Below the pieces are notes generated by a model. The model was not told the DNA's origin. It did not search any database and was given only the letters and a program-made list of their open reading frames with translations. Positions 1 to 64,000 of a DNA stretch of 64,000 bases are shown here, one piece after another. Origin of the DNA: Alloactinosynnema sp. L-07. GTDB taxonomy: Bacteria > Actinomycetota > Actinomycetes > Mycobacteriales > Pseudonocardiaceae. Every line of letters starts with the position of its first letter. Position 1 is the first letter of the stretch. The translations under genes were made by a program, and so were the position numbers. The DNA lies in NCBI RefSeq assembly GCF_900070365.1, contig NZ_LN850107.1, positions 1,550,001 to 1,614,000 of the forward strand. The letters are read 5' to 3'.

Positions 1-1
1 T

Positions 2-244
2 GCGATTGTGGCAATTGAGTCCTTTGTGCTCGGTTCGGCCCTGGATGCCGTCGCGCCGGCGACGATGTTCGATCCCGGCCTACACGCCCAAGTCGTGCCG
101 ACCTTCGCCTCGGCCGTAGCCGCCCGCAACAAGCGAGCCAAAGCGAGAAACCTCGCAGTGGCCGACCTATCCTTCACCGTTGGCCTACGTGCGATGATCG
201 ACGGCCGAGCGTCCCAATTGGACGCACAAGCAGAGCGCGCATAG
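2..244 (+). CDS. TetR-family regulator, C-terminal fragment cut by window start
   Basis: The reading frame is open from the first complete codon and runs to a TAG at 242-244, so the gene begins upstream of the window. The visible 80 residues are helical. They contain the stretches FVLGSALDA and DLSFTVGLRAMIDG, which resemble the last two ligand-domain helices of TetR/AcrR repressors (the usual 'F..GL..ilDGL' ending). The DNA-binding domain is not visible, so the family call rests on this tail only. The first in-frame ATG at 8 would make a 78-residue protein, but an internal methionine of a longer gene is more likely. Target and ligand are unknown. Confidence 0.5.
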   Translation, partial: AIVAIESFVLGSALDAVAPATMFDPGLHAQVVPTFASAVAARNKRAKARNLAVADLSFTVGLRAMIDGRASQLDAQAERA

Positions 245-275
245 GTGGGCTCGTTCGTGCTTCGACTGCTGGGGT

Positions 276-434
276 CGCTCCCTCGTTTTCTAGCGTCTTA
301 TCCGGAAACAGGGCTGTCAAGGGCGCCTGCGGCGTCGCTGCGCGATCAGCAAGCTGACCCTTGACAGCCCTGTTTCCGGATAAGGGATTGCCGGGACGAG
401 GGTGCAGGGGGAAGAGCAGGGACCTGCGGTCCCC
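276..434. repeat. Family A palindromic intergenic element, copy 1
   Basis: This 159-bp element lies in the gap between two converging genes. A perfect 27-bp inverted repeat (297-323 against 347-373) encloses a GC-rich core of about 23 nt. Outside it, CCCTCGT near 280 can pair with ACGAGGG near 395. A 6-bp stem GGGACC-TGC-GGTCCC closes the right end. A second copy of the same length lies at 57109-57267. The core and right flank are nearly identical in the two copies, while the 27-bp arms differ in sequence and yet remain palindromic. A structured RNA, a bidirectional terminator or a small non-autonomous mobile element are all possible. Confidence 0.8.
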
Positions 435-456
435 TTAGGGCAGTCTGGTCAGCTGG

Positions 457-1617
457 CTAGGCAATCGCAGGTTGATCGTGAGTGGCGCAGTGGATGCCGC
501 CGCCACCTGAGGCTATTGCGTCGATCGACACTGGGACAATCTCCCGATCCGGAAAGTTGTCCCGGATGATCTGTGCGGCACGGTTGTCGGCCGCCGCATC
601 GCCGAATTTCGGGATGAACACAGCTTTGTCGGCGACGTAGAAGTTGAGATACGTGGACACAAAGTCGTCCCCAGTCCCGGTGATCTTGTCCGGGTCAGGC
701 TGGGGCAGGTCCACGACCGTGAACGGCTTCCCATGAGCGTCAGTGTTCGCGCTCAGTACTTCCTTGGCCTGGTCAGCAGACCGCGACCAGTGATCAGGTG
801 CCAGGCCGGGAAAGGCGCGATCCAGCAAAACCGCGCCGGACGCGGTAAAACGCACGAGGCAGTCGATGTGCGCGTCGGTGATGTCCTGGCCGCGCACGCC
901 TTCAAACCAGATCACCTTCCGCACACCGAGCACCCGCTTGAGTTCGGCCTCGATCTCGTCGCGGGTCTTGCCCGGGTTCCGGTTCTCGTTGACGATCGAA
1001 CTCTCGGTCACCAGCAACGTGCCCGCGCCGTCGGTCTCCAACGAACCGCCCTCGGTAACCAGCCACGTGTCCACGCTAGGAATCTTGTACTTGCCCAGGA
1101 CGGCCGCGGCAGCGGCGGCATCCGAGTCGTGTGGGTTCTGCTTGTTGCCCCAGCCGTTGAAGTGGAAGTCGACGCCCTTGAGTGTGCCCGCCTCCTCGAT
1201 GAACACCGGCAGGGTGTCGCGGGCCCACAGGTCGTTTACCGCGATCGGGATGACCTCGACGTCGTCGCCACAGGCGCGCTGGGCTTGGTCGGCATCCTCG
1301 GGCCGGGCGAGCATGACCACCGGCTGAAACTCGCCGATGGCCCTCGCCAGGCCTGCTATGTCGCCCCGCACCGCGGCGGTGTCCTCCATCCAGATCGCCT
1401 TGGTGGGCCACGACATGAACGTTCGCGACTGCCGTTCCCACTCCGCGCCGAACCGGCGTTCGGCCTGCGGCGTGCTCGTGGCGGGACCACGGGGGACGGT
1501 CGTCTCTGCGGTCGTCGGCGGCACTGGCTCGGTGCACGACACGGCGCCGAGGGTCAGCACGCCGCTCAGGGATCGCAGCACGGTTCGGCGCGACAGTGCG
1601 GTTTGAAGGGTGGACAC
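457..1617 (-). CDS. Agmatine deiminase / peptidyl-arginine deiminase family protein, exported
   Basis: This 386-residue protein belongs to the guanidino-group-modifying family that hydrolyses agmatine (or arginine side chains) to a citrulline-type product and ammonia. The catalytic set is visible: WARDTLPVF supplies the first Asp, TEGGSLETDG is the substrate loop, HIDCLVRF carries the His-x-Asp pair, and GGGGIHCATHDQ places the nucleophilic Cys at about residue 377. Unlike the cytoplasmic AguA enzymes it starts with a Tat-type signal (SRRTVLRS, residues 9-16), a hydrophobic stretch and a possible lipobox Cys at residue 28, so it is probably a surface lipoprotein. The GTG start at 1617 preserves this signal. 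It is divergent from a TetR gene with a shared operator. Agmatine is inferred from the family; the true substrate could differ. Confidence 0.85.
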   Translation of the reverse strand: MSTLQTALSRRTVLRSLSGVLTLGAVSCTEPVPPTTAETTVPRGPATSTPQAERRFGAEWERQSRTFMSWPTKAIWMEDTAAVRGDIAGLARAIGEFQPVVMLARPEDADQAQRACGDDVEVIPIAVNDLWARDTLPVFIEEAGTLKGVDFHFNGWGNKQNPHDSDAAAAAAVLGKYKIPSVDTWLVTEGGSLETDGAGTLLVTESSIVNENRNPGKTRDEIEAELKRVLGVRKVIWFEGVRGQDITDAHIDCLVRFTASGAVLLDRAFPGLAPDHWSRSADQAKEVLSANTDAHGKPFTVVDLPQPDPDKITGTGDDFVSTYLNFYVADKAVFIPKFGDAAADNRAAQIIRDNFPDREIVPVSIDAIASGGGGIHCATHDQPAIA

Positions 1618-1633
1618 GGGCCCATCGTGACAC

Positions 1634-1651
1634 TGACTGGATTTTCAGTCA
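1634..1651. promoter_or_regulatory. Palindromic operator between deiminase and TetR genes
   Basis: TGACTG (1634-1639) and CAGTCA (1646-1651) form a perfect inverted repeat with a 6-bp spacer in the 60-bp divergent gap. On the minus strand the left end gives TTGACT, a good -35 hexamer for the deiminase gene, followed 17 nt later by a weak -10 (CACGAT). This is a plausible binding site for the TetR product of 1678-2253, which would repress both directions. Confidence 0.55.
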
Positions 1652-1677
1652 AACGGCGGCTCCACTAGCGTGAGCCT

Positions 1678-2253
1678 GTGTCGGAGCGACAGAAGTCGAT
1701 TTTGGAAGCGGCGGTGCGGGTGATCGCGCGGACCGGGGTACGCGGGCTGCGCGTCGAGGAACTCGCGGCCGAAGCCGGTGTCTCCACGGCGCTGATCTAC
1801 TACCACTTCGGGGATCGCGCCGGGTTGCTGCGCCAGACCCTGGAGTTCGTCAGCGACACGGCCGGGGACTACACCACGGAAGCGGCGGCCGCCGCCGAGA
1901 ACCCGCGTGCCGAGCTTGAACTGCTGCTCCTGCTGGAGATCCAGGACAACCCCGTGACCCGCGCCAACAGCGTGGCCTGGGGCGAGCTACGGGCCAGTGC
2001 GGTCTTCGACGACGGCCTGCGCGAGCAACTCAGCGACTCGACCGCCGTCTGGGTGGGCGAGGTCGCCGACGTCATCCAGCGCGCGATGGCGGCCGGACTC
2101 ATCCCGGCCACGGTCGACCCGGTCGACGCCGCCGAGCGGCTCACGGCCCTGGTCGAGGGCCTCAGCGAACGCTGGTTGAGTGGCTCGATGGCGGTCGGCC
2201 GGGCACAGGAACTTCTCCGCGCCGCGATCACGATGGAGCTCGGCGACGGCTGA
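1678..2253 (+). CDS. TetR/AcrR-family transcriptional regulator
   Basis: This 191-residue one-component repressor has a classic N-terminal helix-turn-helix: VRGLRVEELAAEAGVSTALI followed by the YYHFGDRAGLL recognition and positioning segment (residues 20-52). The helical C-terminal half would form the ligand pocket and dimer face. The GTG at 1678 places the HTH at the usual distance from the N-terminus. It is transcribed away from the deiminase gene across a 60-bp gap holding an 18-bp palindrome, so autorepression and control of the deiminase are the natural inference. An ECF sigma gene follows with little or no gap. The ligand is unknown; agmatine or a related polyamine would fit the neighbour, but this is speculation. 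Confidence 0.85.
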   Translation: MSERQKSILEAAVRVIARTGVRGLRVEELAAEAGVSTALIYYHFGDRAGLLRQTLEFVSDTAGDYTTEAAAAAENPRAELELLLLLEIQDNPVTRANSVAWGELRASAVFDDGLREQLSDSTAVWVGEVADVIQRAMAAGLIPATVDPVDAAERLTALVEGLSERWLSGSMAVGRAQELLRAAITMELGDG

Positions 2254-2857
2254 GTGGAACCTCCTGGCGGTCGGCGGTGTACTCCTATCCATAGACGCAC
2301 TGACGGGAGCAACGCGGATCGACGCGGACGCGGAAGCCGTGGCCAGGGTGCGCGCCGGGGACGCGGGCGCGTACGGCGATCTCGTGCGCGCTCACGCCGG
2401 TGTCGCGCTGCGGGTCGCGGTGCTGCTCGGCGCGGGCGCGGACGCGGAGGACGTCGTGCAGGAGTCGCTGGTCAAGGCGTATCGGGCGCTGGGCGGGTTC
2501 CGGGACGGCGCCCCGTTCCGGCCGTGGCTGCTGCGGATCGTGGCCAACGAGACGAACAACCTGCGGCGTTCGGCCCGGCGGCGCGGCGCGACCGAGGTGG
2601 CCGCCCTGTTGCCGGAGCCGGTGGCGGACCCGGAGCTGTCGGTGCAGGCCAGGGCCCAGCGCGCGGAGCTGGTCCGGGCGGTCGAGGTGCTCCCCGAGTC
2701 CTATCGGCTGGTGGTGACCTGTCGCTATCTGCTCGACCTGGACGAACGGGAGACCGCGACCGTGCTCGGCTGGCCGCGCGGCACCGTGAAGTCACGGCTG
2801 TCGCGCGCGCTGCGGCGGCTGCGTACGTCGCTCGAAACGGACCCCGCCGATGACTGA
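2180..2857 (+). CDS. ECF-subfamily RNA polymerase sigma factor (start uncertain)
   Basis: Region 2 is clear (DAEDVVQESLVKAYRAL, then FRPWLLRIVANETNN) and so is region 4 (LPESYRLVVTCRYLLDL, then TATVLGWPRGTVKSRLSRA), which together define an ECF sigma-70 factor. The only ATG upstream of the domain is at 2180, inside the TetR gene in another frame. The first GTG after it (2339) would cut very close to region 2. Comparison with ordinary ECF lengths suggests the true start lies between 2255 and 2339, possibly at a non-standard codon, so the N-terminus given here is probably too long. The gene overlaps the downstream membrane-protein gene by 8 nt, the usual sigma/anti-sigma coupling. Confidence 0.8.
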   Translation: MARWRSAGHRNFSAPRSRWSSATAEWNLLAVGGVLLSIDALTGATRIDADAEAVARVRAGDAGAYGDLVRAHAGVALRVAVLLGAGADAEDVVQESLVKAYRALGGFRDGAPFRPWLLRIVANETNNLRRSARRRGATEVAALLPEPVADPELSVQARAQRAELVRAVEVLPESYRLVVTCRYLLDLDERETATVLGWPRGTVKSRLSRALRRLRTSLETDPADD

Positions 2858-3593
2858 TCCCCTGATCCGCGACCTGCGCGCGCTCGGTGCGAGCCTTCCG
2901 GCCCCCGAGCCCGCCGCCGAGCTGACGGCGGCGGTCCTCGCGCGCGTGGCCACGGAGCCCGTGCCGGTCAAGGCCGGGCGGTTCCGTCGGATCGTCTGGT
3001 GGGCGCGGGCCCGCTGGCGGGCGCTGGTGTCGCTGCTGACCGGCTTGGTGCTGGTCGGCGCGCTCACGCCGCCGGTGCGCGCCGCGGTGGCGGAGTGGTT
3101 CGGGTTCGGCGCGGTCGAGATCCGCACCTCGACCGGGGCGGGCCCGTCGACCGCGCCCGCGCCGCCGACGGCGCTCGGTGCCGTCACCCTCGACCAGGCG
3201 CGCACCATGGTGGCGTTCGACGTGGTGGTGCCGGAGGCGCTCGGGCCGCCCGCGGCGACCTGGGTCTCGGCCGACCGGGTGGCCGTGTCGATGTCATGGA
3301 CGGGGGGACCCGACGGGCCGGTGCGGCTGGACCAGGTCGGCCAGCGGCTCGCGCCGTACTTCGTCAAGACCGTTTACGACGAGGTCGAGTTCACCTCCGT
3401 CGGAGGGGCAGAGGCGCTGTGGCTGCCGCGCCCGCACCACATCGTCGTGCAGGCGCCCGACGGGTCACAGCGCACCGAGCCCGCGCGGCTGGCCGGGCGC
3501 ACGCTCATCTGGCAGTCGGGGAACGTCACCCTCCGGCTGGAAGGCGACCTGGACCGGGAACGCGCGGTGGCGATCGCCGAGTCCGCCCGCTGA
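2850..3593 (+). CDS. Probable membrane-anchored anti-sigma factor
   Basis: This 247-residue protein has a cytoplasmic N-terminal ~55 residues, one hydrophobic helix (ALVSLLTGLVLVGAL, about 58-72) and an extracytoplasmic domain of about 170 residues. Its gene overlaps the ECF sigma gene by 8 nt, which is the main reason for calling it the cognate anti-sigma factor. The N-terminal part lacks the HxxxCxxC zinc motif of the ZAS class, so it would be a non-zinc type. The C-terminal domain was not recognised; it may sense an envelope signal. The alternative is a regulated membrane protein that only shares the operon. Confidence 0.6.
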   Translation: MTDPLIRDLRALGASLPAPEPAAELTAAVLARVATEPVPVKAGRFRRIVWWARARWRALVSLLTGLVLVGALTPPVRAAVAEWFGFGAVEIRTSTGAGPSTAPAPPTALGAVTLDQARTMVAFDVVVPEALGPPAATWVSADRVAVSMSWTGGPDGPVRLDQVGQRLAPYFVKTVYDEVEFTSVGGAEALWLPRPHHIVVQAPDGSQRTEPARLAGRTLIWQSGNVTLRLEGDLDRERAVAIAESAR

Positions 3594-3653
3594 ACCGGAA
3601 CCAGGCGGCGGCGGGCGGTGTAGTCAGGGCAGCCAACACAAGGAGGCCCCGCC

Positions 3654-4238
3654 ATGCGCGCCACCATCCTGCCCTTGCTCGCCGCGATCGGCTTGCTCGT
3701 CCTCGGTGCGCCGCCCGCCTCGGCGGGCGGCCCGACCAGCGTGCTGCTCGCCTCGCCCGAACACGAGCGGGTCGCGGCGATCTACCACACCGACTCCGCC
3801 TACAAGCGACTCGAGAACGCCGTCGTGGGTGGCAGCACGGCGCCCGCCGACGAGTCCAGCCCGTACGTCACCGCAGCGTGGCTGATCCACGATGTCGAGG
3901 TCTGGCGCACCGACCGCATCTACCTCACGTCATCGGGGCCGGTCATCGAGACCAGGACCATCAGCCCGGACGGGGGCAATATCTGGGATGCCCCCGCGAC
4001 CTGGCACACCAGCTCGTCACCCCGCGAACTGGCCGTCTTGCTCGACACCCTCGGCGTCACCACCAAGTCCGTGCAGATCGTCGACACCGCCGCGACCACC
4101 CTCGCCGCCGCGGAACCCGTCGCGGCGCCCCGGGATGTCCGATGGGAGTGGGGAATCGGCGGCCTCGCCGTCGGCGCTCTGCTCACCGCGGCTGTCGTGC
4201 GCGTACAGCGAGTCCGGCAAGCCAAGTTGATCAGCTAA
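3654..4238 (+). CDS. Secreted or membrane-anchored protein of the sigma-factor operon
   Basis: The 194-residue product begins with a signal peptide (ATILPLLAAIGLLVLG, likely cleaved near ASA-GG at residue 25). It ends with a second hydrophobic helix (WGIGGLAVGALLTAAVV) followed by basic residues, the arrangement of a type I membrane protein with an external domain of about 125 residues. A strong ribosome site, AAGGAGG, lies 7 nt before the ATG. It follows the anti-sigma gene by 60 nt. The external domain was not recognised. Its position suggests a sensor or target in the sigma circuit. The TAA stop is embedded in the first bases of the foldback repeat at 4235. Confidence 0.6.
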   Translation: MRATILPLLAAIGLLVLGAPPASAGGPTSVLLASPEHERVAAIYHTDSAYKRLENAVVGGSTAPADESSPYVTAAWLIHDVEVWRTDRIYLTSSGPVIETRTISPDGGNIWDAPATWHTSSSPRELAVLLDTLGVTTKSVQIVDTAATTLAAAEPVAAPRDVRWEWGIGGLAVGALLTAAVVRVQRVRQAKLIS

Positions 4239-4402
4239 TGCGTTGACCACGGACGTTCGCCGGGTATCGGCCTGTCCACGGCGTGGCTGGTAAGGCGGAG
4301 GGAAGACCGTAGTACCGGGTTGTACTTGGGCTTTCCGACAACGCAGCCAGGCGCGTCGTGGGCAGGTCGAGACCCGGTGAAGGTTCGTGGTCAACGCACT
4401 AG
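4235..4402 (+). repeat. Family B foldback element B1
   Basis: This 168-bp imperfect palindrome begins CTAA and ends CTAG and fills the whole gap between two converging genes; the terminal bases supply the TAA stop of the left gene and the TAG stop of the right one. The outer inverted repeat is TGCGTTGACCACG (4239-4251) against CGTGGTCAACGCA (4386-4398). Pairing continues for about 50 bp with mostly G-T (G-U) differences on the plus strand. The apex carries GGAA, GTACCGG, TTGTAC, GGGC and TTCC, shared with B2 and B3. It may act as a bidirectional terminator or be a non-autonomous mobile element. Confidence 0.8.
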
Positions 4403-5382
4403 CAGCCTTCATCGCCCGTGAGTCGTTTGAGGAGAGCGAATCCGGCACGGTCGACCGACGCCGAGGTCGCTGACAGGATGACCACCCCGGTTCCCGCCGG
4501 GCGGTCGAGGCCCAGCCAGGAGCTGAATCCGCCGGTCCCGCCATTGTGCCAGGTGACGGACCGCTCGCCACGGCCGAAGGTGAGCCACGCGGCGCCGATG
4601 CGGGCTGGGCCCGCGAAGCCTGAGACCGGGTCCAGCGCGGCCATGCCGGGAGCGGAACCGTCGAGCAGAGCGGCGGTGAGGCGAGCCATGTCCCCGATCG
4701 AGGCGCGGATGCCGCCCGCGGGCCCGAGGGCCTCGCCGGTCCACGGTTGCTGCTCCCGGCCTTTCTTGTTCTTGCCGACCAAGGCGTCGGGCCGCAGCTG
4801 GTCCGGACTGGCGGGTACCGAGCAGGTGTCGAGACGGAGCGGTTCGGCGATCCGCAGGCGGACGAGATCCTGGTAGGTCAGGCCCGCCGCGCGCGCGATC
4901 GCGTGGCCGAGCAACTGGTAGCCGAGGTTGGAGTAGCGGCCGCGCGGCTTCCCGAGCTTCACCGTTCGCGCCTGGGCGATGAGCTCGTCCAGGCTGTCCC
5001 CGTAAGGATTCGTGCCGTGGCGCCACAGCGCGATAGTTCGCCGCAGCGGCGCCGCCGACTTGGGCAGCCTCGGCAGACCCGAGTGGTGGGTGCTGATCGA
5101 CGCGAGCGTCACGCCCCCCGCCGGGGTGTCGGCGAGCGGCAACAGCTCGCCGAGCTTGGTCGACTCGGCGATCTCCCCGCGCGCGAGCGCGTCGACGTAG
5201 AGCAGGCCGGTGATCCCCTTGGAGATCGAGCCGATCTCGAAGTCCGCGGCGGAGTCGGCGCCGACACTCGCCACCCGGGTACCCCGAGGCGACACCGCGG
5301 CGACGGCGAACGGCCGGTGCCGATCACCGGCGAACTCGCGCACGCTCTCCGCGAGCGTCGCATCCCCATGCACATCCGTCAC
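4399..5382 (-). CDS. Beta-lactamase-fold serine hydrolase (class C / DD-peptidase family)
   Basis: This 327-residue penicillin-recognising hydrolase lacks a signal peptide, so it is probably cytoplasmic and likely an esterase or peptidase rather than a cell-wall enzyme. Family motifs are present in order: SxxK as GSISKG (nucleophile Ser near residue 53), YxN as YSNLGY (near 151) and the KTG-equivalent HNGGTGG (near 286). The GTG start at 5382 leaves a normal N-terminus. It converges on the secreted-protein gene, with the two stop codons lying in the two ends of repeat B1. The substrate is not predictable from sequence. Confidence 0.8.
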   Translation of the reverse strand: MTDVHGDATLAESVREFAGDRHRPFAVAAVSPRGTRVASVGADSAADFEIGSISKGITGLLYVDALARGEIAESTKLGELLPLADTPAGGVTLASISTHHSGLPRLPKSAAPLRRTIALWRHGTNPYGDSLDELIAQARTVKLGKPRGRYSNLGYQLLGHAIARAAGLTYQDLVRLRIAEPLRLDTCSVPASPDQLRPDALVGKNKKGREQQPWTGEALGPAGGIRASIGDMARLTAALLDGSAPGMAALDPVSGFAGPARIGAAWLTFGRGERSVTWHNGGTGGFSSWLGLDRPAGTGVVILSATSASVDRAGFALLKRLTGDEGC

Positions 5383-5492
5383 CGTTGGACTCCCGACCTG
5401 GCCGCGTACCGCCGACGCCCGCCATTATCGTCGGCCGCGCGCCGACTGTTGTGGACAGAGCGTTGCCTGCCTGTGCGGCCGTTCGGTTCAGG

Positions 5493-6317
5493 TCACGGGG
5501 CGGACTGCCAGGTCCCGTTCTTGACCGACTCGATGTACGGGTCGTACGCGGAGGTGTCGCCGCCTATCAGCGACCAGTAGTCGGCCAGGATCGAAGCCTG
5601 TTCCTCGTAGCCGAAGTCGCCGAACGGCTGCCCAGCGGCGGCGGCGTCGCGCAGGCCTTGCTCGCCGCCGTAGTCGTAGTCGCCGCCAAGGGCGGAGAGG
5701 ATAAGGCCGGGGACAGACGCGCCCTGCTGGTATTGCCAGCAGTGGCCGAGTTCGTGGATGAGCCACTTCATGAAGCCCGACGGCGGGCTGGCGAGGGTGC
5801 CGACGGGGAAGTAGATCTCGTCGGGAAGCGTGCGCGCGTAGCCGCCGACCGACATCACCGACGACTCGCAGACCAGGATGCCGGAGGTGTCCAACTGGTC
5901 GCCGTAGACCTGGTATGCCTCGCTGACCTCCTCGGACGTCAAGTGCCTGCAGTCGCTGTCCGCCTCTTCCTCGGCGGGGGCGTTCGGATCGGTGCCGGGG
6001 CCATTGCCATGCTGCCCGTCGTTCCCCGACGGCGGGGCGCCCCCCGAGCCGTCACCACCGGCCGAGGACCCACCGGAACCTGAGTCGTCGGGCTGGGATT
6101 GGGCATCCGCCAGCAGGTCCCACACGTACGAGTCGACGGTGTCGCCGTCGGGAAGGCCGTTCTGGGTGCGGAAGTGGCGCACCGCGTTGGCCGTGGCGTC
6201 GTCGAACTCGCCGTTCTCGGCGACCACGGTTTGTTGGTAGTGGTGGTTCAGCAACTGCTGCAGGTACTGCACCCACTCGGAGCTCTCACCGGGGGACAGG
6301 TCGGGTTGCCCAGCCAT
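5493..6317 (-). CDS. Peptidoglycan-binding domain protein with HELGH metallopeptidase-like domain
   Basis: Of the 274 residues, about 1-75 form a PG_binding_1-like repeat (WVQYLQQLLNHHY, FDDATANAVRHFRTQNGLPD). A low-complexity Gly/Ser/Asp/Glu linker spans about 76-135. The C-terminal domain has the zinc signature HELGH (residues about 190-194, in KWLIHELGHCWQYQQG) and a downstream acidic segment (GYEEQASILADYW) that could give the third ligand. No signal peptide is visible, so export, if any, would be non-classical. Such HELGH domains are known from proteins related to DUF4157, often linked to contractile injection systems, but no such system is in the window. A cell-wall-targeted peptidase or toxin is plausible. 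Confidence 0.6.
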   Translation of the reverse strand: MAGQPDLSPGESSEWVQYLQQLLNHHYQQTVVAENGEFDDATANAVRHFRTQNGLPDGDTVDSYVWDLLADAQSQPDDSGSGGSSAGGDGSGGAPPSGNDGQHGNGPGTDPNAPAEEEADSDCRHLTSEEVSEAYQVYGDQLDTSGILVCESSVMSVGGYARTLPDEIYFPVGTLASPPSGFMKWLIHELGHCWQYQQGASVPGLILSALGGDYDYGGEQGLRDAAAAGQPFGDFGYEEQASILADYWSLIGGDTSAYDPYIESVKNGTWQSAP

Positions 6318-6450
6318 GGTGCCCTCATCTCCTCGCCGCCTCCGCGCAGTGTCCCGCCCCCACCGGGACGACCGCGCCGGTCAGGAGGTCGTTCCTTTGG
6401 GCACGCGGAAGCCGCCCTAGTGGGCACCCGTCAGGCGGCGGCGAGAAGCT

Positions 6451-6481
6451 CGGTCTTGGGTGCGTACGTCACCCAAGACCG
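6451..6481 (-). terminator. Strong hairpin downstream of the Asp23-family gene
   Basis: A perfect 12-bp stem, CGGTCTTGGGTG with CACCCAAGACCG, has a 7-nt loop CGTACGT. It starts 20 nt after the stop of the gene at 6502 and precedes the start of the next minus-strand gene. No U-run follows, which is common for actinobacterial terminators. Confidence 0.65.
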
Positions 6482-6501
6482 TGTCCTCCCATAGAGTTAG
6501 G

Positions 6502-7794
6502 TCAGAAAGCGTCCGGCAGGTGGATGTCGGTGACGTGGACGTCCACCGCGACGACATCGAGGCCGAGGAACTTCTCGACGGCGTCGATCACGCTGATCCG
6601 AACCTGCTCGGCCACCGCGTTGACCGCGTGCCCGAAGTCGACCACCAGCGAGACCTTGATCGTGGCGATGACGCCGTCGACATCGACCGCGATGCTCTCG
6701 TCGCCGAGGTCGTGCACACCGTCGACCTTGCGGGCCACCATGTTCACGACCTTCGTGACGACCCCGTCGCCGACCGTCGTGCTACCGCGGGTGCCCGCTG
6801 CGGGCCGCGTGTCGGCCGCGACCGGCTCCGCGGCGGGCTCGACAACCAGCTCAGCTTGGTCGATGTCGATGTCGACGATGGCCGACTCGGCGGCGACAGC
6901 CACCGGCGCGTCATCAGACTTGTCAGCCACGGTCTCGCCAGCCACAGCTTCGTCGGCGACGGACTCGGCCACCTCCGCGACCGCACCGTCCTCATCGGCG
7001 AGTTCGGCGCCGTCCTCGCCGGCGACCGCTTCGTCGGACTCGACGGCGTCGACCTCGATCACGGCCTCGTCCTCGGCCGCGTCGCCTTCGGCCGCATCGC
7101 TCTCGGCTGCTTCGTCGTCGGTGACGGCTTCGTTTTCGGTTGCCACGTCGCCGTCGGTCGCGTCGTCCTCGGCCGTTTCGTCGCTCTCGGCTGCTTCGTC
7201 GGTGACGGCTTCGTCTTCGGCTGCGTCTTCGTCGGTTGCGTCGCTCTCGGCCGTGTCGTTGCCTTCGGCCGCGTTGTCCTCGATGGCGGCTGCGTCTTCG
7301 TCGGTCGTGTCGTCCTCGGCCGTGTCGTCGCCTTCGGCCGCGTTGTCCTCGGTGACGGCTTCGTCCTCGGCTGCTTCGTCACCCTCCGCCGCTTCGCCGT
7401 CGGTCACCGCGTCCTCCGCGTTGTCCGCCTCGACGGTCTCGGCGTCTTCGACCTCGTCCGCGGCCTGGTCATCGTCGGTGGACTCCCCGTCAGCGACGGC
7501 ATCCGTGTCCTCGGCGGCTTCATCCAAGGTGTCGGCGTCGCCCGCGGCCTCGGTCGAGGCATCGGTGTCGAGGTCCGCGTCGGCGGTGGTGCCCTCGGTC
7601 TTGGCGGCGTCGTCGGCCGGGGCCACGGTCTCGGCCCTCACGATCTCGATCGCTTCGGTGGGCGCGTCCGAGGCGTGGGCCAGGATGGGGTCGGCCTGGA
7701 TGGGGTCGGTGGCGGGGGCGGCCGGGGTGTAGCCGCCGGTCCGGCTGGTGTCGTTCTTGGAACGGCCGAAGATGCTGTTGATCACGTCAGACAT
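6502..7794 (-). CDS. Asp23/Gls24-family protein with long acidic repetitive N-terminal region
   Basis: The C-terminal ~100 residues (TTVGDGVVTKVVNMVARKVD to VDVHVTDIHLPD) are an Asp23/Gls24 domain, a family linked to envelope stress and cell-surface anchoring in Gram-positive bacteria. In front of it lie about 300 residues made almost entirely of Ala, Asp, Glu, Thr and Val in degenerate repeats (DEDAAEDEAVTD-like units), certainly disordered and highly negative. Typical family members are under 200 residues; this one has 430. The ATG at 7794 (MSDVINSIFGRSK) has the ribosome site AAAGGGG, while the upstream in-frame extension is not protein-like, so this start was chosen. The acidic part may be a polyelectrolyte spacer or cation buffer; this is inference. 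Confidence 0.75.
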   Translation of the reverse strand: MSDVINSIFGRSKNDTSRTGGYTPAAPATDPIQADPILAHASDAPTEAIEIVRAETVAPADDAAKTEGTTADADLDTDASTEAAGDADTLDEAAEDTDAVADGESTDDDQAADEVEDAETVEADNAEDAVTDGEAAEGDEAAEDEAVTEDNAAEGDDTAEDDTTDEDAAAIEDNAAEGNDTAESDATDEDAAEDEAVTDEAAESDETAEDDATDGDVATENEAVTDDEAAESDAAEGDAAEDEAVIEVDAVESDEAVAGEDGAELADEDGAVAEVAESVADEAVAGETVADKSDDAPVAVAAESAIVDIDIDQAELVVEPAAEPVAADTRPAAGTRGSTTVGDGVVTKVVNMVARKVDGVHDLGDESIAVDVDGVIATIKVSLVVDFGHAVNAVAEQVRISVIDAVEKFLGLDVVAVDVHVTDIHLPDAF

Positions 7795-8113
7795 GGTTGT
7801 GGTTTCCCCTTTTCGGGAGCGACGACGGGGGGAGGCGAGCAGACGGCGCCATGCTAGGACCACACCCATGATTCTGATCACTTGGCCCCGCCTTCGAGAT
7901 TTCCTTGTGTCCCAACGCTGTTCAGCTTGAGACACGGCTTCACACGGTCGGCGGTATCGCGGCCGTCGTCGAGCCGTTGCGGCACGTTCGCCAAGTGTTC
8001 AACCCGGCACTTCGACCCTCGTGACACCGAACCCCGGCCCCAACTTCAGGCGGCGGGGAAGCCGTTGTGACGTCAGGAAACCACACGCGTCAAGCCCCCC
8101 GGGCCCGGAACGG
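7795..8113. other. Intergenic region of 319 bp
   Basis: This gap holds the leader and promoter of the Asp23-family gene and the 3' side of the membrane-protein gene at 8114. A ribosome site lies next to 7794, and there is a short palindrome CCGGGCCCGG at 8099-8108 just after the membrane gene. No convincing -35/-10 pair, conserved RNA or small coding frame was seen. Confidence 0.4.
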
Positions 8114-8581
8114 TCAGGTCAGGGTGGCCGGGGTGCTCCGCCTGCGCCGGAGGCGGCCGGTCAGCAGCATCCCGTCGCGCAGGTTCAAGCTCATCATGGC
8201 GATATTGATCGCGCCGCCGAGCAGCTCCACTGCCTGGAGGACGACGAAGGTGGTGCCGAAGTCGCCGCCTGCGGACAGTCGCTGGAGCAGGATGGCGCTC
8301 GGGGTGAGCACGCCGAGTCCGATCGCCGCGACGACGATCATCCGCTTCTGCTTGACCCGCACCCGCGGCCCGCGGCGCGCTCCCATCAGCGCTCTGCCGC
8401 TTCCGCCGGTGATCATCATGCTCGGGACGAGCGCGATGATCCCGTAGAGGATCAGGGCCTTCGTCCCGGCGATGGTGTTGTGGTCACCACCGAGCTCAAC
8501 CACGACGGAGGCGACGAAGAAAGTGGTGATCAGGACCAAGCCGAGGGTCCCGGCGACGGCGTGCACGCGGGTCTTCATCAT
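8114..8581 (-). CDS. Four-helix membrane protein, MarR-operon
   Basis: This 155-residue integral membrane protein has hydrophobic helices near residues 8-30, 43-60, 82-100 and 110-132, separated by basic loops (GARRGPRVRVKQKR) and followed by an Arg-rich tail. The family was not recognised beyond 'transmembrane protein'. Its ATG at 8581 overlaps the TGA of the upstream MarR gene (ATGA), so the two are translationally coupled and should share the palindromic operator before MarR. By analogy with other MarR operons it may be a transport accessory or membrane-stress protein controlled by a small ligand; this is inferred from context only. Confidence 0.6.
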   Translation of the reverse strand: MMKTRVHAVAGTLGLVLITTFFVASVVVELGGDHNTIAGTKALILYGIIALVPSMMITGGSGRALMGARRGPRVRVKQKRMIVVAAIGLGVLTPSAILLQRLSAGGDFGTTFVVLQAVELLGGAINIAMMSLNLRDGMLLTGRLRRRRSTPATLT

Positions 8582-9039
8582 TCTCCTCCTAGGGGTGGGT
8601 CCTGAGACGCGAGGTTGGCGTCGATGCGCCGGAGGGTCTGGTTGAGGTGGGCCACGTCTTCGTCGCTGATCCCGTCCAGCGCCCGGGCGAGCACATCCTG
8701 GGCGAGGGCGACCAGGGACGCCTGGAGTCGCCTGCCCTCCTCCGTGAGGAAGACCTCGAACGCCCGTCGGTCCTGCTCGTTCTGCCTGCGGAAGACGTAG
8801 GCGTCTCGCTCAAGCAGGGCGAGCATCCTGGTCACGTTCGGCTTGTCGTTGAACGTCCGTTCGGCCAGCTCCACCTGGGACAGCCCCTCCTCCTCCCAGA
8901 GCCGGGTCAGCAGCGCCCACTGCTCGGCGGTGACCGTGCGGCCGCTGCCGCGGAACGCGTGCAGCAGAGCGCGCTTGAGGTGGATGGCGGTTCGGTTGAT
9001 GACGAATCCCGCCGAGTCGTCGAGCCTGAAGTCCGTCAT
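8578..9039 (-). CDS. MarR-family transcriptional regulator
   Basis: The 153-residue product has the MarR winged-helix layout: helix TVTAEQWALLTRLWEEEG, the DNA-reading HTH SQVELAERTFNDKPNVTRML, the wing VFRRQNEQDRRAFEVFLTEE, and a C-terminal dimerisation helix. The ATG at 9039 is preceded by a near-perfect ribosome site, GGTAGGAGG, 4 nt upstream; longer in-frame starts would run through the operator. A 24-bp palindrome covers the region just upstream, indicating autoregulation. It is co-transcribed with the overlapping membrane-protein gene. The ligand is unknown. Confidence 0.88.
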   Translation of the reverse strand: MTDFRLDDSAGFVINRTAIHLKRALLHAFRGSGRTVTAEQWALLTRLWEEEGLSQVELAERTFNDKPNVTRMLALLERDAYVFRRQNEQDRRAFEVFLTEEGRRLQASLVALAQDVLARALDGISDEDVAHLNQTLRRIDANLASQDPPLGGE

Positions 9040-9053
9040 GTGCCTCCTACCAA

Positions 9054-9077
9054 TATCAGTTGTTATAACAACCGATA
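9054..9077. promoter_or_regulatory. MarR operator (24-bp near-perfect palindrome)
   Basis: On the minus strand the half-sites are TATCGGTTGTTA and TAACAACTGATA, which match as an inverted repeat at 11 of 12 positions. The site lies 15 nt before the start codon at 9039 and is AT-rich in a GC-rich genome. Its length and symmetry are typical for MarR dimers. Confidence 0.8.
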
Positions 9078-9135
9078 CTACCGCAATCGCCCGGCCCATG
9101 GGGCGTGGAGCGCGCCCGGGTGAGCGGGGACGCGG

Positions 9136-11937
9136 TCACCCGGGGCCGAACGCCGATTCCGCGTTGTCGAGCGCCTGGCGGATTCGTGCGTCCTCTCGAC
9201 TGCCTGTGGTGCTCAGTCGCAGCAGTGGCAGCCGGTGTGCGCGCAGGATCTCGTTCTTGATCGAGTCTCGCCGGAGCTGGTCTGGGTTGTTCTCGTGGAA
9301 GGCGAAGCCGTCGACTTCGATGGCCAGCGTCGGCTGGTTGGTCACCCGGTTGTAGACGACGAAGTCGACCGATGCTCGATTGCGCACGTAGGTGGCCTGA
9401 TCGGGGGTGAGCCAGCTGAGGTCGGGAAGCAGGTTCCGCAGGAGGATCTGGCAGCTCACGGTCAGATGTAAGTACTCGCGCTCGGCGAGGATGTCGTGCA
9501 GCGTGGTCCAGATTATGTCCTCGGATCGGAAGTTCATCTCGTTTCTCAGCCGTGCGGCGAGCGGGCGCAGCCGTGCCGAGTACGCGCTGTAAAGCAGGTC
9601 GAACATCGAGACCACCGTGCTGTCCACGATGTCCTCGCCGGGGTTGTGGTAGCGGATGTAGCCGACCAGGTCCCGGATGTGGCGGCTGGTGGGCAGCAGG
9701 GCGTGGTTCGTCACCAGGATGAACCGCCGGACCGCCCGCGACACCGCCACGTTGATCATCCGTGGGTCATCCACAAAGGACATACCGGTCCGACCGCTCC
9801 ACGTCTCGTCCAGGACTGTGCTCAGGATGACCACATCCTTCTGCCTGCCCTGGAACCTGTGGATGGTGTCGGCGGCGATCTGGTCGAGCGCGTCGCCGAC
9901 TTTGTCGGCCTGAAGCCGGTACGGGGTGGTGACACCTATTTCGTCGTCGGCGACGCCCAAGCCGTACTCCTGGATCACCTCGTGGGCGATGACGTCCACT
10001 TCGCGCTGGTTCGAGCGGCCGCCGCCGCGGTGTTGGCGCATGTGGTTGCCCTCGACCGTGCGCACCACGATCATGGGCCGGTCGGCTCCGCTGATGGTGT
10101 ACGGGATGAGTTCGCCGTCGTAGAACTTCTTGTTGCAGAAGCCGATGATGGCTGGGTCGCACCGGTAGTGCTCGCGCAGCAGCGTCCGCGGGAGATCGTC
10201 GCCGTGCAACTGGGCCAGCGAGGAGAGGAGACTGTGCTGTCGGCAGTCGTGGGCAGGCGTCGGCGGGTCAAGGTCGGCCGCGGCGTCGAGCGGGATGGGC
10301 GGCAGCTGCCGCTGGTCGCCGACTACCACGAGATTGCGGCAACACGACATGGCCAGTCCGGCCAGCAGCAGGTTGACCTGCGAAGCCTCGTCGATAATGA
10401 GGTAGTCGAGCAGGTATCCCTCAGCGATGCTCGCTCGCAACGAGTGACAGGTGCTCAGCAGCACCGGATAGTCCATGACGAACTTCGTGAACGTCCCACC
10501 CCGCCGGTACGTCTCCTCCTGGTACGTCGTGCGCTGGAGGCCCCGGTAGCGAGTGCCGAGGTGAGCGCTCAGGACCTGGACCGACAGCCGCTGGTGCTCC
10601 TCGGCCAACTGGTCGAAGTCCGCATGACGCAGTTGGTCCTCGGTTCGCCCGATCTCCTGCTCCAACTCGGCGATCCGCTTGTCGTAGTACGCCCGTTGCA
10701 GTCGGAGCACCACGTTGGTGTCACCATGGTCGAGCCCGCTCAAGGATCCGTACTTGAAATACTTCCGGACCCGCCGCAAGAGCCCTGGACGGGCACCGGC
10801 GTGCTCCACCTCGCTCTCAGCCAGGTAGTCGAGGACGCGGTCGGCCGAACGGCGCAGCAGTGGGAGGCCGGCCAGCTCAGGCACCTGCTCCTGCCGCACG
10901 TGCTGTTCGAAGTGCCGCAGCTCCAGCCGGTGGGCGTCGAGTGCTTGCCGCAGTTCGGCGCGGGTGCGCTCGGCGGTTTGCAGCAGGCGCAGCCGCTGGT
11001 CCAGAGCCGCTAGGCGTCCGGGGTCCCGGGGGTACGGCGGCGCGAGGTCCACGAGCCTGCTGACGCGTGCGTTGCGATCCGGTTGCCCCGCGAAGAACTC
11101 GGCCCTTTTCTCCCGTCGTCCGACGTTGGCGATCACGTGCCCGAAGTCCAGTTTGTCGAGCTTGTCCCGGACGTTGTCGACGGCGGTGTTGCCGAACGAG
11201 ACCACGCCGACGGTCTTGCCCTCAATCGCGATGATGTTGGCGATCAGGTTCAAGATGGTCTCGGTCTTGCCAGTGCCCGGTGGCCCCTCGATGACCGAGA
11301 GGGAACGGGTGAGCGCGTTCTCGACCGCTCGCCGCTGGCTGATGTTGCAGCGGAAGGGAAAGATCGGGGCGGCGGACAGGGGCCTCGACCCGATCGGCGC
11401 ACCGGCCAGGAACGAGCCCAGCACACTGTCCGGGTGGACGAAACGCAGCTTCTCGTAGGGCGGCTTGAGCGGATCATCCGCGGGCAGACGCGCCACGACG
11501 CCGCGCCAGTAGCCCAGCACGTCGGCCACAGCTTGATTCCGCGTGGCCGAGGCGAGGACGCGGACCTTCGAAGCGGGGTAGGTGCTGTATGCCTCGCCCC
11601 TCGCCTTTCGGTAGAAGATCCGAGTCCACGCGCCCTCTGGATGGGCGAAGGTCAAGACCTCGGTCGCGCCCGCCCAGACAACGCCGTCGACCTCGACTCC
11701 GGTTCCATCGCCGAGGCTGACACTTGTGGGACTACGGAGGATCCGCACACGTTTCAGCCCGTACTTGAATACTCGACTTCCGCCGAAGTCGATCTCGACT
11801 TTCCCGATCGCGGTGTGGACCGCGTATCGGGAGACGCTCGACGTCTTGTCGATGAACGGCTGTGACTCATCCTGGCGAATCAACACAGCGTCACGGCGTG
11901 GATCGATCACGCGTACCCCCCAGTCCAACGTGATCAT
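9136..11937 (-). CDS. Superfamily 1 (Upf1/DNA2-like) helicase fused to a PD-(D/E)XK/DUF559-like nuclease domain
   Basis: This is a 933-residue ATP-dependent nucleic-acid motor. Motifs in order are Walker A GPPGTGKTE (residues 218-226), motif II IIDEASQ, motif III VVGDQRQLPPI, motif IV LREHYRCDPAIIGF, motif V DTIHRFQGRQKDVV and motif VI NVAVSRAVRRF. A helical insertion of about 190 residues lies between motifs I and II. The last ~110 residues look like a DUF559/DUF2726-type nuclease: SVDFVVYN, then LAIEVDGFAFH and the basic RRDSIKNEIL. Helicase-nuclease fusions of this sort occur in phage-defence repertoires and in repair. There are no neighbours of an obvious defence system, so the role is open. 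Confidence 0.8.
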   Translation of the reverse strand: MITLDWGVRVIDPRRDAVLIRQDESQPFIDKTSSVSRYAVHTAIGKVEIDFGGSRVFKYGLKRVRILRSPTSVSLGDGTGVEVDGVVWAGATEVLTFAHPEGAWTRIFYRKARGEAYSTYPASKVRVLASATRNQAVADVLGYWRGVVARLPADDPLKPPYEKLRFVHPDSVLGSFLAGAPIGSRPLSAAPIFPFRCNISQRRAVENALTRSLSVIEGPPGTGKTETILNLIANIIAIEGKTVGVVSFGNTAVDNVRDKLDKLDFGHVIANVGRREKRAEFFAGQPDRNARVSRLVDLAPPYPRDPGRLAALDQRLRLLQTAERTRAELRQALDAHRLELRHFEQHVRQEQVPELAGLPLLRRSADRVLDYLAESEVEHAGARPGLLRRVRKYFKYGSLSGLDHGDTNVVLRLQRAYYDKRIAELEQEIGRTEDQLRHADFDQLAEEHQRLSVQVLSAHLGTRYRGLQRTTYQEETYRRGGTFTKFVMDYPVLLSTCHSLRASIAEGYLLDYLIIDEASQVNLLLAGLAMSCCRNLVVVGDQRQLPPIPLDAAADLDPPTPAHDCRQHSLLSSLAQLHGDDLPRTLLREHYRCDPAIIGFCNKKFYDGELIPYTISGADRPMIVVRTVEGNHMRQHRGGGRSNQREVDVIAHEVIQEYGLGVADDEIGVTTPYRLQADKVGDALDQIAADTIHRFQGRQKDVVILSTVLDETWSGRTGMSFVDDPRMINVAVSRAVRRFILVTNHALLPTSRHIRDLVGYIRYHNPGEDIVDSTVVSMFDLLYSAYSARLRPLAARLRNEMNFRSEDIIWTTLHDILAEREYLHLTVSCQILLRNLLPDLSWLTPDQATYVRNRASVDFVVYNRVTNQPTLAIEVDGFAFHENNPDQLRRDSIKNEILRAHRLPLLRLSTTGSREDARIRQALDNAESAFGPG

Positions 11938-12035
11938 GATCGTACGTCACGGAGGGCGACTGGTTGGATACGGCAGGGCTACCACTTCCGCAGGATCAGC
12001 AGGTGGCGCATGGCGTGCTCGCCGAAGCTGCTGCC

Positions 12036-13727
12036 TTACGGCGCTACGCAGCCGGGCGGCAGGGCGAACCAGCGCAGCGACTCGAAGTCCTCGGCCAGCC
12101 CGCTGGGCCCGTCGACGGCGACGTCCGCCTTGGCCATGAGGATCCGCCGGGCCCGGTCGAGGTGCTCGACCAGCGCGTCCTCACCGAGTGCGGCGGCCGT
12201 CGGCGCGTGCTCGGGTCGCCGGAGATTCGGTACGTGGGGCATGAACTCGTCAGAACGGTGGTGGCGCCAAAGGCCGGTGTGCGCGTCGAAGCGGTAGTCG
12301 GGCAGCAGCCGTGTGCCGTGGTCGGCGAGGAGCGTGACGGCGTCGACGAGATAGTCCCGGACGGCGTCGGAGATGAAGTAGTTGAAGTTCAGCCGGACCC
12401 ACCCCGGTTTGATGCCGTCACAGCCGCGGGCGCTCTCGTCGTCGTAGGCGTGGGACCGGATGGGGTCGATCGCGAGGAGCCGGTGTCCATAGGGCCCGGC
12501 ACACGAACAGCCGCCGCGGGACTGCACGCCGAACAGGTCATTGAGGACGGCGACCACGAAGTTGTGGTGCAGGAAGAGCTCACCAGCCCGGATCTGGAAG
12601 GACACAATGGACAGTCGGGCCGACCGGTGGTCGCCGAGCACCTGGATGCCGGGATGGGCGGACCAGCGGTCCACGGCGTTGTGCCAGAGGCGTTCTTCCT
12701 TGGTCTGAATGAGGTCCGTGCCCACCGAGTCCTTGAGCGCGAACACGATCCCCGCGCGGATGGACTCCACGATCGCCGGTGTGCCGCCTTCCTCCCGGGC
12801 GACCCGGTCGGCGAGATAGCGATGGCCCAGCGGGCCGACGAAAGCCACGGTACCGCCGCCGGGAGTGGTCGGGACCCGGTTGGCGACGAGGTCGCGCCGC
12901 ACGACGAGCACTCCAGGCGTCTGCGGGCCGCCGACGAACTTGTGCGGTGACAGGAAGAGCGCGTCCTTGTGGTCACCTCGCCCCGGCGCGCTCTCGGCCA
13001 TCCGGATCGGGACGTAGGGTCCGGCGGCCGCGTAGTCCCAAAAGGACAGAGCGCCGTGCCGGTGCAGGATCGACGCGAGGCGGTCGGTGTCGGTGAGGAT
13101 GCCGGTGACGTTGGAGGCGGCGGAGAAGCTGCCGATCCGCAGCGGCCGATCGGCGTGCTCTTGGAGCCCTCGCTCGAGCTGGTCGAGGTCGATGTGGCCG
13201 TCGGCGTCCTCGTCGATGACGACGACGTCGGCGACGGACTCACGCCAGGGCAGCTCGTTGGAGTGGTGCTCGTAGGGGCCGACGAACACGACGGGCCGGT
13301 CGGCGGCGGGAATGTGGTCACTGAGCCGGTAGCGCTCATCCATCCCGCCGGGGACGCGGAGTTCGAGGATGCCGATCAGCTTGTTCACCGCGGCCGTGGC
13401 ACCCGACCCGCAGAAGATCACGATGTCGTCCGCCGTGGCGCCGACGGACGCGTGGATGATGTCGCGCGCCTGCTCGCGCAACAGCCCGGTGTGCAGTCCG
13501 GTGCCGGAGCTCTCGGTGTGGGTGTTGGCGTAGCGCGGCAGGACGTGCTCGCGGACGAAGTCCTCGACGAAGTCGAGCGCCCGGCCGGAGGCCGTGTAAT
13601 CGGCGTAAGTGATCCTGTGCGGACCGTAAGGACCGTCCAGGATCTCGCCTTCGCCGACCAGGCCCCGGCGGATTCGTTCGAGCAGCACGGGAGCGGACAC
13701 GTCGCTGGGCCGTGCGGACGTCGTCAC
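12036..13727 (-). CDS. Class V aminotransferase-fold PLP-dependent enzyme
   Basis: The 563-residue protein matches the cysteine-desulfurase/class V fold. ITYADYTASGRALDFVEDFV and YANTHTESSGTG form the substrate entry segment, IVIFCGSGATAAVNKLIGI the cofactor phosphate cup, SFSAASNVTG and DYAAAGPYVPI lead to the Asp that holds the pyridine ring, and LSPHKFVGGPQTPG contains the Schiff-base Lys. A C-terminal extension of about 130 residues (DYRFDAHTGLWRH and after) goes beyond the catalytic core. The GTG at 13727 has AGGGAG upstream, while the longer frame to 13817 is Arg-rich and unlikely to be translated. No Isc/Suf partners are nearby; cysteine lyase or desulfurase activity is possible but unproven. 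Confidence 0.75.
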   Translation of the reverse strand: MTTSARPSDVSAPVLLERIRRGLVGEGEILDGPYGPHRITYADYTASGRALDFVEDFVREHVLPRYANTHTESSGTGLHTGLLREQARDIIHASVGATADDIVIFCGSGATAAVNKLIGILELRVPGGMDERYRLSDHIPAADRPVVFVGPYEHHSNELPWRESVADVVVIDEDADGHIDLDQLERGLQEHADRPLRIGSFSAASNVTGILTDTDRLASILHRHGALSFWDYAAAGPYVPIRMAESAPGRGDHKDALFLSPHKFVGGPQTPGVLVVRRDLVANRVPTTPGGGTVAFVGPLGHRYLADRVAREEGGTPAIVESIRAGIVFALKDSVGTDLIQTKEERLWHNAVDRWSAHPGIQVLGDHRSARLSIVSFQIRAGELFLHHNFVVAVLNDLFGVQSRGGCSCAGPYGHRLLAIDPIRSHAYDDESARGCDGIKPGWVRLNFNYFISDAVRDYLVDAVTLLADHGTRLLPDYRFDAHTGLWRHHRSDEFMPHVPNLRRPEHAPTAAALGEDALVEHLDRARRILMAKADVAVDGPSGLAEDFESLRWFALPPGCVAP

Positions 13728-13963
13728 GGCGGACTCCCTGCCTCGTCGATACCGGTCCAGTCTGGACGCTTGGCCACGGCGGCGCTGAGGCCGGTGGTCC
13801 TCGGTGGAAGGGGCCAAGGACCCCTTCTGCAGGCGACCGACAGCGAAAATCGGGAAGTTTGTGATGGCGCGGTGGCCGCGAGTGACGAACGGTCCCGTCG
13901 AGGGAAGTCCACCTGTCCGTCAAGGGCGGCGGTGGCGAACGCAAAGATGCCGTTAAGGAAGTA

Positions 13964-15627
<1,664 letters not shown>

Positions 15628-15652
15628 CCGTCGGGGCAGAAAGGGGTCGCGG

Positions 15653-16591
15653 TCACTGCCAGGTCATGTCGATCCGGCGTTCGAAGGTGACATAGCCCGC
15701 CTGGGCGAAGGCCGCCGCCATCGGTGTGTTGCCGACGTCGGTCGCCGCGCGGATCCGCGGTACGTTCTGCTCGGCGAGTACGCGGGTACCCGCGGCGAGA
15801 ACGTCGTGGATGTATCCGTTGCCGCGATGCGCGGGCACCACGCCGAGGTACCCGATGATCGGGTTGTAGCCGTTGTGCGCCGGCGTCACGAACCCGACCG
15901 GCTCACCGTCGGGAAGGGTCGCGATCCGCCACCAGTCGGGCGGGCTGGCGAAGCGCTCGAATTCGTCGCGATACTGCTTGTGCGCAGCCTGACTGGGGGT
16001 CATGCGGGTCAGGTCGTCGCGACTGTGCGCGTCGAGGGTGCCGTCCAGCACGAGCGTCATGAGCTCGATGAGTTCGCCCGGGTCGCCCACCGGCCGGAAG
16101 GCGAGTCGCCCGGTGGGTTCGGGAATGGGCGTGCCGGGTCGCCACTCCAGCCGCAGCCGCTCGACGAACAGCTTCGCCCCGACCCGCCCGAGCGCGCCCA
16201 TCCGGACGTCGACCGCCTGCCGCGTGGTCTCGTGGTCGCGCCAGTCCGCGGGGAGGCACCGGCAGTACTCGGGGGGCGTCGCGCCGGTGGGAACCACCGT
16301 TGGCAGGGCGGTTTCCAGCAAACGCACACCGTCGTCGATGTCGCCGTCGATGTCGAGGATGTCCATGAGCAGCGGGTGCTCATCGCCGGCCTGCGACCAC
16401 CAGCCTGCCCGCGCCACCACGCGGTCACCGCGCAGAGCGAGCCACAGCCACTCCGGCCGCCGTCGATTGGTCGCCAGGTCGTCGGCGACCTCATCGTTGA
16501 TGACATACGGCAAGCTGTTGAACAGGTCCAGCTCATCGGGTCCGGTGAGCGGCCGCACGGTCAGGTCGTGCTGGTGCGAAGTCAAGGACAC
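15653..16591 (-). CDS. GNAT-family N-acetyltransferase
   Basis: The 312-residue protein has a C-terminal GNAT core: PIIGYLGVVPAHRGNGYIHDV is the acetyl-CoA pyrophosphate-binding motif A (the R/Q-x-x-G-x-G type), followed by RIRAATDVGNTPMAAAFAQAGY, a typical motif B. The N-terminal half resembles a degenerate second GNAT domain, giving the two-domain length seen in many actinobacterial members. It converges on the cholesterol oxidase gene with a 25-bp gap. The substrate cannot be inferred. Confidence 0.8.
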   Translation of the reverse strand: MSLTSHQHDLTVRPLTGPDELDLFNSLPYVINDEVADDLATNRRRPEWLWLALRGDRVVARAGWWSQAGDEHPLLMDILDIDGDIDDGVRLLETALPTVVPTGATPPEYCRCLPADWRDHETTRQAVDVRMGALGRVGAKLFVERLRLEWRPGTPIPEPTGRLAFRPVGDPGELIELMTLVLDGTLDAHSRDDLTRMTPSQAAHKQYRDEFERFASPPDWWRIATLPDGEPVGFVTPAHNGYNPIIGYLGVVPAHRGNGYIHDVLAAGTRVLAEQNVPRIRAATDVGNTPMAAAFAQAGYVTFERRIDMTWQ

Positions 16592-16808
16592 TCTCTCTCA
16601 TGAGGCTAGCCACAGTTCTATTCGGCGGGTCTCGCTGCCGCAACCCGATAACCGGGGGACGCCGACGTCCGCGGGCACGGCGCTCCGTAGACCCTAGGGG
16701 AAGATCTACACCTAGAGGATGACCTCGACTCCTACCTGAGGATGTGGCGCGCCCGAGGGCATCGTGGAAAGACTCGGACTGTCAGCTGACGGTTTCGGGA
16801 GGAAACAT

Positions 16809-17918
16809 ATGAGAACCAGGGGAATGCGGGTCGCTGGGGTGATCGCGGCCGTCACGGCGCTCGCCGTCACCAGTGCGGCGAGCGCCGCCGCGCAGGGCGC
16901 CGCGCCGCGGGTCGATCGGGGGGTGGTGCAGGCCGGACTGGACAAGATGGCCGCCGATGGTGCCGCGGGGGTGCAGGTCCGGATCACCGATGGCCGGGTG
17001 TCGTTCACCGCGCGCAGCGGAGTCGCCGAGGTGGGCAAGATCCGGCCGGTGCCTACAAATGGGCACTTTCGGATCGGCAGCATCACCAAGACCTTCGTCT
17101 CCACCGTGGTCCTGCAGCTGGTCGGCGAAGGCAAGATCGGACTCGACACGCCGATCTCGACCTACCTGCCCGGCCTGCTGCCCGACGGCGACACCATCAC
17201 GGTGCGAAACCTGTTGCAGCACACCAGCGGGCTCTACAACTACACGGACTCGCTGCCGCTGGACCCGGCCGGGTTCGAGACCATCAGGTTCAAGCACTAC
17301 GAGCCCCGCGAACTGATCGCACTGTCCACTTCGCACCCGCTGAACTTCCCGCCGGGCACGGACTTCAGCTACTCCAACACCAACTACATCGTGGTCGGCC
17401 TGCTGATCGAGAAGATCACCGGCACGCCGTACGAACAGGCGGTCCGGGATCGAATCCTGCGGCCATTGCACCTGCGGGAGACCAGCGTGCCCGGCGACCG
17501 CGTCACGATGCCCGCACCACACGCCCATGGGTACTCCCAGCCGACCAACCCGCCGGTGGACGTCACCAGGCTCAACCCGTCATGGGGCTGGGCGGCAGGC
17601 GAGATGGTCTCGACCACGGCCGACCTGGACCGGTTCATGGCCGCCCTGCTGCGGGGCGAACTGCTTCGGCCCGCGCAGCTCGCCGAGCTGACCAAGAGTC
17701 TGCCGTTCACCGACGGGTACGGCCTCGGCATCACGTCGATCCCGCTGCCGTGCGGGGCGACGGTGATCGGGCACGACGGCGGCATCCCCGGCTACGTCAG
17801 CGTCGCGGTCACCACCAAGGACGCCAGGACCCGGCTCGAACTCTCCGTCACCACCGGACCGGAGGCGGGTGAACTCGCCGGGTTCGAGCAGGTGATCAAC
17901 GAGGTGTTCTGCCCGTAG
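16809..17918 (+). CDS. Secreted serine hydrolase, D-alanyl-D-alanine carboxypeptidase-like
   Basis: A 369-residue exported enzyme close in layout to the soluble R61-type DD-peptidases. A signal peptide (MRVAGVIAAVTALAVTSAAS) ends at an AxA site near residue 28. The active-site motifs are SxxK as GSITKTF (nucleophile near residue 81), YxN as YSNTNY and a KTG-equivalent GHDGGIPGY. The start at 16809 is set by the ribosome site GGGAGGAAAC; an upstream in-frame ATG at 16764 would bury the signal peptide. Substrates could be peptidoglycan stem peptides or D-amino-acid esters. The 217-bp gap to the divergent GNAT gene shows no clear operator. Confidence 0.85.
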   Translation: MRTRGMRVAGVIAAVTALAVTSAASAAAQGAAPRVDRGVVQAGLDKMAADGAAGVQVRITDGRVSFTARSGVAEVGKIRPVPTNGHFRIGSITKTFVSTVVLQLVGEGKIGLDTPISTYLPGLLPDGDTITVRNLLQHTSGLYNYTDSLPLDPAGFETIRFKHYEPRELIALSTSHPLNFPPGTDFSYSNTNYIVVGLLIEKITGTPYEQAVRDRILRPLHLRETSVPGDRVTMPAPHAHGYSQPTNPPVDVTRLNPSWGWAAGEMVSTTADLDRFMAALLRGELLRPAQLAELTKSLPFTDGYGLGITSIPLPCGATVIGHDGGIPGYVSVAVTTKDARTRLELSVTTGPEAGELAGFEQVINEVFCP

Positions 17919-19028
17919 TCACGCGACCTGATCAGCCAGGCTGAGGCGTGGGTAGGTGGTCCGTGCGTTGGCGGTCGCCATCGCGCGGACCACCCGCTCG
18001 GCGTCGGCGGTCGTGATCAGGTCGTCGGCGATCCAGGAGTCGATCAGGCGGCCGACGTGGTGGCGGAACAGGGCCGCGCCGAGGTAGTGGGTTTCGGGGA
18101 CGCCGCAGCCGTCGGAGGAGTAGAGGACCGACGGGAACGGCGCGAGTTCGAGCAGTTCGGCGTACACCGTGTCCGCTCTGGCGCCGACGAGCGGGACGGC
18201 GAGTCCTACGTCGACGCGGACGTGTCCGAAGACGTGGGCGAGGTAGCCCGCTTCGCGGTGGAACGGCCAGCAGTGCAGTAGCACGACCGTCACCCCATTG
18301 TCCTTGGTGGACCTGAGGAAGTCGGTCAGCAGCACTGGATTGGCCTGGTCCAGCCGTAGGTCGTCGTCGCCGAACCCGGTGTGCACCTGGACTGGTAGGC
18401 CGAGTTCGGCGCCGATGACGGTGGTCTCGTGCAGCAGCCACGCGAGCAGGACCGGGTCGGTCAGCCGCGCCTGTCCCGACCGCTGCCACCGGTCGGCCGC
18501 CCGGCGCGCGTCGGCGTCGTCGGGACGCGTGCGCGGAACGGCGAGACCGCAGCGGTAGGCGATCACCGTCTTGAACGCGACCGCGCGCTTACCGCGCTCG
18601 GCCAACCGTTCGCGAAGCGCGTCGAGGGTGAGATCGCCTTGCCCGGCCAGGGTCTCCGCGACCTGCTCGACGCGCACGATCTCGTGGTCGGCGCCGCCGC
18701 CGATCTGCCCGGGCATGACGGCGTCGGGCGGGTAGCCGGTGTCGACCAGCCAGTCGGTGACCCCGGTGGCCAGGAGCAGGCGGGTAGCGACCTGTTCGGC
18801 GCCGAGGGATATGCGCGCTTCGGTGTACTCGGCGGGGGTGCTGTGTGGCGCCAGGCCCAGCACGGGGGCGCACCACTTGCGGATCGCCAGGCCCAGCATC
18901 GAGTCGAACGGGTCGCCGCCGTGGCCGCGGCCCTCGCCCAGCAGCGCGGTGAACCGGCGATGGTCGAGGTCTCGGGGGATGACGCCGTGACAGTGGTGGT
19001 CGACCAGCGGCAGCCCGTCGGTGATCAC
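17919..19028 (-). CDS. Amidohydrolase-family protein, FluG N-terminal-like
   Basis: This 369-residue TIM-barrel amidohydrolase starts with the metal-binding signature VDHHCHGVIP. It continues through GLPVQVHTGFGDDD (a barrel His), VVLLHCWPFHREAGY and SVLYSSDGCGVPETH, the conserved ends of strands in the amidohydrolase-2 family. The GTG at 19028 overlaps the TGA of the upstream glutamine-synthetase-like gene (GTGA), so the two are coupled. In fungal FluG the same two domains are fused in one protein; here they are separate and in reverse order. A gamma-glutamyl amide hydrolase or a lyase acting on the partner's product or substrate is a fair inference. Its actual reaction is unknown. Confidence 0.75.
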   Translation of the reverse strand: MITDGLPLVDHHCHGVIPRDLDHRRFTALLGEGRGHGGDPFDSMLGLAIRKWCAPVLGLAPHSTPAEYTEARISLGAEQVATRLLLATGVTDWLVDTGYPPDAVMPGQIGGGADHEIVRVEQVAETLAGQGDLTLDALRERLAERGKRAVAFKTVIAYRCGLAVPRTRPDDADARRAADRWQRSGQARLTDPVLLAWLLHETTVIGAELGLPVQVHTGFGDDDLRLDQANPVLLTDFLRSTKDNGVTVVLLHCWPFHREAGYLAHVFGHVRVDVGLAVPLVGARADTVYAELLELAPFPSVLYSSDGCGVPETHYLGAALFRHHVGRLIDSWIADDLITTADAERVVRAMATANARTTYPRLSLADQVA

Positions 19029-20383
19029 CAGACCCACCTGGTGGCGGCGGCCAGGTCCGCCTCGCTCAGGCCCGCGCAGCGCCGATGTTCGCCGCGTCGG
19101 ACGGTGATGATCGCGTCGTGCAGTTCCGGGCCCAGCGCCGCGGCCAGCACGGTCGAGGATTCCAGCGCGTCCGCCGCCTCGGCCGCGGCGGCGGGCAGCG
19201 GCGGCACCCGGTCCGGCTCGGGGAGGGTCGCGGGGTCCCCGGTGATCGGGGCGGGCAGCCGCAGGTCCGCGTCGACACCGGCGAGTCCGGCCGCGATGAC
19301 CGCGCCGACCAGCAGATACGGGTTGGCGCTGGCGTCGACGCATTTCAGCTCGGCGTTGGCGGATCGCGGCTCGGTCCCGATCACCCCGGTGATCATCCGC
19401 AGCGCCGCTTCGCGCGTCTCGTGTCCCCAGCACTGCCACGCGCCCGCCCAGCGGGATGGGCGCAGCCGAAGAAAGCTCGCCGGGTGGCCCGCGCCGATCG
19501 CCACCAGGGCGGGCAGTTCGCGCAGCACGCCCGCAAGAAACGCTTCGCCGGACGTGCGCAGCCCCAGCGGCCCGTCGCCGCCGTGGAAAGCCGGGCCGTC
19601 AGCGTCGTGCACCGAGAAGTGCAGGTGCGCACCCGAGCCGACGCCGACGCCGTCGACCGATGGCGCGAAGGAGGCCCGCTTGCCATGGCTGTGGCTGACG
19701 GAACGGATCGTGTGGCGCACCAGCAGCGCGTCGTCGGCGGCCGCCACTGGATCGTTGGGCGCCACGGACAGTTCGAGCTGCGCGGTCGCGTACTCCGGGT
19801 GGAATTGCTCGACGGTCAGACCTTGTGCGCGCAGCGCCGCGACGACTTCCCGGGCGTACCCGGCGACCTGTTCCAACCGGACCTGCCCGTACGCCGGACC
19901 GTGCAGTGCCGGGACGAACTCGTCGCTGTCCGCACCGAGGATCCATTCGTGCTCGATCGCCATCACCAGCCGCAGGCCAAGGCGCTGGGCGGCGTCGACC
20001 TGCCGGGCGGCGAACGCCCGCTGGCAGGCGACGAACCGGGCACCGTCCTGGGTGAACTTGTCGGCGGGCGCCCAAGCCCACCCTGGCATGGCGGCGAGCC
20101 CGACCAGCCTGCGCACGTCCGGGACGAGCCGCAGGTCGCCGTCCGGTCCACCGAGGTAGCGGCCGGCGTCGCCGATGTCGTCCGCGCCGAAGGTCTCGAA
20201 GCACGGCGACGCGCCCACCCCGGTCGAGGCCACCGCGGGCAGCCGGTCCAGCGGCACCGCCTTCACCCGGACGACGCCCGCGTTGTCGACGAACGACACC
20301 TCCACCATGTCGACACCCGAGTCGCGCAGCCGCTGGACCGCGCGTTCAGCCGGTGCCGGATCTGCGGGGATGCGATCGTTCAC
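19025..20383 (-). CDS. Glutamine synthetase-family ligase (GlnA3/GlnA4/FluG type)
   Basis: The 452-residue protein has the glutamine synthetase beta-grasp and catalytic domains. AIEHEWIL and YATAQLELSVAPND supply the metal-binding glutamates, GSGAHLHFSVHD is the ATP/ammonia loop with the conserved His, and SANAELKCVDASANPYL is the arginine/glutamate finger region found in non-canonical members. It lacks the adenylylation Tyr region of GlnA1, as is usual for gamma-glutamyl-polyamine or -ethanolamide synthetases and FluG. With the overlapping amidohydrolase gene it probably makes or processes a gamma-glutamyl amide. Start at GTG 20383; no strong ribosome site is visible. Confidence 0.75.
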   Translation of the reverse strand: MNDRIPADPAPAERAVQRLRDSGVDMVEVSFVDNAGVVRVKAVPLDRLPAVASTGVGASPCFETFGADDIGDAGRYLGGPDGDLRLVPDVRRLVGLAAMPGWAWAPADKFTQDGARFVACQRAFAARQVDAAQRLGLRLVMAIEHEWILGADSDEFVPALHGPAYGQVRLEQVAGYAREVVAALRAQGLTVEQFHPEYATAQLELSVAPNDPVAAADDALLVRHTIRSVSHSHGKRASFAPSVDGVGVGSGAHLHFSVHDADGPAFHGGDGPLGLRTSGEAFLAGVLRELPALVAIGAGHPASFLRLRPSRWAGAWQCWGHETREAALRMITGVIGTEPRSANAELKCVDASANPYLLVGAVIAAGLAGVDADLRLPAPITGDPATLPEPDRVPPLPAAAAEAADALESSTVLAAALGPELHDAIITVRRGEHRRCAGLSEADLAAATRWVW

Positions 20384-20506
20384 GTAACGGTTCTACCACG
20401 GCCAGTGACGGACCCGGCGCCGATCAGACTGCAAGAGAGCTTCGCGGGTGGGCAGGCCCGCACCCCCAGTGGCGGGCCGGCCCAACCCGGCGGCCTATGG
20501 CTAGCA

Positions 20507-20983
20507 CTAGCTGACGCGGCCACCCGCCACGTCATAGGCGACGTTCACGGTTTCGTCGGCGCCCGGGTTGGGCCGCCACGAGCCGCCGAAGCTGTTCCCG
20601 CCGTCAGTGAAGCGGCCGGTGAAGGTCGCGTCGAGGGGGCCGTAGTTCACCGTGATGGTCACCTCGTCGCCGTCGACCCGCCACAGGTAGGGCAGCGGCT
20701 GCGGGGACATGTTCGAGTACACCGTCGACGGGTACGTGCCGGTCTCCGGGTCGTAGCCGATGATCTCGGTGCTGTCGATCTGCACCATGCCCGCGAAGTC
20801 GAGGCTGATGTGCTGCTCCAGGAAGAAGCCGCCCGGCATCCAGCGGAACTCGACCTTTCCGTGGATGTTCTGCTCCTCGGCGCCGACCAGCCCGCCGCGC
20901 ATCTCCCATGAGCCGATGAACTTGTCGAGGGCCTTGAGGGCCGGATCCGGGGTGAGGGGCTGGATCTGCGTGTTCTCCGACAT
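20507..20983 (-). CDS. DUF1579-family protein
   Basis: This 158-residue soluble beta-rich protein begins with the pattern LDKFIGSWEMRG typical of DUF1579/lipocalin-like proteins and continues with GKVEFRWMPGGFFLEQHISL. An excellent ribosome site, AAGGAGAG, precedes the ATG. It is divergent from a LAL-type regulator, with a perfect 18-bp palindrome in the 123-bp gap, so regulation by that neighbour is likely. Biochemical function is unknown; a small-ligand carrier is only a fold-based guess. Confidence 0.7.
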   Translation of the reverse strand: MSENTQIQPLTPDPALKALDKFIGSWEMRGGLVGAEEQNIHGKVEFRWMPGGFFLEQHISLDFAGMVQIDSTEIIGYDPETGTYPSTVYSNMSPQPLPYLWRVDGDEVTITVNYGPLDATFTGRFTDGGNSFGGSWRPNPGADETVNVAYDVAGGRVS

Positions 20984-21049
20984 CGTTCTCTCTCCTTGTT
21001 CTCCGTCTTGGTGACAAGGTCAATCCTGCAGTGCGCGGAAGCCCAGAAG

Positions 21050-21088
21050 ATCAGCCACGTGGCTGATATGCGCCGCGAGGGTGGCTGA
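21050..21088. promoter_or_regulatory. 18-bp palindromic operator plus extra half-site
   Basis: ATCAGCCACGTGGCTGAT (21050-21067) is a perfect palindrome in the gap between DUF1579 and the LAL regulator. A further half-site GTGGCTGA lies at 21081-21088, spaced 22 bp (about two helical turns) from the first GTGGCTGA. This fits cooperative binding by a LuxR-type HTH protein, most simply the product of 21107-23512. Confidence 0.65.
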
Positions 21089-21106
21089 CTGGCAGACTGC
21101 ACAGCG

Positions 21107-23512
21107 ATGCTGGGCTATCAGGGGCCGCCCGCCGAGCTGACCAGCTTCATCGGGCGCCAGACGGAATTGCAGGCCGTGGCCGGGGTGTTGGCCACCGCGC
21201 GGATGGTCACACTCGCGGGCCCCGGGGGCTGCGGCAAGACCCGGTTGGCGGCGCGTGTGGCGAGCGAGCGCGACGGCGCCTGGGTCGACCTGGCGGCCAC
21301 GGCCGACCCGGCGACGGTCGCCCCGCTCGTCGCGACCGCGCTCGGCGTCCCGCACGCGGGCGACGGCACCGTCGCCACGCTCGCGGCCCAACTGGGCGGC
21401 GAGTCCGTCCTGGTGTGCGTGGACAACTGCGAGCACGTGTTGGGCGCCGCCGCCGAGGTGGTGAGCCAGTTGCTGGCTCGCTGCCCTGGGGTGACCGTGC
21501 TGGCCACGAGCCGCGAGCCGCTGCGGGTGGCAGGCGAGGTGGTCTGGCGCGTGCCCCCGCTGACCGCGGCTGACTCGCTCGCGCTCTTCCACGCCAGGTC
21601 GGGCCAGACTAGCGAGGACGACGCGATCCGCTCCGCGTGCGCGCGGCTGGAGGGGATGCCGCTGGCGGTCGAACTGGCCGCCGCGTGGACGGGCGCGCTG
21701 TCGCCGCGGGAGATCCTCGATGGACTCGACGACCGGTTTCGGCTGCTCATCCGCGGTCCGCACGGGGTGGCCGCGCGGCACCAGACGCTGTCGGCGTCGA
21801 TGGCGTGGAGCTACGACCTGCTCGACGCGGAAGACCGGGCGCTGTTCGACCGCCTCTCGGTGTTCCACGGCGGGTTCACCGCGGCGGCGGCGGAAGGGGT
21901 GTGCGGGCGCCCGGTCCTGCTGGGACTGCGGTCGCTGATCGACAAGTCGTTGCTCGTCGCGGACACCACCGGCGAGGTCACCCGGTACCGGATGCTGGAG
22001 ACCGTCCACGAGTACGCCAAGTCCCGCCTGGCCGACCCCGACGCGGTCCGCGACCGGCATCTCGAAGTGTTCGCCGCCGTCGCGGCGTCCGCGCGGCCGC
22101 TGCTGGACAGCGACAAGGACTCGTGGCGCGTGCTGATCGGCGCCGACTACCAGAACTTCCGTGCCGCGGTCGACTGGGGACTGTCGCGTGTGGATGGTTG
22201 TCGGCTCGCAGCTGACCTGGCCTGGTACTGGCACTTCAGCCGCCACGGCGGTGAAGGACTCTCCCTGCTGCGGCGCGCGGTGGACGCGTGTCCCGAGCGC
22301 ACCGCTTTACGCGCGCGGCTGCTCACCGGCCTCGCGCTCGTTGGCGACACGGCAGGCAGTCCCGAGTACGCCGCGGCCGCCGAGGCGGCCGCGATAGCCC
22401 GCGAGGTGGGCGACGACGAGACGGCGGCGCTGGCGTTGTCGCTCAGCGCGGTGGGCGCCCTGGCGACCGGCTTCGACGCGGCGTGGGCGCTGGCCGAGGA
22501 ATCCGACGCGGCGGCCGGGCACACCGGCTTCGCCCACGACGCCGCGATGGTGCTCCACGGCCTGGTCTGCCACCTGCGCGACGACCACGCGCGCGCGATT
22601 CCGCTGCTGGAGGCCGCGGTCGCCGGGCTGCTACCGCGCGGCGACCGCGGCGTGGGCGCCACCGCGCTCGGCTTCCTCGCCACCAGCGTCGCGCACACCG
22701 GCGACCTCGACCACGCTCGCGCGCTCGCCGAACAGGCCGTGGAAGTGGCTACCCCGCTCGGCGACTACCACCGGGTGGGCTCAGCGCGTGCGGTGCTGGC
22801 ACACGTGCACACGCTCGCGGGCGACCTGGAGCGGGCGTGGGCGGCGGTCGAGCCGGTGCGCGCGGTCGCCGAGGCCGGTGGCGTGTTCATCCCCGGCCTG
22901 GCCCAGAGAATCGCCGCACTGCACCGCGCGGGCGGCGACCAGGACGCGGCCGCGGCGTGGTTCACCAGGGACCTGCCGCACCCGGCGGCCCGGGTAGGCC
23001 TGGCGTCCGTGCTGCGCGACCCCGAGGCGGCCCGTCAGCACGCCGCCGAGGCGCTGGACCAGGCCAGGGCGATGGGAATGCCAGGTTTCGCCGCCGACGC
23101 GCTGACCGTCCAGGCCACAGTGGACGCCAGCGTCGACCTGCACCACGAAGCGCTGGCGCTGCGTTGGGAGCACGGCCTGCGTCTGGCTTGCGTGGCCAGC
23201 CTGGAGGCCCTGGCCGACCTCACCGCCGACGACCGCCTGCGCGACCAGGCGATGCCGCTGGACGACCGGGTCGCCTACGCGCGCCGCTCACGCGGGAAAC
23301 GTTCACGCCCCACCAGCGGCTGGGCGAGTCTGACACCGACGGAACTGAGCGTGGTGGAGTTGGCGGTGGAAGGCCTGAACAACCCGGACATCGCGGGCAA
23401 GCTGTATATGAGCCGAGCGACGGTGAAGACTCACCTGTCCCACGTTTACGCCAAACTCGCCATCGCCAACCGCACCCAACTCGCCGCGGCGCACCGGGAC
23501 CACACTCGGTAG
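21107..23512 (+). CDS. Large ATP-binding LuxR-type regulator (LAL/AfsR-like STAND protein)
   Basis: An 801-residue signal-transduction ATPase. At the N-terminus ELTSFIGRQTEL leads to Walker A TLAGPGGCGKTRLA (about residues 34-47) and Walker B VLVCVDNCEHV, then the STAND motif TVLATSREPLRV. A winged-helix segment follows (LDAEDRALFDRLSVF), then about 400 residues of TPR-like helical repeats. The C-terminal LuxR HTH is LTPTELSVVELAVEGLNNPD with KLYMSRATVKTHLSHVYAKL. Such proteins couple ligand-driven oligomerisation to transcription. The palindromic operator immediately upstream suggests autoregulation and control of the DUF1579 gene. The inducing signal is unknown. Confidence 0.9.
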   Translation: MLGYQGPPAELTSFIGRQTELQAVAGVLATARMVTLAGPGGCGKTRLAARVASERDGAWVDLAATADPATVAPLVATALGVPHAGDGTVATLAAQLGGESVLVCVDNCEHVLGAAAEVVSQLLARCPGVTVLATSREPLRVAGEVVWRVPPLTAADSLALFHARSGQTSEDDAIRSACARLEGMPLAVELAAAWTGALSPREILDGLDDRFRLLIRGPHGVAARHQTLSASMAWSYDLLDAEDRALFDRLSVFHGGFTAAAAEGVCGRPVLLGLRSLIDKSLLVADTTGEVTRYRMLETVHEYAKSRLADPDAVRDRHLEVFAAVAASARPLLDSDKDSWRVLIGADYQNFRAAVDWGLSRVDGCRLAADLAWYWHFSRHGGEGLSLLRRAVDACPERTALRARLLTGLALVGDTAGSPEYAAAAEAAAIAREVGDDETAALALSLSAVGALATGFDAAWALAEESDAAAGHTGFAHDAAMVLHGLVCHLRDDHARAIPLLEAAVAGLLPRGDRGVGATALGFLATSVAHTGDLDHARALAEQAVEVATPLGDYHRVGSARAVLAHVHTLAGDLERAWAAVEPVRAVAEAGGVFIPGLAQRIAALHRAGGDQDAAAAWFTRDLPHPAARVGLASVLRDPEAARQHAAEALDQARAMGMPGFAADALTVQATVDASVDLHHEALALRWEHGLRLACVASLEALADLTADDRLRDQAMPLDDRVAYARRSRGKRSRPTSGWASLTPTELSVVELAVEGLNNPDIAGKLYMSRATVKTHLSHVYAKLAIANRTQLAAAHRDHTR

Positions 23513-23555
23513 CCCTATCGGACAACCAGCTCCGGTTCACAAACCTGGCTTTGCC

Positions 23556-23574
23556 CACGTGCGCGCCGCACGTG
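23556..23574. terminator. Palindrome after the LAL gene
   Basis: CACGTGCG and CGCACGTG pair around a 3-nt loop, 43 nt after the LAL stop codon. The site could be a short terminator hairpin or an operator for the next gene, which starts 206 nt further on. The remaining gap (23575-23780) ends in the ribosome site AGGGGAG before 23781; no convincing promoter was identified. Confidence 0.35.
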
Positions 23575-23780
23575 TTCAGGCACCTCGGCGAGCTGGTCCG
23601 GGATGGGCCAACGAGCGGCGAGCAACGCTCAGTTGTGATGGGCGTCACATGACGGCGCGCGCCGGCGATGACACTGACAGGAACGGAGTCGGTCGTCACC
23701 ACTGGTAGTCGCATATCACTCAAAGTAGACGCGAGGAAGCGGAGCGCTGCACCCACAAAACTGGATCCAGGGGAGTTCAC

Positions 23781-26700
23781 ATGACAACGAAGGCGATCGT
23801 CACGCCGCGCTCGGCCGCCACGGGTCAGTTCCGGCCGAGCGAGACCGAGTCGGACGCAGGCGTCGAAGTCGAGGCCATGCTCGCCGAGGGCGCTGTGGTC
23901 AAAGGGGCCCAGGAGCAGTTGGAGGCGCTGGAGGCGCAGGGCTATCGGGTCAAGATGATGCCGGGCGCCGGCCTCATCGACCTCGGCGCCACCCTCATCG
24001 ACACGGAGAGCGACGCGGAGAGTCCGCCGGTTCCGGCGGAGCTGGAGGTCCCGGCGGAACTCGCCGACGAGTGGCCGCACCACCTCATCCAGCTCGTCGC
24101 ACCGCCGCGCGCCGAGTGGCTCGCCGAGATCGAGGCTCGCGGCGTCGATGTCATCGAGCCGACCGGCGCGTACGGCGTGCTGGTGAGCGGGACCCCCGAC
24201 GCGGTCGCGCGCCTGATCGAGCTGACCTTCGTCACGTGGACCGGGCCGATGAAGCCCGCCTACCGGATCCACCCGAACCTGGCGGACGCCACCGGCACCA
24301 TCTCTTACGTCAGCGTCTCCGTCTATCCGCCGTCCGCGGTCGACGAGGTCCGCCAGGCGGTCGAGGAAGTGAACGGGACGGTCGTCAGCGACTCGCGCGC
24401 CGAGTCCGACGCGCCGCTCTACGCCACGATCTCGGTCGAGATCGACGCGGAAAGCATCCCGACGATCGCCCGCCTGCCGCATGTCCGGCTGCTCGAACGA
24501 GTGGACGACAAGCCCGGTCTCGACGGCGAGCGCGAGTCGCAGTTGGTCCGTGAGCAAATTCCGCCAACGACCGGTTACCTGGGCTGGCTCGCGTCGGTCG
24601 GTCTCGGCGGGGGCACCGGGGTGAACGTGGCCATCTGCGACACCGGTGTCGACAAGAACGCGACCAACAACACGACCGGCCACCTCGACATCCGCGGCCG
24701 TCAGGTCGCGTTCGTCAACTACGACTCAAGCGCCACCATCCTCGACGTCCAAGGACACGGCACCCATGTCGCGGGCATCGCCGTCGGCAACGGGGGCAGC
24801 GGCGACACCGAGGGCGCCGCGCCGGACGACTTCCTCAGCGGGCTCGGCGTCGCCCCGCAATCCGGTCTGGTGACCCAGAACGGACTTGAGGGCCCATGGC
24901 CGCCCGCGGACTTCGGCCAGTTCACGCGCGACGCGGTGAACAACGGTGCCGCCGTGCAGAACAACTCGTGGTTCTCGTCGCCCGCCGGGAGTGGCTACAC
25001 CGCCGCCGCCCGCCGGTATGACCAATTGGTGCGCGACCCGGACGACGCGACCGCGGGACTCGACTCGCTGGTGATCGTCTTCTCGGCGGGCAACGCGGGC
25101 GGGCGGTCGGGGACGATCACCGGCCCCAAGGAAGCCAAGAACGTCATCGTCGTCGGCAACTCGCTCAACGCCCGCCCCGGGCAGGGCTTCCCGAGCGACG
25201 ACGTCCAGGGCATCGCGTCGAGTTCGAGCCGTGGTCCCGCCGCGGACGGCCGGATCCTGCCCAACGTCTGCGCGCCGGGCACCGACGTGAACTCCGCGCA
25301 GGCGGGCACCGGCGGCCATGTCCTGATGACCGGGACATCGATGGCCGCTCCGCACGTCACGGGCGCGATCGCGGTGATCATCGAGTGGTGGCGGGCCCGC
25401 ACCGGCGGCGCCACCCCGAGCGCGGCGATGGCCAAGGCGCTGGTCATCAACGGCGCGGAGGACATGGCGGGCGGCCCCAACTGGAGGTCGTACTCCGCTG
25501 CGGAGTGGACCAACCTCGGTGGCGGTCTGCGCTCGGTTTCCGCGCTCGGCCACACCCCGGCCGAGGCGGTCGACCAGGCCCCGGGCGGCGTGTTCGGGGC
25601 GATGACCCAGGTCGGCAGCGTCGCGGCCGTGGTGAGTCCGGGCCACTGGCACTACGACGCGGGCACCGACGTCATGACCTTCCGGCCCATCTCCGCGGGC
25701 GCCACCAGGCTGAACTTGCGCGACACGGCCCCGCTCACGTCGATCCCGAACAACGACCAGGGCTGGGGACGGGTGAGCCTGGAGAACGTGCTCGAACAGG
25801 CACCCGTGTCCGACCGCGGGCCGAAGATCTTCTCCGACCAGCGGCACGCGTTCACCTCGGCGGGCCAGGAGCACCTCATCCGGGTCGCGCCCGCCGACCC
25901 GACCCGGCCGCTGCGGATCACTCTCGCGTGGACGGACGCGCCGGGGGCGGTCGTGGCCAACCCCGCGATCGTGAACGACCTCGACCTCGAGGTGACCGAG
26001 CTGGACACCGGCGTCGTGTTCAAGGGCAACGTGTTCGCGGGCGGGTTCTCGGCGGCGGGCGGCGTGTTCGACAACATCAACAACATCGAGTGCGTCTACC
26101 TCCAGAACCCGGCGGGCACCTACGAGGTCCGCGTGATCGCCGCGGCCGTGTCGGCGAGCGCTCGGCCGGACATCGCGACCCCGTGGCAGGACTTCGCACT
26201 CGTGATCGACAACGCCGAGGTGCCGCCCGCGGCGCCGGTGAGCGTCGTCCCGGTGATCGACCGTTCGGGCAGCATGATCGTCTACGGATACGAGGCGGTC
26301 ACCCGGACCGCGTCCAAGCAGTTCCTCGACCTGATGTCGCTGGACGACCAGGTCGGCGTCGTCAGCTTCGGCAGCACCGGGGACGTCGAGTTCCCGACGG
26401 GTCCCGCTCCGGCCGCGCAGACGATCACCGGCCAGCCGGTCCGCGACGCGGCCAAGGCCGAGGTCGACACGACCGTGTTCGGCGGGTGCACGTTCATGGG
26501 TGAGGGCATCGTCAAGGCGCGGGATCTGCTCGCGACGTCGACGGTGACGAGCCGCGCCATGGTGCTGCTGTCCGACGGGTACGACAACAAGGGGTGCGAC
26601 GCGGCCAATCCGGCGAAGCCGTCGGCACTCGACGCCGTCGCGACGCTGCCGAGCACGGTGCCGGTGTACACCTGCGCGATGGGGCCCGCTTCGGACCAGG

Positions 26701-27647
26701 CACTGTTGGAGCAGATCGCGGACATCTCCGACGGCCGCTACTACTTCATGCCGACGATCGACGACCTGTTCGAGATCTACAACTACATCCGCGGCCAGGT
26801 CTCCGGCGACGGCATCGTCGTCAACGAGTCGGCGCTCGCGTCCACCAGTCGCGTCGCGGCCTTCGTCGATGACGAGGCGGCCCAGGCCACCTTCACGGTG
26901 TCCTGGGCGGACACATCGCTGCGCTTCGTGGCGGAGAGCGCCAAGAAGGCGGATCAGATCTGCGTGCGCCTGCGGGACCCGAAGGGCAGGCTGGTGCCCG
27001 CGCACTCGAGCCTGTTGCGCCGGACCGAAGGGCGCGGGTACGTCGCGTTCGACGTCGCGGAGCCACTGGCCGGGAAGTGGTTCATCGAGGTGTCGACCGC
27101 ACGGGAACGGCACACCCGCTTCACCGCGGCCGGATTCGTGCGATCGCCGATCCACCTGCACGTCAGCCTGGGTCCGCGCCGGTTCACCGCGGGCAGCCCA
27201 CTGCTGGTGACGACCAAGATGACCGACGGCAACCGGCTGTTCAACCCCAGCAAGCCGACGGGGCTGGTGGTGGCACCGGCACTCAGCCTGCAGAGCCTCA
27301 GCAAGACCCACGCCGAGGCTCTGCGTGGGATCGACCCGGTGAAGGTGCCCGATGGCGACTCCATGCCGCAGGACGTCGGCAAGTTGCTGGCATTGCGCGC
27401 ACGGCTGCTGGCGGCGGGCAAGCCGGACCTGTTCCAGTTCGCCGCCGCCCGGATGCGACTCTCGGACACCATGCCGAGGCGGAATGGCGGTGCGCCCGAG
27501 GCCGCGTTGCCGCTCGTCACCGGCCGCTTCACCCGGACCACGGAAGCGGGCAGCTACAACGTCCGCGTCACCGCGACCGGCCGGTCGCCGCACTCCGGCC
27601 ACAGGTACGTCCGCACCCAACTCGCAAGCACCGTGGCGACACCGTAG
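23781..27647 (+). CDS. Subtilisin (S8) protease fused to a von Willebrand factor A domain
   Basis: This 1288-residue protein has no signal peptide. The catalytic triad is complete: Asp287 in AICDTGVD, His326 in QGHGTHVAG and Ser520 in TGTSMAAPH, with the oxyanion Asn438 in FSAGNAGG. Residues 1-260 are an atypical prodomain-like region. After the protease come a jelly-roll segment (about 690-820) and a VWA domain starting at VIDRSGSM (MIDAS DxSxS, about 827) with VLLSDGYDN and VYTCAMG. The last ~250 residues are beta-rich with no recognised domain. VWA next to a subtilase suggests metal-dependent adhesion to a protein partner. A hairpin terminator follows at 27664. Neighbouring genes give no further clue. 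Confidence 0.85.
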   Translation: MTTKAIVTPRSAATGQFRPSETESDAGVEVEAMLAEGAVVKGAQEQLEALEAQGYRVKMMPGAGLIDLGATLIDTESDAESPPVPAELEVPAELADEWPHHLIQLVAPPRAEWLAEIEARGVDVIEPTGAYGVLVSGTPDAVARLIELTFVTWTGPMKPAYRIHPNLADATGTISYVSVSVYPPSAVDEVRQAVEEVNGTVVSDSRAESDAPLYATISVEIDAESIPTIARLPHVRLLERVDDKPGLDGERESQLVREQIPPTTGYLGWLASVGLGGGTGVNVAICDTGVDKNATNNTTGHLDIRGRQVAFVNYDSSATILDVQGHGTHVAGIAVGNGGSGDTEGAAPDDFLSGLGVAPQSGLVTQNGLEGPWPPADFGQFTRDAVNNGAAVQNNSWFSSPAGSGYTAAARRYDQLVRDPDDATAGLDSLVIVFSAGNAGGRSGTITGPKEAKNVIVVGNSLNARPGQGFPSDDVQGIASSSSRGPAADGRILPNVCAPGTDVNSAQAGTGGHVLMTGTSMAAPHVTGAIAVIIEWWRARTGGATPSAAMAKALVINGAEDMAGGPNWRSYSAAEWTNLGGGLRSVSALGHTPAEAVDQAPGGVFGAMTQVGSVAAVVSPGHWHYDAGTDVMTFRPISAGATRLNLRDTAPLTSIPNNDQGWGRVSLENVLEQAPVSDRGPKIFSDQRHAFTSAGQEHLIRVAPADPTRPLRITLAWTDAPGAVVANPAIVNDLDLEVTELDTGVVFKGNVFAGGFSAAGGVFDNINNIECVYLQNPAGTYEVRVIAAAVSASARPDIATPWQDFALVIDNAEVPPAAPVSVVPVIDRSGSMIVYGYEAVTRTASKQFLDLMSLDDQVGVVSFGSTGDVEFPTGPAPAAQTITGQPVRDAAKAEVDTTVFGGCTFMGEGIVKARDLLATSTVTSRAMVLLSDGYDNKGCDAANPAKPSALDAVATLPSTVPVYTCAMGPASDQALLEQIADISDGRYYFMPTIDDLFEIYNYIRGQVSGDGIVVNESALASTSRVAAFVDDEAAQATFTVSWADTSLRFVAESAKKADQICVRLRDPKGRLVPAHSSLLRRTEGRGYVAFDVAEPLAGKWFIEVSTARERHTRFTAAGFVRSPIHLHVSLGPRRFTAGSPLLVTTKMTDGNRLFNPSKPTGLVVAPALSLQSLSKTHAEALRGIDPVKVPDGDSMPQDVGKLLALRARLLAAGKPDLFQFAAARMRLSDTMPRRNGGAPEAALPLVTGRFTRTTEAGSYNVRVTATGRSPHSGHRYVRTQLASTVATP

Positions 27648-27663
27648 GCGAGTAGGCCCACCT

Positions 27664-27699
27664 GGTGACCAGGTCTGCTCGCAGGCAGGCCTGGTCACC
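27664..27699. terminator. Shared hairpin terminator between convergent genes
   Basis: GGTGACCAGG (27664-27673) and CCTGGTCACC (27690-27699) form a perfect 10-bp stem 17 nt after the subtilase stop. The right arm contains the stop codon of the convergent Rieske ferredoxin gene, so the hairpin could serve both directions. Confidence 0.65.
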
Positions 27700-28090
27700 C
27701 GTCCGCGGGCTGGCCGCTTCGCGCTCGGGCCTCGGACAGCAGCCACTCGCGGATCGACCGACGCGACGGGGGAGGCGGCAGCTCGGCCTCCACCCAGCCA
27801 TCGACGACGCGGGTCCGATACACGGTCGCTCCCCGCTCAGGCAGGTCCGTGCGCTCGCCGGTCGCGAGATCGAAACACCAGAAGTGACCTGGGCAGACCA
27901 GCGTCCCGTCTCTGACCACACCATCCGACAGCGCGACATCCCGGTGGGGACACCGGTCGAGCATGGCGACGTACTCGCCGTCGCCCCTGTCCACCACGCA
28001 CACGCGGTCGGACTCCCCGACGATCCGGCCCACGGGCCTGCCTGCCGGGACCTCCTCGACTCGGCAGACGCGCTGCCAGCGGCCGGTCAC
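27695..28090 (-). CDS. Rieske-type [2Fe-2S] ferredoxin
   Basis: The 131-residue electron-transfer protein has both halves of the Rieske site, CPHRDVAL and CPGHFWCFD (Cys-x-His and Cys-x2-His), about 20 residues apart. Its size matches ferredoxin components of ring-hydroxylating oxygenases. The GTG at 28090 overlaps the TGA of the IclR gene by 4 nt. It is transcribed away from, but lies next to, the aromatic island that holds a Rieske oxygenase and a reductase, so it may be an extra or alternative electron carrier for that oxygenase. That assignment is from context. Confidence 0.8.
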   Translation of the reverse strand: MTGRWQRVCRVEEVPAGRPVGRIVGESDRVCVVDRGDGEYVAMLDRCPHRDVALSDGVVRDGTLVCPGHFWCFDLATGERTDLPERGATVYRTRVVDGWVEAELPPPPSRRSIREWLLSEARARSGQPADG

Positions 28091-28854
28091 TGGCTCCACC
28101 CCAGCCCGGCCGAGATGCGCGCGGCCGTCTCCACGACGTGCCGGGCCAGGTGGCGCAGTCCCGCGTCGACATCCTCGACGAACTGTGCGACCGACACCGA
28201 CGCGACCACCCGGCCGAGCGGGTCGCGCACCGGTGCCGCGATCGAGCACATTCCCGCCTGGGACTCCCCGCGGTTCTCGGCGAAGCCCTGCTGCCGGACC
28301 GTGGTGAGTTCGGCGATCAGCGCGGCGCGCGAGGTGAGTGTTCTGGGTGTCTTCGGGGTGAGCCGCATGCCCTCGATGAGACGGTCCCGCTGTTCGGCCG
28401 GGAGGTAGGCGAGCAGCACTTTGCCGCTGGAGGTCGCGTGGGCGGCGTTGCGGGCACCGACCGAGCGGAAGACCGGGATCGTGCCCGGCCCCTCGCGTCG
28501 CTCGATGTAGAGCACGTCGGGGCCGTCGAGAATCGCGATGTGCAGGGTGCCGGTGGTGAGCGTGCGCAGGTGGTCGAGCGGCATCGTGGCCGCCTCGTGC
28601 AGTCGCTGCGCGGTTTCGGCGCTGGCGCCCAGCGAACGCATGGCGGAGGTCAGGCGGAACAGCCCGGTCTCCTCGACCTTCTCCAGCAGCCCTTCCTCGA
28701 CCAGGGTCCAGATGATCCGGTGGGCGGTGCTCTTGCCGACGCCGACCCGGCGGGCCAGCTGGCTGACCCCGAGCTGGGTGCTGTGCTTGCCGAACTCCCG
28801 CAGGATCCGGGCGGCGGCGGCCACACTGGACAGCCGCTCCGCGCTCGCGGTCAT
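28087..28854 (-). CDS. IclR-family transcriptional regulator of the aromatic island
   Basis: This 255-residue regulator has an N-terminal winged helix (VSQLARRVGVGKSTAHRIIW, residues 30-49) and the C-terminal IclR effector domain (GARNAAHATSSGKVLLAYLP; QQGFAENRGESQAGMCSIAA; PLGRVVASVSV). IclR members such as PcaR, PobR and CatR control aromatic catabolism in actinobacteria. The ATG at 28854 overlaps the stop of the upstream gene (ATGA). The likely operator is the GTTCCG-N5-CGGAAC palindrome at 29539, in the divergent gap facing the dioxygenase genes. The effector is probably the aromatic substrate or a ring-cleavage product, but it is not known whether it activates or represses. Confidence 0.88.
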   Translation of the reverse strand: MTASAERLSSVAAAARILREFGKHSTQLGVSQLARRVGVGKSTAHRIIWTLVEEGLLEKVEETGLFRLTSAMRSLGASAETAQRLHEAATMPLDHLRTLTTGTLHIAILDGPDVLYIERREGPGTIPVFRSVGARNAAHATSSGKVLLAYLPAEQRDRLIEGMRLTPKTPRTLTSRAALIAELTTVRQQGFAENRGESQAGMCSIAAPVRDPLGRVVASVSVAQFVEDVDAGLRHLARHVVETAARISAGLGWSQ

Positions 28855-29504
28855 CGTGCCGTCACGTCGCGCAGGACGGCTTCCAGGCAGGAGTCCGCTG
28901 TGGACCCGGGTGCGGGGGTGACTCGGCCCGCGGTGAGGTCGGCGGCAAGCAGCGCGGCGGCGCGGTCGAGCCCGATGCGGACGCACGCGGCCAACTCGTC
29001 GACCAGACCGACCTGGTGGGGCAGGGCCCGCCGGAGCCGGTCGGTGTCCCGGGCGGTCTTCGCGTGCATGTTGGCCAGCGCCACCCCCGAGTGTTGGGCG
29101 TGGTGCGCGGTCAGGCCGCCGCCGACGGCGACCGTCAGGTGGTAGACGGTGTCGCTGACCCCGAGCACGCGGCGGATGTCGTCCGGAGCGTCCTCGGTGA
29201 GGATGCCCAGCTCAGGCAGCACCGACGGGTCGTAGAAGCGCAGCGTCCACCGGGTTCCGTCGTACTCGTCGACCACCGCCACCTCCGGGCCGCGGGGCGC
29301 GGGCAGGGCGTCGGTGGTGGCGACCAAGTGGAGCCGGTGGGCGGCCGCGGCGATCACGGTGATGTCGGCCGCGACGAGCGGCAGCGCCCCGCGCTCGGCG
29401 GGTGGCAGGTACCGCACGTGGTCCAGATAGGTCGTGTGCACGGCCCACACGTACTCCCGGACCGTGTCGCGCATCGCCTCCGGCGCCTTCTCCCGCACCT
29501 CCAC
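28851..29504 (-). CDS. Unrecognised protein encoded with the IclR regulator
   Basis: The family is not recognised. The product (about 217 residues from the GTG at 29504; an ATG at 29474 is also possible) is soluble and helical, with segments VREYVWAVHTTYLDHVRYLP, VVDEYDGTRWTLRFYDPSVL and a His-rich stretch LTAHHAQHSGVALANMHAK. A longer frame reaches 29573, but it would pass through the palindrome at 29539-29555, so a later start is preferred. The stop overlaps the IclR ATG by 4 nt, and the three minus-strand genes form one coupled unit (this gene, IclR, Rieske ferredoxin). It may be a ligand-binding or accessory protein of the pathway; there is no direct evidence. Confidence 0.55.
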   Translation of the reverse strand: MEVREKAPEAMRDTVREYVWAVHTTYLDHVRYLPPAERGALPLVAADITVIAAAAHRLHLVATTDALPAPRGPEVAVVDEYDGTRWTLRFYDPSVLPELGILTEDAPDDIRRVLGVSDTVYHLTVAVGGGLTAHHAQHSGVALANMHAKTARDTDRLRRALPHQVGLVDELAACVRIGLDRAAALLAADLTAGRVTPAPGSTADSCLEAVLRDVTAR

Positions 29505-29538
29505 AGCGTGACCCGTTCGAGCGCGGTCGGCACCTTGT

Positions 29539-29555
29539 GTTCCGTATAGCGGAAC
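29539..29555. promoter_or_regulatory. Likely IclR operator (17-bp palindrome)
   Basis: GTTCCG (29539-29544), spacer TATAG, CGGAAC (29550-29555): perfect 6-bp arms, a length and form common for IclR-family sites. It lies between the minus-strand regulator operon and the plus-strand dioxygenase operon that begins at 29597, well placed to control both. Confidence 0.65.
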
Positions 29556-29596
29556 GGTGCACCCGCCCGCCACGCTCCCGGCTTACGTTTTCCCAC

Positions 29597-30661
29597 ATGG
29601 TTGATGTGAACGGCGTCACAAGCCAGGCTGACCTGGCCGAGGGGACCCCGCCAGGCACGCGCCGGATGAAGGCGCCATGGGCGCCCCCCGACGGGGCACG
29701 GGTCGATCCGTCCGACACGCGTCAGGCCGGTCGCGCCACGGTCGCCGGTCCGCCCCGGGGCATCCTGCGGCTGGGCCACGTCGATGTGACGGTGACCGAC
29801 CTCGACCTCGCCACCGCGTACTACACCGAAGTGCTCGGGATGGAGATCACGGCGCTGACCGAGGACTCGGTCTACCTCAAGTGCTGGGACGAGGAGGACC
29901 ACCACTCGCTGCGGCTGCGCTATGCCCCGCGGATGGGCATGGACCTGATGTCCTTCAAGGTCCACCACGAGGACGACCTGGCCGACCTTGAGCACAAGGT
30001 CACCAGGTACGGCTTCCCGGTCGAGCGGATCAGCAAAGGGGAGTCGCTCGGCCAAGGGGAGTCGATCCGCTTCTCCACCCCGAGTGGGCACCACATGGAA
30101 CTCGTCGCCGACGTCGAGAAGGTCGGCACCTCCCGCCTCCGGCGCGACCCGCTCGACCCCCAGCCGCGGGACAGGATCCGCCCGCCGCGGATGGACCACA
30201 TGCTGATCACCACCGAGGAAGTCGGCGACTCGACGCGGTTCTACATGGACGTGCTCGGGTTCCGGATCACCGAGCAACTGCTCGACGGCAACGGCCACCA
30301 GCTCGGGACGTGGCTGGAGCGCTCGCACTCGCCGCACGACCTCGCCGTCGTCCACGGGGCCAACGGCGGCCTGCACCACTTCGCGTTCTGGCTCGACGAG
30401 TGGGACGACGTGCGCGACGCCGCGGATGTGCTGGCCTACAACGGAATCCAGCTCGACGTCGGTCCCACCCGGCACGGCATCACCCGCGGGTCCACCATCT
30501 ACTTCTTCGACCCGCTCGGAACCCGCAACGAGGTCTTCACCGGCGGATACCGGCCGGACCCGGACTTCCCGACCCTGACCTGGACCGAGGACAACATCGG
30601 ACGGGCCGTCTTCTACTACGAGGGCGAGCTCAACGACCGATTCATGAGGGTGCACACCTGA
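29597..30661 (+). CDS. Catechol 2,3-dioxygenase (extradiol, XylE type), first copy
   Basis: This Fe(II) enzyme opens catechols next to the diol to give 2-hydroxymuconic semialdehydes. It has two vicinal-oxygen-chelate domains. The catalytic C-terminal one has metal ligands in MDHMLI (His), NGGLHHFAFW (His) and TRNEVFTGGY (Glu), and the diagnostic DVGPTRHGITRG and IYFFDPLG. The end (NIGRAVFYYEGELNDRFM) matches classical XylE enzymes closely. About 55 extra residues precede domain 1 if the ATG at 29597 is used; an ATG at 29666 is an alternative. It is the first gene of the island, and its TGA overlaps the next ATG by 1 nt. Confidence 0.9.
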   Translation: MVDVNGVTSQADLAEGTPPGTRRMKAPWAPPDGARVDPSDTRQAGRATVAGPPRGILRLGHVDVTVTDLDLATAYYTEVLGMEITALTEDSVYLKCWDEEDHHSLRLRYAPRMGMDLMSFKVHHEDDLADLEHKVTRYGFPVERISKGESLGQGESIRFSTPSGHHMELVADVEKVGTSRLRRDPLDPQPRDRIRPPRMDHMLITTEEVGDSTRFYMDVLGFRITEQLLDGNGHQLGTWLERSHSPHDLAVVHGANGGLHHFAFWLDEWDDVRDAADVLAYNGIQLDVGPTRHGITRGSTIYFFDPLGTRNEVFTGGYRPDPDFPTLTWTEDNIGRAVFYYEGELNDRFMRVHT

Positions 30662-31572
30662 TGACCATTCTGCGACTGTCCCATGTGGAGATCCGGGTCC
30701 CGGACCTCGAACTCGCCACCGCGTACTACTCCGAGGTCGTCGGCATGATCGAGACCGGGCGCGACGAGTCCCGGGTGTTCATGAAGTGCTGGGACGAGCA
30801 CCAGCACCACAGCGTGGTCCTCACCTTGGAGCCCACGCACGGCCTGAACCACTTCGGTTTCAAAGTGACCGACGCTGAGGATCTCGACCACTACCAGGAC
30901 CGGCTCGAAGCCGCGGGGGTCGCGGTCCGGCGGTATTCCGCCGACGAATGGGCCCCCGGCCACGGCGCGGCGATCCGCTTCACCCTCCCGAGTGGACACG
31001 AGATGGAACTCGTGCACGGGATGCGGCAGGTCGGCAACCTCCTTCCGCAGACCAACCCGCCGCCGCGCCCGATGGGTCTCGTCGGTATTGCGCCCCCGCG
31101 CGTCGACCACGTGTTCCTGACCGCCGAGGAGGTGGACACGAACACCCGGTTCCTCAGCGAGCACCTCGACTTCCGGCTCACCGAACAGGTTCTGGGCGAT
31201 GACGGGTTCCAGATCGCCTGCTGGCTGGAGGTCTCGCACCGGTCGCATGACATCGCGTTCATCACCGGACCCAACCGCGGCCTGCACCACTTCGCCTACT
31301 GGGTCGACGGCTGGAACGACCTGCGCAACGCCGCCGACGCGTGCGTCTACCACGGGGTCAGCATCGAGACGAACCCGACGCGGCACGGGGCCACCCGCGG
31401 CCAGTGTCTCTACTTCTTCGACCCGGTGGGCAACCGGAACGAGATGTTCACCGGCGGCTACTGGGTCGACCCGGGTACCGAGCCGATCACCTGGACCGAG
31501 GCGGAGATGGGACGCGCGATGTTCTACTACGACGGCGTCGTCAACCAGCAGTTCCTCACGGTCCACAGCTGA
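30661..31572 (+). CDS. Catechol 2,3-dioxygenase (extradiol, XylE type), second copy
   Basis: This 303-residue paralogue of the upstream enzyme has the usual length and no extension. Ligand motifs are VDHVFL (His), RGLHHFAYW (His) and NRNEMFTGGY (Glu), with TNPTRHGATRG and LYFFDPVG. The two copies are similar along their length yet differ at many positions, so the duplication is old. Tandem extradiol enzymes usually split substrate range (for example catechol against alkylcatechols) or replace each other after suicide inactivation; mixed oligomers are also conceivable. TGATG coupling to the first copy implies near-equal expression. Confidence 0.9.
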   Translation: MTILRLSHVEIRVPDLELATAYYSEVVGMIETGRDESRVFMKCWDEHQHHSVVLTLEPTHGLNHFGFKVTDAEDLDHYQDRLEAAGVAVRRYSADEWAPGHGAAIRFTLPSGHEMELVHGMRQVGNLLPQTNPPPRPMGLVGIAPPRVDHVFLTAEEVDTNTRFLSEHLDFRLTEQVLGDDGFQIACWLEVSHRSHDIAFITGPNRGLHHFAYWVDGWNDLRNAADACVYHGVSIETNPTRHGATRGQCLYFFDPVGNRNEMFTGGYWVDPGTEPITWTEAEMGRAMFYYDGVVNQQFLTVHS

Positions 31573-31582
31573 GGGGCGGGCG

Positions 31583-32623
31583 ATGACCATCGAGAACGGC
31601 ATCGGCGCGCTGCCTCGCACCGAGCGACCTGACGCACCGGCGTACCTGACCCGCCACCTGTCCCGGAAGTCGGCGCCGGTCACGCCCGACCAGCCCGACG
31701 ATGACGGCACCCCGCTGTACCTGCGGCGGTTCCGCGAGAAGGACCACCGCGCCGACCCGGTCATGTTCGACGGCAACGTCATCGGCGCGTCGCGCGCCTG
31801 GGCCGAGGTGACCCGCACCAAGGAGATCGTCCCCGAGCGGCGCGACCAGCACGCGGCGATCGACTGCGACATCTACCTGGTGCGCCACGGCGAGACCCAG
31901 GGCTATTCCTCGGAGTCGGGGCTCACCCCGCTCGGGTCATGGCAGGCGCATCGGCGCGGCCAGGAACTGGCCAGGCGGGTCACCGACGGCATGGCGGTCG
32001 AGCTGCTGTGCGCCCCGACGAACCGGGCCAGGCAGACCGGCGAGCACCTGCGCCGCGGCCTGCTCGACAACGCCGGGCTGTTCGGCCGCGAACCCGTGAT
32101 CGGCGAACTGCACGACGACCGCAACTTCCGCAATTTCGAGGTCGCCACGCCCGACGGACCGCGCGACGTCACCAGCGCGTTCCGGACCTACCACCGGGTG
32201 ATGGAGAAGTACGAGCGCGTCGGCCTCGGGGAGCGGCCCGGCTGGCTCGTCGACGTCGACCGGTTCTGGGGCATCCAGCAGGGCGGCGGGGACCCGATCA
32301 CGCACTGGCTGACCATGCCCATGCTGCACTTCGAGCCGCCGGTGTCGTGCGTGCGCCGGTTCTGGCGAGGCATCCTCACCGCCAGGGCGAACACCGAGGC
32401 GCGCACCATCGTCGTGGCCACCCATTCCGGGCCGATCCGGGCGTTCGCCACCGCCGCCATGGGCTACGACCCGGGCGAGCCATTCAACACCGAGTTCGTC
32501 CGAGTCCGCCTCGTCGCGGGCGGGACAACCGCGCTGGTGCTCTACCGCAACCGCGTCCAGGAGGTCGTCATCCCCGACCTCGACGCGCTGCCGCCCAACT
32601 CCGACCCCCGTTTCCAGGAGTGA
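31583..32623 (+). CDS. Histidine phosphatase (phosphoglycerate-mutase superfamily)
   Basis: The 346-residue protein carries the RHG signature YLVRHGETQG (catalytic His near residue 98), the supporting Arg in CAPTNRARQTGEHLRRG, and the second catalytic His in VVATHSGPIRAF. About 90 residues precede the phosphatase fold and are of unknown role. The gene sits immediately before, and 4 nt from, the PEP-synthase-like kinase pair in the aromatic island. This suggests that it removes phosphate from an aryl phosphate formed there, as a phosphohydrolase does in the CreHI/CreJ/CreD alkylphenol system of Corynebacterium glutamicum. The substrate is inferred from position only. Confidence 0.75.
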   Translation: MTIENGIGALPRTERPDAPAYLTRHLSRKSAPVTPDQPDDDGTPLYLRRFREKDHRADPVMFDGNVIGASRAWAEVTRTKEIVPERRDQHAAIDCDIYLVRHGETQGYSSESGLTPLGSWQAHRRGQELARRVTDGMAVELLCAPTNRARQTGEHLRRGLLDNAGLFGREPVIGELHDDRNFRNFEVATPDGPRDVTSAFRTYHRVMEKYERVGLGERPGWLVDVDRFWGIQQGGGDPITHWLTMPMLHFEPPVSCVRRFWRGILTARANTEARTIVVATHSGPIRAFATAAMGYDPGEPFNTEFVRVRLVAGGTTALVLYRNRVQEVVIPDLDALPPNSDPRFQE

Positions 32624-32627
32624 CACC

Positions 32628-33725
32628 ATGGCCGACCACCCCACCGCCGTCCTCTTCGACGACCTCTGTCCCGAGCAGCACGCGCTCGTCGGCGGGAAGT
32701 GCGCGTCCCTGGGCACGATGAGCCAGGCGGGTCTGCCGGTCCCGCCGGGCTTCGCGGTCACGACGCAGGTGTTCATCGACGCGCGGGCGGCATCGGGGCT
32801 CATGCCCCGCATCAAGGAGTTGATCGACGACGTCGACCTCACCGATCAGGCGGCACTGGCCCGCGCGGCCGTCGAGGCGCGCGAACTGGTGCTGAGCTGG
32901 GGGCTGCCCGAGGTCCACGAGAAGCGCATCCGGCAGATGTACGCCGACCTCTGCGCGCGCTGCGGTGTCGAAGACGTCCCGGTCGCCGTGCGCTCGTCGG
33001 CGACGGCGGAGGACTCGCCGGACGCTTCCTTCGCGGGCGAGCACGACACCTACCTGTGGGTGTGCGGGATCGACGCGGTGCTGGAGAAGATCCGCGCCTG
33101 TTGGGCGAGCCTCTACACCGATCGCGCCATCGCCTACCGCGAAGAGATGCACTACGACCACAACCACGTGGACATGGCCGTGGCGGTCCAGAAGATGGTC
33201 CGGCCGCGCGCGGCGGGGGTCGCGTTCACGCTCGACCCGTCGAACGGGGACCGGTCGGGCATCTGCATCGACTCGGCCTGGGGTTTCGGCGAGGGCGTGG
33301 TGTCCGGTGACGTCACCCCGGACAACTTCCTGGTCGACAAGGTCTTGTGGGCCATCAAGCGGCGCACGGTCAGCCCCAAGACCCACGCCCACCTCCTGGT
33401 CGACGGGGTCGACTGCCCCCGAGTGGACCGGGTGCCGCTCGACGCCGACCGGGTGAGCGTGCCGTCGCTGACCGACGAGGAGATCGTCGCCGTCGCCCGG
33501 CTCGCCAGGACGGCCGAGAAGCACTACGGGTGCGCGCAGGACATCGAGTGGGCCGTGGACGACGACCTGCCCAGCGGCGAGGCGATCGTCCTGCTGCAGG
33601 CCCGTCCGGAGACGGTCTGGAGCAAGCGGTCGCACGCCGTCGCCGCGAAGTCCGACCTCGTCTCCTCGATCGTAGACACCCTCGTCAACCCCTTGTACGC
33701 CAGGAAGGGGTCGCAGCACACCTGA
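32628..33725 (+). CDS. PEP-synthase-like phosphotransferase, ATP-binding subunit (PpsB/CreH-like)
   Basis: This 365-residue protein corresponds to the N-terminal ATP-grasp part of PEP synthase only. It has the glycine-rich VGGKCASLGTMSQAGLPVP at the N-terminus, VAVRSSATAEDSPDASFAG (catalytic Arg), GFGEGVVSGDVTPD, the metal-binding QDIEWAV and the terminal LLQARPETVW. The swivelling phospho-His domain is absent and is encoded by the next gene. The same two-gene split is known from phenylphosphate synthase of Thauera (PpsA/PpsB) and the alkylphenol-phosphorylating CreHI pair. It should use ATP to phosphorylate the partner's His, leading to an aryl phosphate. Confidence 0.85.
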   Translation: MADHPTAVLFDDLCPEQHALVGGKCASLGTMSQAGLPVPPGFAVTTQVFIDARAASGLMPRIKELIDDVDLTDQAALARAAVEARELVLSWGLPEVHEKRIRQMYADLCARCGVEDVPVAVRSSATAEDSPDASFAGEHDTYLWVCGIDAVLEKIRACWASLYTDRAIAYREEMHYDHNHVDMAVAVQKMVRPRAAGVAFTLDPSNGDRSGICIDSAWGFGEGVVSGDVTPDNFLVDKVLWAIKRRTVSPKTHAHLLVDGVDCPRVDRVPLDADRVSVPSLTDEEIVAVARLARTAEKHYGCAQDIEWAVDDDLPSGEAIVLLQARPETVWSKRSHAVAAKSDLVSSIVDTLVNPLYARKGSQHT

Positions 33726-33798
33726 CACCGGGTCAGGTCGGCGGTCCACTCAGGACTGTCACCGCATCGATGTTCCACAGACCCGGAGGAGGGTCATC

Positions 33799-35610
33799 AT
33801 GGCCGATCGTTTCCCCAGCCCCTTCGAGATCGCGACGCCGTCCGGCGCGGAAGGCTGGCAGCAGCTCTACACCTACTCGGCGCTGTTCTGCGAGGAGCGC
33901 CGCGACTACGAGGACGGCGGGTTCTGGTTCCACGACGGGGTCCACTGGCCCGAGGCGCTGACCCCCTGGGACACCACGTTCCTGGAGTTCGCGATCGCGT
34001 CGCTGTCGCAGTACAACACGCGCCACTACATGATCCCGCCCGCGTACGGCGTCGACTACCGCATCCTCAACGGCTACGTGTTCCTCAGCCCGGTCCCGGC
34101 GCCTGCGGAGGAGATCGAGAGCCGCGTGCCGCTGTTCATGGAGCGCGCGGGCTTCTACTTCGCCAACTGGGACCGGCTCTACGACGACTGGCTGGTCAAG
34201 ATCCGCGACCTGGTGAAGCAGATGACCGAGCTGCGGATCGAGCCACTGCCCTCGATGGAGGACATCGAGGTGATCACCTCGGGCGCGGGCCAGGGCTCGG
34301 GCAACCACCTGCTCGCGTCGTACCACAAGCTGCTCGACCTGGCACTGACCCTGTGGCAGTACCACTTCGAGTTCCTCAACCTCGGCTACGCCGCCTACCT
34401 GGACTTCTTCGGGTTCTGCAAGGCCGCGTTCCCGTCCATCCCGGACCTGGCGATCGCCAAGATGGTCGCCGGGGTCGACGTCGACCTGTTCCGTCCGGAT
34501 GACGAGCTCAAGAAGCTCGCCCGCCTCGCGGTGAGCACCGGCATCGACGACCGCTTCACCGGTGCCGATGTCGCCCAACTCTGGGGGCGGCTGGGCGCCG
34601 ACGACGCCGGTCGGGCATGGATCGCGGAGTGGGAGCAGGCGGCCGAGCCGTGGTTCAACTTCTCCACCGGATCGGGCTTCTACCACTCGGACAAGATCTG
34701 GGTCGAGAACGTCGAGGTGCCGATCGGTTACGTCACCGACTACATCGTCAAGGTCAAGGACGGCGTCGACCTGGACCGACCGGTCGCGGCACTGCACGCC
34801 GAGCGCGACCGGGTCGTCTCGGAGTACAAAGAACTGCTCGACTCCGACGATGACCGCGCCGCGTTCGACGCGAAGCTCGGGCTGTCCCGGACGGTCTTCC
34901 CGTACGTGGAGAACCACAACTTCTACGTGGAGCACTGGGCGCATTCGGTGCTGTGGCGCAAGATGAAGGACCTGGGCGGCGTTCTCGTGTCGGCCGGGTT
35001 CATCGCCGAGCCGAACGATGTGTTCATGTTCCAGCGTTCGGAACTGTCCGACGTGCTCTTCGACATGTACGCGGGGTGGGCGATCGGCGCGCCGTCGCGC
35101 GGGCCCGGGTACTGGCCCGCCGAGATCCAGCGCCGTCACGGCATCCACAAGGCACTCAAGGGATGGTCGCCCCCGCCCGCCCTCGGCGTGCCGCCGGAGG
35201 TGGTGACCGAGCCGTTCACCGTCATGCTCTGGGGCATCACCTCGGACTCCGTCGCCGCGTGGCTCAACTCGGGAGAGGGCGCTGAGGAAGGCACCCTGAA
35301 CGGGTTCGCCGCCTCCCCGGGGCTCGTCGAGGGCCCGGCCCGCGTGATCTCCTCCGCCGACCAGATCGGTGAGATCCAGGACGGCGAGATCCTTGTCGCC
35401 CCGCTCACGGCGCCGTCGTGGGCCCCGGTGTTCGGCAAGATCAAGGCCACCGTCACCGATGTCGGCGGCATGATGAGCCACGCCGCCATCGTCTGCCGCG
35501 AGTACGGCCTGCCCGCGGTCACCGGCACCGCGTTCGGCACCAAGACCATCAAGACGGGCCAGCTGATCCGCGTCGACGGCAACAGCGGCACCGTCACCGT
35601 CATCGACTGA
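33799..35610 (+). CDS. PEP-synthase-like phosphotransferase, phospho-histidine subunit (PpsA/CreI-like)
   Basis: The C-terminal ~100 residues of this 603-residue subunit are the PEP-utilising swivelling domain: FAASPGLVEGPARVI, ILVAPLTAPSWAPVFGKI and GGMMSHAAIVCREYGLPAV, in which the His accepts phosphate. The preceding 500 residues are helical and do not match the PEP/pyruvate-binding barrel of PEP synthase, as in PpsA of phenylphosphate synthase, where the phenol site is expected. Size (about 68 kDa) also agrees with PpsA. With the upstream ATP-binding subunit it should convert a phenolic substrate plus ATP to an aryl phosphate, AMP and phosphate. A ribosome site GGAGGAGG precedes the ATG. 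Confidence 0.85.
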   Translation: MADRFPSPFEIATPSGAEGWQQLYTYSALFCEERRDYEDGGFWFHDGVHWPEALTPWDTTFLEFAIASLSQYNTRHYMIPPAYGVDYRILNGYVFLSPVPAPAEEIESRVPLFMERAGFYFANWDRLYDDWLVKIRDLVKQMTELRIEPLPSMEDIEVITSGAGQGSGNHLLASYHKLLDLALTLWQYHFEFLNLGYAAYLDFFGFCKAAFPSIPDLAIAKMVAGVDVDLFRPDDELKKLARLAVSTGIDDRFTGADVAQLWGRLGADDAGRAWIAEWEQAAEPWFNFSTGSGFYHSDKIWVENVEVPIGYVTDYIVKVKDGVDLDRPVAALHAERDRVVSEYKELLDSDDDRAAFDAKLGLSRTVFPYVENHNFYVEHWAHSVLWRKMKDLGGVLVSAGFIAEPNDVFMFQRSELSDVLFDMYAGWAIGAPSRGPGYWPAEIQRRHGIHKALKGWSPPPALGVPPEVVTEPFTVMLWGITSDSVAAWLNSGEGAEEGTLNGFAASPGLVEGPARVISSADQIGEIQDGEILVAPLTAPSWAPVFGKIKATVTDVGGMMSHAAIVCREYGLPAVTGTAFGTKTIKTGQLIRVDGNSGTVTVID

Positions 35611-35645
35611 CGCCCAGTCCCACACGAGCAAAGGAGACAACCGGC

Positions 35646-36902
35646 ATGCTCACGGTCGAGCAGAACGAAGAGCTGACCAGCGTCGGACCCGGTACGCGGA
35701 TGGGCGAGCTGTTGCGGCGGTACTGGTACCCCATCGCGTTCGAACAGGACTTCGACACCAAGCCCAGCAAGACCGTGCGGCTGCTGGGGGAGAACTGGAC
35801 GCTCTACAAGACCCCGTCCGGCCGCTACGGGATCATCGGCGAGGCATGCCCGCACCGCCGAGCGTCGCTCACCTACGGGGTCGTGCACGAGGACGGCATC
35901 CGGTGCGGCTACCACGGCTGGAAGTACGACTTCACCGGTCAGTGCGTCGAGCAGCCCGCCGAGAACGACAACACCACTTTCCGCGACAAGATCAAGGCGA
36001 AAGCCGGGTCGGCGCAGGTGATGGGCGGCATGGTGTGGGTCTACATAGGACCCGGCCCGGTGCCGGTGCTGCCGCGGTTCGACGTCTATGTGCTCGACGG
36101 CATCCGCGAGGTCGGCACCGCGACACTGCCATGCAACTGGTTCCAGATCATGGAGAACTCGGTCGATCCGCACCACGTCGAGTGGCTGCACGGCTACTAC
36201 TTCGAGTTCCTCGGCCAGACACAGGGATTCGAGGCGCCCAAGTCCTTCCAGAAGAAGCACATCAAGGTCGCGTTCGAGGAGTTCGAGTTCGGCATCATCA
36301 AGCGTCGCGTTCTCGAGGGCCACAGCGAGGAGAACGACGACTGGGCGGTCGGGCACCCGCTGATGTTCCCCTACGGCATGCGCGTCGGCGGCCAGTGGAT
36401 CGACCAGATGCAGATCCGGGTGCCGATCGACGACACCACGACGTGGAAGCTGTTCTACACACTGCACCACCCCGAGGGCGGGCAGTGGGAGAAGCAGGAC
36501 CGGCCGGTCGTCTACGAGTTCCCCTTCCGCGACGAGCACGGCGAGTTCATCACCGACTACGTCGAGGGCCAGGACGTCATGGCCTGGGTCTCCCAGGGCG
36601 CGATCACCGACCGCAGCCAGGAGCACCTCGGCCGCTCCGACCAGGGCGTGGCGATGCTGCGCAAAATGTTCAAGGAGGCGATGGCGGCGGTCGAAGACGG
36701 CGAGGACCCGCCCGGCGTGGTCCGGGAGGAGCACGACGTCATCACGCTGCCGTGCGAGAAGGACAAGTTCGGCGCGGGCACGGAGTTCACCGACGCGTGG
36801 ATCAACGGCGGATCCATGCGCTACAGCCCGATCCGCGAGCAGCTGCTCGCGCTGCACCGGGACGCGGCGGCGGCACGGGAGAAGGTCGGGTCCGGTGCGT
36901 GA
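35646..36902 (+). CDS. Rieske non-haem iron oxygenase, large subunit (phthalate-dioxygenase type)
   Basis: The 418-residue protein has a Rieske [2Fe-2S] domain (CPHRRASLTYG and CGYHGWKYD, residues about 68-92) and a catalytic domain with the mononuclear Fe motif ENSVDPHHVEWLHG (His, His and a later Asp). The C-terminal DRSQEHLGRSDQGVAMLRK is characteristic of the phthalate 4,5-dioxygenase/vanillate demethylase group, which works as alpha-only trimers with a fused reductase. No beta-subunit gene is present. In this operon it is expected to hydroxylate or demethylate the ring of the phosphorylated aromatic before dephosphorylation. Free phenol could instead be the substrate. The stop overlaps the next gene by 8 nt. 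Confidence 0.9.
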   Translation: MLTVEQNEELTSVGPGTRMGELLRRYWYPIAFEQDFDTKPSKTVRLLGENWTLYKTPSGRYGIIGEACPHRRASLTYGVVHEDGIRCGYHGWKYDFTGQCVEQPAENDNTTFRDKIKAKAGSAQVMGGMVWVYIGPGPVPVLPRFDVYVLDGIREVGTATLPCNWFQIMENSVDPHHVEWLHGYYFEFLGQTQGFEAPKSFQKKHIKVAFEEFEFGIIKRRVLEGHSEENDDWAVGHPLMFPYGMRVGGQWIDQMQIRVPIDDTTTWKLFYTLHHPEGGQWEKQDRPVVYEFPFRDEHGEFITDYVEGQDVMAWVSQGAITDRSQEHLGRSDQGVAMLRKMFKEAMAAVEDGEDPPGVVREEHDVITLPCEKDKFGAGTEFTDAWINGGSMRYSPIREQLLALHRDAAAAREKVGSGA

Positions 36903-37191
36903 CCTGACCAAGATCGCGGAGCGGGCGGCCCACCACGGGCCGATGCCCACGCTGCCGCCCGACCCGCACCGGCTGCCGCCGCCCGGCGACTGGTTCGCCT
37001 CCGACGCCGCCCACCACCTGCTGGACCGGCCGAGGTTCTGCCCGATGTGCGCGGCGTCGCTGGACGGCGGGCTGGTCTCCGAGTGGTGGAGCGGTGCGGA
37101 CCGCGTCTTCCTGACCTGGTGTCGGACCTGCCGGTGGACGGGGAACGTGGTGCAGTTCACCCAGGCCGTCATCGAGGAACCGGAGCACTGA
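36895..37191 (+). CDS. Small zinc-ribbon protein of the Rieske oxygenase operon
   Basis: This 98-residue protein has two CxxC knuckles, RFCPMCAASLDGG and WCRTCRWTG, separated by about 30 residues, i.e. a zinc ribbon. The N-terminal third is proline-rich. It overlaps the oxygenase gene by 8 nt and the HAD gene by 1 nt (TGATG), so it is made together with them. No known family was recognised. By analogy with zinc-ribbon partners of other oxidative and acyl-transfer enzymes it might stabilise the oxygenase or bind the aryl phosphate. This is an inference, and rubredoxin-like iron binding is an alternative because four Cys could also hold iron. Confidence 0.6.
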   Translation: MRDLTKIAERAAHHGPMPTLPPDPHRLPPPGDWFASDAAHHLLDRPRFCPMCAASLDGGLVSEWWSGADRVFLTWCRTCRWTGNVVQFTQAVIEEPEH

Positions 37192-37856
37192 TGGGCGCGC
37201 CCGCTCTCATTCTCGACTTCGGCGGCCCGGTGCTGCTGACGCCGTTCGAGCTGGTCGCCGACCAGCCGGGAACACCGGCGTACGACCTGCTGCACGGACG
37301 CGGGCCGCTGGCCACCCCCGACCACCCCGACCCGGCGTGGCAGGACCTGCAGGACGGGCGGATCACCGAGCGGGCGTACTGGGCCGACCGGTCGCGGGAG
37401 TGGCACGCGGCGGGCGGCCACGAGCCCGACATCCGGGCGATGATCGCCCACCTCTACGAGCCCCCGCGCCGGGAGCTGATCCGGCAGGCGGCCAGGGACC
37501 TGGTGTGTGACGCGCGGGCCGCCGGGCACCCGGTCGCCATCCTCACCAACGACCTGCGCGCGTTCCACAGCCAGGAGTGGGTGGACCGGATCGAGATCGT
37601 GGGCGACGTCGACGTGGTTGTCGACGGCTCGGTGGAAGGGCACCTCAAGCCCCATCCGCGGCTGTACGAGCTGCTGTCCGAACGGCTCGGCGTCGACTTC
37701 GCCGACATGGTCTTCCTGGACGACCAGCTGACCAACATCAGGGGCGCGCAGGCGCTGGGCATCACGTCGGTGTGGTTCGACCCCGCCGCCCCGGACGGCG
37801 CGTTCACGGAAGTCCGGGCCCGGCTAGGACTCGCGGAAGGTGAGTTCGATGGTTGA
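37191..37856 (+). CDS. HAD-superfamily hydrolase (probable phosphatase)
   Basis: The 221-residue protein has the HAD motifs: I as LILDFGGPVLLT (nucleophilic Asp, with Gly in place of the second Asp as in the DFGG subgroup), II as AILTNDLR, III as GHLKPHPRLYE (Lys) and IV as VFLDDQLTNIRGA. A cap insertion lies between I and II. It is a second candidate for dephosphorylating an aryl phosphate in this island beside the histidine phosphatase. The missing second Asp suggests it may prefer a different ester or act as a dehalogenase- or hydrolase-like enzyme. It is coupled on both sides (1-nt and 8-nt overlaps). Confidence 0.75.
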   Translation: MGAPALILDFGGPVLLTPFELVADQPGTPAYDLLHGRGPLATPDHPDPAWQDLQDGRITERAYWADRSREWHAAGGHEPDIRAMIAHLYEPPRRELIRQAARDLVCDARAAGHPVAILTNDLRAFHSQEWVDRIEIVGDVDVVVDGSVEGHLKPHPRLYELLSERLGVDFADMVFLDDQLTNIRGAQALGITSVWFDPAAPDGAFTEVRARLGLAEGEFDG

Positions 37857-38817
37857 ACAGCGCGAACTGCGGGTCTCGCAGATGACCTGGGAGTCCGACG
37901 GCGTCGTCTCGCTGCGCCTGACGCGCATCGAGAACGACAACCCGCTGCCGGAGTGGGAGCCGGGCGCGCACATCGACATCTATGTCCCCGACGGCACGAC
38001 GCGGCAGTACTCGCTGTGCGGGGACCCGGCCGACCGGTCCTTCTGGCAGATCGCCGTCCTGCGGGAAGCCGAAGGGCGGGGCGGCTCGGCGTTCGTGCAC
38101 GACGAGCTGCGCGTCGGCGACCGGCTCCTGGTGACCCGGCCGAAGAACCACTTCGCCCTGGAGGAGGCCCCGTACCACGCGCTGATCGCGGGCGGCATCG
38201 GGATCACGCCGATGATGGCGATGGCCGAGCGGCTCGCCCGCGAGGGCCGTCCCTTCCATCTCACCTACGGCGGGCGGGCCGCGGACTCCATGGCGTTCCG
38301 CCGCAGACTCGCCGCGCTCGGCGACCGGGTGACGTTCCTCGCCGAGGACACCGACGGCCGCCCCGACCTCGAAGCCATCGTGAAGGCGGTGCCGGACGGC
38401 GGGCTGCTGTACGTGTGCGGCCCGGTCGGCCTGCTGCGGGCGGTGGAGAAGGCCGCCGAGACCGTCCATGGTCCCGACCAGGATCTCATCCGGTTCGAGC
38501 TGTTCACCCGCACCGGGGTGGAGCCGCGCGAGCCCGCCGCCGTCGACTCCGACACCTACGAGCTGGTGCTGGTGAAGTCCGGCCACACCCTGCGCCTGAC
38601 CCCGGAGGCGAACATCCTCGACGTCGCGCTCGCGCTGGGCATCGAGGTCGAGAACGACTGCCGCGACGGCATCTGCGGGTCCTGCACGACCCAGATCGTC
38701 TCCGGCACGGTCGACCACCGAGACCTCGTGCTGACCAAGAAGGAGCAGGCCGCCATGGACACAATGATGGTCTGTGTCTCCCGCCCGACCTGCCCCCGGC
38801 TGGAGTTGAACCTCTGA
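37849..38817 (+). CDS. Phthalate-dioxygenase-type reductase (FMN, NADH, plant-type 2Fe-2S)
   Basis: This 322-residue single-chain reductase passes electrons from NAD(P)H to the Rieske oxygenase. The flavin domain has RQYSLCGDPAD; the nucleotide domain has HALIAGGIGITPMMAM and LLYVCGPVGLL; the C-terminal ferredoxin domain has CRDGICGSCTTQ with the fourth Cys in MMVCVSR. The order FMN-NAD-2Fe-2S is that of PDR/VanB and fits the VanA/phthalate-type oxygenase upstream. The ATG at 37849 has GGAAGGTGAG in front; a GTG at 37840 is also in frame. The TGA overlaps the next ATG by 1 nt. Confidence 0.9.
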   Translation: MVEQRELRVSQMTWESDGVVSLRLTRIENDNPLPEWEPGAHIDIYVPDGTTRQYSLCGDPADRSFWQIAVLREAEGRGGSAFVHDELRVGDRLLVTRPKNHFALEEAPYHALIAGGIGITPMMAMAERLAREGRPFHLTYGGRAADSMAFRRRLAALGDRVTFLAEDTDGRPDLEAIVKAVPDGGLLYVCGPVGLLRAVEKAAETVHGPDQDLIRFELFTRTGVEPREPAAVDSDTYELVLVKSGHTLRLTPEANILDVALALGIEVENDCRDGICGSCTTQIVSGTVDHRDLVLTKKEQAAMDTMMVCVSRPTCPRLELNL

Positions 38818-39605
38818 TGGACGCACTCACCCGCGCGGAAGCGGCCAGGAAGCTGCTCGACGCGTACGAGTCCGGCAAGCCGATCGCGCCGCTCACCACC
38901 ACCTACGACGATCTGTCCCTTGAGGACGCCTACGCCATCCAGCTGCTGCAGATCCACGAGCTCACCAGCGCGGGCCGCGTGGTCAAAGGGCACAAGGTCG
39001 GCCTGACCAGCGCGGCCATGCAGCGGCTGCTCGGCGTGAACGAGCCCGACTACGGTCACCTGCTCGACGACTTCTTCTACTTGGAACACGCGCCGATCCC
39101 GCTGAACCGATTCGTGCAGCCCCGGATCGAACCGGAGGTGGCGTTCGTCCTGAAACGCCCGCTGCGGGGGCCAGGAGTGACGGTGCATGAGGCGATCGCG
39201 GCCGTGGACTTCGTGTTGCCCGCACTGGAGATCGTGGACAGCCGGATCGAGGACTGGCGCATCGGCCTGTTCGACACGATCGCCGACAACGCCAGTTCCG
39301 GCGCCGTCGTCCTCGGCTCCAATCCGACCCCACTGGACACAGTGGACCTTCGGCTCGCTGGTGCCGTGATGACCCGCAACGGGTCCGTCGTCGGCACCGG
39401 CGCGGGCGGCGCGGTGCTCGGCTCGCCCATCACCTCGCTGGTGTGGCTGGCAAACACCGTCGGGGCCAGGGGAGTGACGCTGGATGCCGGGCACGTGATC
39501 CTGCCGGGCTCGGTGTGCGCCATGGTCCCCATCGTCGCCGGTGACACCTTCGCCGCCACCTTCGCCGGGCTGGGCACCGTCACCGCCCGGTTCGCCCGCA
39601 GCTGA
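38817..39605 (+). CDS. 2-oxopent-4-enoate hydratase (MhpD/XylJ type)
   Basis: This 262-residue lower-pathway enzyme adds water to 2-hydroxypenta-2,4-dienoate to give 4-hydroxy-2-oxovalerate. Family segments include [34 protein letters not shown] (metal-binding Glu), [11 protein letters not shown] and [12 protein letters not shown] paralogue lies at 41712-42503; the pair corresponds to the hydratase and decarboxylase partners XylJ and XylI, which form a complex. This copy, next to the aldehyde dehydrogenase/aldolase pair, is assigned as the hydratase because of the order usual in mhp and xyl operons, but the two roles could be swapped. Confidence 0.8.
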
Positions 39606-39615
39606 GAGGACGCAA

Positions 39616-40578
39616 ATGAAGAGCAAGGCCACGGCGGCCATTGTCGGGTCAGGGAACATCGGCTCAGACCTGATGTTCAAGCTGATGCGCCGCAGCGAGA
39701 TCATCGAACCGCGGTTCATGGTCGGCGTCGACCCGACCTCCGACGGCCTGCGGCGCGCCGCGCGGCTGGGCCTGGAAGCCAGCCACGACGGCGTCGACTG
39801 GCTGCTCAGCCGCGACGACCTGCCCGACGTCGTCTTCGAGTGCACCTCGGCGAAAGCGCACCAGGCCAATGCGCCGCGCTATGCCGAGGCGGGGATCCTG
39901 GCCGTCGACCTGACTCCGGCGGCCGTGGGCCCCTACCTCTGCCCGCCGGTGAACCTGTCCTTCAACCTCGACGCGATGAACGTCAACATGATCACGTGCG
40001 GCGGCCAGGCCACCGTGCCGATGGTGCACGCGGTCTCGTCCGTCGTGCCCGTGCCTTACGCCGAGATCGTCGCCTCCGTGTCGAGCCGTTCCGCGGGGCC
40101 CGGCACGCGGGCGAACATCGATGAGTTCACCGACACCACGGCGTCGGCGGTGGAAGCGGTCGGCGGTGCCGAGCGCGGCAAGGCGATCATCATCCTGAAC
40201 CCGGTGGAGCCGCCGCTGATGATGCGGAACTCGGTGTTCTGCGCCATCCCGCCCGAGGCGGGCGAACCGGGCGACGTCCAGGACAAGATCTTGGAGTCGA
40301 TCCACGCGATGGTCCGCACCGTCCAGGAGTACGTCCCCGGCTACCACCTGCGGGCGGATCCCCAGTTCGAGCCCGCCCGGGAGTCTTGGCGCGGCCAGGC
40401 CCGGGTGTTCATCCCCATCGAGGTGCGCGGCCGCGGCGACTACCTGCCCGACTACGCGGGCAACCTCGACATCATCACCGCCGCCGCGGCCAGGGTCGGG
40501 GACCTGATGGTCGCCCACCGGCTCGGCGTCGAGACCACCTGGAAGCCCGCCGAACTCGCCGAGAAGGCAGGAGTGTGA
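39616..40578 (+). CDS. Acylating acetaldehyde dehydrogenase (MhpF/DmpF)
   Basis: The 320-residue enzyme converts acetaldehyde, CoA and NAD+ to acetyl-CoA. It has the N-terminal nucleotide motif [19 protein letters not shown], the catalytic Cys in [18 protein letters not shown] (about residue 129) and the C-terminal [20 protein letters not shown]. It forms a channelling complex with the aldolase encoded 3 nt downstream. Length and motifs are those of the family with no anomalies. Confidence 0.92.
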
Positions 40579-40581
40579 CCC

Positions 40582-41712
40582 ATGGGTGACATGACCATCC
40601 GACCTGAGGACGTCCCCGTGGTGACCGGTGAGGTGACCGAAAGCGAGATCCTCGCGAACACCCCGGCAGCGGGGGGCGAGACGGACCTGCGGATCACCGA
40701 CTCGACATTGCGCGACGGGTCGCACGCGATGAGCCACCAGTTCACCGAAGCGCAGGTGCGCGGGGTGGTCGCCGCACTGGACAGCGCGGGCGTCCAGGTG
40801 ATCGAGGTCAGCCACGGCGACGGGCTGGGCGGGTCGAGCTTCAACTACGGCTTCAGCCTCGTCGACGAGTTCGACCTCATCGCCGCCGCGGTCGACGAAG
40901 CGACCCGCGCCAAGATCGCCATCCTGATGCTCCCGGGATTGGCGACGATGCGCGACCTCAAACGCGCGCGCGCCGTGGGGGCCTCGGTGGCCAGGATCGC
41001 CACCCACTGCACCGAAGCGGACGTGTCGATCCAGCACTTCGGCGAGGCCCGCGCGCTCGGGATGGAGACCGTCGGGTTCCTCATGCTCGCTCACCGCGCG
41101 AGCCCGGAAGTGTTGGCGCGGCAGGCAAGGATCATGGTCGACGCGGGCGCGCAGTGCGTCTACGTGGTCGACTCGGCGGGCGCGCTCGTGCTGTCCGATG
41201 CCCAGGCCCGCGTCCAGGCCGTGGTGGACGAGATAGGCCCGGACGGCGCGCAGGTGGGCTTCCACGGCCACCAGAACCTCAGCATGGGCATCGCGAACTC
41301 GGTGCTGGCCTACCAGTCTGGTGCCCGCCAGATCGACGGCGCGCTGTGCGCGCTCGGCGCGGGCGCCGGGAATTCGCCGACCGAGGTGCTGGCCGCGACC
41401 TTCGAGCGGATGGGGATCCGCACCGGTGTCGACCTCGGCGAGGTGCTCTCGGCCGCCGAGGAGGTCGTTCGCCCGTTCATCCCACGGCTGCCCTGGATGG
41501 ACCGCGCGTCGATCACCCAGGGCTATGCGGGCGTCTACTCGTCGTTCCTGCTGCACGCCGAGCGGGCCGCCGAGCGGTACGGCGTGCCCGCGCACGCCAT
41601 CCTGCAGAAAGTGGGGGAGTACGGCTACGTCGGCGGCCAAGAGGACATGATCATCGACGTCGCGCTCCAACTGGCGCAGGAGCGCGACCTCGCTGCGGTG
41701 GGAGCCCGGTGA
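40582..41712 (+). CDS. 4-hydroxy-2-oxovalerate aldolase (MhpE/DmpG)
   Basis: This metal-dependent aldolase splits 4-hydroxy-2-oxovalerate into pyruvate and acetaldehyde and hands the aldehyde to the dehydrogenase. The HMGL-like barrel starts with ITDSTLRDGSHAMSHQF (Arg-Asp of the active site) and contains GFHGHQNLSMGIANSVLAY (metal His residues) and the C-terminal communication domain. About 35 extra N-terminal residues come before the barrel; an in-frame ATG at 40591 is an alternative start. The TGA overlaps the next ATG by 1 nt (TGATG). Confidence 0.92.
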   Translation: MGDMTIRPEDVPVVTGEVTESEILANTPAAGGETDLRITDSTLRDGSHAMSHQFTEAQVRGVVAALDSAGVQVIEVSHGDGLGGSSFNYGFSLVDEFDLIAAAVDEATRAKIAILMLPGLATMRDLKRARAVGASVARIATHCTEADVSIQHFGEARALGMETVGFLMLAHRASPEVLARQARIMVDAGAQCVYVVDSAGALVLSDAQARVQAVVDEIGPDGAQVGFHGHQNLSMGIANSVLAYQSGARQIDGALCALGAGAGNSPTEVLAATFERMGIRTGVDLGEVLSAAEEVVRPFIPRLPWMDRASITQGYAGVYSSFLLHAERAAERYGVPAHAILQKVGEYGYVGGQEDMIIDVALQLAQERDLAAVGAR

Positions 41713-42503
41713 TGGGCGCGCGGTGGGACGTCGAGTCCGTGGCGGCGGAGTTGCTGCGGTGTGAGGACGAGCGGACCGCGCGCCCGCCGTTCTCCGACGA
41801 GTGGCCCGAACTCGACCTGGAGACCGGCTACGCGATCCAGGACCTGAACCTGCGCGCCCGTCTCGGTCGTGGCGAACGGCTGATCGGGGTCAAGCTGGGC
41901 CTGACCAGCCGGGCCAAGCAGCAGCGGATGGGCGTGCACGTCCCGTTCGTCGCCTGGCTGACCGACGCGATGATCCTGCCCGCCGGGGATCCGGTGCCGG
42001 GGTCACGCCTGATCCACCCGCGGGTCGAGCCGGAGATCGTCTTCTTGATGGGGGAACGGCTGGAGGGCCCCGGTGTGGGCTGCGCCCGGGCCATGTCGGC
42101 GGTCGCGTCGGTATGGGCGGGAGCCGAGGTCATCGACAGCCGCTACCGGGATTTCCGGTTCACCGCGGGTGATGTGGCGGCGGACAACGCGTCGTCCGGC
42201 GCGTTCGTGACCGGGCCGGTCGGGGTGCCGCCCGACCGGCTCGACCTCTCCCTGGAAGCGGTGCTCGTGGAGGTCGACGGCGTGGTCGTCGACTCCGCCA
42301 CCGGCGCGGCCGTCCAGGGGCACCCCGGCGAGGCGCTCGCGCTGGCCGCGAACGAACTCGCGCGGCGCGGCCACGCGATCGAGCCGGGCTGGATCGTCCT
42401 CACCGGGGGGATGACCGACGCCGTCCAGGCGCCGCCCGGGGTGTCGGTGGCGATGCACTTCACCAACCTGGGCTCGATCTACCTCAACGGCGGGGAGTCC
42501 TGA
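41712..42503 (+). CDS. 2-oxo-3-hexenedioate (4-oxalocrotonate) decarboxylase (XylI type)
   Basis: This 263-residue member of the hydratase/decarboxylase family is a diverged paralogue of the product of 38817-39605. Key segments are IGVKLGLTSRAKQQRMGV, HPRVEPEIVFLMGERL, EVIDSRYRDFRF and DNASSGAFVTG. It is placed between the aldolase and the tautomerase, i.e. with the oxalocrotonate branch, so it is assigned to the decarboxylation of 2-oxohex-3-enedioate to 2-oxopent-4-enoate. The assignment between hydratase and decarboxylase rests on gene order and should be read as tentative. Confidence 0.78.
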   Translation: MGARWDVESVAAELLRCEDERTARPPFSDEWPELDLETGYAIQDLNLRARLGRGERLIGVKLGLTSRAKQQRMGVHVPFVAWLTDAMILPAGDPVPGSRLIHPRVEPEIVFLMGERLEGPGVGCARAMSAVASVWAGAEVIDSRYRDFRFTAGDVAADNASSGAFVTGPVGVPPDRLDLSLEAVLVEVDGVVVDSATGAAVQGHPGEALALAANELARRGHAIEPGWIVLTGGMTDAVQAPPGVSVAMHFTNLGSIYLNGGES

Positions 42504-42715
42504 TGCCGTTCATCGAGGTGACGCTCGTCGAAGGCCGCAGCCCGGAACAGTTGCGGGCCCTGATCAGCGGACTGACCCGGGCGGCGGCGGAGGCCGTCGC
42601 CGCGCCCCTGGCGAGCATCCGCGTCGTCGTGCGCGAGGTGCCCGCGACGCACTGGGCGGCAGGCGACGTGACCATCGCCGAGCGCGCCACCGACCAACAG
42701 GGAGGCACACCATGA
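42503..42715 (+). CDS. 4-oxalocrotonate tautomerase
   Basis: The 70-residue subunit begins MPFIEVTLVEGRSPEQLR, so removal of Met exposes the catalytic Pro1. The Arg residues needed for substrate binding are present (GRSPEQLRAL; IRVVVREV). It interconverts 2-hydroxymuconate and 2-oxohex-3-enedioate in the oxalocrotonate branch. It overlaps both neighbours by 1-4 nt, and together with the dehydrogenase and decarboxylase it completes that branch. Confidence 0.9.
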   Translation: MPFIEVTLVEGRSPEQLRALISGLTRAAAEAVAAPLASIRVVVREVPATHWAAGDVTIAERATDQQGGTP

Positions 42716-44187
42716 GGCAGTTCTTCGGCCATGTCATCGACGGGGAGGAGGTCCCGTCCGTCGACGGCGGCACCTTCGAGGTGTGGAACCCCTGGACGCG
42801 GCAGGTGTGGGCGGACGCGGCCGAGGGGACAGCCGAGGACGCCGCCCGGGCGGTGACGAGTGCGCGGCGCGCGTTCGACGAGGGACCGTGGCCCCGGCTG
42901 GGCCGCGCCGCCCGGGCCGCGGCGATCCACCGGCTCGCCGACGTGATGGAGCGGCACGCCGACGAACTGGCCACACTGGACACGACGAACATGGGCAAGC
43001 CCTACGCGCAGTCCATGCACGACGTGGCCCGGTCGGTGTCGAACTTCCGGTTCTTCGCCGACCACCAGCGCGACCACTGCGGTGAGGTGTACCCGATGGA
43101 CACCGGGCACCACACCTACAGTGAGTACGGCCCCGCTGGGGTGGTCGCGGCCGTCAGCCCGTGGAACTTTCCGCTGATGATGGCGACGTGGAAGATCGCC
43201 CCGGCGATCGCGTGGGGGAACACGTGCGTGATCAAACCGTCGGAGGACACCCCCGCTTCGGTCACGCTGCTGGGCAAACTCGCCATCGAAGCCGACCTGC
43301 CTCCCGGCGTCATTAATGTCCTCAATGGACACGGCACGCCCGCGGGCTCGTCGCTGGTGGCCGACGACCGGGTCGACCGCGTGACGTTCACCGGGTCCTC
43401 GACCACCGGCAAACACGTGATGGCCTCGGCAGCCGCCCACCTGGCGCCGGTCTCACTCGAACTTGGCGGCAAGGGCGCGAACATCGTGTTCGACGACGCC
43501 GACCTCGACAACGCCGTGCGGTGGGCGGTCGAGGCGATCTTCCGCAACTCGGGCCAGATCTGCCTGGCAGGCTCGCGCCTCTTCGTCGCCACACCGGTCT
43601 ATGACGAGTTCATGGCCCGGTTCATCGAGGCCGCGGAAGGCCTGACCACCGGCGACCCGTTCGACCCCGCGACGCGATTCTCCAGCCTGGCCAGCAAGAG
43701 GCACTTCGACAAGGTCTCGGCGTATGTCAACGGCGTCGACCTCGACGGTGGCAAGGTCCTCACCGGTGGGATCGTCGAGGACGGCCGTTGGCTGGTGCGT
43801 CCCACCGTCATCACCGACCTGCCGCTGACCGCCCCGGCGTACCGCGAGGAGATCTTCGGCCCGGTCTGCGTCGTCAACCGCTTCGATACCGAGGATGAGG
43901 CCGTCCACCTGGCCAACGACACTCGCTACGGCCTCAACGCGATGCTGTTCACGGAGAACCTCTCCCGCGCGCACCGAGTGGCGTCCCGGCTCCGCGCGGG
44001 AACTGTCTGGGTGAACTGCTTCTTCATCCGCGACCTGCGCACCCCGTTCGGCGGGGTCGGCGACTCCGGCGTCGGCCGCGAAGGCGGCACGTTCAGCCGC
44101 GAGTTCTTCACCGAACCCAAGGCGGTGGTGATGCAGATCGACCGCGGCAAACAGGAGGTCGTGTCTGACAGATCGCGCCAGCGATAG
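42712..44187 (+). CDS. 2-hydroxymuconic semialdehyde dehydrogenase
   Basis: A 491-residue NAD-dependent aldehyde dehydrogenase that oxidises the ring-fission product to 2-hydroxymuconate. It has SPWNFPLMMATWKIAPAIAW, VTFTGSSTTGK (cofactor), the general base Glu in LELGGKGANIV, the catalytic Cys in NSGQICLAGSRLF, and EEIFGPV. The body is standard. The C-terminus is odd: the last ~10 residues (from VVSDRSRQR) are encoded inside foldback repeat B2, so the original stop has probably been lost or replaced by the element's insertion. It is the last gene of the island. Confidence 0.88.
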   Translation: MRQFFGHVIDGEEVPSVDGGTFEVWNPWTRQVWADAAEGTAEDAARAVTSARRAFDEGPWPRLGRAARAAAIHRLADVMERHADELATLDTTNMGKPYAQSMHDVARSVSNFRFFADHQRDHCGEVYPMDTGHHTYSEYGPAGVVAAVSPWNFPLMMATWKIAPAIAWGNTCVIKPSEDTPASVTLLGKLAIEADLPPGVINVLNGHGTPAGSSLVADDRVDRVTFTGSSTTGKHVMASAAAHLAPVSLELGGKGANIVFDDADLDNAVRWAVEAIFRNSGQICLAGSRLFVATPVYDEFMARFIEAAEGLTTGDPFDPATRFSSLASKRHFDKVSAYVNGVDLDGGKVLTGGIVEDGRWLVRPTVITDLPLTAPAYREEIFGPVCVVNRFDTEDEAVHLANDTRYGLNAMLFTENLSRAHRVASRLRAGTVWVNCFFIRDLRTPFGGVGDSGVGREGGTFSREFFTEPKAVVMQIDRGKQEVVSDRSRQR

Positions 44188-44321
44188 CCGCGCCGAGGCG
44201 GCCCCTGACGGCGCGGCCGGAACGCCCGAGTACAACACCGGTACGAGGGCATTCCGGCCGCACCGCCAGGAACCACCTCGATCACGACTCTCGCCGCGGC
44301 GATCTGTCAGACACGACCTAG
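44154..44321 (-). repeat. Family B foldback element B2
   Basis: A 21-bp perfect inverted repeat (44156-44176 against 44299-44319) opens a full-length imperfect palindrome of ~166 bp. Read on the minus strand it starts at CTAG and its arm differences are nearly all of the kind that leave G-U pairs. An inner stem (GCGGCCGGAA with TTCCGGCCGC) leads to the apex with GTACCGG and TTGTAC, as in B1 and B3. The left end (plus strand) lacks CTAG and lies within the aldehyde dehydrogenase reading frame. The right CTAG is also the target duplication of the adjacent IS element. Confidence 0.8.
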
Positions 44322-45904
44322 CTTGAGTTTAACCTTCGGGTGCTGGTCGGCGACCCCTGTTGATCATGGGTGTAGCCCTTGGTTGATCATTCCTCTTGCG
44401 ACAGAAGGAAGATCAAGACAAGGGCTACGGTGATCAGTGTGCATCACGCCGATGGCGGGGTGGGCGTCGGGGAGCTGTGCGGGTTCCGGCGGGAGTTCCA
44501 TGGGTGTTTGACCCGGCGGGCGGACGCGTTGTTCGAGCTGGCCGACGCGGTGTTGTGTGCCGATGGGCCGGTGCGTTCGGTCGCGGAGTTGTCGCTGGTC
44601 GCGGAGCATCGCCGAGGTCATGGCAGCGGTTACGCGGCGCTGGCGCAGGGCCGGGTGGACCTCGACCGGCTGCGTTGCGCGGTGGCCGCGGTGTCGGTGC
44701 CTCGGGCCGCGGGCGGGCGGTTGGTGCTGGCGGTGGATGTCACCTGTTGGCTGCGCCCGGAGGCCCACACCTCGCCGCAGCGGGTGCTGTGTCACACCTA
44801 CGGGCGCGGCAAGGACACCCACATCATGGTGCCGGGCTGGCCCTACTCGGTGATCGTCGCCCTGGAGGCCGGGCGTGGCTCGTGGACCGCGCCGTTGGAC
44901 GCGGTCCGGCTGGCGCCCGGTGATGACGCCGCGACCGTCACCGCCGGGCAGGTGCGTGGCGTGGTGGACCGGCTGATCGCGGCGGGGCAGTGGCGGCCGG
45001 GGGATCCGGAGATCCTGCTGGTGGCCGATGCGGGCTACGACGGTCCCCGTCTGGCCCACGTGCTGGCCGACCTGCCGATCACCGTGCTGGTGCGGATGCG
45101 TTCGGACCGGGTCCTGCGCCGTCCCGCGCCACCGCAGCCGCCTGGCACCCTGGGCAGGCCCCGCCGCCACGGCGGCGAGTTCGCCTTCGGTGACCCTGAC
45201 AGTTGGGGCGAGCCCGAGGTCACCACACGGACCGAGACCCGCCTCTACGGCCCCGCGCACGTCCGGGCCTGGGACCGGCTGCATCCCCGGCTGACCCACC
45301 GCATCGCCTGGGCAGACCACACCGGGAACCTTCCGATCCTGGAGGGAACCGTGATCCGCCTCGAAGTCGCCCGCCTGCCCTCCGGGGCGATCCCCAAACC
45401 CGTGTGGCTCTGGCACTCGCGGACCGGACTCACCACCGGCGAGGTCGACCGACTCTGGCAGGCATTCCTGCGCCGGTTCGACATCGAGCACACCTTCCGC
45501 ATGCTCAAACAGACCCTCGGCTGGACCACCCCGAAACTCCGGTCCCCGCAGGCGGCCGACCGATGGACCTGGCTACTGCTGGCCGCCTACACCCAACTAC
45601 GCCTCGCACGCGGTCTCACGGCCGACCTGCGCCGCCCATGGGAGAAACCCGTCGCGGCACAAACACTGTCCCCAGCCAGAGTCCGGCGCGGGTTTCGGAA
45701 CCTGCGCCCACATCTGGCCCGCCCTGCCGGTGTCCCGAAACCCTCACGACCCGGCCACGGCCGCCCCGCCGGAGTCCCCAACCACCAGCCCGCGGCCCGC
45801 CACGACGTGCACGTCATGACCAGCCCAAACAAACAGAAACCCGCCCACGGCAAGAAGGCAAAGTCCACCAACCCACGACCCCGCCGCACAGGTTAAAACT
45901 CAAG
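44322..45904 (+). mobile_element. IS701-family insertion sequence
   Basis: A 1583-bp element bounded by terminal inverted repeats CTTGAGTTTAACC (left) and its complement GGTTAAAACTCAAG (right, one extra base). It is flanked on both sides by CTAG (44318-44321 and 45905-45908), which fits the 4-bp YTAR target duplication described for the IS701 family. It contains one intact transposase gene. It lies exactly between foldback elements B2 and B3, which would otherwise share a single CTAG. Confidence 0.85.
44430..45896 (+). CDS. IS701-family DDE transposase
   Basis: This transposase of about 488 residues has an RNase H-fold catalytic core: first Asp in LVLAVDVTCWLRP, second Asp in ILLVADAGYDG and the Glu in DIEHTFRMLKQTLGW. 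The N-terminal part (GELCGFRREFHGCLTRRAD) and a basic C-terminal tail (KKAKSTNPRPRR) fit DNA binding. The GTG at 44430 was taken as start; in-frame starts further upstream (44379) or at 44439 are possible. The TAA stop is inside the right inverted repeat. The frame is intact, so the copy could be active. Confidence 0.85.
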   Translation: MISVHHADGGVGVGELCGFRREFHGCLTRRADALFELADAVLCADGPVRSVAELSLVAEHRRGHGSGYAALAQGRVDLDRLRCAVAAVSVPRAAGGRLVLAVDVTCWLRPEAHTSPQRVLCHTYGRGKDTHIMVPGWPYSVIVALEAGRGSWTAPLDAVRLAPGDDAATVTAGQVRGVVDRLIAAGQWRPGDPEILLVADAGYDGPRLAHVLADLPITVLVRMRSDRVLRRPAPPQPPGTLGRPRRHGGEFAFGDPDSWGEPEVTTRTETRLYGPAHVRAWDRLHPRLTHRIAWADHTGNLPILEGTVIRLEVARLPSGAIPKPVWLWHSRTGLTTGEVDRLWQAFLRRFDIEHTFRMLKQTLGWTTPKLRSPQAADRWTWLLLAAYTQLRLARGLTADLRRPWEKPVAAQTLSPARVRRGFRNLRPHLARPAGVPKPSRPGHGRPAGVPNHQPAARHDVHVMTSPNKQKPAHGKKAKSTNPRPRRTG

Positions 45905-46071
45905 CTAGTGTCCTGCGCCGGAAATCCGACATCTATCTCGGCGGCCCAGCTTCCCGCTGGCCGCACGGACGAAAGGCCCACGGACAACCAGTACGAGGAC
46001 CTTCCGTCCGCACACCCAGCGGAAACCTGGACCACCGATATAGACGCCGGATTTCCGGCGCAGAACACTAG
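45905..46071 (-). repeat. Family B foldback element B3
   Basis: A 167-bp palindrome bounded by CTAG on both sides. The outer 24 bp (45905-45928 against 46048-46071) pair with one mismatch, and pairing continues to the apex with about 80-bp arms. All of the roughly eleven transitions between the arms have the polarity that gives G-U pairs on the minus strand. The apex shares GTAC-YGG-TTGT, GGGC and GGAA/TTC with B1 and B2. It begins 1 nt after the stop codon of the response-regulator gene, which is read in the same (minus) direction, so it may act as its terminator. Confidence 0.8.
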
Positions 46072-46072
46072 C

Positions 46073-46702
46073 TCAGCGCCGGATGATGCCGAGGTCGGTG
46101 GCGGTCGCGACGGCCGAGGTGCGGGAGTTGACGCCGAGTTTGGTGTAGATCCGGGCCAGGTGGGACTTGACGGTGCCCTCGGTGAGGTGGAGACGGGCGC
46201 CGATGGCCTGGTTGGAAAGACCGTCGGCGACCAGGACGAGTACTTCGGCCTCGCGGCGGGTCAGGCCGGTGCCGGGGGTGCGCAGGCGGTTCATGAGCCG
46301 GTCGGCGACGGCGGGGGCGAGGGCGGTGTGGCCCGCGGCGGCGGTGCGCACCGCGGCGGCGAGATCCTCAGGCGGCGCGTCTTTGAGGAGGTAGCCCATG
46401 GCGCCCGCTTCGATGGCGGGCAGGGTGTCGGCGTCGGTGTCGTAGGTGGTGATGATCACGACGTGGGGGGCGCCGGGACGGGTGGTGATCGCGGCGGTGG
46501 CTTCGGCGCCGGTCATGCCGCCTTTGAACCGCAGGTCCATGAGGACGACGTCGATGTCTCCCACGGTGGCGCGGGCGACGGCATCCTCCGCGGTGGCCGC
46601 CTCGGCCACGACCACGAGGTCGGGCTCGGTTTCCAGCACGGCGCGCAGTCCGGCGCGCACCACGGGGTGATCGTCGGCGAGCAGGAGGCGGATGGGGGTC
46701 AC
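46073..46702 (-). CDS. NarL/LuxR-family response regulator
   Basis: A 209-residue two-component regulator. The receiver domain has LLLADDHPVVRAGL (acidic pocket), the phospho-acceptor Asp in VVLMDLRFKGGMTG and the Lys in YLLKDAPPEDL. The output domain is a LuxR HTH (LTRREAEVLVLVADGLSNQA, HLTEGTVKSHLARIYTKLGV). The GTG at 46702 overlaps the kinase TGA by 4 nt, defining a kinase-regulator operon. It is divergent from an ABC transporter operon across 169 bp, the most likely target. Confidence 0.9.
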   Translation of the reverse strand: MTPIRLLLADDHPVVRAGLRAVLETEPDLVVVAEAATAEDAVARATVGDIDVVLMDLRFKGGMTGAEATAAITTRPGAPHVVIITTYDTDADTLPAIEAGAMGYLLKDAPPEDLAAAVRTAAAGHTALAPAVADRLMNRLRTPGTGLTRREAEVLVLVADGLSNQAIGARLHLTEGTVKSHLARIYTKLGVNSRTSAVATATDLGIIRR

Positions 46703-47916
46703 GGGCTGTCCTCGGTGTCGCTGTCGGGTGGGGCGAGGGGCAGCCGTGCGGCTAGGGCGGTGCCGCGGCCTGGGGCGGTCTCGATGGTGAAGGTGCCGCC
46801 GAGGGCGTGCGTGCGCGAGCGCATGGCCGCCAACCCGAACCCGCCGCCATCGGTGGCGGGGACCGGGAGGCGGCCGGGGTCGAAGCCGGTGCCGTCGTCG
46901 ACGACGTCCACGGCGACGTGGTCGTCGAGGTAGCTGAGGGTGACGTCGGCGGTGTGGGCCCTGGCGTGGTGGACGGTGTTGGCCAGGGCTGACTGGGCGA
47001 CGCGCAGCAAGGCGACCTCGTGGGCGATGGGCAGCGGTGCCGGGTCGCCGGTGAGGTGGAAGCGGGTGGTGAGCCGGTGGCGGGCGGAGGTGGTGGCGCA
47101 CAGGCGTTCCAGCGCGTCGGCCAGGGTGGTCTCCTCCAGCGCGGGCGGCGCGAGGGCGGCGACGAAGCGGCGGGCCTCGGCGAGGTTGTCCACCGCCGAC
47201 TGGCGGGCCTGGTCGACGTAACCCGCGGCTTTCTCGGGCTTGTCGGGCAGGGCGCGTTCGGCGGCGCGCAGCAGCAACTGGATGCTGGACAGTCCTTGGG
47301 CCAGCGTGTCATGGATTTCTCTGGCCAAGCGTTCGCGTTCGCTCAGCACTCCGGCGGTGTGCTGAGCTTTCGCCAGGTCGGCGCGGGTGGCGGTGAGTTC
47401 GTCGATGAGCAGGCGCCGCTGTTCGCTTTCCCGGTAGAGGGCTTGATAGCCCCACACCACCGCGACCGCCACCGCGGCGCCGAGGGCGGGGCCGATCGCG
47501 ATGGCCGGGGTGAAGGCGCCGGTGTGCGCGGCGAAGCCGGTGATCGCGGCCACCGCCGTGGCCGCCACCGCCGCCAGCCCCACGCGGCGGGACAACAGGT
47601 GGAGTTGGAGGAAGTACAGCGGGAAGGCGATCCACACCGCGTCGGCGGACAGGACCAGCAGCGCCACCCACACGCCGCCGACAGCGGCCGACCACACCGC
47701 CGCGGCGCGGCCCGACGTGCGCACCCGCGGGATGAGTGGACCCACCGCGTACACCAGCCCCAGTACCGCGGCGAGCGCGAAGACGGCCGCGGTGTCCGGC
47801 GCCCCGGCGAGCGCGGCCCGGCCCGCGGTGAGCACGAGCAGGCAGGCGACCAGCACGTGCAGGCACCAGGTCAGCACTCGGCTGGTCGGGGTGAGGGCAG
47901 GAGCGGTCGCGTCCAC
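46699..47916 (-). CDS. Membrane sensor histidine kinase, HisKA_3 type
   Basis: The 405-residue kinase has about five N-terminal membrane helices (residues 15-160), a short coiled linker, the dimerisation/phospho-acceptor segment RLAREIHDTLAQGLSSIQLL (His near 205) and an HATPase domain ending VVDDGTGFDPGRL and GGGFGLAAMRSRTHALGG. This is the architecture of NarL-type partner kinases such as DesK and LiaS, which sense membrane state. No extracellular sensor domain is present, so the signal is probably intramembrane. Partner genes are the overlapping regulator and, divergently, an ABC exporter. Confidence 0.88.
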   Translation of the reverse strand: MDATAPALTPTSRVLTWCLHVLVACLLVLTAGRAALAGAPDTAAVFALAAVLGLVYAVGPLIPRVRTSGRAAAVWSAAVGGVWVALLVLSADAVWIAFPLYFLQLHLLSRRVGLAAVAATAVAAITGFAAHTGAFTPAIAIGPALGAAVAVAVVWGYQALYRESEQRRLLIDELTATRADLAKAQHTAGVLSERERLAREIHDTLAQGLSSIQLLLRAAERALPDKPEKAAGYVDQARQSAVDNLAEARRFVAALAPPALEETTLADALERLCATTSARHRLTTRFHLTGDPAPLPIAHEVALLRVAQSALANTVHHARAHTADVTLSYLDDHVAVDVVDDGTGFDPGRLPVPATDGGGFGLAAMRSRTHALGGTFTIETAPGRGTALAARLPLAPPDSDTEDSP

Positions 47917-48085
47917 AGTTCTCCCAGCTTAGATGCGCACCCACTGGGTCGGCCTCTGTCGAAAGTGGTAACTCCCGGGTGTCCTTTCGAGCCGTCGAAT
48001 GCCGTCCTGCGCCAGATGGCGGCGCGTGCGGCAGGGACGACAGTGGAGGCACACCGGCCATCACCGTCGAAAGGCAGACCACGCC

Positions 48086-49174
48086 GTGTTCGTCGCACTG
48101 AGAGACCTGAGGTTCGCCAAGGGCCGCTTCACCCTGATCGGCGTCGTCATCGTGCTCATAACCCTGTTGGTGGGCCTGTTGTCCGGGCTGACCGCGGGCC
48201 TCGGACAGCAGAACGTGTCCGCGATCACCGACCTGCCCGCCGACCGGATCGTTTTCACCGCGCCCGCCGATGGACAGGATCTGTCCTACTCGGACTCAAC
48301 CGTCACCGACGCGCAGTGGCGGCACTGGGCCGCCACCCCCGGCGTGCTCCTGGCCGAACCCTTGGGCATCACGACCACCAGGGCCACCGCGGGCAACCGG
48401 AGCGCGGCGGTCTCGGTCTTCGGCGTGCGGCCCGGCTCCGCCATCGCCCCGGACAGCGACGCGATCGACGACCGGTCGGTGGTGCTGTCCATCCCCGCGG
48501 CAGCCGGACTCGGCCTCACGACCGGCGACACCGTCAACCTTGCCGGGCAGGACCTGACCGTCGCCGCCGTGCGGGGTGACGCCTCCTTCAGCCACACCCC
48601 GGTCGTGTGGGCCAGCCTCGCCACCTGGCAACACGCCGCGCCGCCCGCCGCGGGCGGCATCACCCCCGCGGCGACGGTCATCGCGCTGAAGACCGCCTCC
48701 GACACCGACTTCGACGCCGCCGACGCCGCGGCGGGCACCCGGACCGTCGCCAAGGCGGACTCGTTGTCCGCCATCGGCTCCTACAGTTCCGAGAACGGCT
48801 CCCTGCAACTCATGCGCGGCTTCCTGTTCGCCATCTCCGCACTGGTCATCGGGGCGTTCTTCACCGTCTGGACCATCCAGCGCAGCGGCGACATCGCCGT
48901 CCTCAAGGCCCTCGGCGCCTCCACCGCCACCCTGCTGCGCGACGGGCTGGGGCAAGCCATCGTCCTGCTGGTGGGCGGCACCGTGATCGGCACCGCCCTC
49001 GCCGCCGCCATCGGGACCTTCATCGCGGGTGGCACCGTGCCGTTCCTCCTCGAACCCACGACCATCCTCACCCCCGCCGCCACCATGGTCCTACTCGGCG
49101 CGCTCGGCGCGGGGCTGGCCGTTCGCCGCATCACCACTGTCGACCCACTGACCGCACTGGGGAGCGCACGATGA
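48086..49174 (+). CDS. ABC transporter permease, FtsX/MacB type
   Basis: This 362-residue permease has one N-terminal helix (FTLIGVVIVLITLLVGLLSG), a large extracytoplasmic domain of about 210 residues and three C-terminal helices (LFAISALVIGAFFTVW; GQAIVLLVGGTVIGTALAAA; TMVLLGALGAGLAV), the FtsX layout used for envelope stress and antimicrobial-peptide resistance. VLKALGASTATLLRD is the family's coupling segment. GTG start at 48086; longer frames are Arg-rich and unlikely. The TGA overlaps the ATPase ATG. It is probably induced by the divergent two-component system. Confidence 0.85.
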   Translation: MFVALRDLRFAKGRFTLIGVVIVLITLLVGLLSGLTAGLGQQNVSAITDLPADRIVFTAPADGQDLSYSDSTVTDAQWRHWAATPGVLLAEPLGITTTRATAGNRSAAVSVFGVRPGSAIAPDSDAIDDRSVVLSIPAAAGLGLTTGDTVNLAGQDLTVAAVRGDASFSHTPVVWASLATWQHAAPPAAGGITPAATVIALKTASDTDFDAADAAAGTRTVAKADSLSAIGSYSSENGSLQLMRGFLFAISALVIGAFFTVWTIQRSGDIAVLKALGASTATLLRDGLGQAIVLLVGGTVIGTALAAAIGTFIAGGTVPFLLEPTTILTPAATMVLLGALGAGLAVRRITTVDPLTALGSAR

Positions 49175-49860
49175 GCCTGACCCTGACCGACATCACCCTC
49201 ACCTACCCCGACGGCGACACCCGGCTGACCGCCCTCGACCGCGTCACCCTCGACGTGCCCAGGGGCACCATGACCGCGGTGATCGGGCCCTCCGGCTCCG
49301 GCAAGTCCAGCATCCTCGCCGTGGCCGCCACCCTCATCACCCCCGACTCCGGCACCGTCACCATCGACGGCACCACGACAACGGGCATGAGTCGTGGCGC
49401 GCTCACCGACCTGCGCCGCCACAAGATCGGCATCATCTTCCAGCAGCCCAACCTGCTGCCCGCGCTCACCGCCGCCGAACAACTCCAGGTCATCGACCAG
49501 ATCAGCGGCCACAAACCAGCCAAGGCCCGGCACCGGGCGCTGGAACTGCTCGACGCGGTCGGCCTCGCCGACCTGGCCGGACGCCGCCCCCACCAGCTCT
49601 CCGGCGGGCAACGCCAACGCGTCAACATCGCCCGCGCCCTGATGAACAACCCCACCGTGCTGCTCGTCGACGAGCCCACCAGCGCACTCGACCACGACCG
49701 CGGCGCCGCCGTGATCGACCTCATCACCCGCCTGACCCACCAACAGGCGACAGCCACCGTGTTGGTCACCCACGATCGCAGCCACCTCACGGCCGTCGAC
49801 CACATCGCGAGGATCCACGATGGCCGCCTCCAGCCGGCAGCGTCTGCGTCCCTCACATAG
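49171..49860 (+). CDS. ABC transporter ATP-binding protein, LolD/MacB type
   Basis: The 229-residue ATPase has Walker A VIGPSGSGKSSIL, the Q-loop in IIFQQPNLLPAL, the signature HQLSGGQRQRVNIARAL, Walker B VLLVDEPTSALD and the switch His in VLVTHDRSHL. It partners the FtsX-like permease through an ATGA overlap. The substrate is likely a lipophilic or peptide compound, or the pair acts as a mechanotransmission sensor. The stop is followed after 42 nt by a long poly-G run. Confidence 0.9.
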   Translation: MSLTLTDITLTYPDGDTRLTALDRVTLDVPRGTMTAVIGPSGSGKSSILAVAATLITPDSGTVTIDGTTTTGMSRGALTDLRRHKIGIIFQQPNLLPALTAAEQLQVIDQISGHKPAKARHRALELLDAVGLADLAGRRPHQLSGGQRQRVNIARALMNNPTVLLVDEPTSALDHDRGAAVIDLITRLTHQQATATVLVTHDRSHLTAVDHIARIHDGRLQPAASASLT

Positions 49861-49902
49861 CCGCCCAGCCGCCGTTCGGGTCGGCCGATATCCGGCCTGC
49901 GC

Positions 49903-49929
49903 GGGGGGGGGGGGGGGGGGGGGGGGGGG
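49903..49929. repeat. 27-nt poly-G homopolymer
   Basis: An uninterrupted run of 27 G lies between the ABC ATPase stop and the converging small gene, ending 1 nt before the latter's stop codon. Such runs are rare even in high-GC genomes. They can be slippage-prone, form G-quadruplexes, or be an artefact of sequencing or assembly; the given length should not be trusted. Confidence 0.7.
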
Positions 49930-49930
49930 C

Positions 49931-50128
49931 TCAGCTCTCGGTGACCTCGTGGGCGGTCAGGCCGAGCATCGCCAGCAATTCGGCGCAGTCCGCGACGTCG
50001 TGGGCGTGGGCGGCCACCACCCGGGCGGCACGCGCCCGCTCGTGGGGAGTGTTCACAGTCGCTCCACTGGCGACAGTCGGCAACATGTGCCCCAGTTCCC
50101 TGACCGAGTCCAGACGTTCAACGGACAT
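49931..50128 (-). CDS. Small hypothetical protein
   Basis: A 65-residue helical protein from the ATG at 50128. Its second half, HERARAARVVAAHAHDVADC then AELLAMLGL, is an amphipathic helix pair. No known family can be named with confidence. It overlaps the upstream 42-residue frame by 11 nt (50118-50128), suggesting a coupled pair. The stop codon lies next to the poly-G run. A role in regulation is possible but not shown. Confidence 0.5.
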   Translation of the reverse strand: MSVERLDSVRELGHMLPTVASGATVNTPHERARAARVVAAHAHDVADCAELLAMLGLTAHEVTES

Positions 50129-50246
50129 GGGTCGCCGCCCATCGACGGTGCTGCGCCAGATTCTCGGTACAGGTGCGGATGATCTCGCCCGGCGGCACCG
50201 CGACACTCGCGACCGCGGGGACCGGCACAGGGTCTGTCGTCGTCAT
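50118..50246 (-). CDS. Very small hypothetical protein, 42 residues
   Basis: The frame runs from the ATG at 50246 to TGA at 50118-50120, starting MTTTDPVPVPAVASVAV and continuing PPGEIIRTCTENLAQHRRWA. The codon use looks coding (third positions mostly G or C), and the overlap with the next small gene supports translation. A weak ribosome site (GGAGCG) lies upstream. The function is unknown; a real gene is likely but not certain. Confidence 0.45.
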   Translation of the reverse strand: MTTTDPVPVPAVASVAVPPGEIIRTCTENLAQHRRWAATHVR

Positions 50247-50483
50247 GGGCACGCTCCGACAAGGTCCGTCGACACTACACCGAACACCGTGTGAACAGGC
50301 ACAACGAGCCCGCGCCCCGATCGGAACGCTTTCCGCGATATGCGTGTGAAGTTGACCGAGTGGGTTTGGCAGGTCGCCGCGTATCCTGGATGCGAGGCCA
50401 GTGGCAGCGAGCCTGGCGGTCGAATCCGATCGTCAGCTGCCGACGGTCCGTGCCGCCCCAGACCCCGGCGGTTGTGAGTCGAC

Positions 50484-51209
50484 ATGCGGTGCCGGGGAGG
50501 TTTGGTGGGCGGCCGGTCTCGGTTGGTGCGCGGCTACGTCGCAGAACACATGGCAGTCCTGCGGTCGCCGCTGTCGGTCGCGGTGATCTGTGGGGCCGCG
50601 GTGGCACGGTTGCCGGTCATCGGCGCGGCGGTGTCGGTCCGCACCGAGCTGGTCGACTCGGAGCTGGTGCACGCGACCGGGTCACTCAGCGGCGAACTCG
50701 AAGAGCTGCAGCTGACCCTGGGCGAGGGCCCGTCAATGGATGTCCTGGCAGGCGCCCGCGCGATCCTGGTCAACGATCTGCGGGACGCGTGGTCAGTGGC
50801 TCGCTGGCCGATGTTCGGCCCGCAGGCGATCGAAGCGGGCGGGCGGGGGTTCTTCGCACTGCCTATCCGGCTGGGCGCCATCCGGGTCGGGGTCCTCGCG
50901 TTGAGCACACCGGTGGCCGCGCCGTTGCCCACCGACGCCGTGGCCGACGCGTGGGTGCTCGCCGAACTGGCCCTTGAGGTGCTCATTGACACTGGTGCCG
51001 CCATCGATCAGTTAGCCGGAGTGCCCGGCTCGGGCAGGCCGGAGGTTCATCAGGCCACCGGCATGGTGTCCGTCCAACTGGGAGTCGGGATGGCCGAGGC
51101 GATGACCCGGTTGCGGGCCAGGGCGTTCGCTGACGGCCGTCAGCTGTCCGAGATCGCGGCCGATGTGGTGGCGCGAAGACTACGATTCGACCGTGAGGAC
51201 CGGGTATGA
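50484..51209 (+). CDS. GAF-ANTAR regulatory protein 1
   Basis: A GAF-like sensor domain (VIGAAVSVRTELVDSELVH; TLGEGPSMDVLAGARAILV; GGRGFFALPIRLGAIRVGVL) is followed by a C-terminal ANTAR domain (RPEVHQATGMVSVQLGVG; AMTRLRARAFADGRQLSEIA). ANTAR domains bind dual hexaloop RNA and control transcription termination, so this is probably a signal-responsive antiterminator. The true start may be at 50550 (MAVLRSPLSV) rather than 50484. The stop overlaps the next GAF-ANTAR gene (ATGA). No ANTAR-type tandem hairpin leader was found nearby. Confidence 0.8.
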   Translation: MRCRGGLVGGRSRLVRGYVAEHMAVLRSPLSVAVICGAAVARLPVIGAAVSVRTELVDSELVHATGSLSGELEELQLTLGEGPSMDVLAGARAILVNDLRDAWSVARWPMFGPQAIEAGGRGFFALPIRLGAIRVGVLALSTPVAAPLPTDAVADAWVLAELALEVLIDTGAAIDQLAGVPGSGRPEVHQATGMVSVQLGVGMAEAMTRLRARAFADGRQLSEIAADVVARRLRFDREDRV

Positions 51210-51973
51210 CAGGTCCTGAGCCCACTACGACCTCGACGGCCCCGGAGGTGGGACCGATGCGTGATCAGCACCTGGCTGAGACGTTCGTGGAACTCGCCGA
51301 CACCCTGGTCGACGACTTCGACCTGATCGAGTTCCTGCACACCCTGGTCGATCGCTGCGTGACGGTGCTCGATGTGTCCGCGGCCGGGATCATGCTGGTG
51401 GACTCGGCCGGGCAGCCGCAGGTGATGGCGTCCTCGACCGAGCACGTCCGGCTGCTGGAGCTGTTCCAGCTGCAGAGTGATGACGGACCCTGTCTTGAGT
51501 GCTACCGCACCGGTTTCGCGGTCAGCTGCCCCGACCTCGGCGAGGCGACCGAGCGGTGGCCGCGGTTCGCTCCCGCCGCGGTCGAGCACGGCTACCGAAG
51601 TGTGCACGCGCTGCCGATGCGGTTGCGGACGCAGGTGATCGGGGCGATGAATCTGTTCCACCGCGAACCGGGCAGGCTGGCGGCCTCCGTGACGCGGGTC
51701 GGACAAGCCATGGCCGACGTCGCCACCATCGGTCTCATCCAGGAGCGGCTGCTGGTCCAGCAGGACATCGTCATCGATCAGTTGCAGACAGCCCTGAACC
51801 ACCGGGTCGTCATCGAGCAGGCAAAGGGAATCCTGGCCGAACGCCATGGTGTCGATCCCGCCGAGGCGTTCGCCCTGTTGCGACGGCATGCCCGAGCACA
51901 CCGCCGCCAGGTCACCGACCTGGCGCTCGCCGTCATCTCAGGGGCGGTCGAACTCCCACAAGTGTCCGGTTAA
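51206..51973 (+). CDS. GAF-ANTAR regulatory protein 2
   Basis: This 255-residue protein has a GAF domain (LHTLVDRCVTVLDVSAAGIM; SDDGPCLECYRTGFAVSC; VHALPMRLRTQVIGAMNLF) with two Cys in PCLECYRTG, and an ANTAR domain (QLQTALNHRVVIEQAKGIL; FALLRRHARAHRRQVTDLA). It is better conserved than the first protein and overlaps it by 4 nt, so the two may form heteromers. A redox or metal signal through the CLEC pair is a speculation. RNA targets are unknown. Confidence 0.85.
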   Translation: MTGPEPTTTSTAPEVGPMRDQHLAETFVELADTLVDDFDLIEFLHTLVDRCVTVLDVSAAGIMLVDSAGQPQVMASSTEHVRLLELFQLQSDDGPCLECYRTGFAVSCPDLGEATERWPRFAPAAVEHGYRSVHALPMRLRTQVIGAMNLFHREPGRLAASVTRVGQAMADVATIGLIQERLLVQQDIVIDQLQTALNHRVVIEQAKGILAERHGVDPAEAFALLRRHARAHRRQVTDLALAVISGAVELPQVSG

Positions 51974-52067
51974 GGAGGTTTAGTCCGGCTGGGATCAGCC
52001 GAACCTATGAATGGACAGTCGCCCCGGACCCTGGCGACAGCGATCGCAAGCCATCCGGAGGTACGTA

Positions 52068-53030
52068 GTGACTGTCGCACTCGAAAGCCTTGGGCCGCCC
52101 GCGCGCGGCGGTCCGGAGCCGATGCTCGACGGGGAGAAGACCCGAACCCAGACCGTGTTGGTCAAAGCCTTCGCCATCATCCCGCTGGTGGCGCTGGTGG
52201 CTGCCGTCCCGGTGGCCTGGGGCTGGGGGTTGGGCTGGATCGACGTCGGAATAGCCCTCTTCTTCTACACCTTGACCTGCCTGGGCATCACCGTCGGATT
52301 CCACCGGCACTTCACGCACGGCGCGTTCAAGGCCAATCGCGGTCTGCGGATCGCGCTCGCGGTGACGGGGAGCATGGCCATGCAGGGTCCCGTCATCGGC
52401 TGGGTGGCCGACCACCGCCGCCACCACGCCTACGCAGACAAAGAGGGTGACCCGCACTCCCCGTGGTTGTACGGGACGACACCGGGCGCGCTGGCCAAGG
52501 GATTCATCCACGCGCACATGGGCTGGCTGTTCGACCGCGAGCAGACCAACGCCCGCCGCTTCGCTCCCGACCTGCTCGCCGACGCCGACATTCGACGCGT
52601 CGACCGGCTCTTCCCGGCGCTGTCGGTGGTCACCTTGCTCGCACCCGCGGTGATCGGTGGGCTGGCGACAGTGTCATGGTGGGGGGCGGCCACGGCGTTC
52701 TTCTGGGCCAGCCTGGTCCGGGTCTCGCTGCTGCACCACGTGACCTGGTCGGTCAACTCGATCTGCCACATGCTGGGCGAGCGACCGTTCGACGCCAGGG
52801 ACAAGTCCACGAACTTCTGGCCGCTCGCCGTTGCCTCAATGGGCGAGTCCTGGCACAACTCGCATCACGCCGACCCCACTTGCGCACGCCACGGCGTCCA
52901 ACGCGGACAGGTCGACATCTCCGCTCGGGTCATCTGGGCTCTCGAGAAGCTCGGTTGGGCCACTCAAGTCCGTTGGCCCACGGCTGAACGGCTTGCCCGG
53001 AAACTCAAGTCATCCCCGGCTGGGGCCTAA
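52068..53030 (+). CDS. Membrane fatty-acid (acyl-CoA/acyl-lipid) desaturase
   Basis: The 320-residue di-iron desaturase shows the three His boxes GFHRHFTH, DHRRHHAY and HNSHHAD, with membrane helices between them, as in delta-9 enzymes of actinobacteria (DesA3/DesC group). The start at GTG 52068 is supported by the ribosome site GGAGG 8 nt before it; the upstream in-frame ATG at 52011 is not. It introduces a double bond into a saturated acyl chain and affects membrane fluidity. Electron donors are encoded elsewhere. The stop overlaps that of the converging DUF4383 gene. Confidence 0.88.
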   Translation: MTVALESLGPPARGGPEPMLDGEKTRTQTVLVKAFAIIPLVALVAAVPVAWGWGLGWIDVGIALFFYTLTCLGITVGFHRHFTHGAFKANRGLRIALAVTGSMAMQGPVIGWVADHRRHHAYADKEGDPHSPWLYGTTPGALAKGFIHAHMGWLFDREQTNARRFAPDLLADADIRRVDRLFPALSVVTLLAPAVIGGLATVSWWGAATAFFWASLVRVSLLHHVTWSVNSICHMLGERPFDARDKSTNFWPLAVASMGESWHNSHHADPTCARHGVQRGQVDISARVIWALEKLGWATQVRWPTAERLARKLKSSPAGA

Positions 53031-53491
53031 TCGATGGACGTGGGTCGGCTCGTGCGTGCGGCGAGCAGTCCCAGGATGATCATCCCCGCGCCGAGTCCGA
53101 GGTGCAGCCAGTTGTCGGCGTCGTTGACGGGGACAAAGTTGGCCGCGCTGTCGTGGTCGATGACCATGCCGTAGATCCACAGGACCAGGTAGATGGCCCC
53201 GCCGCCGATCAGAAAGGCTCGTGCGCCGCTCACGGTGCGCGCCAGACCGAGTCCGACCAGCCCGAACGCCGCGTGCACGAGGTTGTGCAGGATCGAGACG
53301 TTGAACAGGCCGAGCAGCAGCGCGCCGGACTCGTGTCCGGCGAACTCAAGCTGGTCGTAGTTCGTCGTGGCGCCGGGAATGAACCCGAGGATCCCGACCA
53401 GAAGGAAAACCGCCGCGACCGCCGCGGCGAGGAGTTGTCCGGGGTGCCGACCGCCGACGACTTGGCGGGCTCCGGTGTCGTGGGATGCCAT
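53027..53491 (-). CDS. DUF4383-family membrane protein
   Basis: This 154-residue protein has four hydrophobic helices (LAAAVAAVFLLVGILGFIPG; FNVSILHNLVHAAFGLVGLG; FLIGGGAIYLVLWIYGMVID; WLHLGLGAGMIILGLLAA) and the family's HNLVHAAFG signature. The start is set at ATG 53491 (MASHDTGAR) with GGAAGGGAG upstream. Function is unknown. The stop overlaps the desaturase stop, so transcription of one must run into the other. Confidence 0.75.
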   Translation of the reverse strand: MASHDTGARQVVGGRHPGQLLAAAVAAVFLLVGILGFIPGATTNYDQLEFAGHESGALLLGLFNVSILHNLVHAAFGLVGLGLARTVSGARAFLIGGGAIYLVLWIYGMVIDHDSAANFVPVNDADNWLHLGLGAGMIILGLLAARTSRPTSID

Positions 53492-53705
53492 GACCGTCTC
53501 CCTTCCACCGCCGCCAGGGGAGGGATCGCCCGCGTGGTCGACGGTTTCGATCACTCAACGGTAACCCCTGGCGCACGCATGCGCACGCCGTGTCGACCCG
53601 ATTCACTCCTTGCCAAGAGGTGCGCGGGTCGGTCACAGCGTCACGTCCCACAGGCCGAGCTTGGGTGGAGTCCATTTGGTGGAGTCTGAACCGTCGAAGT
53701 CGACG

Positions 53706-54359
53706 TCAGGTCGCCACCGGCAGGTCGGCCAGGCGCCACTCGAGCATGCCCTCCGACAGCCTGCTCGCCCGGCGGCCCTGTGCGGTGAGCAGACGGACGG
53801 CGTCGTGGGCGAAGACGCAGTAGGCGCCGCGGCAGTAGGCGACGATCTCTTGGTCGGCGGGGAGTTCGGCGAGTCGCTGGGGGAGTTCGTCCAGTGGGAT
53901 CGATACCGCGCCGGGGATGTGGCCCGCGGTGTACTCCTCGCGTGGGCGGACATCGATCACCGTGACCTCGCCGCGTCGGGCTCGGCGCAGCAGTTCCTCG
54001 CGGGTGACCTCGTCGGTGTCCGGCCCGAGGTAGGCGGCGCGGGCGGCCTCGGCGTCGGGGAGGCGGTCGCGGGCGACGGTCCGGACCAGCGCGAAAAGCG
54101 CGGCGACGTCATCGCCCGCGAGTCGGTAGTGGATTTTCGTCCCCTCGCGTCGGGTCGCGACGAGGTTGGCCTGTTTGAGGGTCTGCAGATGGGACGAGGC
54201 CGTGGTGAGGCCGAGATCGGCGGCCCGCGCTAGTGCTTCGACGGTGCGCTCGCCCTGGGCGAGCATGTCGAGCAGCTCCAGCCGCTTTCCGCTGCTCAGC
54301 GCCTTGCCGACGCGGGCGAACTGGTCGAACAGGGCGGTCTTCGCGGCACGGTGACCCAT
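53706..54359 (-). CDS. ArsR-family regulator fused to a rhodanese domain
   Basis: The 217-residue protein combines an ArsR winged helix (residues about 10-90; LARAADLGLTTASSHLQTLK is the HTH) with a C-terminal rhodanese domain (VTVIDVRPREEYTAGHIPGA; catalytic Cys loop YCRGAYC near residue 178). The extra Cys four residues after the first (CRGAYC) suits persulfide or disulfide formation, so the protein may sense sulfane sulfur directly. It is divergent from the metallo-beta-lactamase/rhodanese and MFS genes across 80 bp, its probable targets. Confidence 0.85.
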   Translation of the reverse strand: MGHRAAKTALFDQFARVGKALSSGKRLELLDMLAQGERTVEALARAADLGLTTASSHLQTLKQANLVATRREGTKIHYRLAGDDVAALFALVRTVARDRLPDAEAARAAYLGPDTDEVTREELLRRARRGEVTVIDVRPREEYTAGHIPGAVSIPLDELPQRLAELPADQEIVAYCRGAYCVFAHDAVRLLTAQGRRASRLSEGMLEWRLADLPVAT

Positions 54360-54439
54360 ACTTCTCCAATCATCTATGGAATAGTGTAGAACAGGTGGGC
54401 GGGTGGCGTTCAGCCAGCCGTGAACGTGAGGAGGCAGCC

Positions 54440-55792
54440 GTGGCCGCGCTGGATGTGGTTCCGCTCGTCGACGAGGGGTTGGGCAACTCGGCTTACCTGG
54501 TCGACCTCGGCGACGGGCGGGCGCTCGCCGTCGACGTCAGCCGCGACCTACGTGCGGTGCGCGCGATGGCCGAGCGGCGGGGTCTGCGGATCGCGTTCGC
54601 CGCGGACACGCACCTGCACGCCGACTTTCTCTCCGGCGCCCGGCAGCTGTCGGCGACCGATGGCGCCCAAGTGCTGGCGTCCGCGGCGGGGCAGCGGGAG
54701 TTCACCCACACCGGTCTGCGTGACGGGGACGAGGTCGACCTCGGCGGCCTGCGACTGCGCGTGCTGGCGACGCCGGGCCACACCCATGAGCACCTGTCGT
54801 TCGTGCTCTCCGACGGCGACCGCGCCATCGGGGTGTTCACCGGCGGGTCGCTGCTCGTCGGGTCCGCGGCCCGCACCGACCTGGTGTCCCCGGAGCAAAC
54901 CGAGTCGCTCGCCCGCGCGCAGTTCGCCTCGCTGCACCGGCTGGCGGCGCTGCCGGGGGAGACCGCGGTGTGGCCGACGCACGGCGCGGGCTCGTTCTGC
55001 TCGGCGCCGCCCAGCCAGGAGCGAACCTCCACCGTCGCGCGGGAACTGGCGTCCAACCCGCTGCTGCGCGTCGCGGACGCCGACGCGTTCGTCGCGGCGC
55101 TGCTCGGCTCGCTGGGCAGCTTCCCGTCGTACTTCCTGCGCCTGGCCGAGGTGAACCGCCGCGGACCCGCCGTGCTCGACCAGGCGCCCACGCTGCCCGC
55201 CGTCGACATCGCCGCGGTGCGCGCCGCGGGGGCCGAACTCGTCGATGTCCGCCCGGCGGCCGCGTTCGCCGACGGCCACATTCCCGGCGCGCTGTCGATC
55301 CCGCTGCGACCGGCGTTCGCGTCCTGGCTGGGCTGGCTGGCGCCGCACGACCGGCCGATCGTCATCGTGCGCGACCCCGGGCAGGACCCGGCCGAGGTCG
55401 CCTGGCAGGCCGCCAAGATCGGCTACGACAACCTGATCGGCGAACTCGGCGGTGGCATGGCGGCCTGGGACGCGGCAGGCCACCCGATCACCCGCACCCG
55501 CCTGGCAGGCGGCAATGACCTCTCGGGCGTCCGCGTGCTCGACGTCCGTCAGACCTCGGAGTACGTCGACGGCCACGTCCCCGGCGCCGTCCACATCGAA
55601 CTGGGCGAACTGCCCGCGCGGGTCGACGAACTCGCGGCTGAGCCGACGGTGGTGATGTGCGGCCACGGGGAACGCGCGATGGGCGCGGCCAGCGTGCTCG
55701 AAAGCGCCGGACACCGTGACCTCGCCGTCCTCGTCGGCGGACCCGGCGACTGGACCAAGGCCACCGGCCGGAAGCTGGAAACCGGGGAGTGA
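54440..55792 (+). CDS. Metallo-beta-lactamase fold protein with two rhodanese domains (persulfide-dioxygenase-like)
   Basis: This 450-residue protein is probably involved in sulfane-sulfur detoxification. The N-terminal MBL domain has THLHADFLSGA (metal His and Asp), TPGHTHEHLSF and WPTHGAGSFC, as in ETHE1-like persulfide dioxygenases. Rhodanese domain 1 (about 260-350) lacks the catalytic Cys (VIVRDPGQDPAE in its place) and is probably structural. Rhodanese domain 2 has VMCGHGERA with Cys. GTG at 54440 with GAGGAGG upstream. The GTGA overlap couples it to an MFS gene. The ArsR-rhodanese regulator is divergent. Confidence 0.85.
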   Translation: MAALDVVPLVDEGLGNSAYLVDLGDGRALAVDVSRDLRAVRAMAERRGLRIAFAADTHLHADFLSGARQLSATDGAQVLASAAGQREFTHTGLRDGDEVDLGGLRLRVLATPGHTHEHLSFVLSDGDRAIGVFTGGSLLVGSAARTDLVSPEQTESLARAQFASLHRLAALPGETAVWPTHGAGSFCSAPPSQERTSTVARELASNPLLRVADADAFVAALLGSLGSFPSYFLRLAEVNRRGPAVLDQAPTLPAVDIAAVRAAGAELVDVRPAAAFADGHIPGALSIPLRPAFASWLGWLAPHDRPIVIVRDPGQDPAEVAWQAAKIGYDNLIGELGGGMAAWDAAGHPITRTRLAGGNDLSGVRVLDVRQTSEYVDGHVPGAVHIELGELPARVDELAAEPTVVMCGHGERAMGAASVLESAGHRDLAVLVGGPGDWTKATGRKLETGE

Positions 55793-57033
55793 CGACCGCG
55801 CTGGGCTTGCGGGCCAACCTGGCCCAGTTCAGTCTGCTCGTGGCCGTCAACGCCCTCGTCGGCGGCATGCTCGGACAGGAACGCACCGTGCTGCCGCTGC
55901 TCGCCGAGCAGGAGTTCCACCTCGGCGCCTACACCGCCGCGCTGACCTACATCCTCGCCTTCGGCGTCACCAAGGCCGCCACCAACTACTTCGCGGGTAC
56001 CTTCTCCGACCGTTACGGCCGCAAACCGGTGCTCCTGGCCGGGTGGCTCATCGCGATCCCGGTGCCGCTGCTGCTGATCTGGGCGCCGCACTGGGGCTGG
56101 ATCGTGGCCGCCAACGTCCTGCTCGGCGTCAACCAGGGCCTGACCTGGTCCACGACGGTGATCATGAAGATCGACCTGGCCGGACCCTCCCGGCGTGGTC
56201 TGGCGATGGGCCTCAACGAGGCCGCCGGGTACCTCGCCGTCGCCGCCACCGCATTGGCCACCGGCTACCTCGCCGCCCGCTACGGGCTCAGGCCCGCGCC
56301 CTTCCTGCTGGGCCTGTCCTACGCCGCACTGGGTCTGGGACTGTCGGTGTTGTTCGTCCGCGAGACCCGCGACCACGCCCGCCTCGAAGCCGCCACCCAC
56401 CAGGTCCGCGACGACCTACATGGCGAGCTGACCGACCGCGAAGTGTTCGCCCACACCAGTTTGCGTGAACCTGCCCTGTCCGCGGCGAGCCAGGCCGGGA
56501 TGGTCAACAACCTCAACGACGGACTCGCGTGGGGGCTGTTCCCGATCCTGTTCGCCACCACCGGCATGTCCATCGGCCGCATCGGCGTCCTCGCCGCCCT
56601 CTATCCCGCGGTCTGGGGACTCGGCCAGCTTGTCACCGGACCGCTGTCGGACCGGTGGGGCCGCAAACACCTCATTACCGGGGGCATGTTCACCCAAGCC
56701 GCCGCGCTCGCCGTGTTCGCCACCGCCGACACCTTCGCCGTGTGGGCCGTCGCCGCCGCACTGCTGGGTGCGGGCACCGCGATGGTCTACCCCACCCTGC
56801 TCGCCACGATCGGCGACGTCGCCCACCCGGCCTGGCGGGCCCGCGCGGTCGGCGTCTACCGGCTGTGGCGCGACGGCGGCTTCGCCGTCGGCGCCCTGCT
56901 CGCCGGCACCGTCGCCGACCTCTACGGCCTGCGCCCTGCGATCTGGACGGTCGCCGCGATCACCGCGGCGTCGGGCCTGATCGTCGCCGTGCGCATGTAT
57001 GAGACCCACGGTGCGGGGATCCGTCTCGGATGA
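55789..57033 (+). CDS. Major facilitator superfamily transporter of the sulfur module
   Basis: The 414-residue permease has 12 predicted helices and the MFS loop motif A in both halves (FSDRYGRKPVLLAG and LSDRWGRKHLITGG). It overlaps the MBL-rhodanese gene by 4 nt and is therefore expressed with it. The context suggests export of a sulfur compound (sulfite, thiosulfate) or of the inducing toxic compound, but no substrate is visible from sequence. Family A repeat copy 2 follows in the convergent gap. Confidence 0.8.
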   Translation: MTTALGLRANLAQFSLLVAVNALVGGMLGQERTVLPLLAEQEFHLGAYTAALTYILAFGVTKAATNYFAGTFSDRYGRKPVLLAGWLIAIPVPLLLIWAPHWGWIVAANVLLGVNQGLTWSTTVIMKIDLAGPSRRGLAMGLNEAAGYLAVAATALATGYLAARYGLRPAPFLLGLSYAALGLGLSVLFVRETRDHARLEAATHQVRDDLHGELTDREVFAHTSLREPALSAASQAGMVNNLNDGLAWGLFPILFATTGMSIGRIGVLAALYPAVWGLGQLVTGPLSDRWGRKHLITGGMFTQAAALAVFATADTFAVWAVAAALLGAGTAMVYPTLLATIGDVAHPAWRARAVGVYRLWRDGGFAVGALLAGTVADLYGLRPAIWTVAAITAASGLIVAVRMYETHGAGIRLG

Positions 57034-57108
57034 AGATGTCCTCTGGCTCAGCGTTCGCTCAAGGCTTCTTGTCGGGCTCGCCTGCGGCATCGCGGATGTC
57101 TGGTGGGG

Positions 57109-57267
57109 CGCTCCCTCGTTTTTCAGCGTCTTGTCCTGGATCAGCGATCTCAAGGGCGCCTGCGGCGTCGCTGCGCGATCAGCAAGCTGACCCTTGACAT
57201 CCCTGATCCAGGACAAGGGATTGCCGGGACGAGGGTGCAGGGGGAAGTGCAGGGACCTGCGGTCCCC
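57109..57267. repeat. Family A palindromic intergenic element, copy 2
   Basis: A 159-bp element of the same length as copy 1 (276-434), in the convergent gap between the MFS and CHAT genes. The 27-bp arms at 57130-57156 and 57180-57206 pair with two mismatches, but their outer two thirds differ from copy 1 (TCCTGGATC against TCCGGAAAC) with matching changes on both sides. The core (GCGGCGTCGCTGCGCGATCA) and the right flank including GGGACC-TGC-GGTCCC are conserved. The bases before it (57034-57108) show no gene. Confidence 0.8.
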
Positions 57268-57301
57268 AAAGCCACCCGCCCCCCGTCCCTCGCCGTCGTG
57301 G

Positions 57302-60300
57302 TCAGCCTGCTCCCAGGATGGCGAAGGAGGCCCAGTTGGCGGGGGCGGCGAACGGATGGGCCTGGTACTGGGGTTGTGCGGCGATGGCGGCTTGGCGGGA
57401 CCAGTTGGCGAGAGACGGGGCCTGGCCTTGGCGACACTTGTTCGTGTTGTCCTGCCAGGTGACGTACTCGTCGACGTTTCCGGCGGCCCGGTGTGCGGCG
57501 GCGACGACGCGACAGGCGAGGGTGGTCCGGTCGTCGCCGGTGGTGGCGTCGAGTGTGGCCCAGGCGATCAGGTCGCGCGCGGTGGCGTCGCGGAGTCGCC
57601 GCTGCGCTTCCGCAAGCGCCGCACCGACCCTGGTGAACTCCAGCGAGTTCAGCGTTTCGTAGAACCAGGTCATCAGCAGCGCGGTGGCGAGGTCGGGTAC
57701 GCGCCGGAAGCTGGTGATCAACGCCGTCGCTCCGGCGCCGAGCAGGGCGCGGCCGAGTCCGGCGAGTTCGTCGCCCGCGTGCACTTTGTGCATTCCGGTG
57801 TTGCACGCGCTGAGGACCACCACGACCCCCGCCCAGTCGAGCCCTGCCAAGTCGGACAGGGGGACCAGACCCGGCAGGCCGTCCGCGTCGGCCAGGACCA
57901 GGCCGCTGAGTTCCGGACGGCGTTCGTTGAACACGCCGTGGCACGCCAGGTGCACGAGCCCGACCGGCTGTTCACGCAACGCGCCCGCCAGCCAGTCGAG
58001 AGTCACGTCCTGGCCCAGTCGCGGCGCGGACGCACCCAGTCGCGCCGCGGCGTGGGCGCACTCTCCACGCGCGAAGGGCAGGTCGCCGGACGGATCACCG
58101 GCGACCAGAGCCACTCCGGCGAGCTGTGGCCGCGCCCGCTTCGTGCGCAAGACCGAGGCGCTGGGCAGCAGGAACGTCCGTGCGCGGGCGTCGGGTGCCC
58201 CGGCCTTCAGGTGTAGCGGCAGAAGGTGAAGTCGTTGGTGTGGCACGACGTAGACCGACCCGTCTCGCGCCGCGTCGTCGATGACTTGACTCAGGCGGGT
58301 GTAGACCGGGTTGGCGAGCACCGGGCCCAGATCCTCTTCGACCAGCAGCCGATACAGGTCGTCAAGGTCGGGATCGTCGGCGGTGGCGACGATCCTGGTG
58401 GCGATGCCCGCCGCGCTGATAGTCAGCGCGTGGATCGCGCGACTGGCGACGAAGAACTCGACCAGCGCGGCGCCGTCCAGCAGGGTCGTCACCTCCGCCA
58501 CGGTGATCGGCTCGGCCAGCCGGTGCGCCTTGACCTCGGGGGAGGCGTCGGCGAGTTCGTCCCACAGCTGGGTCAGCCGGTCGCGTACGCGGTCCAGTTC
58601 TTCCTTGCGGCGCAACAGAAGGCGCGCTTGTTCGTTGGGCGGGTCCTCGGTCTGGTCCGCAGGGGAACGCAGCCGCTGCAGTTCGCTCCACAGCCGGCTC
58701 TCCTCGGCGAGCAGCGGGTGGTCCGTCTCGCCGGACGGCCGCTGGTTGCCGAGCGCGTGCAGCAGGGCCCGGGACTTGGCCCGTTCCAACAGCTCGAACG
58801 CCTCCGTCCGGTAGCCGAGGTGCAGGGCGAGTTCGGCGGCGGCGAGGTAGTGCGAGGCGGCGGTGCCCGCGAGTTGGTCGGTCTCGCCGAGGCCGAGCGG
58901 GCCAGGGTGCACCTGTTCGAAGGCCGCGCAACCGTCGCGGAACCGGTGCAGGGTCTGCTTGGTCCACTCGCCCGCGCGGAAGTCGACCAACGCGATCGCC
59001 GTGTGGATCGAATAGCGCAGGTTCGGCTGGGTGAGGCTCTCGCTGATCGCCTCCAACTCGTCCCGGACGGAACGGGCCTCGTCGAACCGGGCGTGCTCGG
59101 CCAGAAACCGCAGGAGCCTGCACAACCGGGTCACCCGCGTGTCGTCGCCAACCTTGTCCGGATACCTCGCCACGATCTCGATCGAGCGCCGAAGGGACCG
59201 CTCAGCCAGGTCCACCGCGTCGAACAGGTCGCAGAGTTCGAACTCCATGCGGTCCAGCGCGCCGCCGTCGTTCTCGCCGCCATCCGAATCGGGACTGACG
59301 CTGCGGGCCATGAAGGAATGCAGGGCGCGAGCCTGCGCGAGCAGTTCCAGCGGGTTCGGACCTGAGCCGACCTCAAGGTGGGTCGAAGCGGCCAGCAGAC
59401 CGATCAAGGCGCCGAACTCGCCCTGGGCGTCGCCAAGTCGATGCGCTTCCACCCTGGCTCGTTCGAGCACGGCCCAAGCCCGGCTGGGGTGTCCCGTGGC
59501 CGTGTGGATCTGACCGAGCACCGCCCACACCTTGGGCAGCTCATGGTGGGCGCCGAGGTGTTGCCAGGTCAGCTCGACCAGTCGCAGCTCCGCCTCCGCG
59601 TCGGTGTAGCGGTGCTCCAGGAACAGCTGGATCGCGTTCTTCAGACCGGATTTGGCGATCTGGTTGGCGACCGCGTACCGGAATCCGTCCACGGACAAGG
59701 GAGTGCCCGGATCCGACGCTTTGAACCGCGCGACCAAGTTGTTCACCATGGCGTCGAAGGCGGGATGCTGCAGCGACGGCGTGTCCGGGTCGCTGATCCG
59801 GCGCCGCATCTCCTCGTTGATCGCCACGACCCGCCGCACATACCCGTCGACATAGTGCGCGGCGTCGACCCGCGCGTGGATCCGATGGATCAGTTCGTGT
59901 GCGGCGACGAAGGCGTCGGTCGATCTTGCCGGGTCGAGTTGCCTGGCCAGCGTGGCGAGGTTGATGAGTGCTTTGAACCGCTCGTAGTCCGCGCCCGCCT
60001 CGCCGAGCATCGTCACCGCGTACTCGCAGTGCTGGACCGCCTCGGCGACGCGGCCCCGACGTTCCAGCTCCCGGCTGAAGTTGTCGAGGATGACACCGCG
60101 GACGACGGTGCTGACCCCCGGCAGGCCGAGCGCCTCGCGGTAGACGTCCTCGGCGCGGTCGTCGCGCATCCGGTGCAGGACTTCGGCGTAGGACTGGAGT
60201 TCCGCGGCGAGGCCGTCGCCGTCGCTGAACGCACGGGCGAGCTCGACGGCCATGCCGTACCACTCGCTCGCCTCGGGGAGGTTCTCCTCGGCCAGTGCCA

Positions 60301-60658
60301 CCGACGCGATCCCGGCCGCGGCGATGCTCTGCATGTTGCCCGCCGTCCGGGCGTCGGACTCGGTGTATCGGGACGCGATCTCGAAGGCCTGGGCGTAGCG
60401 CATCCGCGCGTCGTCGAACCGCAGGCCGATCCGCGCGCACTGGCCAAGCATCTGGAACACCCCGAAACTGGCTTCGGTGATGAACCTCAGCGCGATCGGC
60501 TCAACCCCGGCGAGCACCTGTCCGGCCTCGGTGAAGCGACCGCCGGTGATGAGCCGCCTGGCCGCCACCGCCTGTTCGAGGAGTCTCCGGTAGTCGACCC
60601 TGATCTGCTCGACCTCGGCATCGCCGAGGATCTCGACGCGCGGCTTCTCGTCGCTCAC
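57302..60658 (-). CDS. TPR-repeat CHAT-domain (caspase-like) protease
   Basis: The first ~780 of 1118 residues are helical TPR-like repeats (for example FRASDP-type modules and LAVALGQ-like hairpins). The C-terminal CHAT domain holds the catalytic His in VHLACHGVFNERRP (about 905) and Cys in VVLSACNTGMHKVH (about 950), followed by GAGATALITSFRRVPD. CHAT proteases cleave specific partners in programmed death and defence (for example Craspase, gasdermin-linked systems). It overlaps its upstream partner gene by 4 nt (GTGA), so the two form one unit. No Cas genes are nearby. The activating signal and substrate are unknown. Confidence 0.88.
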   Translation of the reverse strand: MSDEKPRVEILGDAEVEQIRVDYRRLLEQAVAARRLITGGRFTEAGQVLAGVEPIALRFITEASFGVFQMLGQCARIGLRFDDARMRYAQAFEIASRYTESDARTAGNMQSIAAAGIASVALAEENLPEASEWYGMAVELARAFSDGDGLAAELQSYAEVLHRMRDDRAEDVYREALGLPGVSTVVRGVILDNFSRELERRGRVAEAVQHCEYAVTMLGEAGADYERFKALINLATLARQLDPARSTDAFVAAHELIHRIHARVDAAHYVDGYVRRVVAINEEMRRRISDPDTPSLQHPAFDAMVNNLVARFKASDPGTPLSVDGFRYAVANQIAKSGLKNAIQLFLEHRYTDAEAELRLVELTWQHLGAHHELPKVWAVLGQIHTATGHPSRAWAVLERARVEAHRLGDAQGEFGALIGLLAASTHLEVGSGPNPLELLAQARALHSFMARSVSPDSDGGENDGGALDRMEFELCDLFDAVDLAERSLRRSIEIVARYPDKVGDDTRVTRLCRLLRFLAEHARFDEARSVRDELEAISESLTQPNLRYSIHTAIALVDFRAGEWTKQTLHRFRDGCAAFEQVHPGPLGLGETDQLAGTAASHYLAAAELALHLGYRTEAFELLERAKSRALLHALGNQRPSGETDHPLLAEESRLWSELQRLRSPADQTEDPPNEQARLLLRRKEELDRVRDRLTQLWDELADASPEVKAHRLAEPITVAEVTTLLDGAALVEFFVASRAIHALTISAAGIATRIVATADDPDLDDLYRLLVEEDLGPVLANPVYTRLSQVIDDAARDGSVYVVPHQRLHLLPLHLKAGAPDARARTFLLPSASVLRTKRARPQLAGVALVAGDPSGDLPFARGECAHAAARLGASAPRLGQDVTLDWLAGALREQPVGLVHLACHGVFNERRPELSGLVLADADGLPGLVPLSDLAGLDWAGVVVVLSACNTGMHKVHAGDELAGLGRALLGAGATALITSFRRVPDLATALLMTWFYETLNSLEFTRVGAALAEAQRRLRDATARDLIAWATLDATTGDDRTTLACRVVAAAHRAAGNVDEYVTWQDNTNKCRQGQAPSLANWSRQAAIAAQPQYQAHPFAAPANWASFAILGAG

Positions 60659-61704
60659 CCCGCCGCTCGCCGCAGGATCGACTCGGGATCGTCGTCCCAG
60701 TCCGCGTCCGAGCCGCGCGGGTCCCCACGGTGTTCGGCGCCGTCACCGAATCGGGCGACCAGATCGCCGTAGAGTCGTTGGTACTCGGCGAACAACGTCT
60801 CCTGCTGCGGCCGGATCAACTCGTCGGTGTGGATCGCGCCCGCGGTCTGCCGCCAAAGCCGCCGCGCCGCGCCGAGGTCGCCGTTGATCACGTGCTGGCG
60901 AGTCTGCTCCCATAAGCCGTAGAACTCCAGGCCGCGGTAGTCGTCCCGGAACTCGCGTGCCTCGACGCTGATCAGGATGAAGTCGTGGTCGCGGTAGGCG
61001 ACCAGGTTCCCGTCCCGCAGCCGGTGCAGCCTGCCGTCCTTCACCCGCAGCTCAGCCAGTTCCGCCGCGGAAGCCGTGGGGCGACGGAGAACGGCGAAGT
61101 CCATCGGCCGCAACTCGGTGGCCGAGCCCGGCTCGCCGTAGGGCGCGGACCAGGAGTGATAGGTCCCCACCCGGAGTTCCAGCTCCGACATGTCGAGGAA
61201 CGACTCCACCCCGCGCACAAGGGAGTCGGCCACCGTCGCCGTCGCCGCGAGGCCCGCGAATCCCACCGCGCCCGCCACGTCCTCGACCAGTTTCAGCGAC
61301 CGCGCCAGCCAATCGACGGTCTTCAACCGGAACAGCGCGACCAGGAGACTGACATCGTCGCCCTCGTACGGCACCGGACCAGCGACCCGCACATTGCACA
61401 CTTCCAGCGCGTCATCGACCCCGCTGACCTGCAACCGCCTGCCGAGCGTGGCCGCGCCGAGCACCGTGGGCACCGCCACCCGCCTGCCGCGTCGGATGAA
61501 CTCGGAGACGACCGTCGCGAACGGGGTGTACTCCCGCCACAGTTCCCGTTCGTCGGTCAGCCACATCTGGCGGATCCGGACTTCGAGGTAGACCTCGTTC
61601 GGCACGAAGGCCGTGGTGGGGCGGCCTTCGCTGGGGACCGGCACGGTTACTATGCCCTCGGCCTGCCGTCTCAGTACCCGGTTGACCAACTGCCCCACAC
61701 CCAC
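60655..61704 (-). CDS. Unrecognised partner protein of the CHAT protease
   Basis: This 349-residue protein belongs to no family I can name. It begins MGVGQLVNRVLRRQAEG; a beta-rich region (VYLEVRIRQMWLTDERELW) follows, then a hydrophobic, Ala/Val/Gly-rich helical stretch around 140-170 (VAGAVGFAGLAATATVADSL) that could insert in or lie on a membrane. The tail is acidic and disordered (SDADWDDDPES). Coupled translation with the CHAT gene suggests an adaptor, sensor or cleavage substrate. A pore-forming role like gasdermin is possible in principle but was not supported by motif recognition. Confidence 0.55.
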   Translation of the reverse strand: MGVGQLVNRVLRRQAEGIVTVPVPSEGRPTTAFVPNEVYLEVRIRQMWLTDERELWREYTPFATVVSEFIRRGRRVAVPTVLGAATLGRRLQVSGVDDALEVCNVRVAGPVPYEGDDVSLLVALFRLKTVDWLARSLKLVEDVAGAVGFAGLAATATVADSLVRGVESFLDMSELELRVGTYHSWSAPYGEPGSATELRPMDFAVLRRPTASAAELAELRVKDGRLHRLRDGNLVAYRDHDFILISVEAREFRDDYRGLEFYGLWEQTRQHVINGDLGAARRLWRQTAGAIHTDELIRPQQETLFAEYQRLYGDLVARFGDGAEHRGDPRGSDADWDDDPESILRRAAG

Positions 61705-61863
61705 GGCACCTCCAGGGTCTCGACCAACATCATATCGGCGGGGTGTCGTCGGATCGCAGTCCGATCATGGATGGCGATCCCTACCGGCTGGCGGTTCGGG
61801 CCAGTGATCCATTCGAGCTACGCACGTGGACGTGGACCAAATCCGATCACTACGCTGGCCGGG

Positions 61864-62529
61864 GTGAGCGACTCCTCCGCGAACTCCGAATCGGGTCGCG
61901 GCAGATTGTCCGAACTCAAGCATCGGCTCAAGCAGATGCAGGACGCCGCCGCCGATGAGATTGGCAGGCGGGTGGGTGGGCAGGCGTTCGACACCATCGC
62001 CAGTCTCGCGAAGAAGCTCGCCGAGCGGCGCGCACCGGTCGACCCAGTCGAGGTGCGGGAATTTGACAGGTCCACGTGGGCCGACGAGCCGAAGTCCGTC
62101 CTGGCGACCTTCCAGGGGCAGAGCACCGACGCGGTCCACCATCACATCGTCATCGCCGAGTTCAAACGGATCCGGCCGCCGGGATCGGCGGCGATCCCCC
62201 TCGTTTCGGTGACCACGGCGGACACCATTGTGACCTTCCCGCTGCACAGTTCGAAGTGGCACTACCGGCCCGAATTGGAGACGACGAAACGCAACCCGAC
62301 CTCGCTCAAGGTGCTGGGCATTCTTTCAGTTCCGCTGACCGCGGGCCTGAGCCTGTTCCTGCTGGGGATCAAGACGGAAACCGTCACCGGACATCTGGTG
62401 CTCACCATCCGCGCCACCGACCGGGACCGTGACATCCGGTTTGAGGACATCTTCGTACCTGTCTATGGCCGGATTCACCGGATGATCAACGAGCACCTGC
62501 TGGACGCACTGGTCGCCAGGAACAGTTGA
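61864..62529 (+). CDS. Hypothetical protein with hydrophobic segment, divergent from the CHAT pair
   Basis: A 221-residue protein from the GTG at 61864. The N-terminal part is a charged helix (LSELKHRLKQMQDAAADEIG), the middle has KWHYRPELETTKRNP, and a hydrophobic stretch lies near 158-178 (VLGILSVPLTAGLSLFLLGI), followed by a beta-rich end (GHLVLTIRATDRDRDIRFED). A membrane-associated protein of unknown function. It is divergent from the CHAT cassette with a 159-bp gap and could be a third component, but no motif links them. Confidence 0.5.
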   Translation: MSDSSANSESGRGRLSELKHRLKQMQDAAADEIGRRVGGQAFDTIASLAKKLAERRAPVDPVEVREFDRSTWADEPKSVLATFQGQSTDAVHHHIVIAEFKRIRPPGSAAIPLVSVTTADTIVTFPLHSSKWHYRPELETTKRNPTSLKVLGILSVPLTAGLSLFLLGIKTETVTGHLVLTIRATDRDRDIRFEDIFVPVYGRIHRMINEHLLDALVARNS

Positions 62530-62608
62530 CACCTAGCGTTTGGTCAGCTCCTTGCCGCAGTGGACCCGACCGTCAGCGGATGCGCCACCCAGCGCAGGAA
62601 GACCCTAG

Positions 62609-62809
62609 TTCGCATACTTCGTCGAGCGGCTCGTGCCGGTGTGCGCACAATTGCTGGACGCCGCGGTCGACGCGGGTGAGATCAGTGTGGACATCAGCGC
62701 CTACGAGTTGATGCGTGGTATCGGAAACCTTTGCGTCTCAGGGGATCGCGACCCCCGCTACGACGCACGCCGCCTGGTCCAACTCCTGATCGCAGGCCTG
62801 CGGGGCTGA
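62609..62809 (+). pseudogene. TetR-family regulator relic (C-terminal part only)
   Basis: The open stretch encodes FVERLVPVCAQLLDAAVDAG and then ISAYELMRGIGNLC and ARRLVQLLIAGLRG, the typical end of a TetR ligand domain. A TAG at 62606-62608 blocks the same frame upstream and no start codon allows a full protein. A different frame just before it (AVDPTV, QRRKTLVRIL) also looks like remnant coding sequence. No HTH region was found, so this is the decayed 3' end of a regulator that may once have controlled the adjacent permease. Confidence 0.6.
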
Positions 62810-62814
62810 GGCGG

Positions 62815-64000
62815 TCAGCGGCGCAGCGCCTCCGCCGGTGGCTTGCGCAGTGCCAGTCGGGTCGGCACTTCGATGGTGACGAAGGCGAGGCAGACGATGA
62901 CCGCCACCGTGACCGGAAGCAGCAGGACCGGCCCCGCGGGCCACGGCGTGCCGAGGAAGCCGATGCTGAGGAAGGCCAGCGGCAGCGCGGACACAGCCAG
63001 TCCCGCGATGGTCGCCGACCCGGCGACGGCGGCGGCCTCCCGCCGCACCATGGCCCGGATCTGGCGGTGCGTGGCACCGATGAGGCGCAGCGTCGCGATC
63101 TCGTGGGCTCGTTGTGCCGTCATCGCGACGATCTTGTTCGCGATGCTCAAGAGCAGATAGCCCAAGATCACGCTGATGGCCGCGAGGTTGAGCCAGAGCC
63201 CGGCCGGAGCCGCGGTGGGCGCCGCGTCCGTGTTTTCTAGGTCAATGCCGGGCCGTGCCTCGACCAAGGCTGTCAAAGCGTTCGCGGAAGCGGCGGTTCC
63301 GTCGGTCCGGACGAGGATGCTCTGATCGAGGCCGGACGTCGTGTGTCCCTTCACGAGGTCGTGGGACAGTGCGACCGGACCGAAGCCGAGGCCGCGCTCG
63401 TAGATCGCGACGACGCGCGCCTGGACGGGGGAGCCGTCCCCGAGCAACAGGTTCACCGTCTGGCCGAGTGGTGCGTCCCGTGCTTGGGAAACGTCGCCGC
63501 TGATGGCGATCGTGTCGCCCGTCAGCTGGTCCAGGTCACCGGCGCGCACGTCGAGATCGAGCACACCCGCCGCCCCCGGGCCGAGGACGATCGCCGACTC
63601 CGTCTCGGACTCCACGTCGCCGAACACCCTGTGCGGCCACACGATCGAGGTGCCGGAGACGGAGGCGGCGCCTTGGACACCGGGGGATGTCTTGGTCGCT
63701 GCCAGGAGATCGCGCGGCACGCCGCCGAGAGCGTCCGCGCCGATCCGGTGCTGCGCCAGCGTTGCGGCCCGCGCGTCCGCTGAGGTCGCGCTCAGCACGG
63801 TCGTCTGGGACAGCCCCCAGGTGATTGCGAAGGCCACCGCCATGGCCAGTGCCGTCATCACCCCGGCGAATCGCTGGGCGTGTCCCCGCAGGTTGGACGC
63901 GGCCAGCCACGTCGAGACGGCGGCGCGACGCGGCAGGCGCGCGACGAACACCCGCCCGACACGACTCACGGTCCACGGGCCCGCCATCGCCAGCCCGATC
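62815..64000 (-). CDS. FtsX-family ABC transporter permease, cut by window end
   Basis: The frame is open past the ATG at 63987 to the last base, so the N-terminal part is outside the window. The visible ~395 residues contain a helix (FAGVMTALAMAVAFAITWGL), an extracytoplasmic domain of about 220 residues, and three C-terminal helices (LAAISVILGYLLLSIANKIV; ATIAGLAVSALPLAFLSIGF; VLLLPVTVAVIVCLAFVTI). The coupling segment HEIATLRLIGATHRQIRAMV is diagnostic for FtsX/MacB permeases. With the missing part this would be a two-domain permease. The ATPase gene is expected to lie upstream, beyond the window. Confidence 0.85.
   Translation of the reverse strand, partial: IGLAMAGPWTVSRVGRVFVARLPRRAAVSTWLAASNLRGHAQRFAGVMTALAMAVAFAITWGLSQTTVLSATSADARAATLAQHRIGADALGGVPRDLLAATKTSPGVQGAASVSGTSIVWPHRVFGDVESETESAIVLGPGAAGVLDLDVRAGDLDQLTGDTIAISGDVSQARDAPLGQTVNLLLGDGSPVQARVVAIYERGLGFGPVALSHDLVKGHTTSGLDQSILVRTDGTAASANALTALVEARPGIDLENTDAAPTAAPAGLWLNLAAISVILGYLLLSIANKIVAMTAQRAHEIATLRLIGATHRQIRAMVRREAAAVAGSATIAGLAVSALPLAFLSIGFLGTPWPAGPVLLLPVTVAVIVCLAFVTIEVPTRLALRKPPAEALRR

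Follow-up and report, generated by a model that had tools for sequence, protein, structure and literature searches.

A putative Rieske branch of aryl-phosphate catabolism, built around a two-component aryl dikinase, in Actinomycetota

We analysed a 64,000-nucleotide window of the Alloactinosynnema sp. L-07 genome and found in it an operon that joins a two-component kinase of the aryl dikinase type to a Rieske oxygenase. From the sequences of the operon and its relatives, we conclude that it represents a putative Rieske branch of aryl-phosphate catabolism, occurring mainly in Actinomycetota and ending in catechol. It probably serves the breakdown of a simple phenol, either phenol itself, a p-alkylphenol or guaiacol, which would be converted via an aryl phosphate to catechol. 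We know of no description of a Rieske-type iron enzyme paired with phosphate-tagged rings, and the open-access literature searched yielded no published account of a kinase-Rieske aryl-phosphate route.

In the clusters compared here, two-component aryl kinases are coupled to three partner chemistries, namely oxidation by a P450 and carboxylation by UbiD-type or by biotin-dependent enzymes; if the proposal is true, Rieske oxidation would be a fourth. Relatives of the window oxygenase are currently annotated 'dehydrodivanillate O-demethylase', and genes carrying this name or 'PEP-utilizing enzyme' in many environmental actinobacteria would then receive new assignments. The module is self-contained and directly expressible, and it bears on the reason for spending ATP before oxygen attacks the ring.

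Gene content of the operon

The operon spans 29597-44187 and consists of 14 genes, all on the plus strand. Six of its 13 junctions overlap and the remainder are spaced by 3-73 bp, except for 208 bp before the last gene, in agreement with the single coupled operon described in a first-pass annotation of this DNA. Pfam and NCBIfam profile matches establish the enzyme families and recovered, in place, all of the genes which that annotation had named; it had overlooked a 98-aa Cys4 protein and the divergent flank. The operon opens with a pair of catechol 2,3-dioxygenase genes, followed by those for a histidine phosphatase (HisP), the split dikinase and the Rieske oxygenase; the Cys4 protein, a HAD phosphatase and a reductase come next, and a dehydrogenative meta pathway completes it.

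Both dioxygenases exceed the TIGR03211 equivalog cut-off of 320.2 bits. The first (29597-30661; 365.7 bits) has an uncertain start, with homology beginning at ~29741, and the start of the second (30661-31572; 364.9 bits) overlaps its stop. HisP (31583-32623; PF00300, E 5.6e-14) carries an N-terminal extension of ~95 aa and is a candidate aryl-phosphate phosphatase. Downstream of the kinase genes lie the Rieske oxygenase (35646-36902; PF00355), which resembles phthalate dioxygenase and LigXa and has intact catalytic motifs, the Cys4 (CxxC...CxxC) protein (36895-37191), which had no match in Pfam or NCBIfam, a subclass IA HAD phosphatase (37191-37856; PF00702, E 1.1e-13) and an NAD-binding, 2Fe-2S reductase for the oxygenase (37840-38817; PF00175, PF00111).

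The lower pathway comprises a 2-oxopent-4-enoate hydratase (38817-39605; best match TIGR03220, 275.9 bits, below the cut-off of 408.8), an acylating acetaldehyde dehydrogenase (39616-40578; TIGR03215, 423.8 bits, cut-off 282.25), a 4-hydroxy-2-oxovalerate aldolase (40582-41712; TIGR03217, 474.6 bits, cut-off 286), a 4-oxalocrotonate (2-oxo-3-hexenedioate) decarboxylase-like protein (41712-42503; best match TIGR03218, 225.9 bits, below the cut-off of 350.55) and a semialdehyde dehydrogenase of the HpaE/2-hydroxymuconic type (42712-44187; best matches TIGR02299 and TIGR03216, both below cut-off). A meta branch that runs through a decarboxylase and has no hydrolase suits catechol or a 4-substituted catechol, and the operon, with just this arrangement, therefore fits such a ring-cleavage substrate.

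Profile scans of the operon found none of the genes that mark the known kinase-initiated pathways: neither the P450 with ferredoxin and reductase of Cre, nor the biotin-dependent carboxylase of Hpe/Acv, nor the phenylphosphate carboxylase and CBS subunit of Pps/Ppc. As the first-pass annotation had stated, no P450 was present, here among 42 window proteins scanned (part of the window's ORFs, 10 of them compared with NCBIfam only).

Kinase lineage and its Rieske partner

The ATP-grasp subunit (32628-33725; HpeI/CreI/PpsB type) matches PF01326 only (E 3.4e-108), and its best solved structure is 9goj (E 5.3e-76), which we take to be HpeI. Its partner (33799-35610; HpeH/CreH/PpsA type) combines swivel and substrate-binding parts with the phospho-acceptor histidine, matches PF00391 and subfamilies of NCBIfam PRK08296 (up to 858 bits), and contains the swivel motif TDVGGMMSH. 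The general form of this motif, T/SxxGGxxxH, is present in 64/64 Rieske-labelled rows and is described for HpeH in PMC12167813. The two functions thus reside on separate subunits (PF01326 alone, PF00391 alone), the arrangement of aryl dikinases. Relatives carry automatic names such as 'PEP-utilizing enzyme', as would be expected if these genes encoded the halves of a PEP synthase or pyruvate dikinase unconnected with aromatic catabolism. However, the Pfam scan found no PEP/pyruvate-binding barrel domain in either subunit, only PF01326 and PF00391, every PEP-synthase model of NCBIfam scored far under its cut-off, and the kinase is linked to aromatic genes, all of which make that reading hardly credible. 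By sequence, the window kinase groups with HpeHI, CreHI and PpsAB as a two-component aryl dikinase and is not a PEP synthase.

The first-pass annotation had related the split kinase to PpsAB and CreHI and proposed a profile comparison with these types. That comparison bears the kinship out, since the window kinase falls into the NCBIfam families that contain Cre-, Pps- and Hpe-type reference proteins, and the kinase tree agrees; HpeHI/AcvAB, which are the best characterised of the relatives (PMC9618137, PMC12167813), had gone unnamed. These hydroxyphenylethanone kinases share the split architecture and the motif, and a phosphatase follows, but they are tied to the biotin-dependent carboxylase HpeCBA and yield vanillate or 4-hydroxybenzoate, unlike the window system. 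The subunits of phenylphosphate synthase PpsAB are also homologous (49.5% identity between the window and the Azoarcus KH32C copy), whereas the Azoarcus cluster includes a CBS-domain subunit and a phenylphosphate carboxylase, neither of which the window has. CreHI, which serves 4-cresol in Corynebacterium glutamicum, is likewise a two-component aryl dikinase, and the window kinase is ~54% identical to two Cre-type copies on Rhodococcus plasmids. The Cre-type clusters in our set (L085, L086, L094 and L095) encode not only a P450 with its ferredoxin and reductase but also an SDR, a protein with an HD domain and an aldehyde dehydrogenase, where the window has the Rieske oxygenase, the HisP and HAD phosphatases and meta cleavage.

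The loci compared were the best 80 of 192 when ranked by their similarity to the kinase of the window itself, and 92 kinase subunits were placed in a quick tree, with SH-aLRT support only and a midpoint root for drawing. The lineage of the window kinase is a group of 72 rows (SH-aLRT 96), and for 70 of them a Rieske relative is present, in the locus itself or elsewhere in the genome. The two without a close Rieske are L063, where a single ORF of 972 aa spans the kinase and a gene of the diiron phenol-hydroxylase type lies nearby, and L069. The neighbouring group is the P450-linked Cre type (SH-aLRT 82 for the join). The Rieske gene lies directly downstream of the kinase on the same strand in 61/63 loci (median gap 88 bp), and a Cre-P450-like match occurs in only one of the 63 Rieske loci, where it is weak (L060, 28.6% identity). 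Among 296 genomes of the class, a Rieske relative (E<=1e-100) was found in 11, all 11 with a kinase of 64-100% identity; the six genomes with only 47-56% identical kinases had no Rieske at E<=1e-40. Two genomes (G051 and G068) each carry a second Rieske, 54-55% identical, on another contig. Because the operon recurs in many lineages, chance is excluded as the source of the kinase-Rieske link. The comparisons support a pairing that is conserved and specific to one kinase-tree group, and so sustain the earlier suggestion that a Rieske oxygenase occupies the place of the P450 in Cre.

Of the oxygenase sequences, 63/64 have the CxH...CxxH cluster motif and 64/64 the ExxxDxxHxxxxH iron motif. Carboxylate-binding residues have been described for two Comamonas testosteroni KF1 enzymes, R207 and R244 in the phthalate dioxygenase PDO and R234 and H257 in the isophthalate dioxygenase IPDO (PMC12445078). 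They are not conserved in the window oxygenase, as judged from a profile alignment that is weak around R207 and uses an inferred IPDO numbering offset of 23; unlike those systems, the window operon has no dihydrodiol dehydrogenase. Five basic residues (K219, R220, R221, R246 and R258) are invariant in the alignment of kinase-linked Rieske sequences. All five are also present in a Peribacillus relative without an annotated kinase, and the alignment therefore does not demonstrate a phosphate-specific pocket. The Cys4 protein accompanies this Rieske branch (34/36 long loci), and a similar ORF, judged by eye, lies beside the Peribacillus gene.

Proposed pathway and competing readings

We infer the order kinase, oxygenase, phosphatase, and a substrate that would be phenol, a p-alkylphenol or guaiacol. 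The kinase is predicted to phosphorylate this substrate with ATP, passing the beta-phosphate via the swivel histidine to the phenolic hydroxyl to give an aryl phosphate. The Rieske oxygenase and its reductase may then act on this aryl phosphate, oxidising the position ortho to the phosphate to form a catechol monophosphate, by ring hydroxylation or, with guaiacol as substrate, by O-demethylation. HisP, the HAD phosphatase or both would release catechol or a 4-alkylcatechol, which catechol 2,3-dioxygenase would open and the dehydrogenase-decarboxylase meta branch would convert to pyruvate and acetyl-CoA. To our knowledge, aryl phosphates would be a new substrate class for Rieske oxygenases. Cre is a precedent with the same logic of kinase, oxygenase and phosphohydrolase. 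Aniline dioxygenase systems, too, lead to catechol through a Rieske oxygenase that follows an ATP-dependent activating enzyme, but activation there is by glutamylation of the amine, not phosphorylation. Hpe follows the same logic as Cre with kinase, carboxylase and phosphatase (PMC9618137).

Several other readings concern the oxygenase step. No dihydrodiol dehydrogenase was found among the operon genes or the families common to at least six loci, which disfavours ordinary cis-dihydroxylation. This absence would suit an oxygenase that adds dioxygen to C1 and C2 of the aryl phosphate, forming an unstable product that expels phosphate and yields catechol directly, much as anthranilate and aniline dioxygenases expel an amine or amide; the phosphatases would then serve salvage. 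The best-matching solved folds, which are phthalate-type dioxygenases, point the same way. HisP is found in 31/36 long loci, and its absence from four that have a Rieske gene (L049, L055, L062 and L072) would fit as well. However, HisP or HAD occurs in 46/47 loci with sufficient flank (HAD matches may include unrelated HADs), the sole exception being L063, which also has no Rieske; a phosphatase also acts in Hpe. We consider phosphate expulsion unlikely. It also seems rather improbable that the Rieske oxygenase uses a free phenol or aryl ether while the kinase and phosphatases serve to trap or buffer the substrate, or channel another substrate into the shared catechol pathway, given that kinase and Rieske co-occur across genomes and that kinase-tree groups track the partner enzyme.

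The kinase might instead phosphorylate a nitrogen or a heterocyclic hydroxyl, as in aniline or hydroxypyridine, with the oxygenase then forming a diol. HpoBCDF of Rhodococcus rhodochrous PY11 reportedly includes kinase-like components. A dioxygenase of this strain adds two hydroxyls to 2-hydroxypyridine (cited in PMC6525221), and aryl kinases of the present kind are reported to convert aniline to phenylphosphoamidate in Desulfatiglans anilini (PMC7500099). Against such substrates, each of the ring-cleavage genes scores over the curated cut-off for catechol 2,3-dioxygenase, and the lower steps follow a carbon-only meta route, which leaves little room for this reading.

Overall, we lean slightly towards an undescribed kinase-initiated branch in which the Rieske enzyme would be specific for aryl phosphates, either giving a catechol phosphate, to be dephosphorylated in a later step, or itself driving off the phosphate. 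Such a branch would recur in Actinomycetota, among them Nanopelagicales and Acidimicrobiia known through metagenome bins, as an oxygen-dependent means of scavenging phenols.

Flanking genes

The divergent flank, on the minus strand, is often found again beside the operon in other loci. It encodes an IclR-family regulator (28087-28986; TIGR02431, E 3.1e-45, below cut-off), with relatives in 36/36 long loci (a count that may take in other IclR genes), a 240-aa protein without a family match (28851-29573; relatives in 33/36) and a Rieske-type ferredoxin (27695-28249; best NCBIfam match NF007422, below cut-off; relatives in 26/36). Downstream of the operon lies an NF041680-family transposase (44379-45896).

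Gene content of the operon and identity of the kinase

The operon lies in a 7.4-Mb, single-contig genome and consists of 14 plus-strand genes (29597–44187) that overlap at six of 13 junctions; the widest intergenic gap, 208 bp, precedes the last gene. Family scans assigned PF01326 to the ATP-grasp protein (32628–33725), the PEP-utilizer mobile domain PF00391 to the C-terminus of the 603-aa protein, or swivel subunit (33799–35610), and PF00355 and PF19301 to the Rieske oxygenase (35646–36902). The scans also identified a histidine phosphatase (HisP, 31583–32623), a HAD phosphatase, a 2Fe-2S reductase, two catechol 2,3-dioxygenases, each exceeding the curated cut-off, and the meta-pathway hydratase, acetaldehyde dehydrogenase, aldolase, decarboxylase and semialdehyde dehydrogenase. 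For the hydratase, decarboxylase and semialdehyde dehydrogenase these were the best matches, yet they fell under their equivalog cut-offs. A 98-aa Cys4 protein with a CxxC...CxxC pattern (36895–37191), hereafter Cys4, was assigned no family by these scans. On its left the operon is flanked by an IclR gene in divergent orientation and by a gene of no known family; a transposase flanks it on the right.

PEP synthase was rejected as an identity for the kinase pair because PEP-synthase models score far under cut-off on both subunits, and family scans matched no pyruvate-binding barrel in either. PRK08296 subfamilies match the 603-aa subunit (up to 858 bits) and are common to it and to subunits of Cre-type (P450-linked), Pps-type (phenylphosphate-carboxylase-linked) and Hpe-type (biotin-carboxylase-linked) clusters, reference clusters that come from named plasmid records and were typed by gene content, not taken from experimentally studied copies. 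The Cre-type clusters of Rhodococcus oxybenzonivorans and R. ruber contain a P450, kinase, SDR, 2Fe-2S protein, FAD reductase, HD protein and aldehyde dehydrogenase, and the Azoarcus KH32C reference is a Pps/Ppc cluster. An Hpe-type cluster with biotin carboxylase is present in the Rhizobium reference and likewise in three loci of relatives (L088, L097 and L099); L097 combines it with Cre-like genes; a script labelled this locus P450, but its kinase places with the Hpe type.

Dexter et al., 2025 (PMC12167813) describe a subfamily of two-component dikinases that act in aromatic catabolism (HpeHI, CreHI, PpsAB) and share the motif T/SxxGGxxxH, which is present in the window kinase. The best solved structure for the ATP-grasp subunit is 9goj, whose molecule is named 'Phosphoenolpyruvate synthase' in that entry; we take it for HpeI, since that paper reports a crystal structure of HpeI.

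Recurrence of the kinase-Rieske pairing

The operon is a real, conserved and specific module. Scanning a genome collection with the 603-aa subunit yielded 192 stretches encoding relatives, and only the best 80 were retained, which biases the locus sample to close relatives. Among these best 80 of 192, a block comprising dioxygenase 1, dioxygenase 2, HisP, ATP-grasp, swivel, Rieske and Cys4 genes recurs in many lineages, seen in Nocardioides, Micromonospora, Nostocoides, Nanopelagicales, Acidimicrobiia and metagenome bins of other labels. In a tree quickly inferred from 92 large subunits, with 11 loci from the window's own or duplicate regions omitted and a midpoint root used just for drawing, the window falls in a 72-row group (SH-aLRT 96) that neighbours the P450-linked Cre group (support 82).

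By script, 64 of the 72 rows, the window counted, have an uninterrupted Rieske gene. The copy in L062 (Nocardioides halotolerans) is interrupted by one internal TGA stop, that in L064 is partial at a contig end, and in L044, L068, L074 and L076 the sequence stops shortly past the kinase, with a 73–78% identical Rieske elsewhere in the genome. No close Rieske was found for L063 or L069; a Rieske relative in the locus or genome accompanies 70/72 rows. The Rieske gene lies immediately downstream of the kinase on the same strand in 61 of 63 Rieske-labelled loci (window not counted; median gap 88 bp), the exceptions being L072 and L075.

Two Pseudonocardia loci differ in arrangement. In P. bannensis (L072:2056–7324), a second Rieske-Cys4-HAD set adjoins a second, distant kinase pair (26–29% and 38–39% identity), perhaps an independent kinase-Rieske partnership. 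In P. asaccharolytica (L063:3844–11848), one 972-aa open reading frame holds both kinase parts, and a diiron phenol/methane/alkene hydroxylase-type gene lies near the kinase in place of a Rieske.

Across 296 evenly drawn genomes of the class, the large subunit was detected in 17 and the Rieske in 11 (both at E ≤ 1e-100). All 11, the window's own genome counted, are among the 17, with kinase identities of 64–100%; the six genomes with 47–56% identical kinases have no Rieske at E ≤ 1e-40. The two genes are at most 170 bp apart in 10 of the 11 genomes and on separate contigs in the other (G264). Genomes G051 (C124) and G068 (C26) each encode a second Rieske (54–55% identity) on another contig, away from this kinase. 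The sample includes just one other genome of the same genus, and neither gene was detected there at E ≤ 1e-100; together with the transposase beside the operon, this suggests that the window's genome may have acquired the operon.

Accessory genes and proposed route

Among 36 long loci (at least 9 kb upstream and at least 4 kb downstream), catechol 2,3-dioxygenase, Rieske and Cys4 genes were each found in 34, an IclR gene in 36, the flanking unknown protein in 33 and HisP in 31. Just 15 of these loci have the window-type reductase, and 13 have the semialdehyde dehydrogenase. All these counts reflect similarity to the window copy and may include paralogues. HisP or HAD is present in 46/47 loci having at least 6 kb upstream and at least 2.5 kb downstream; L049, L055, L062 and L072 have a HAD relative and lack HisP. 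In the window, HisP carries RHG; eight loci, of which five bear the label Acidimicrobiia, have RHA instead. Dioxygenase 2 and HisP (30661–32623) tend to occur or be missing as a pair, and remain neighbours where the cluster is rearranged (L069, L075). The unknown protein (28851–29573, minus strand) adjoins the operon and is conserved, with invariant histidines (HHxxH..., RD); its predicted model is confident and had no convincing PDB match. Next to a Peribacillus Rieske gene that has no annotated kinase close by is a 66-aa ORF resembling Cys4 by eye (L103:9320–9520), and for this reason Cys4 probably serves the oxygenase.

Enzyme families and gene linkage are evident from sequence and genome comparison; the step order, the substrate and the use of an aryl phosphate ester we infer. 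In the most likely route, the kinase would convert a phenolic substrate to an aryl phosphate, the Rieske enzyme would oxidize the ortho position of this ester, a phosphatase would release the catechol, and meta cleavage would come last. The operon has a dehydrogenase-decarboxylase branch and no hydrolase, as expected for catechol or one substituted at position 4, so the substrate is most likely phenol, a p-alkylphenol, or guaiacol (via demethylation).

According to PMC13101465, which cites the MarK paper, kinase and carboxylase genes clustered in just 52 of 836 cases; many of these kinases therefore probably work with different partners. The word Rieske is absent from the main text of both HpeHI papers (PMC12167813, PMC9618137), and the open-access literature searched yielded no description of a kinase-Rieske pathway, which does not prove its absence elsewhere.

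Elsewhere in the window, a glutamine synthetase-like gene (19025–20383, minus strand) lies ~9 kb from the operon, outside the recurrent families. Also on the minus strand are genes for a helicase-type protein (AAA_11/AAA_12) carrying a DUF2726 domain at its C-terminus (9136–11937) and a large protein with a CHAT domain and TPR repeats (57302–60658).
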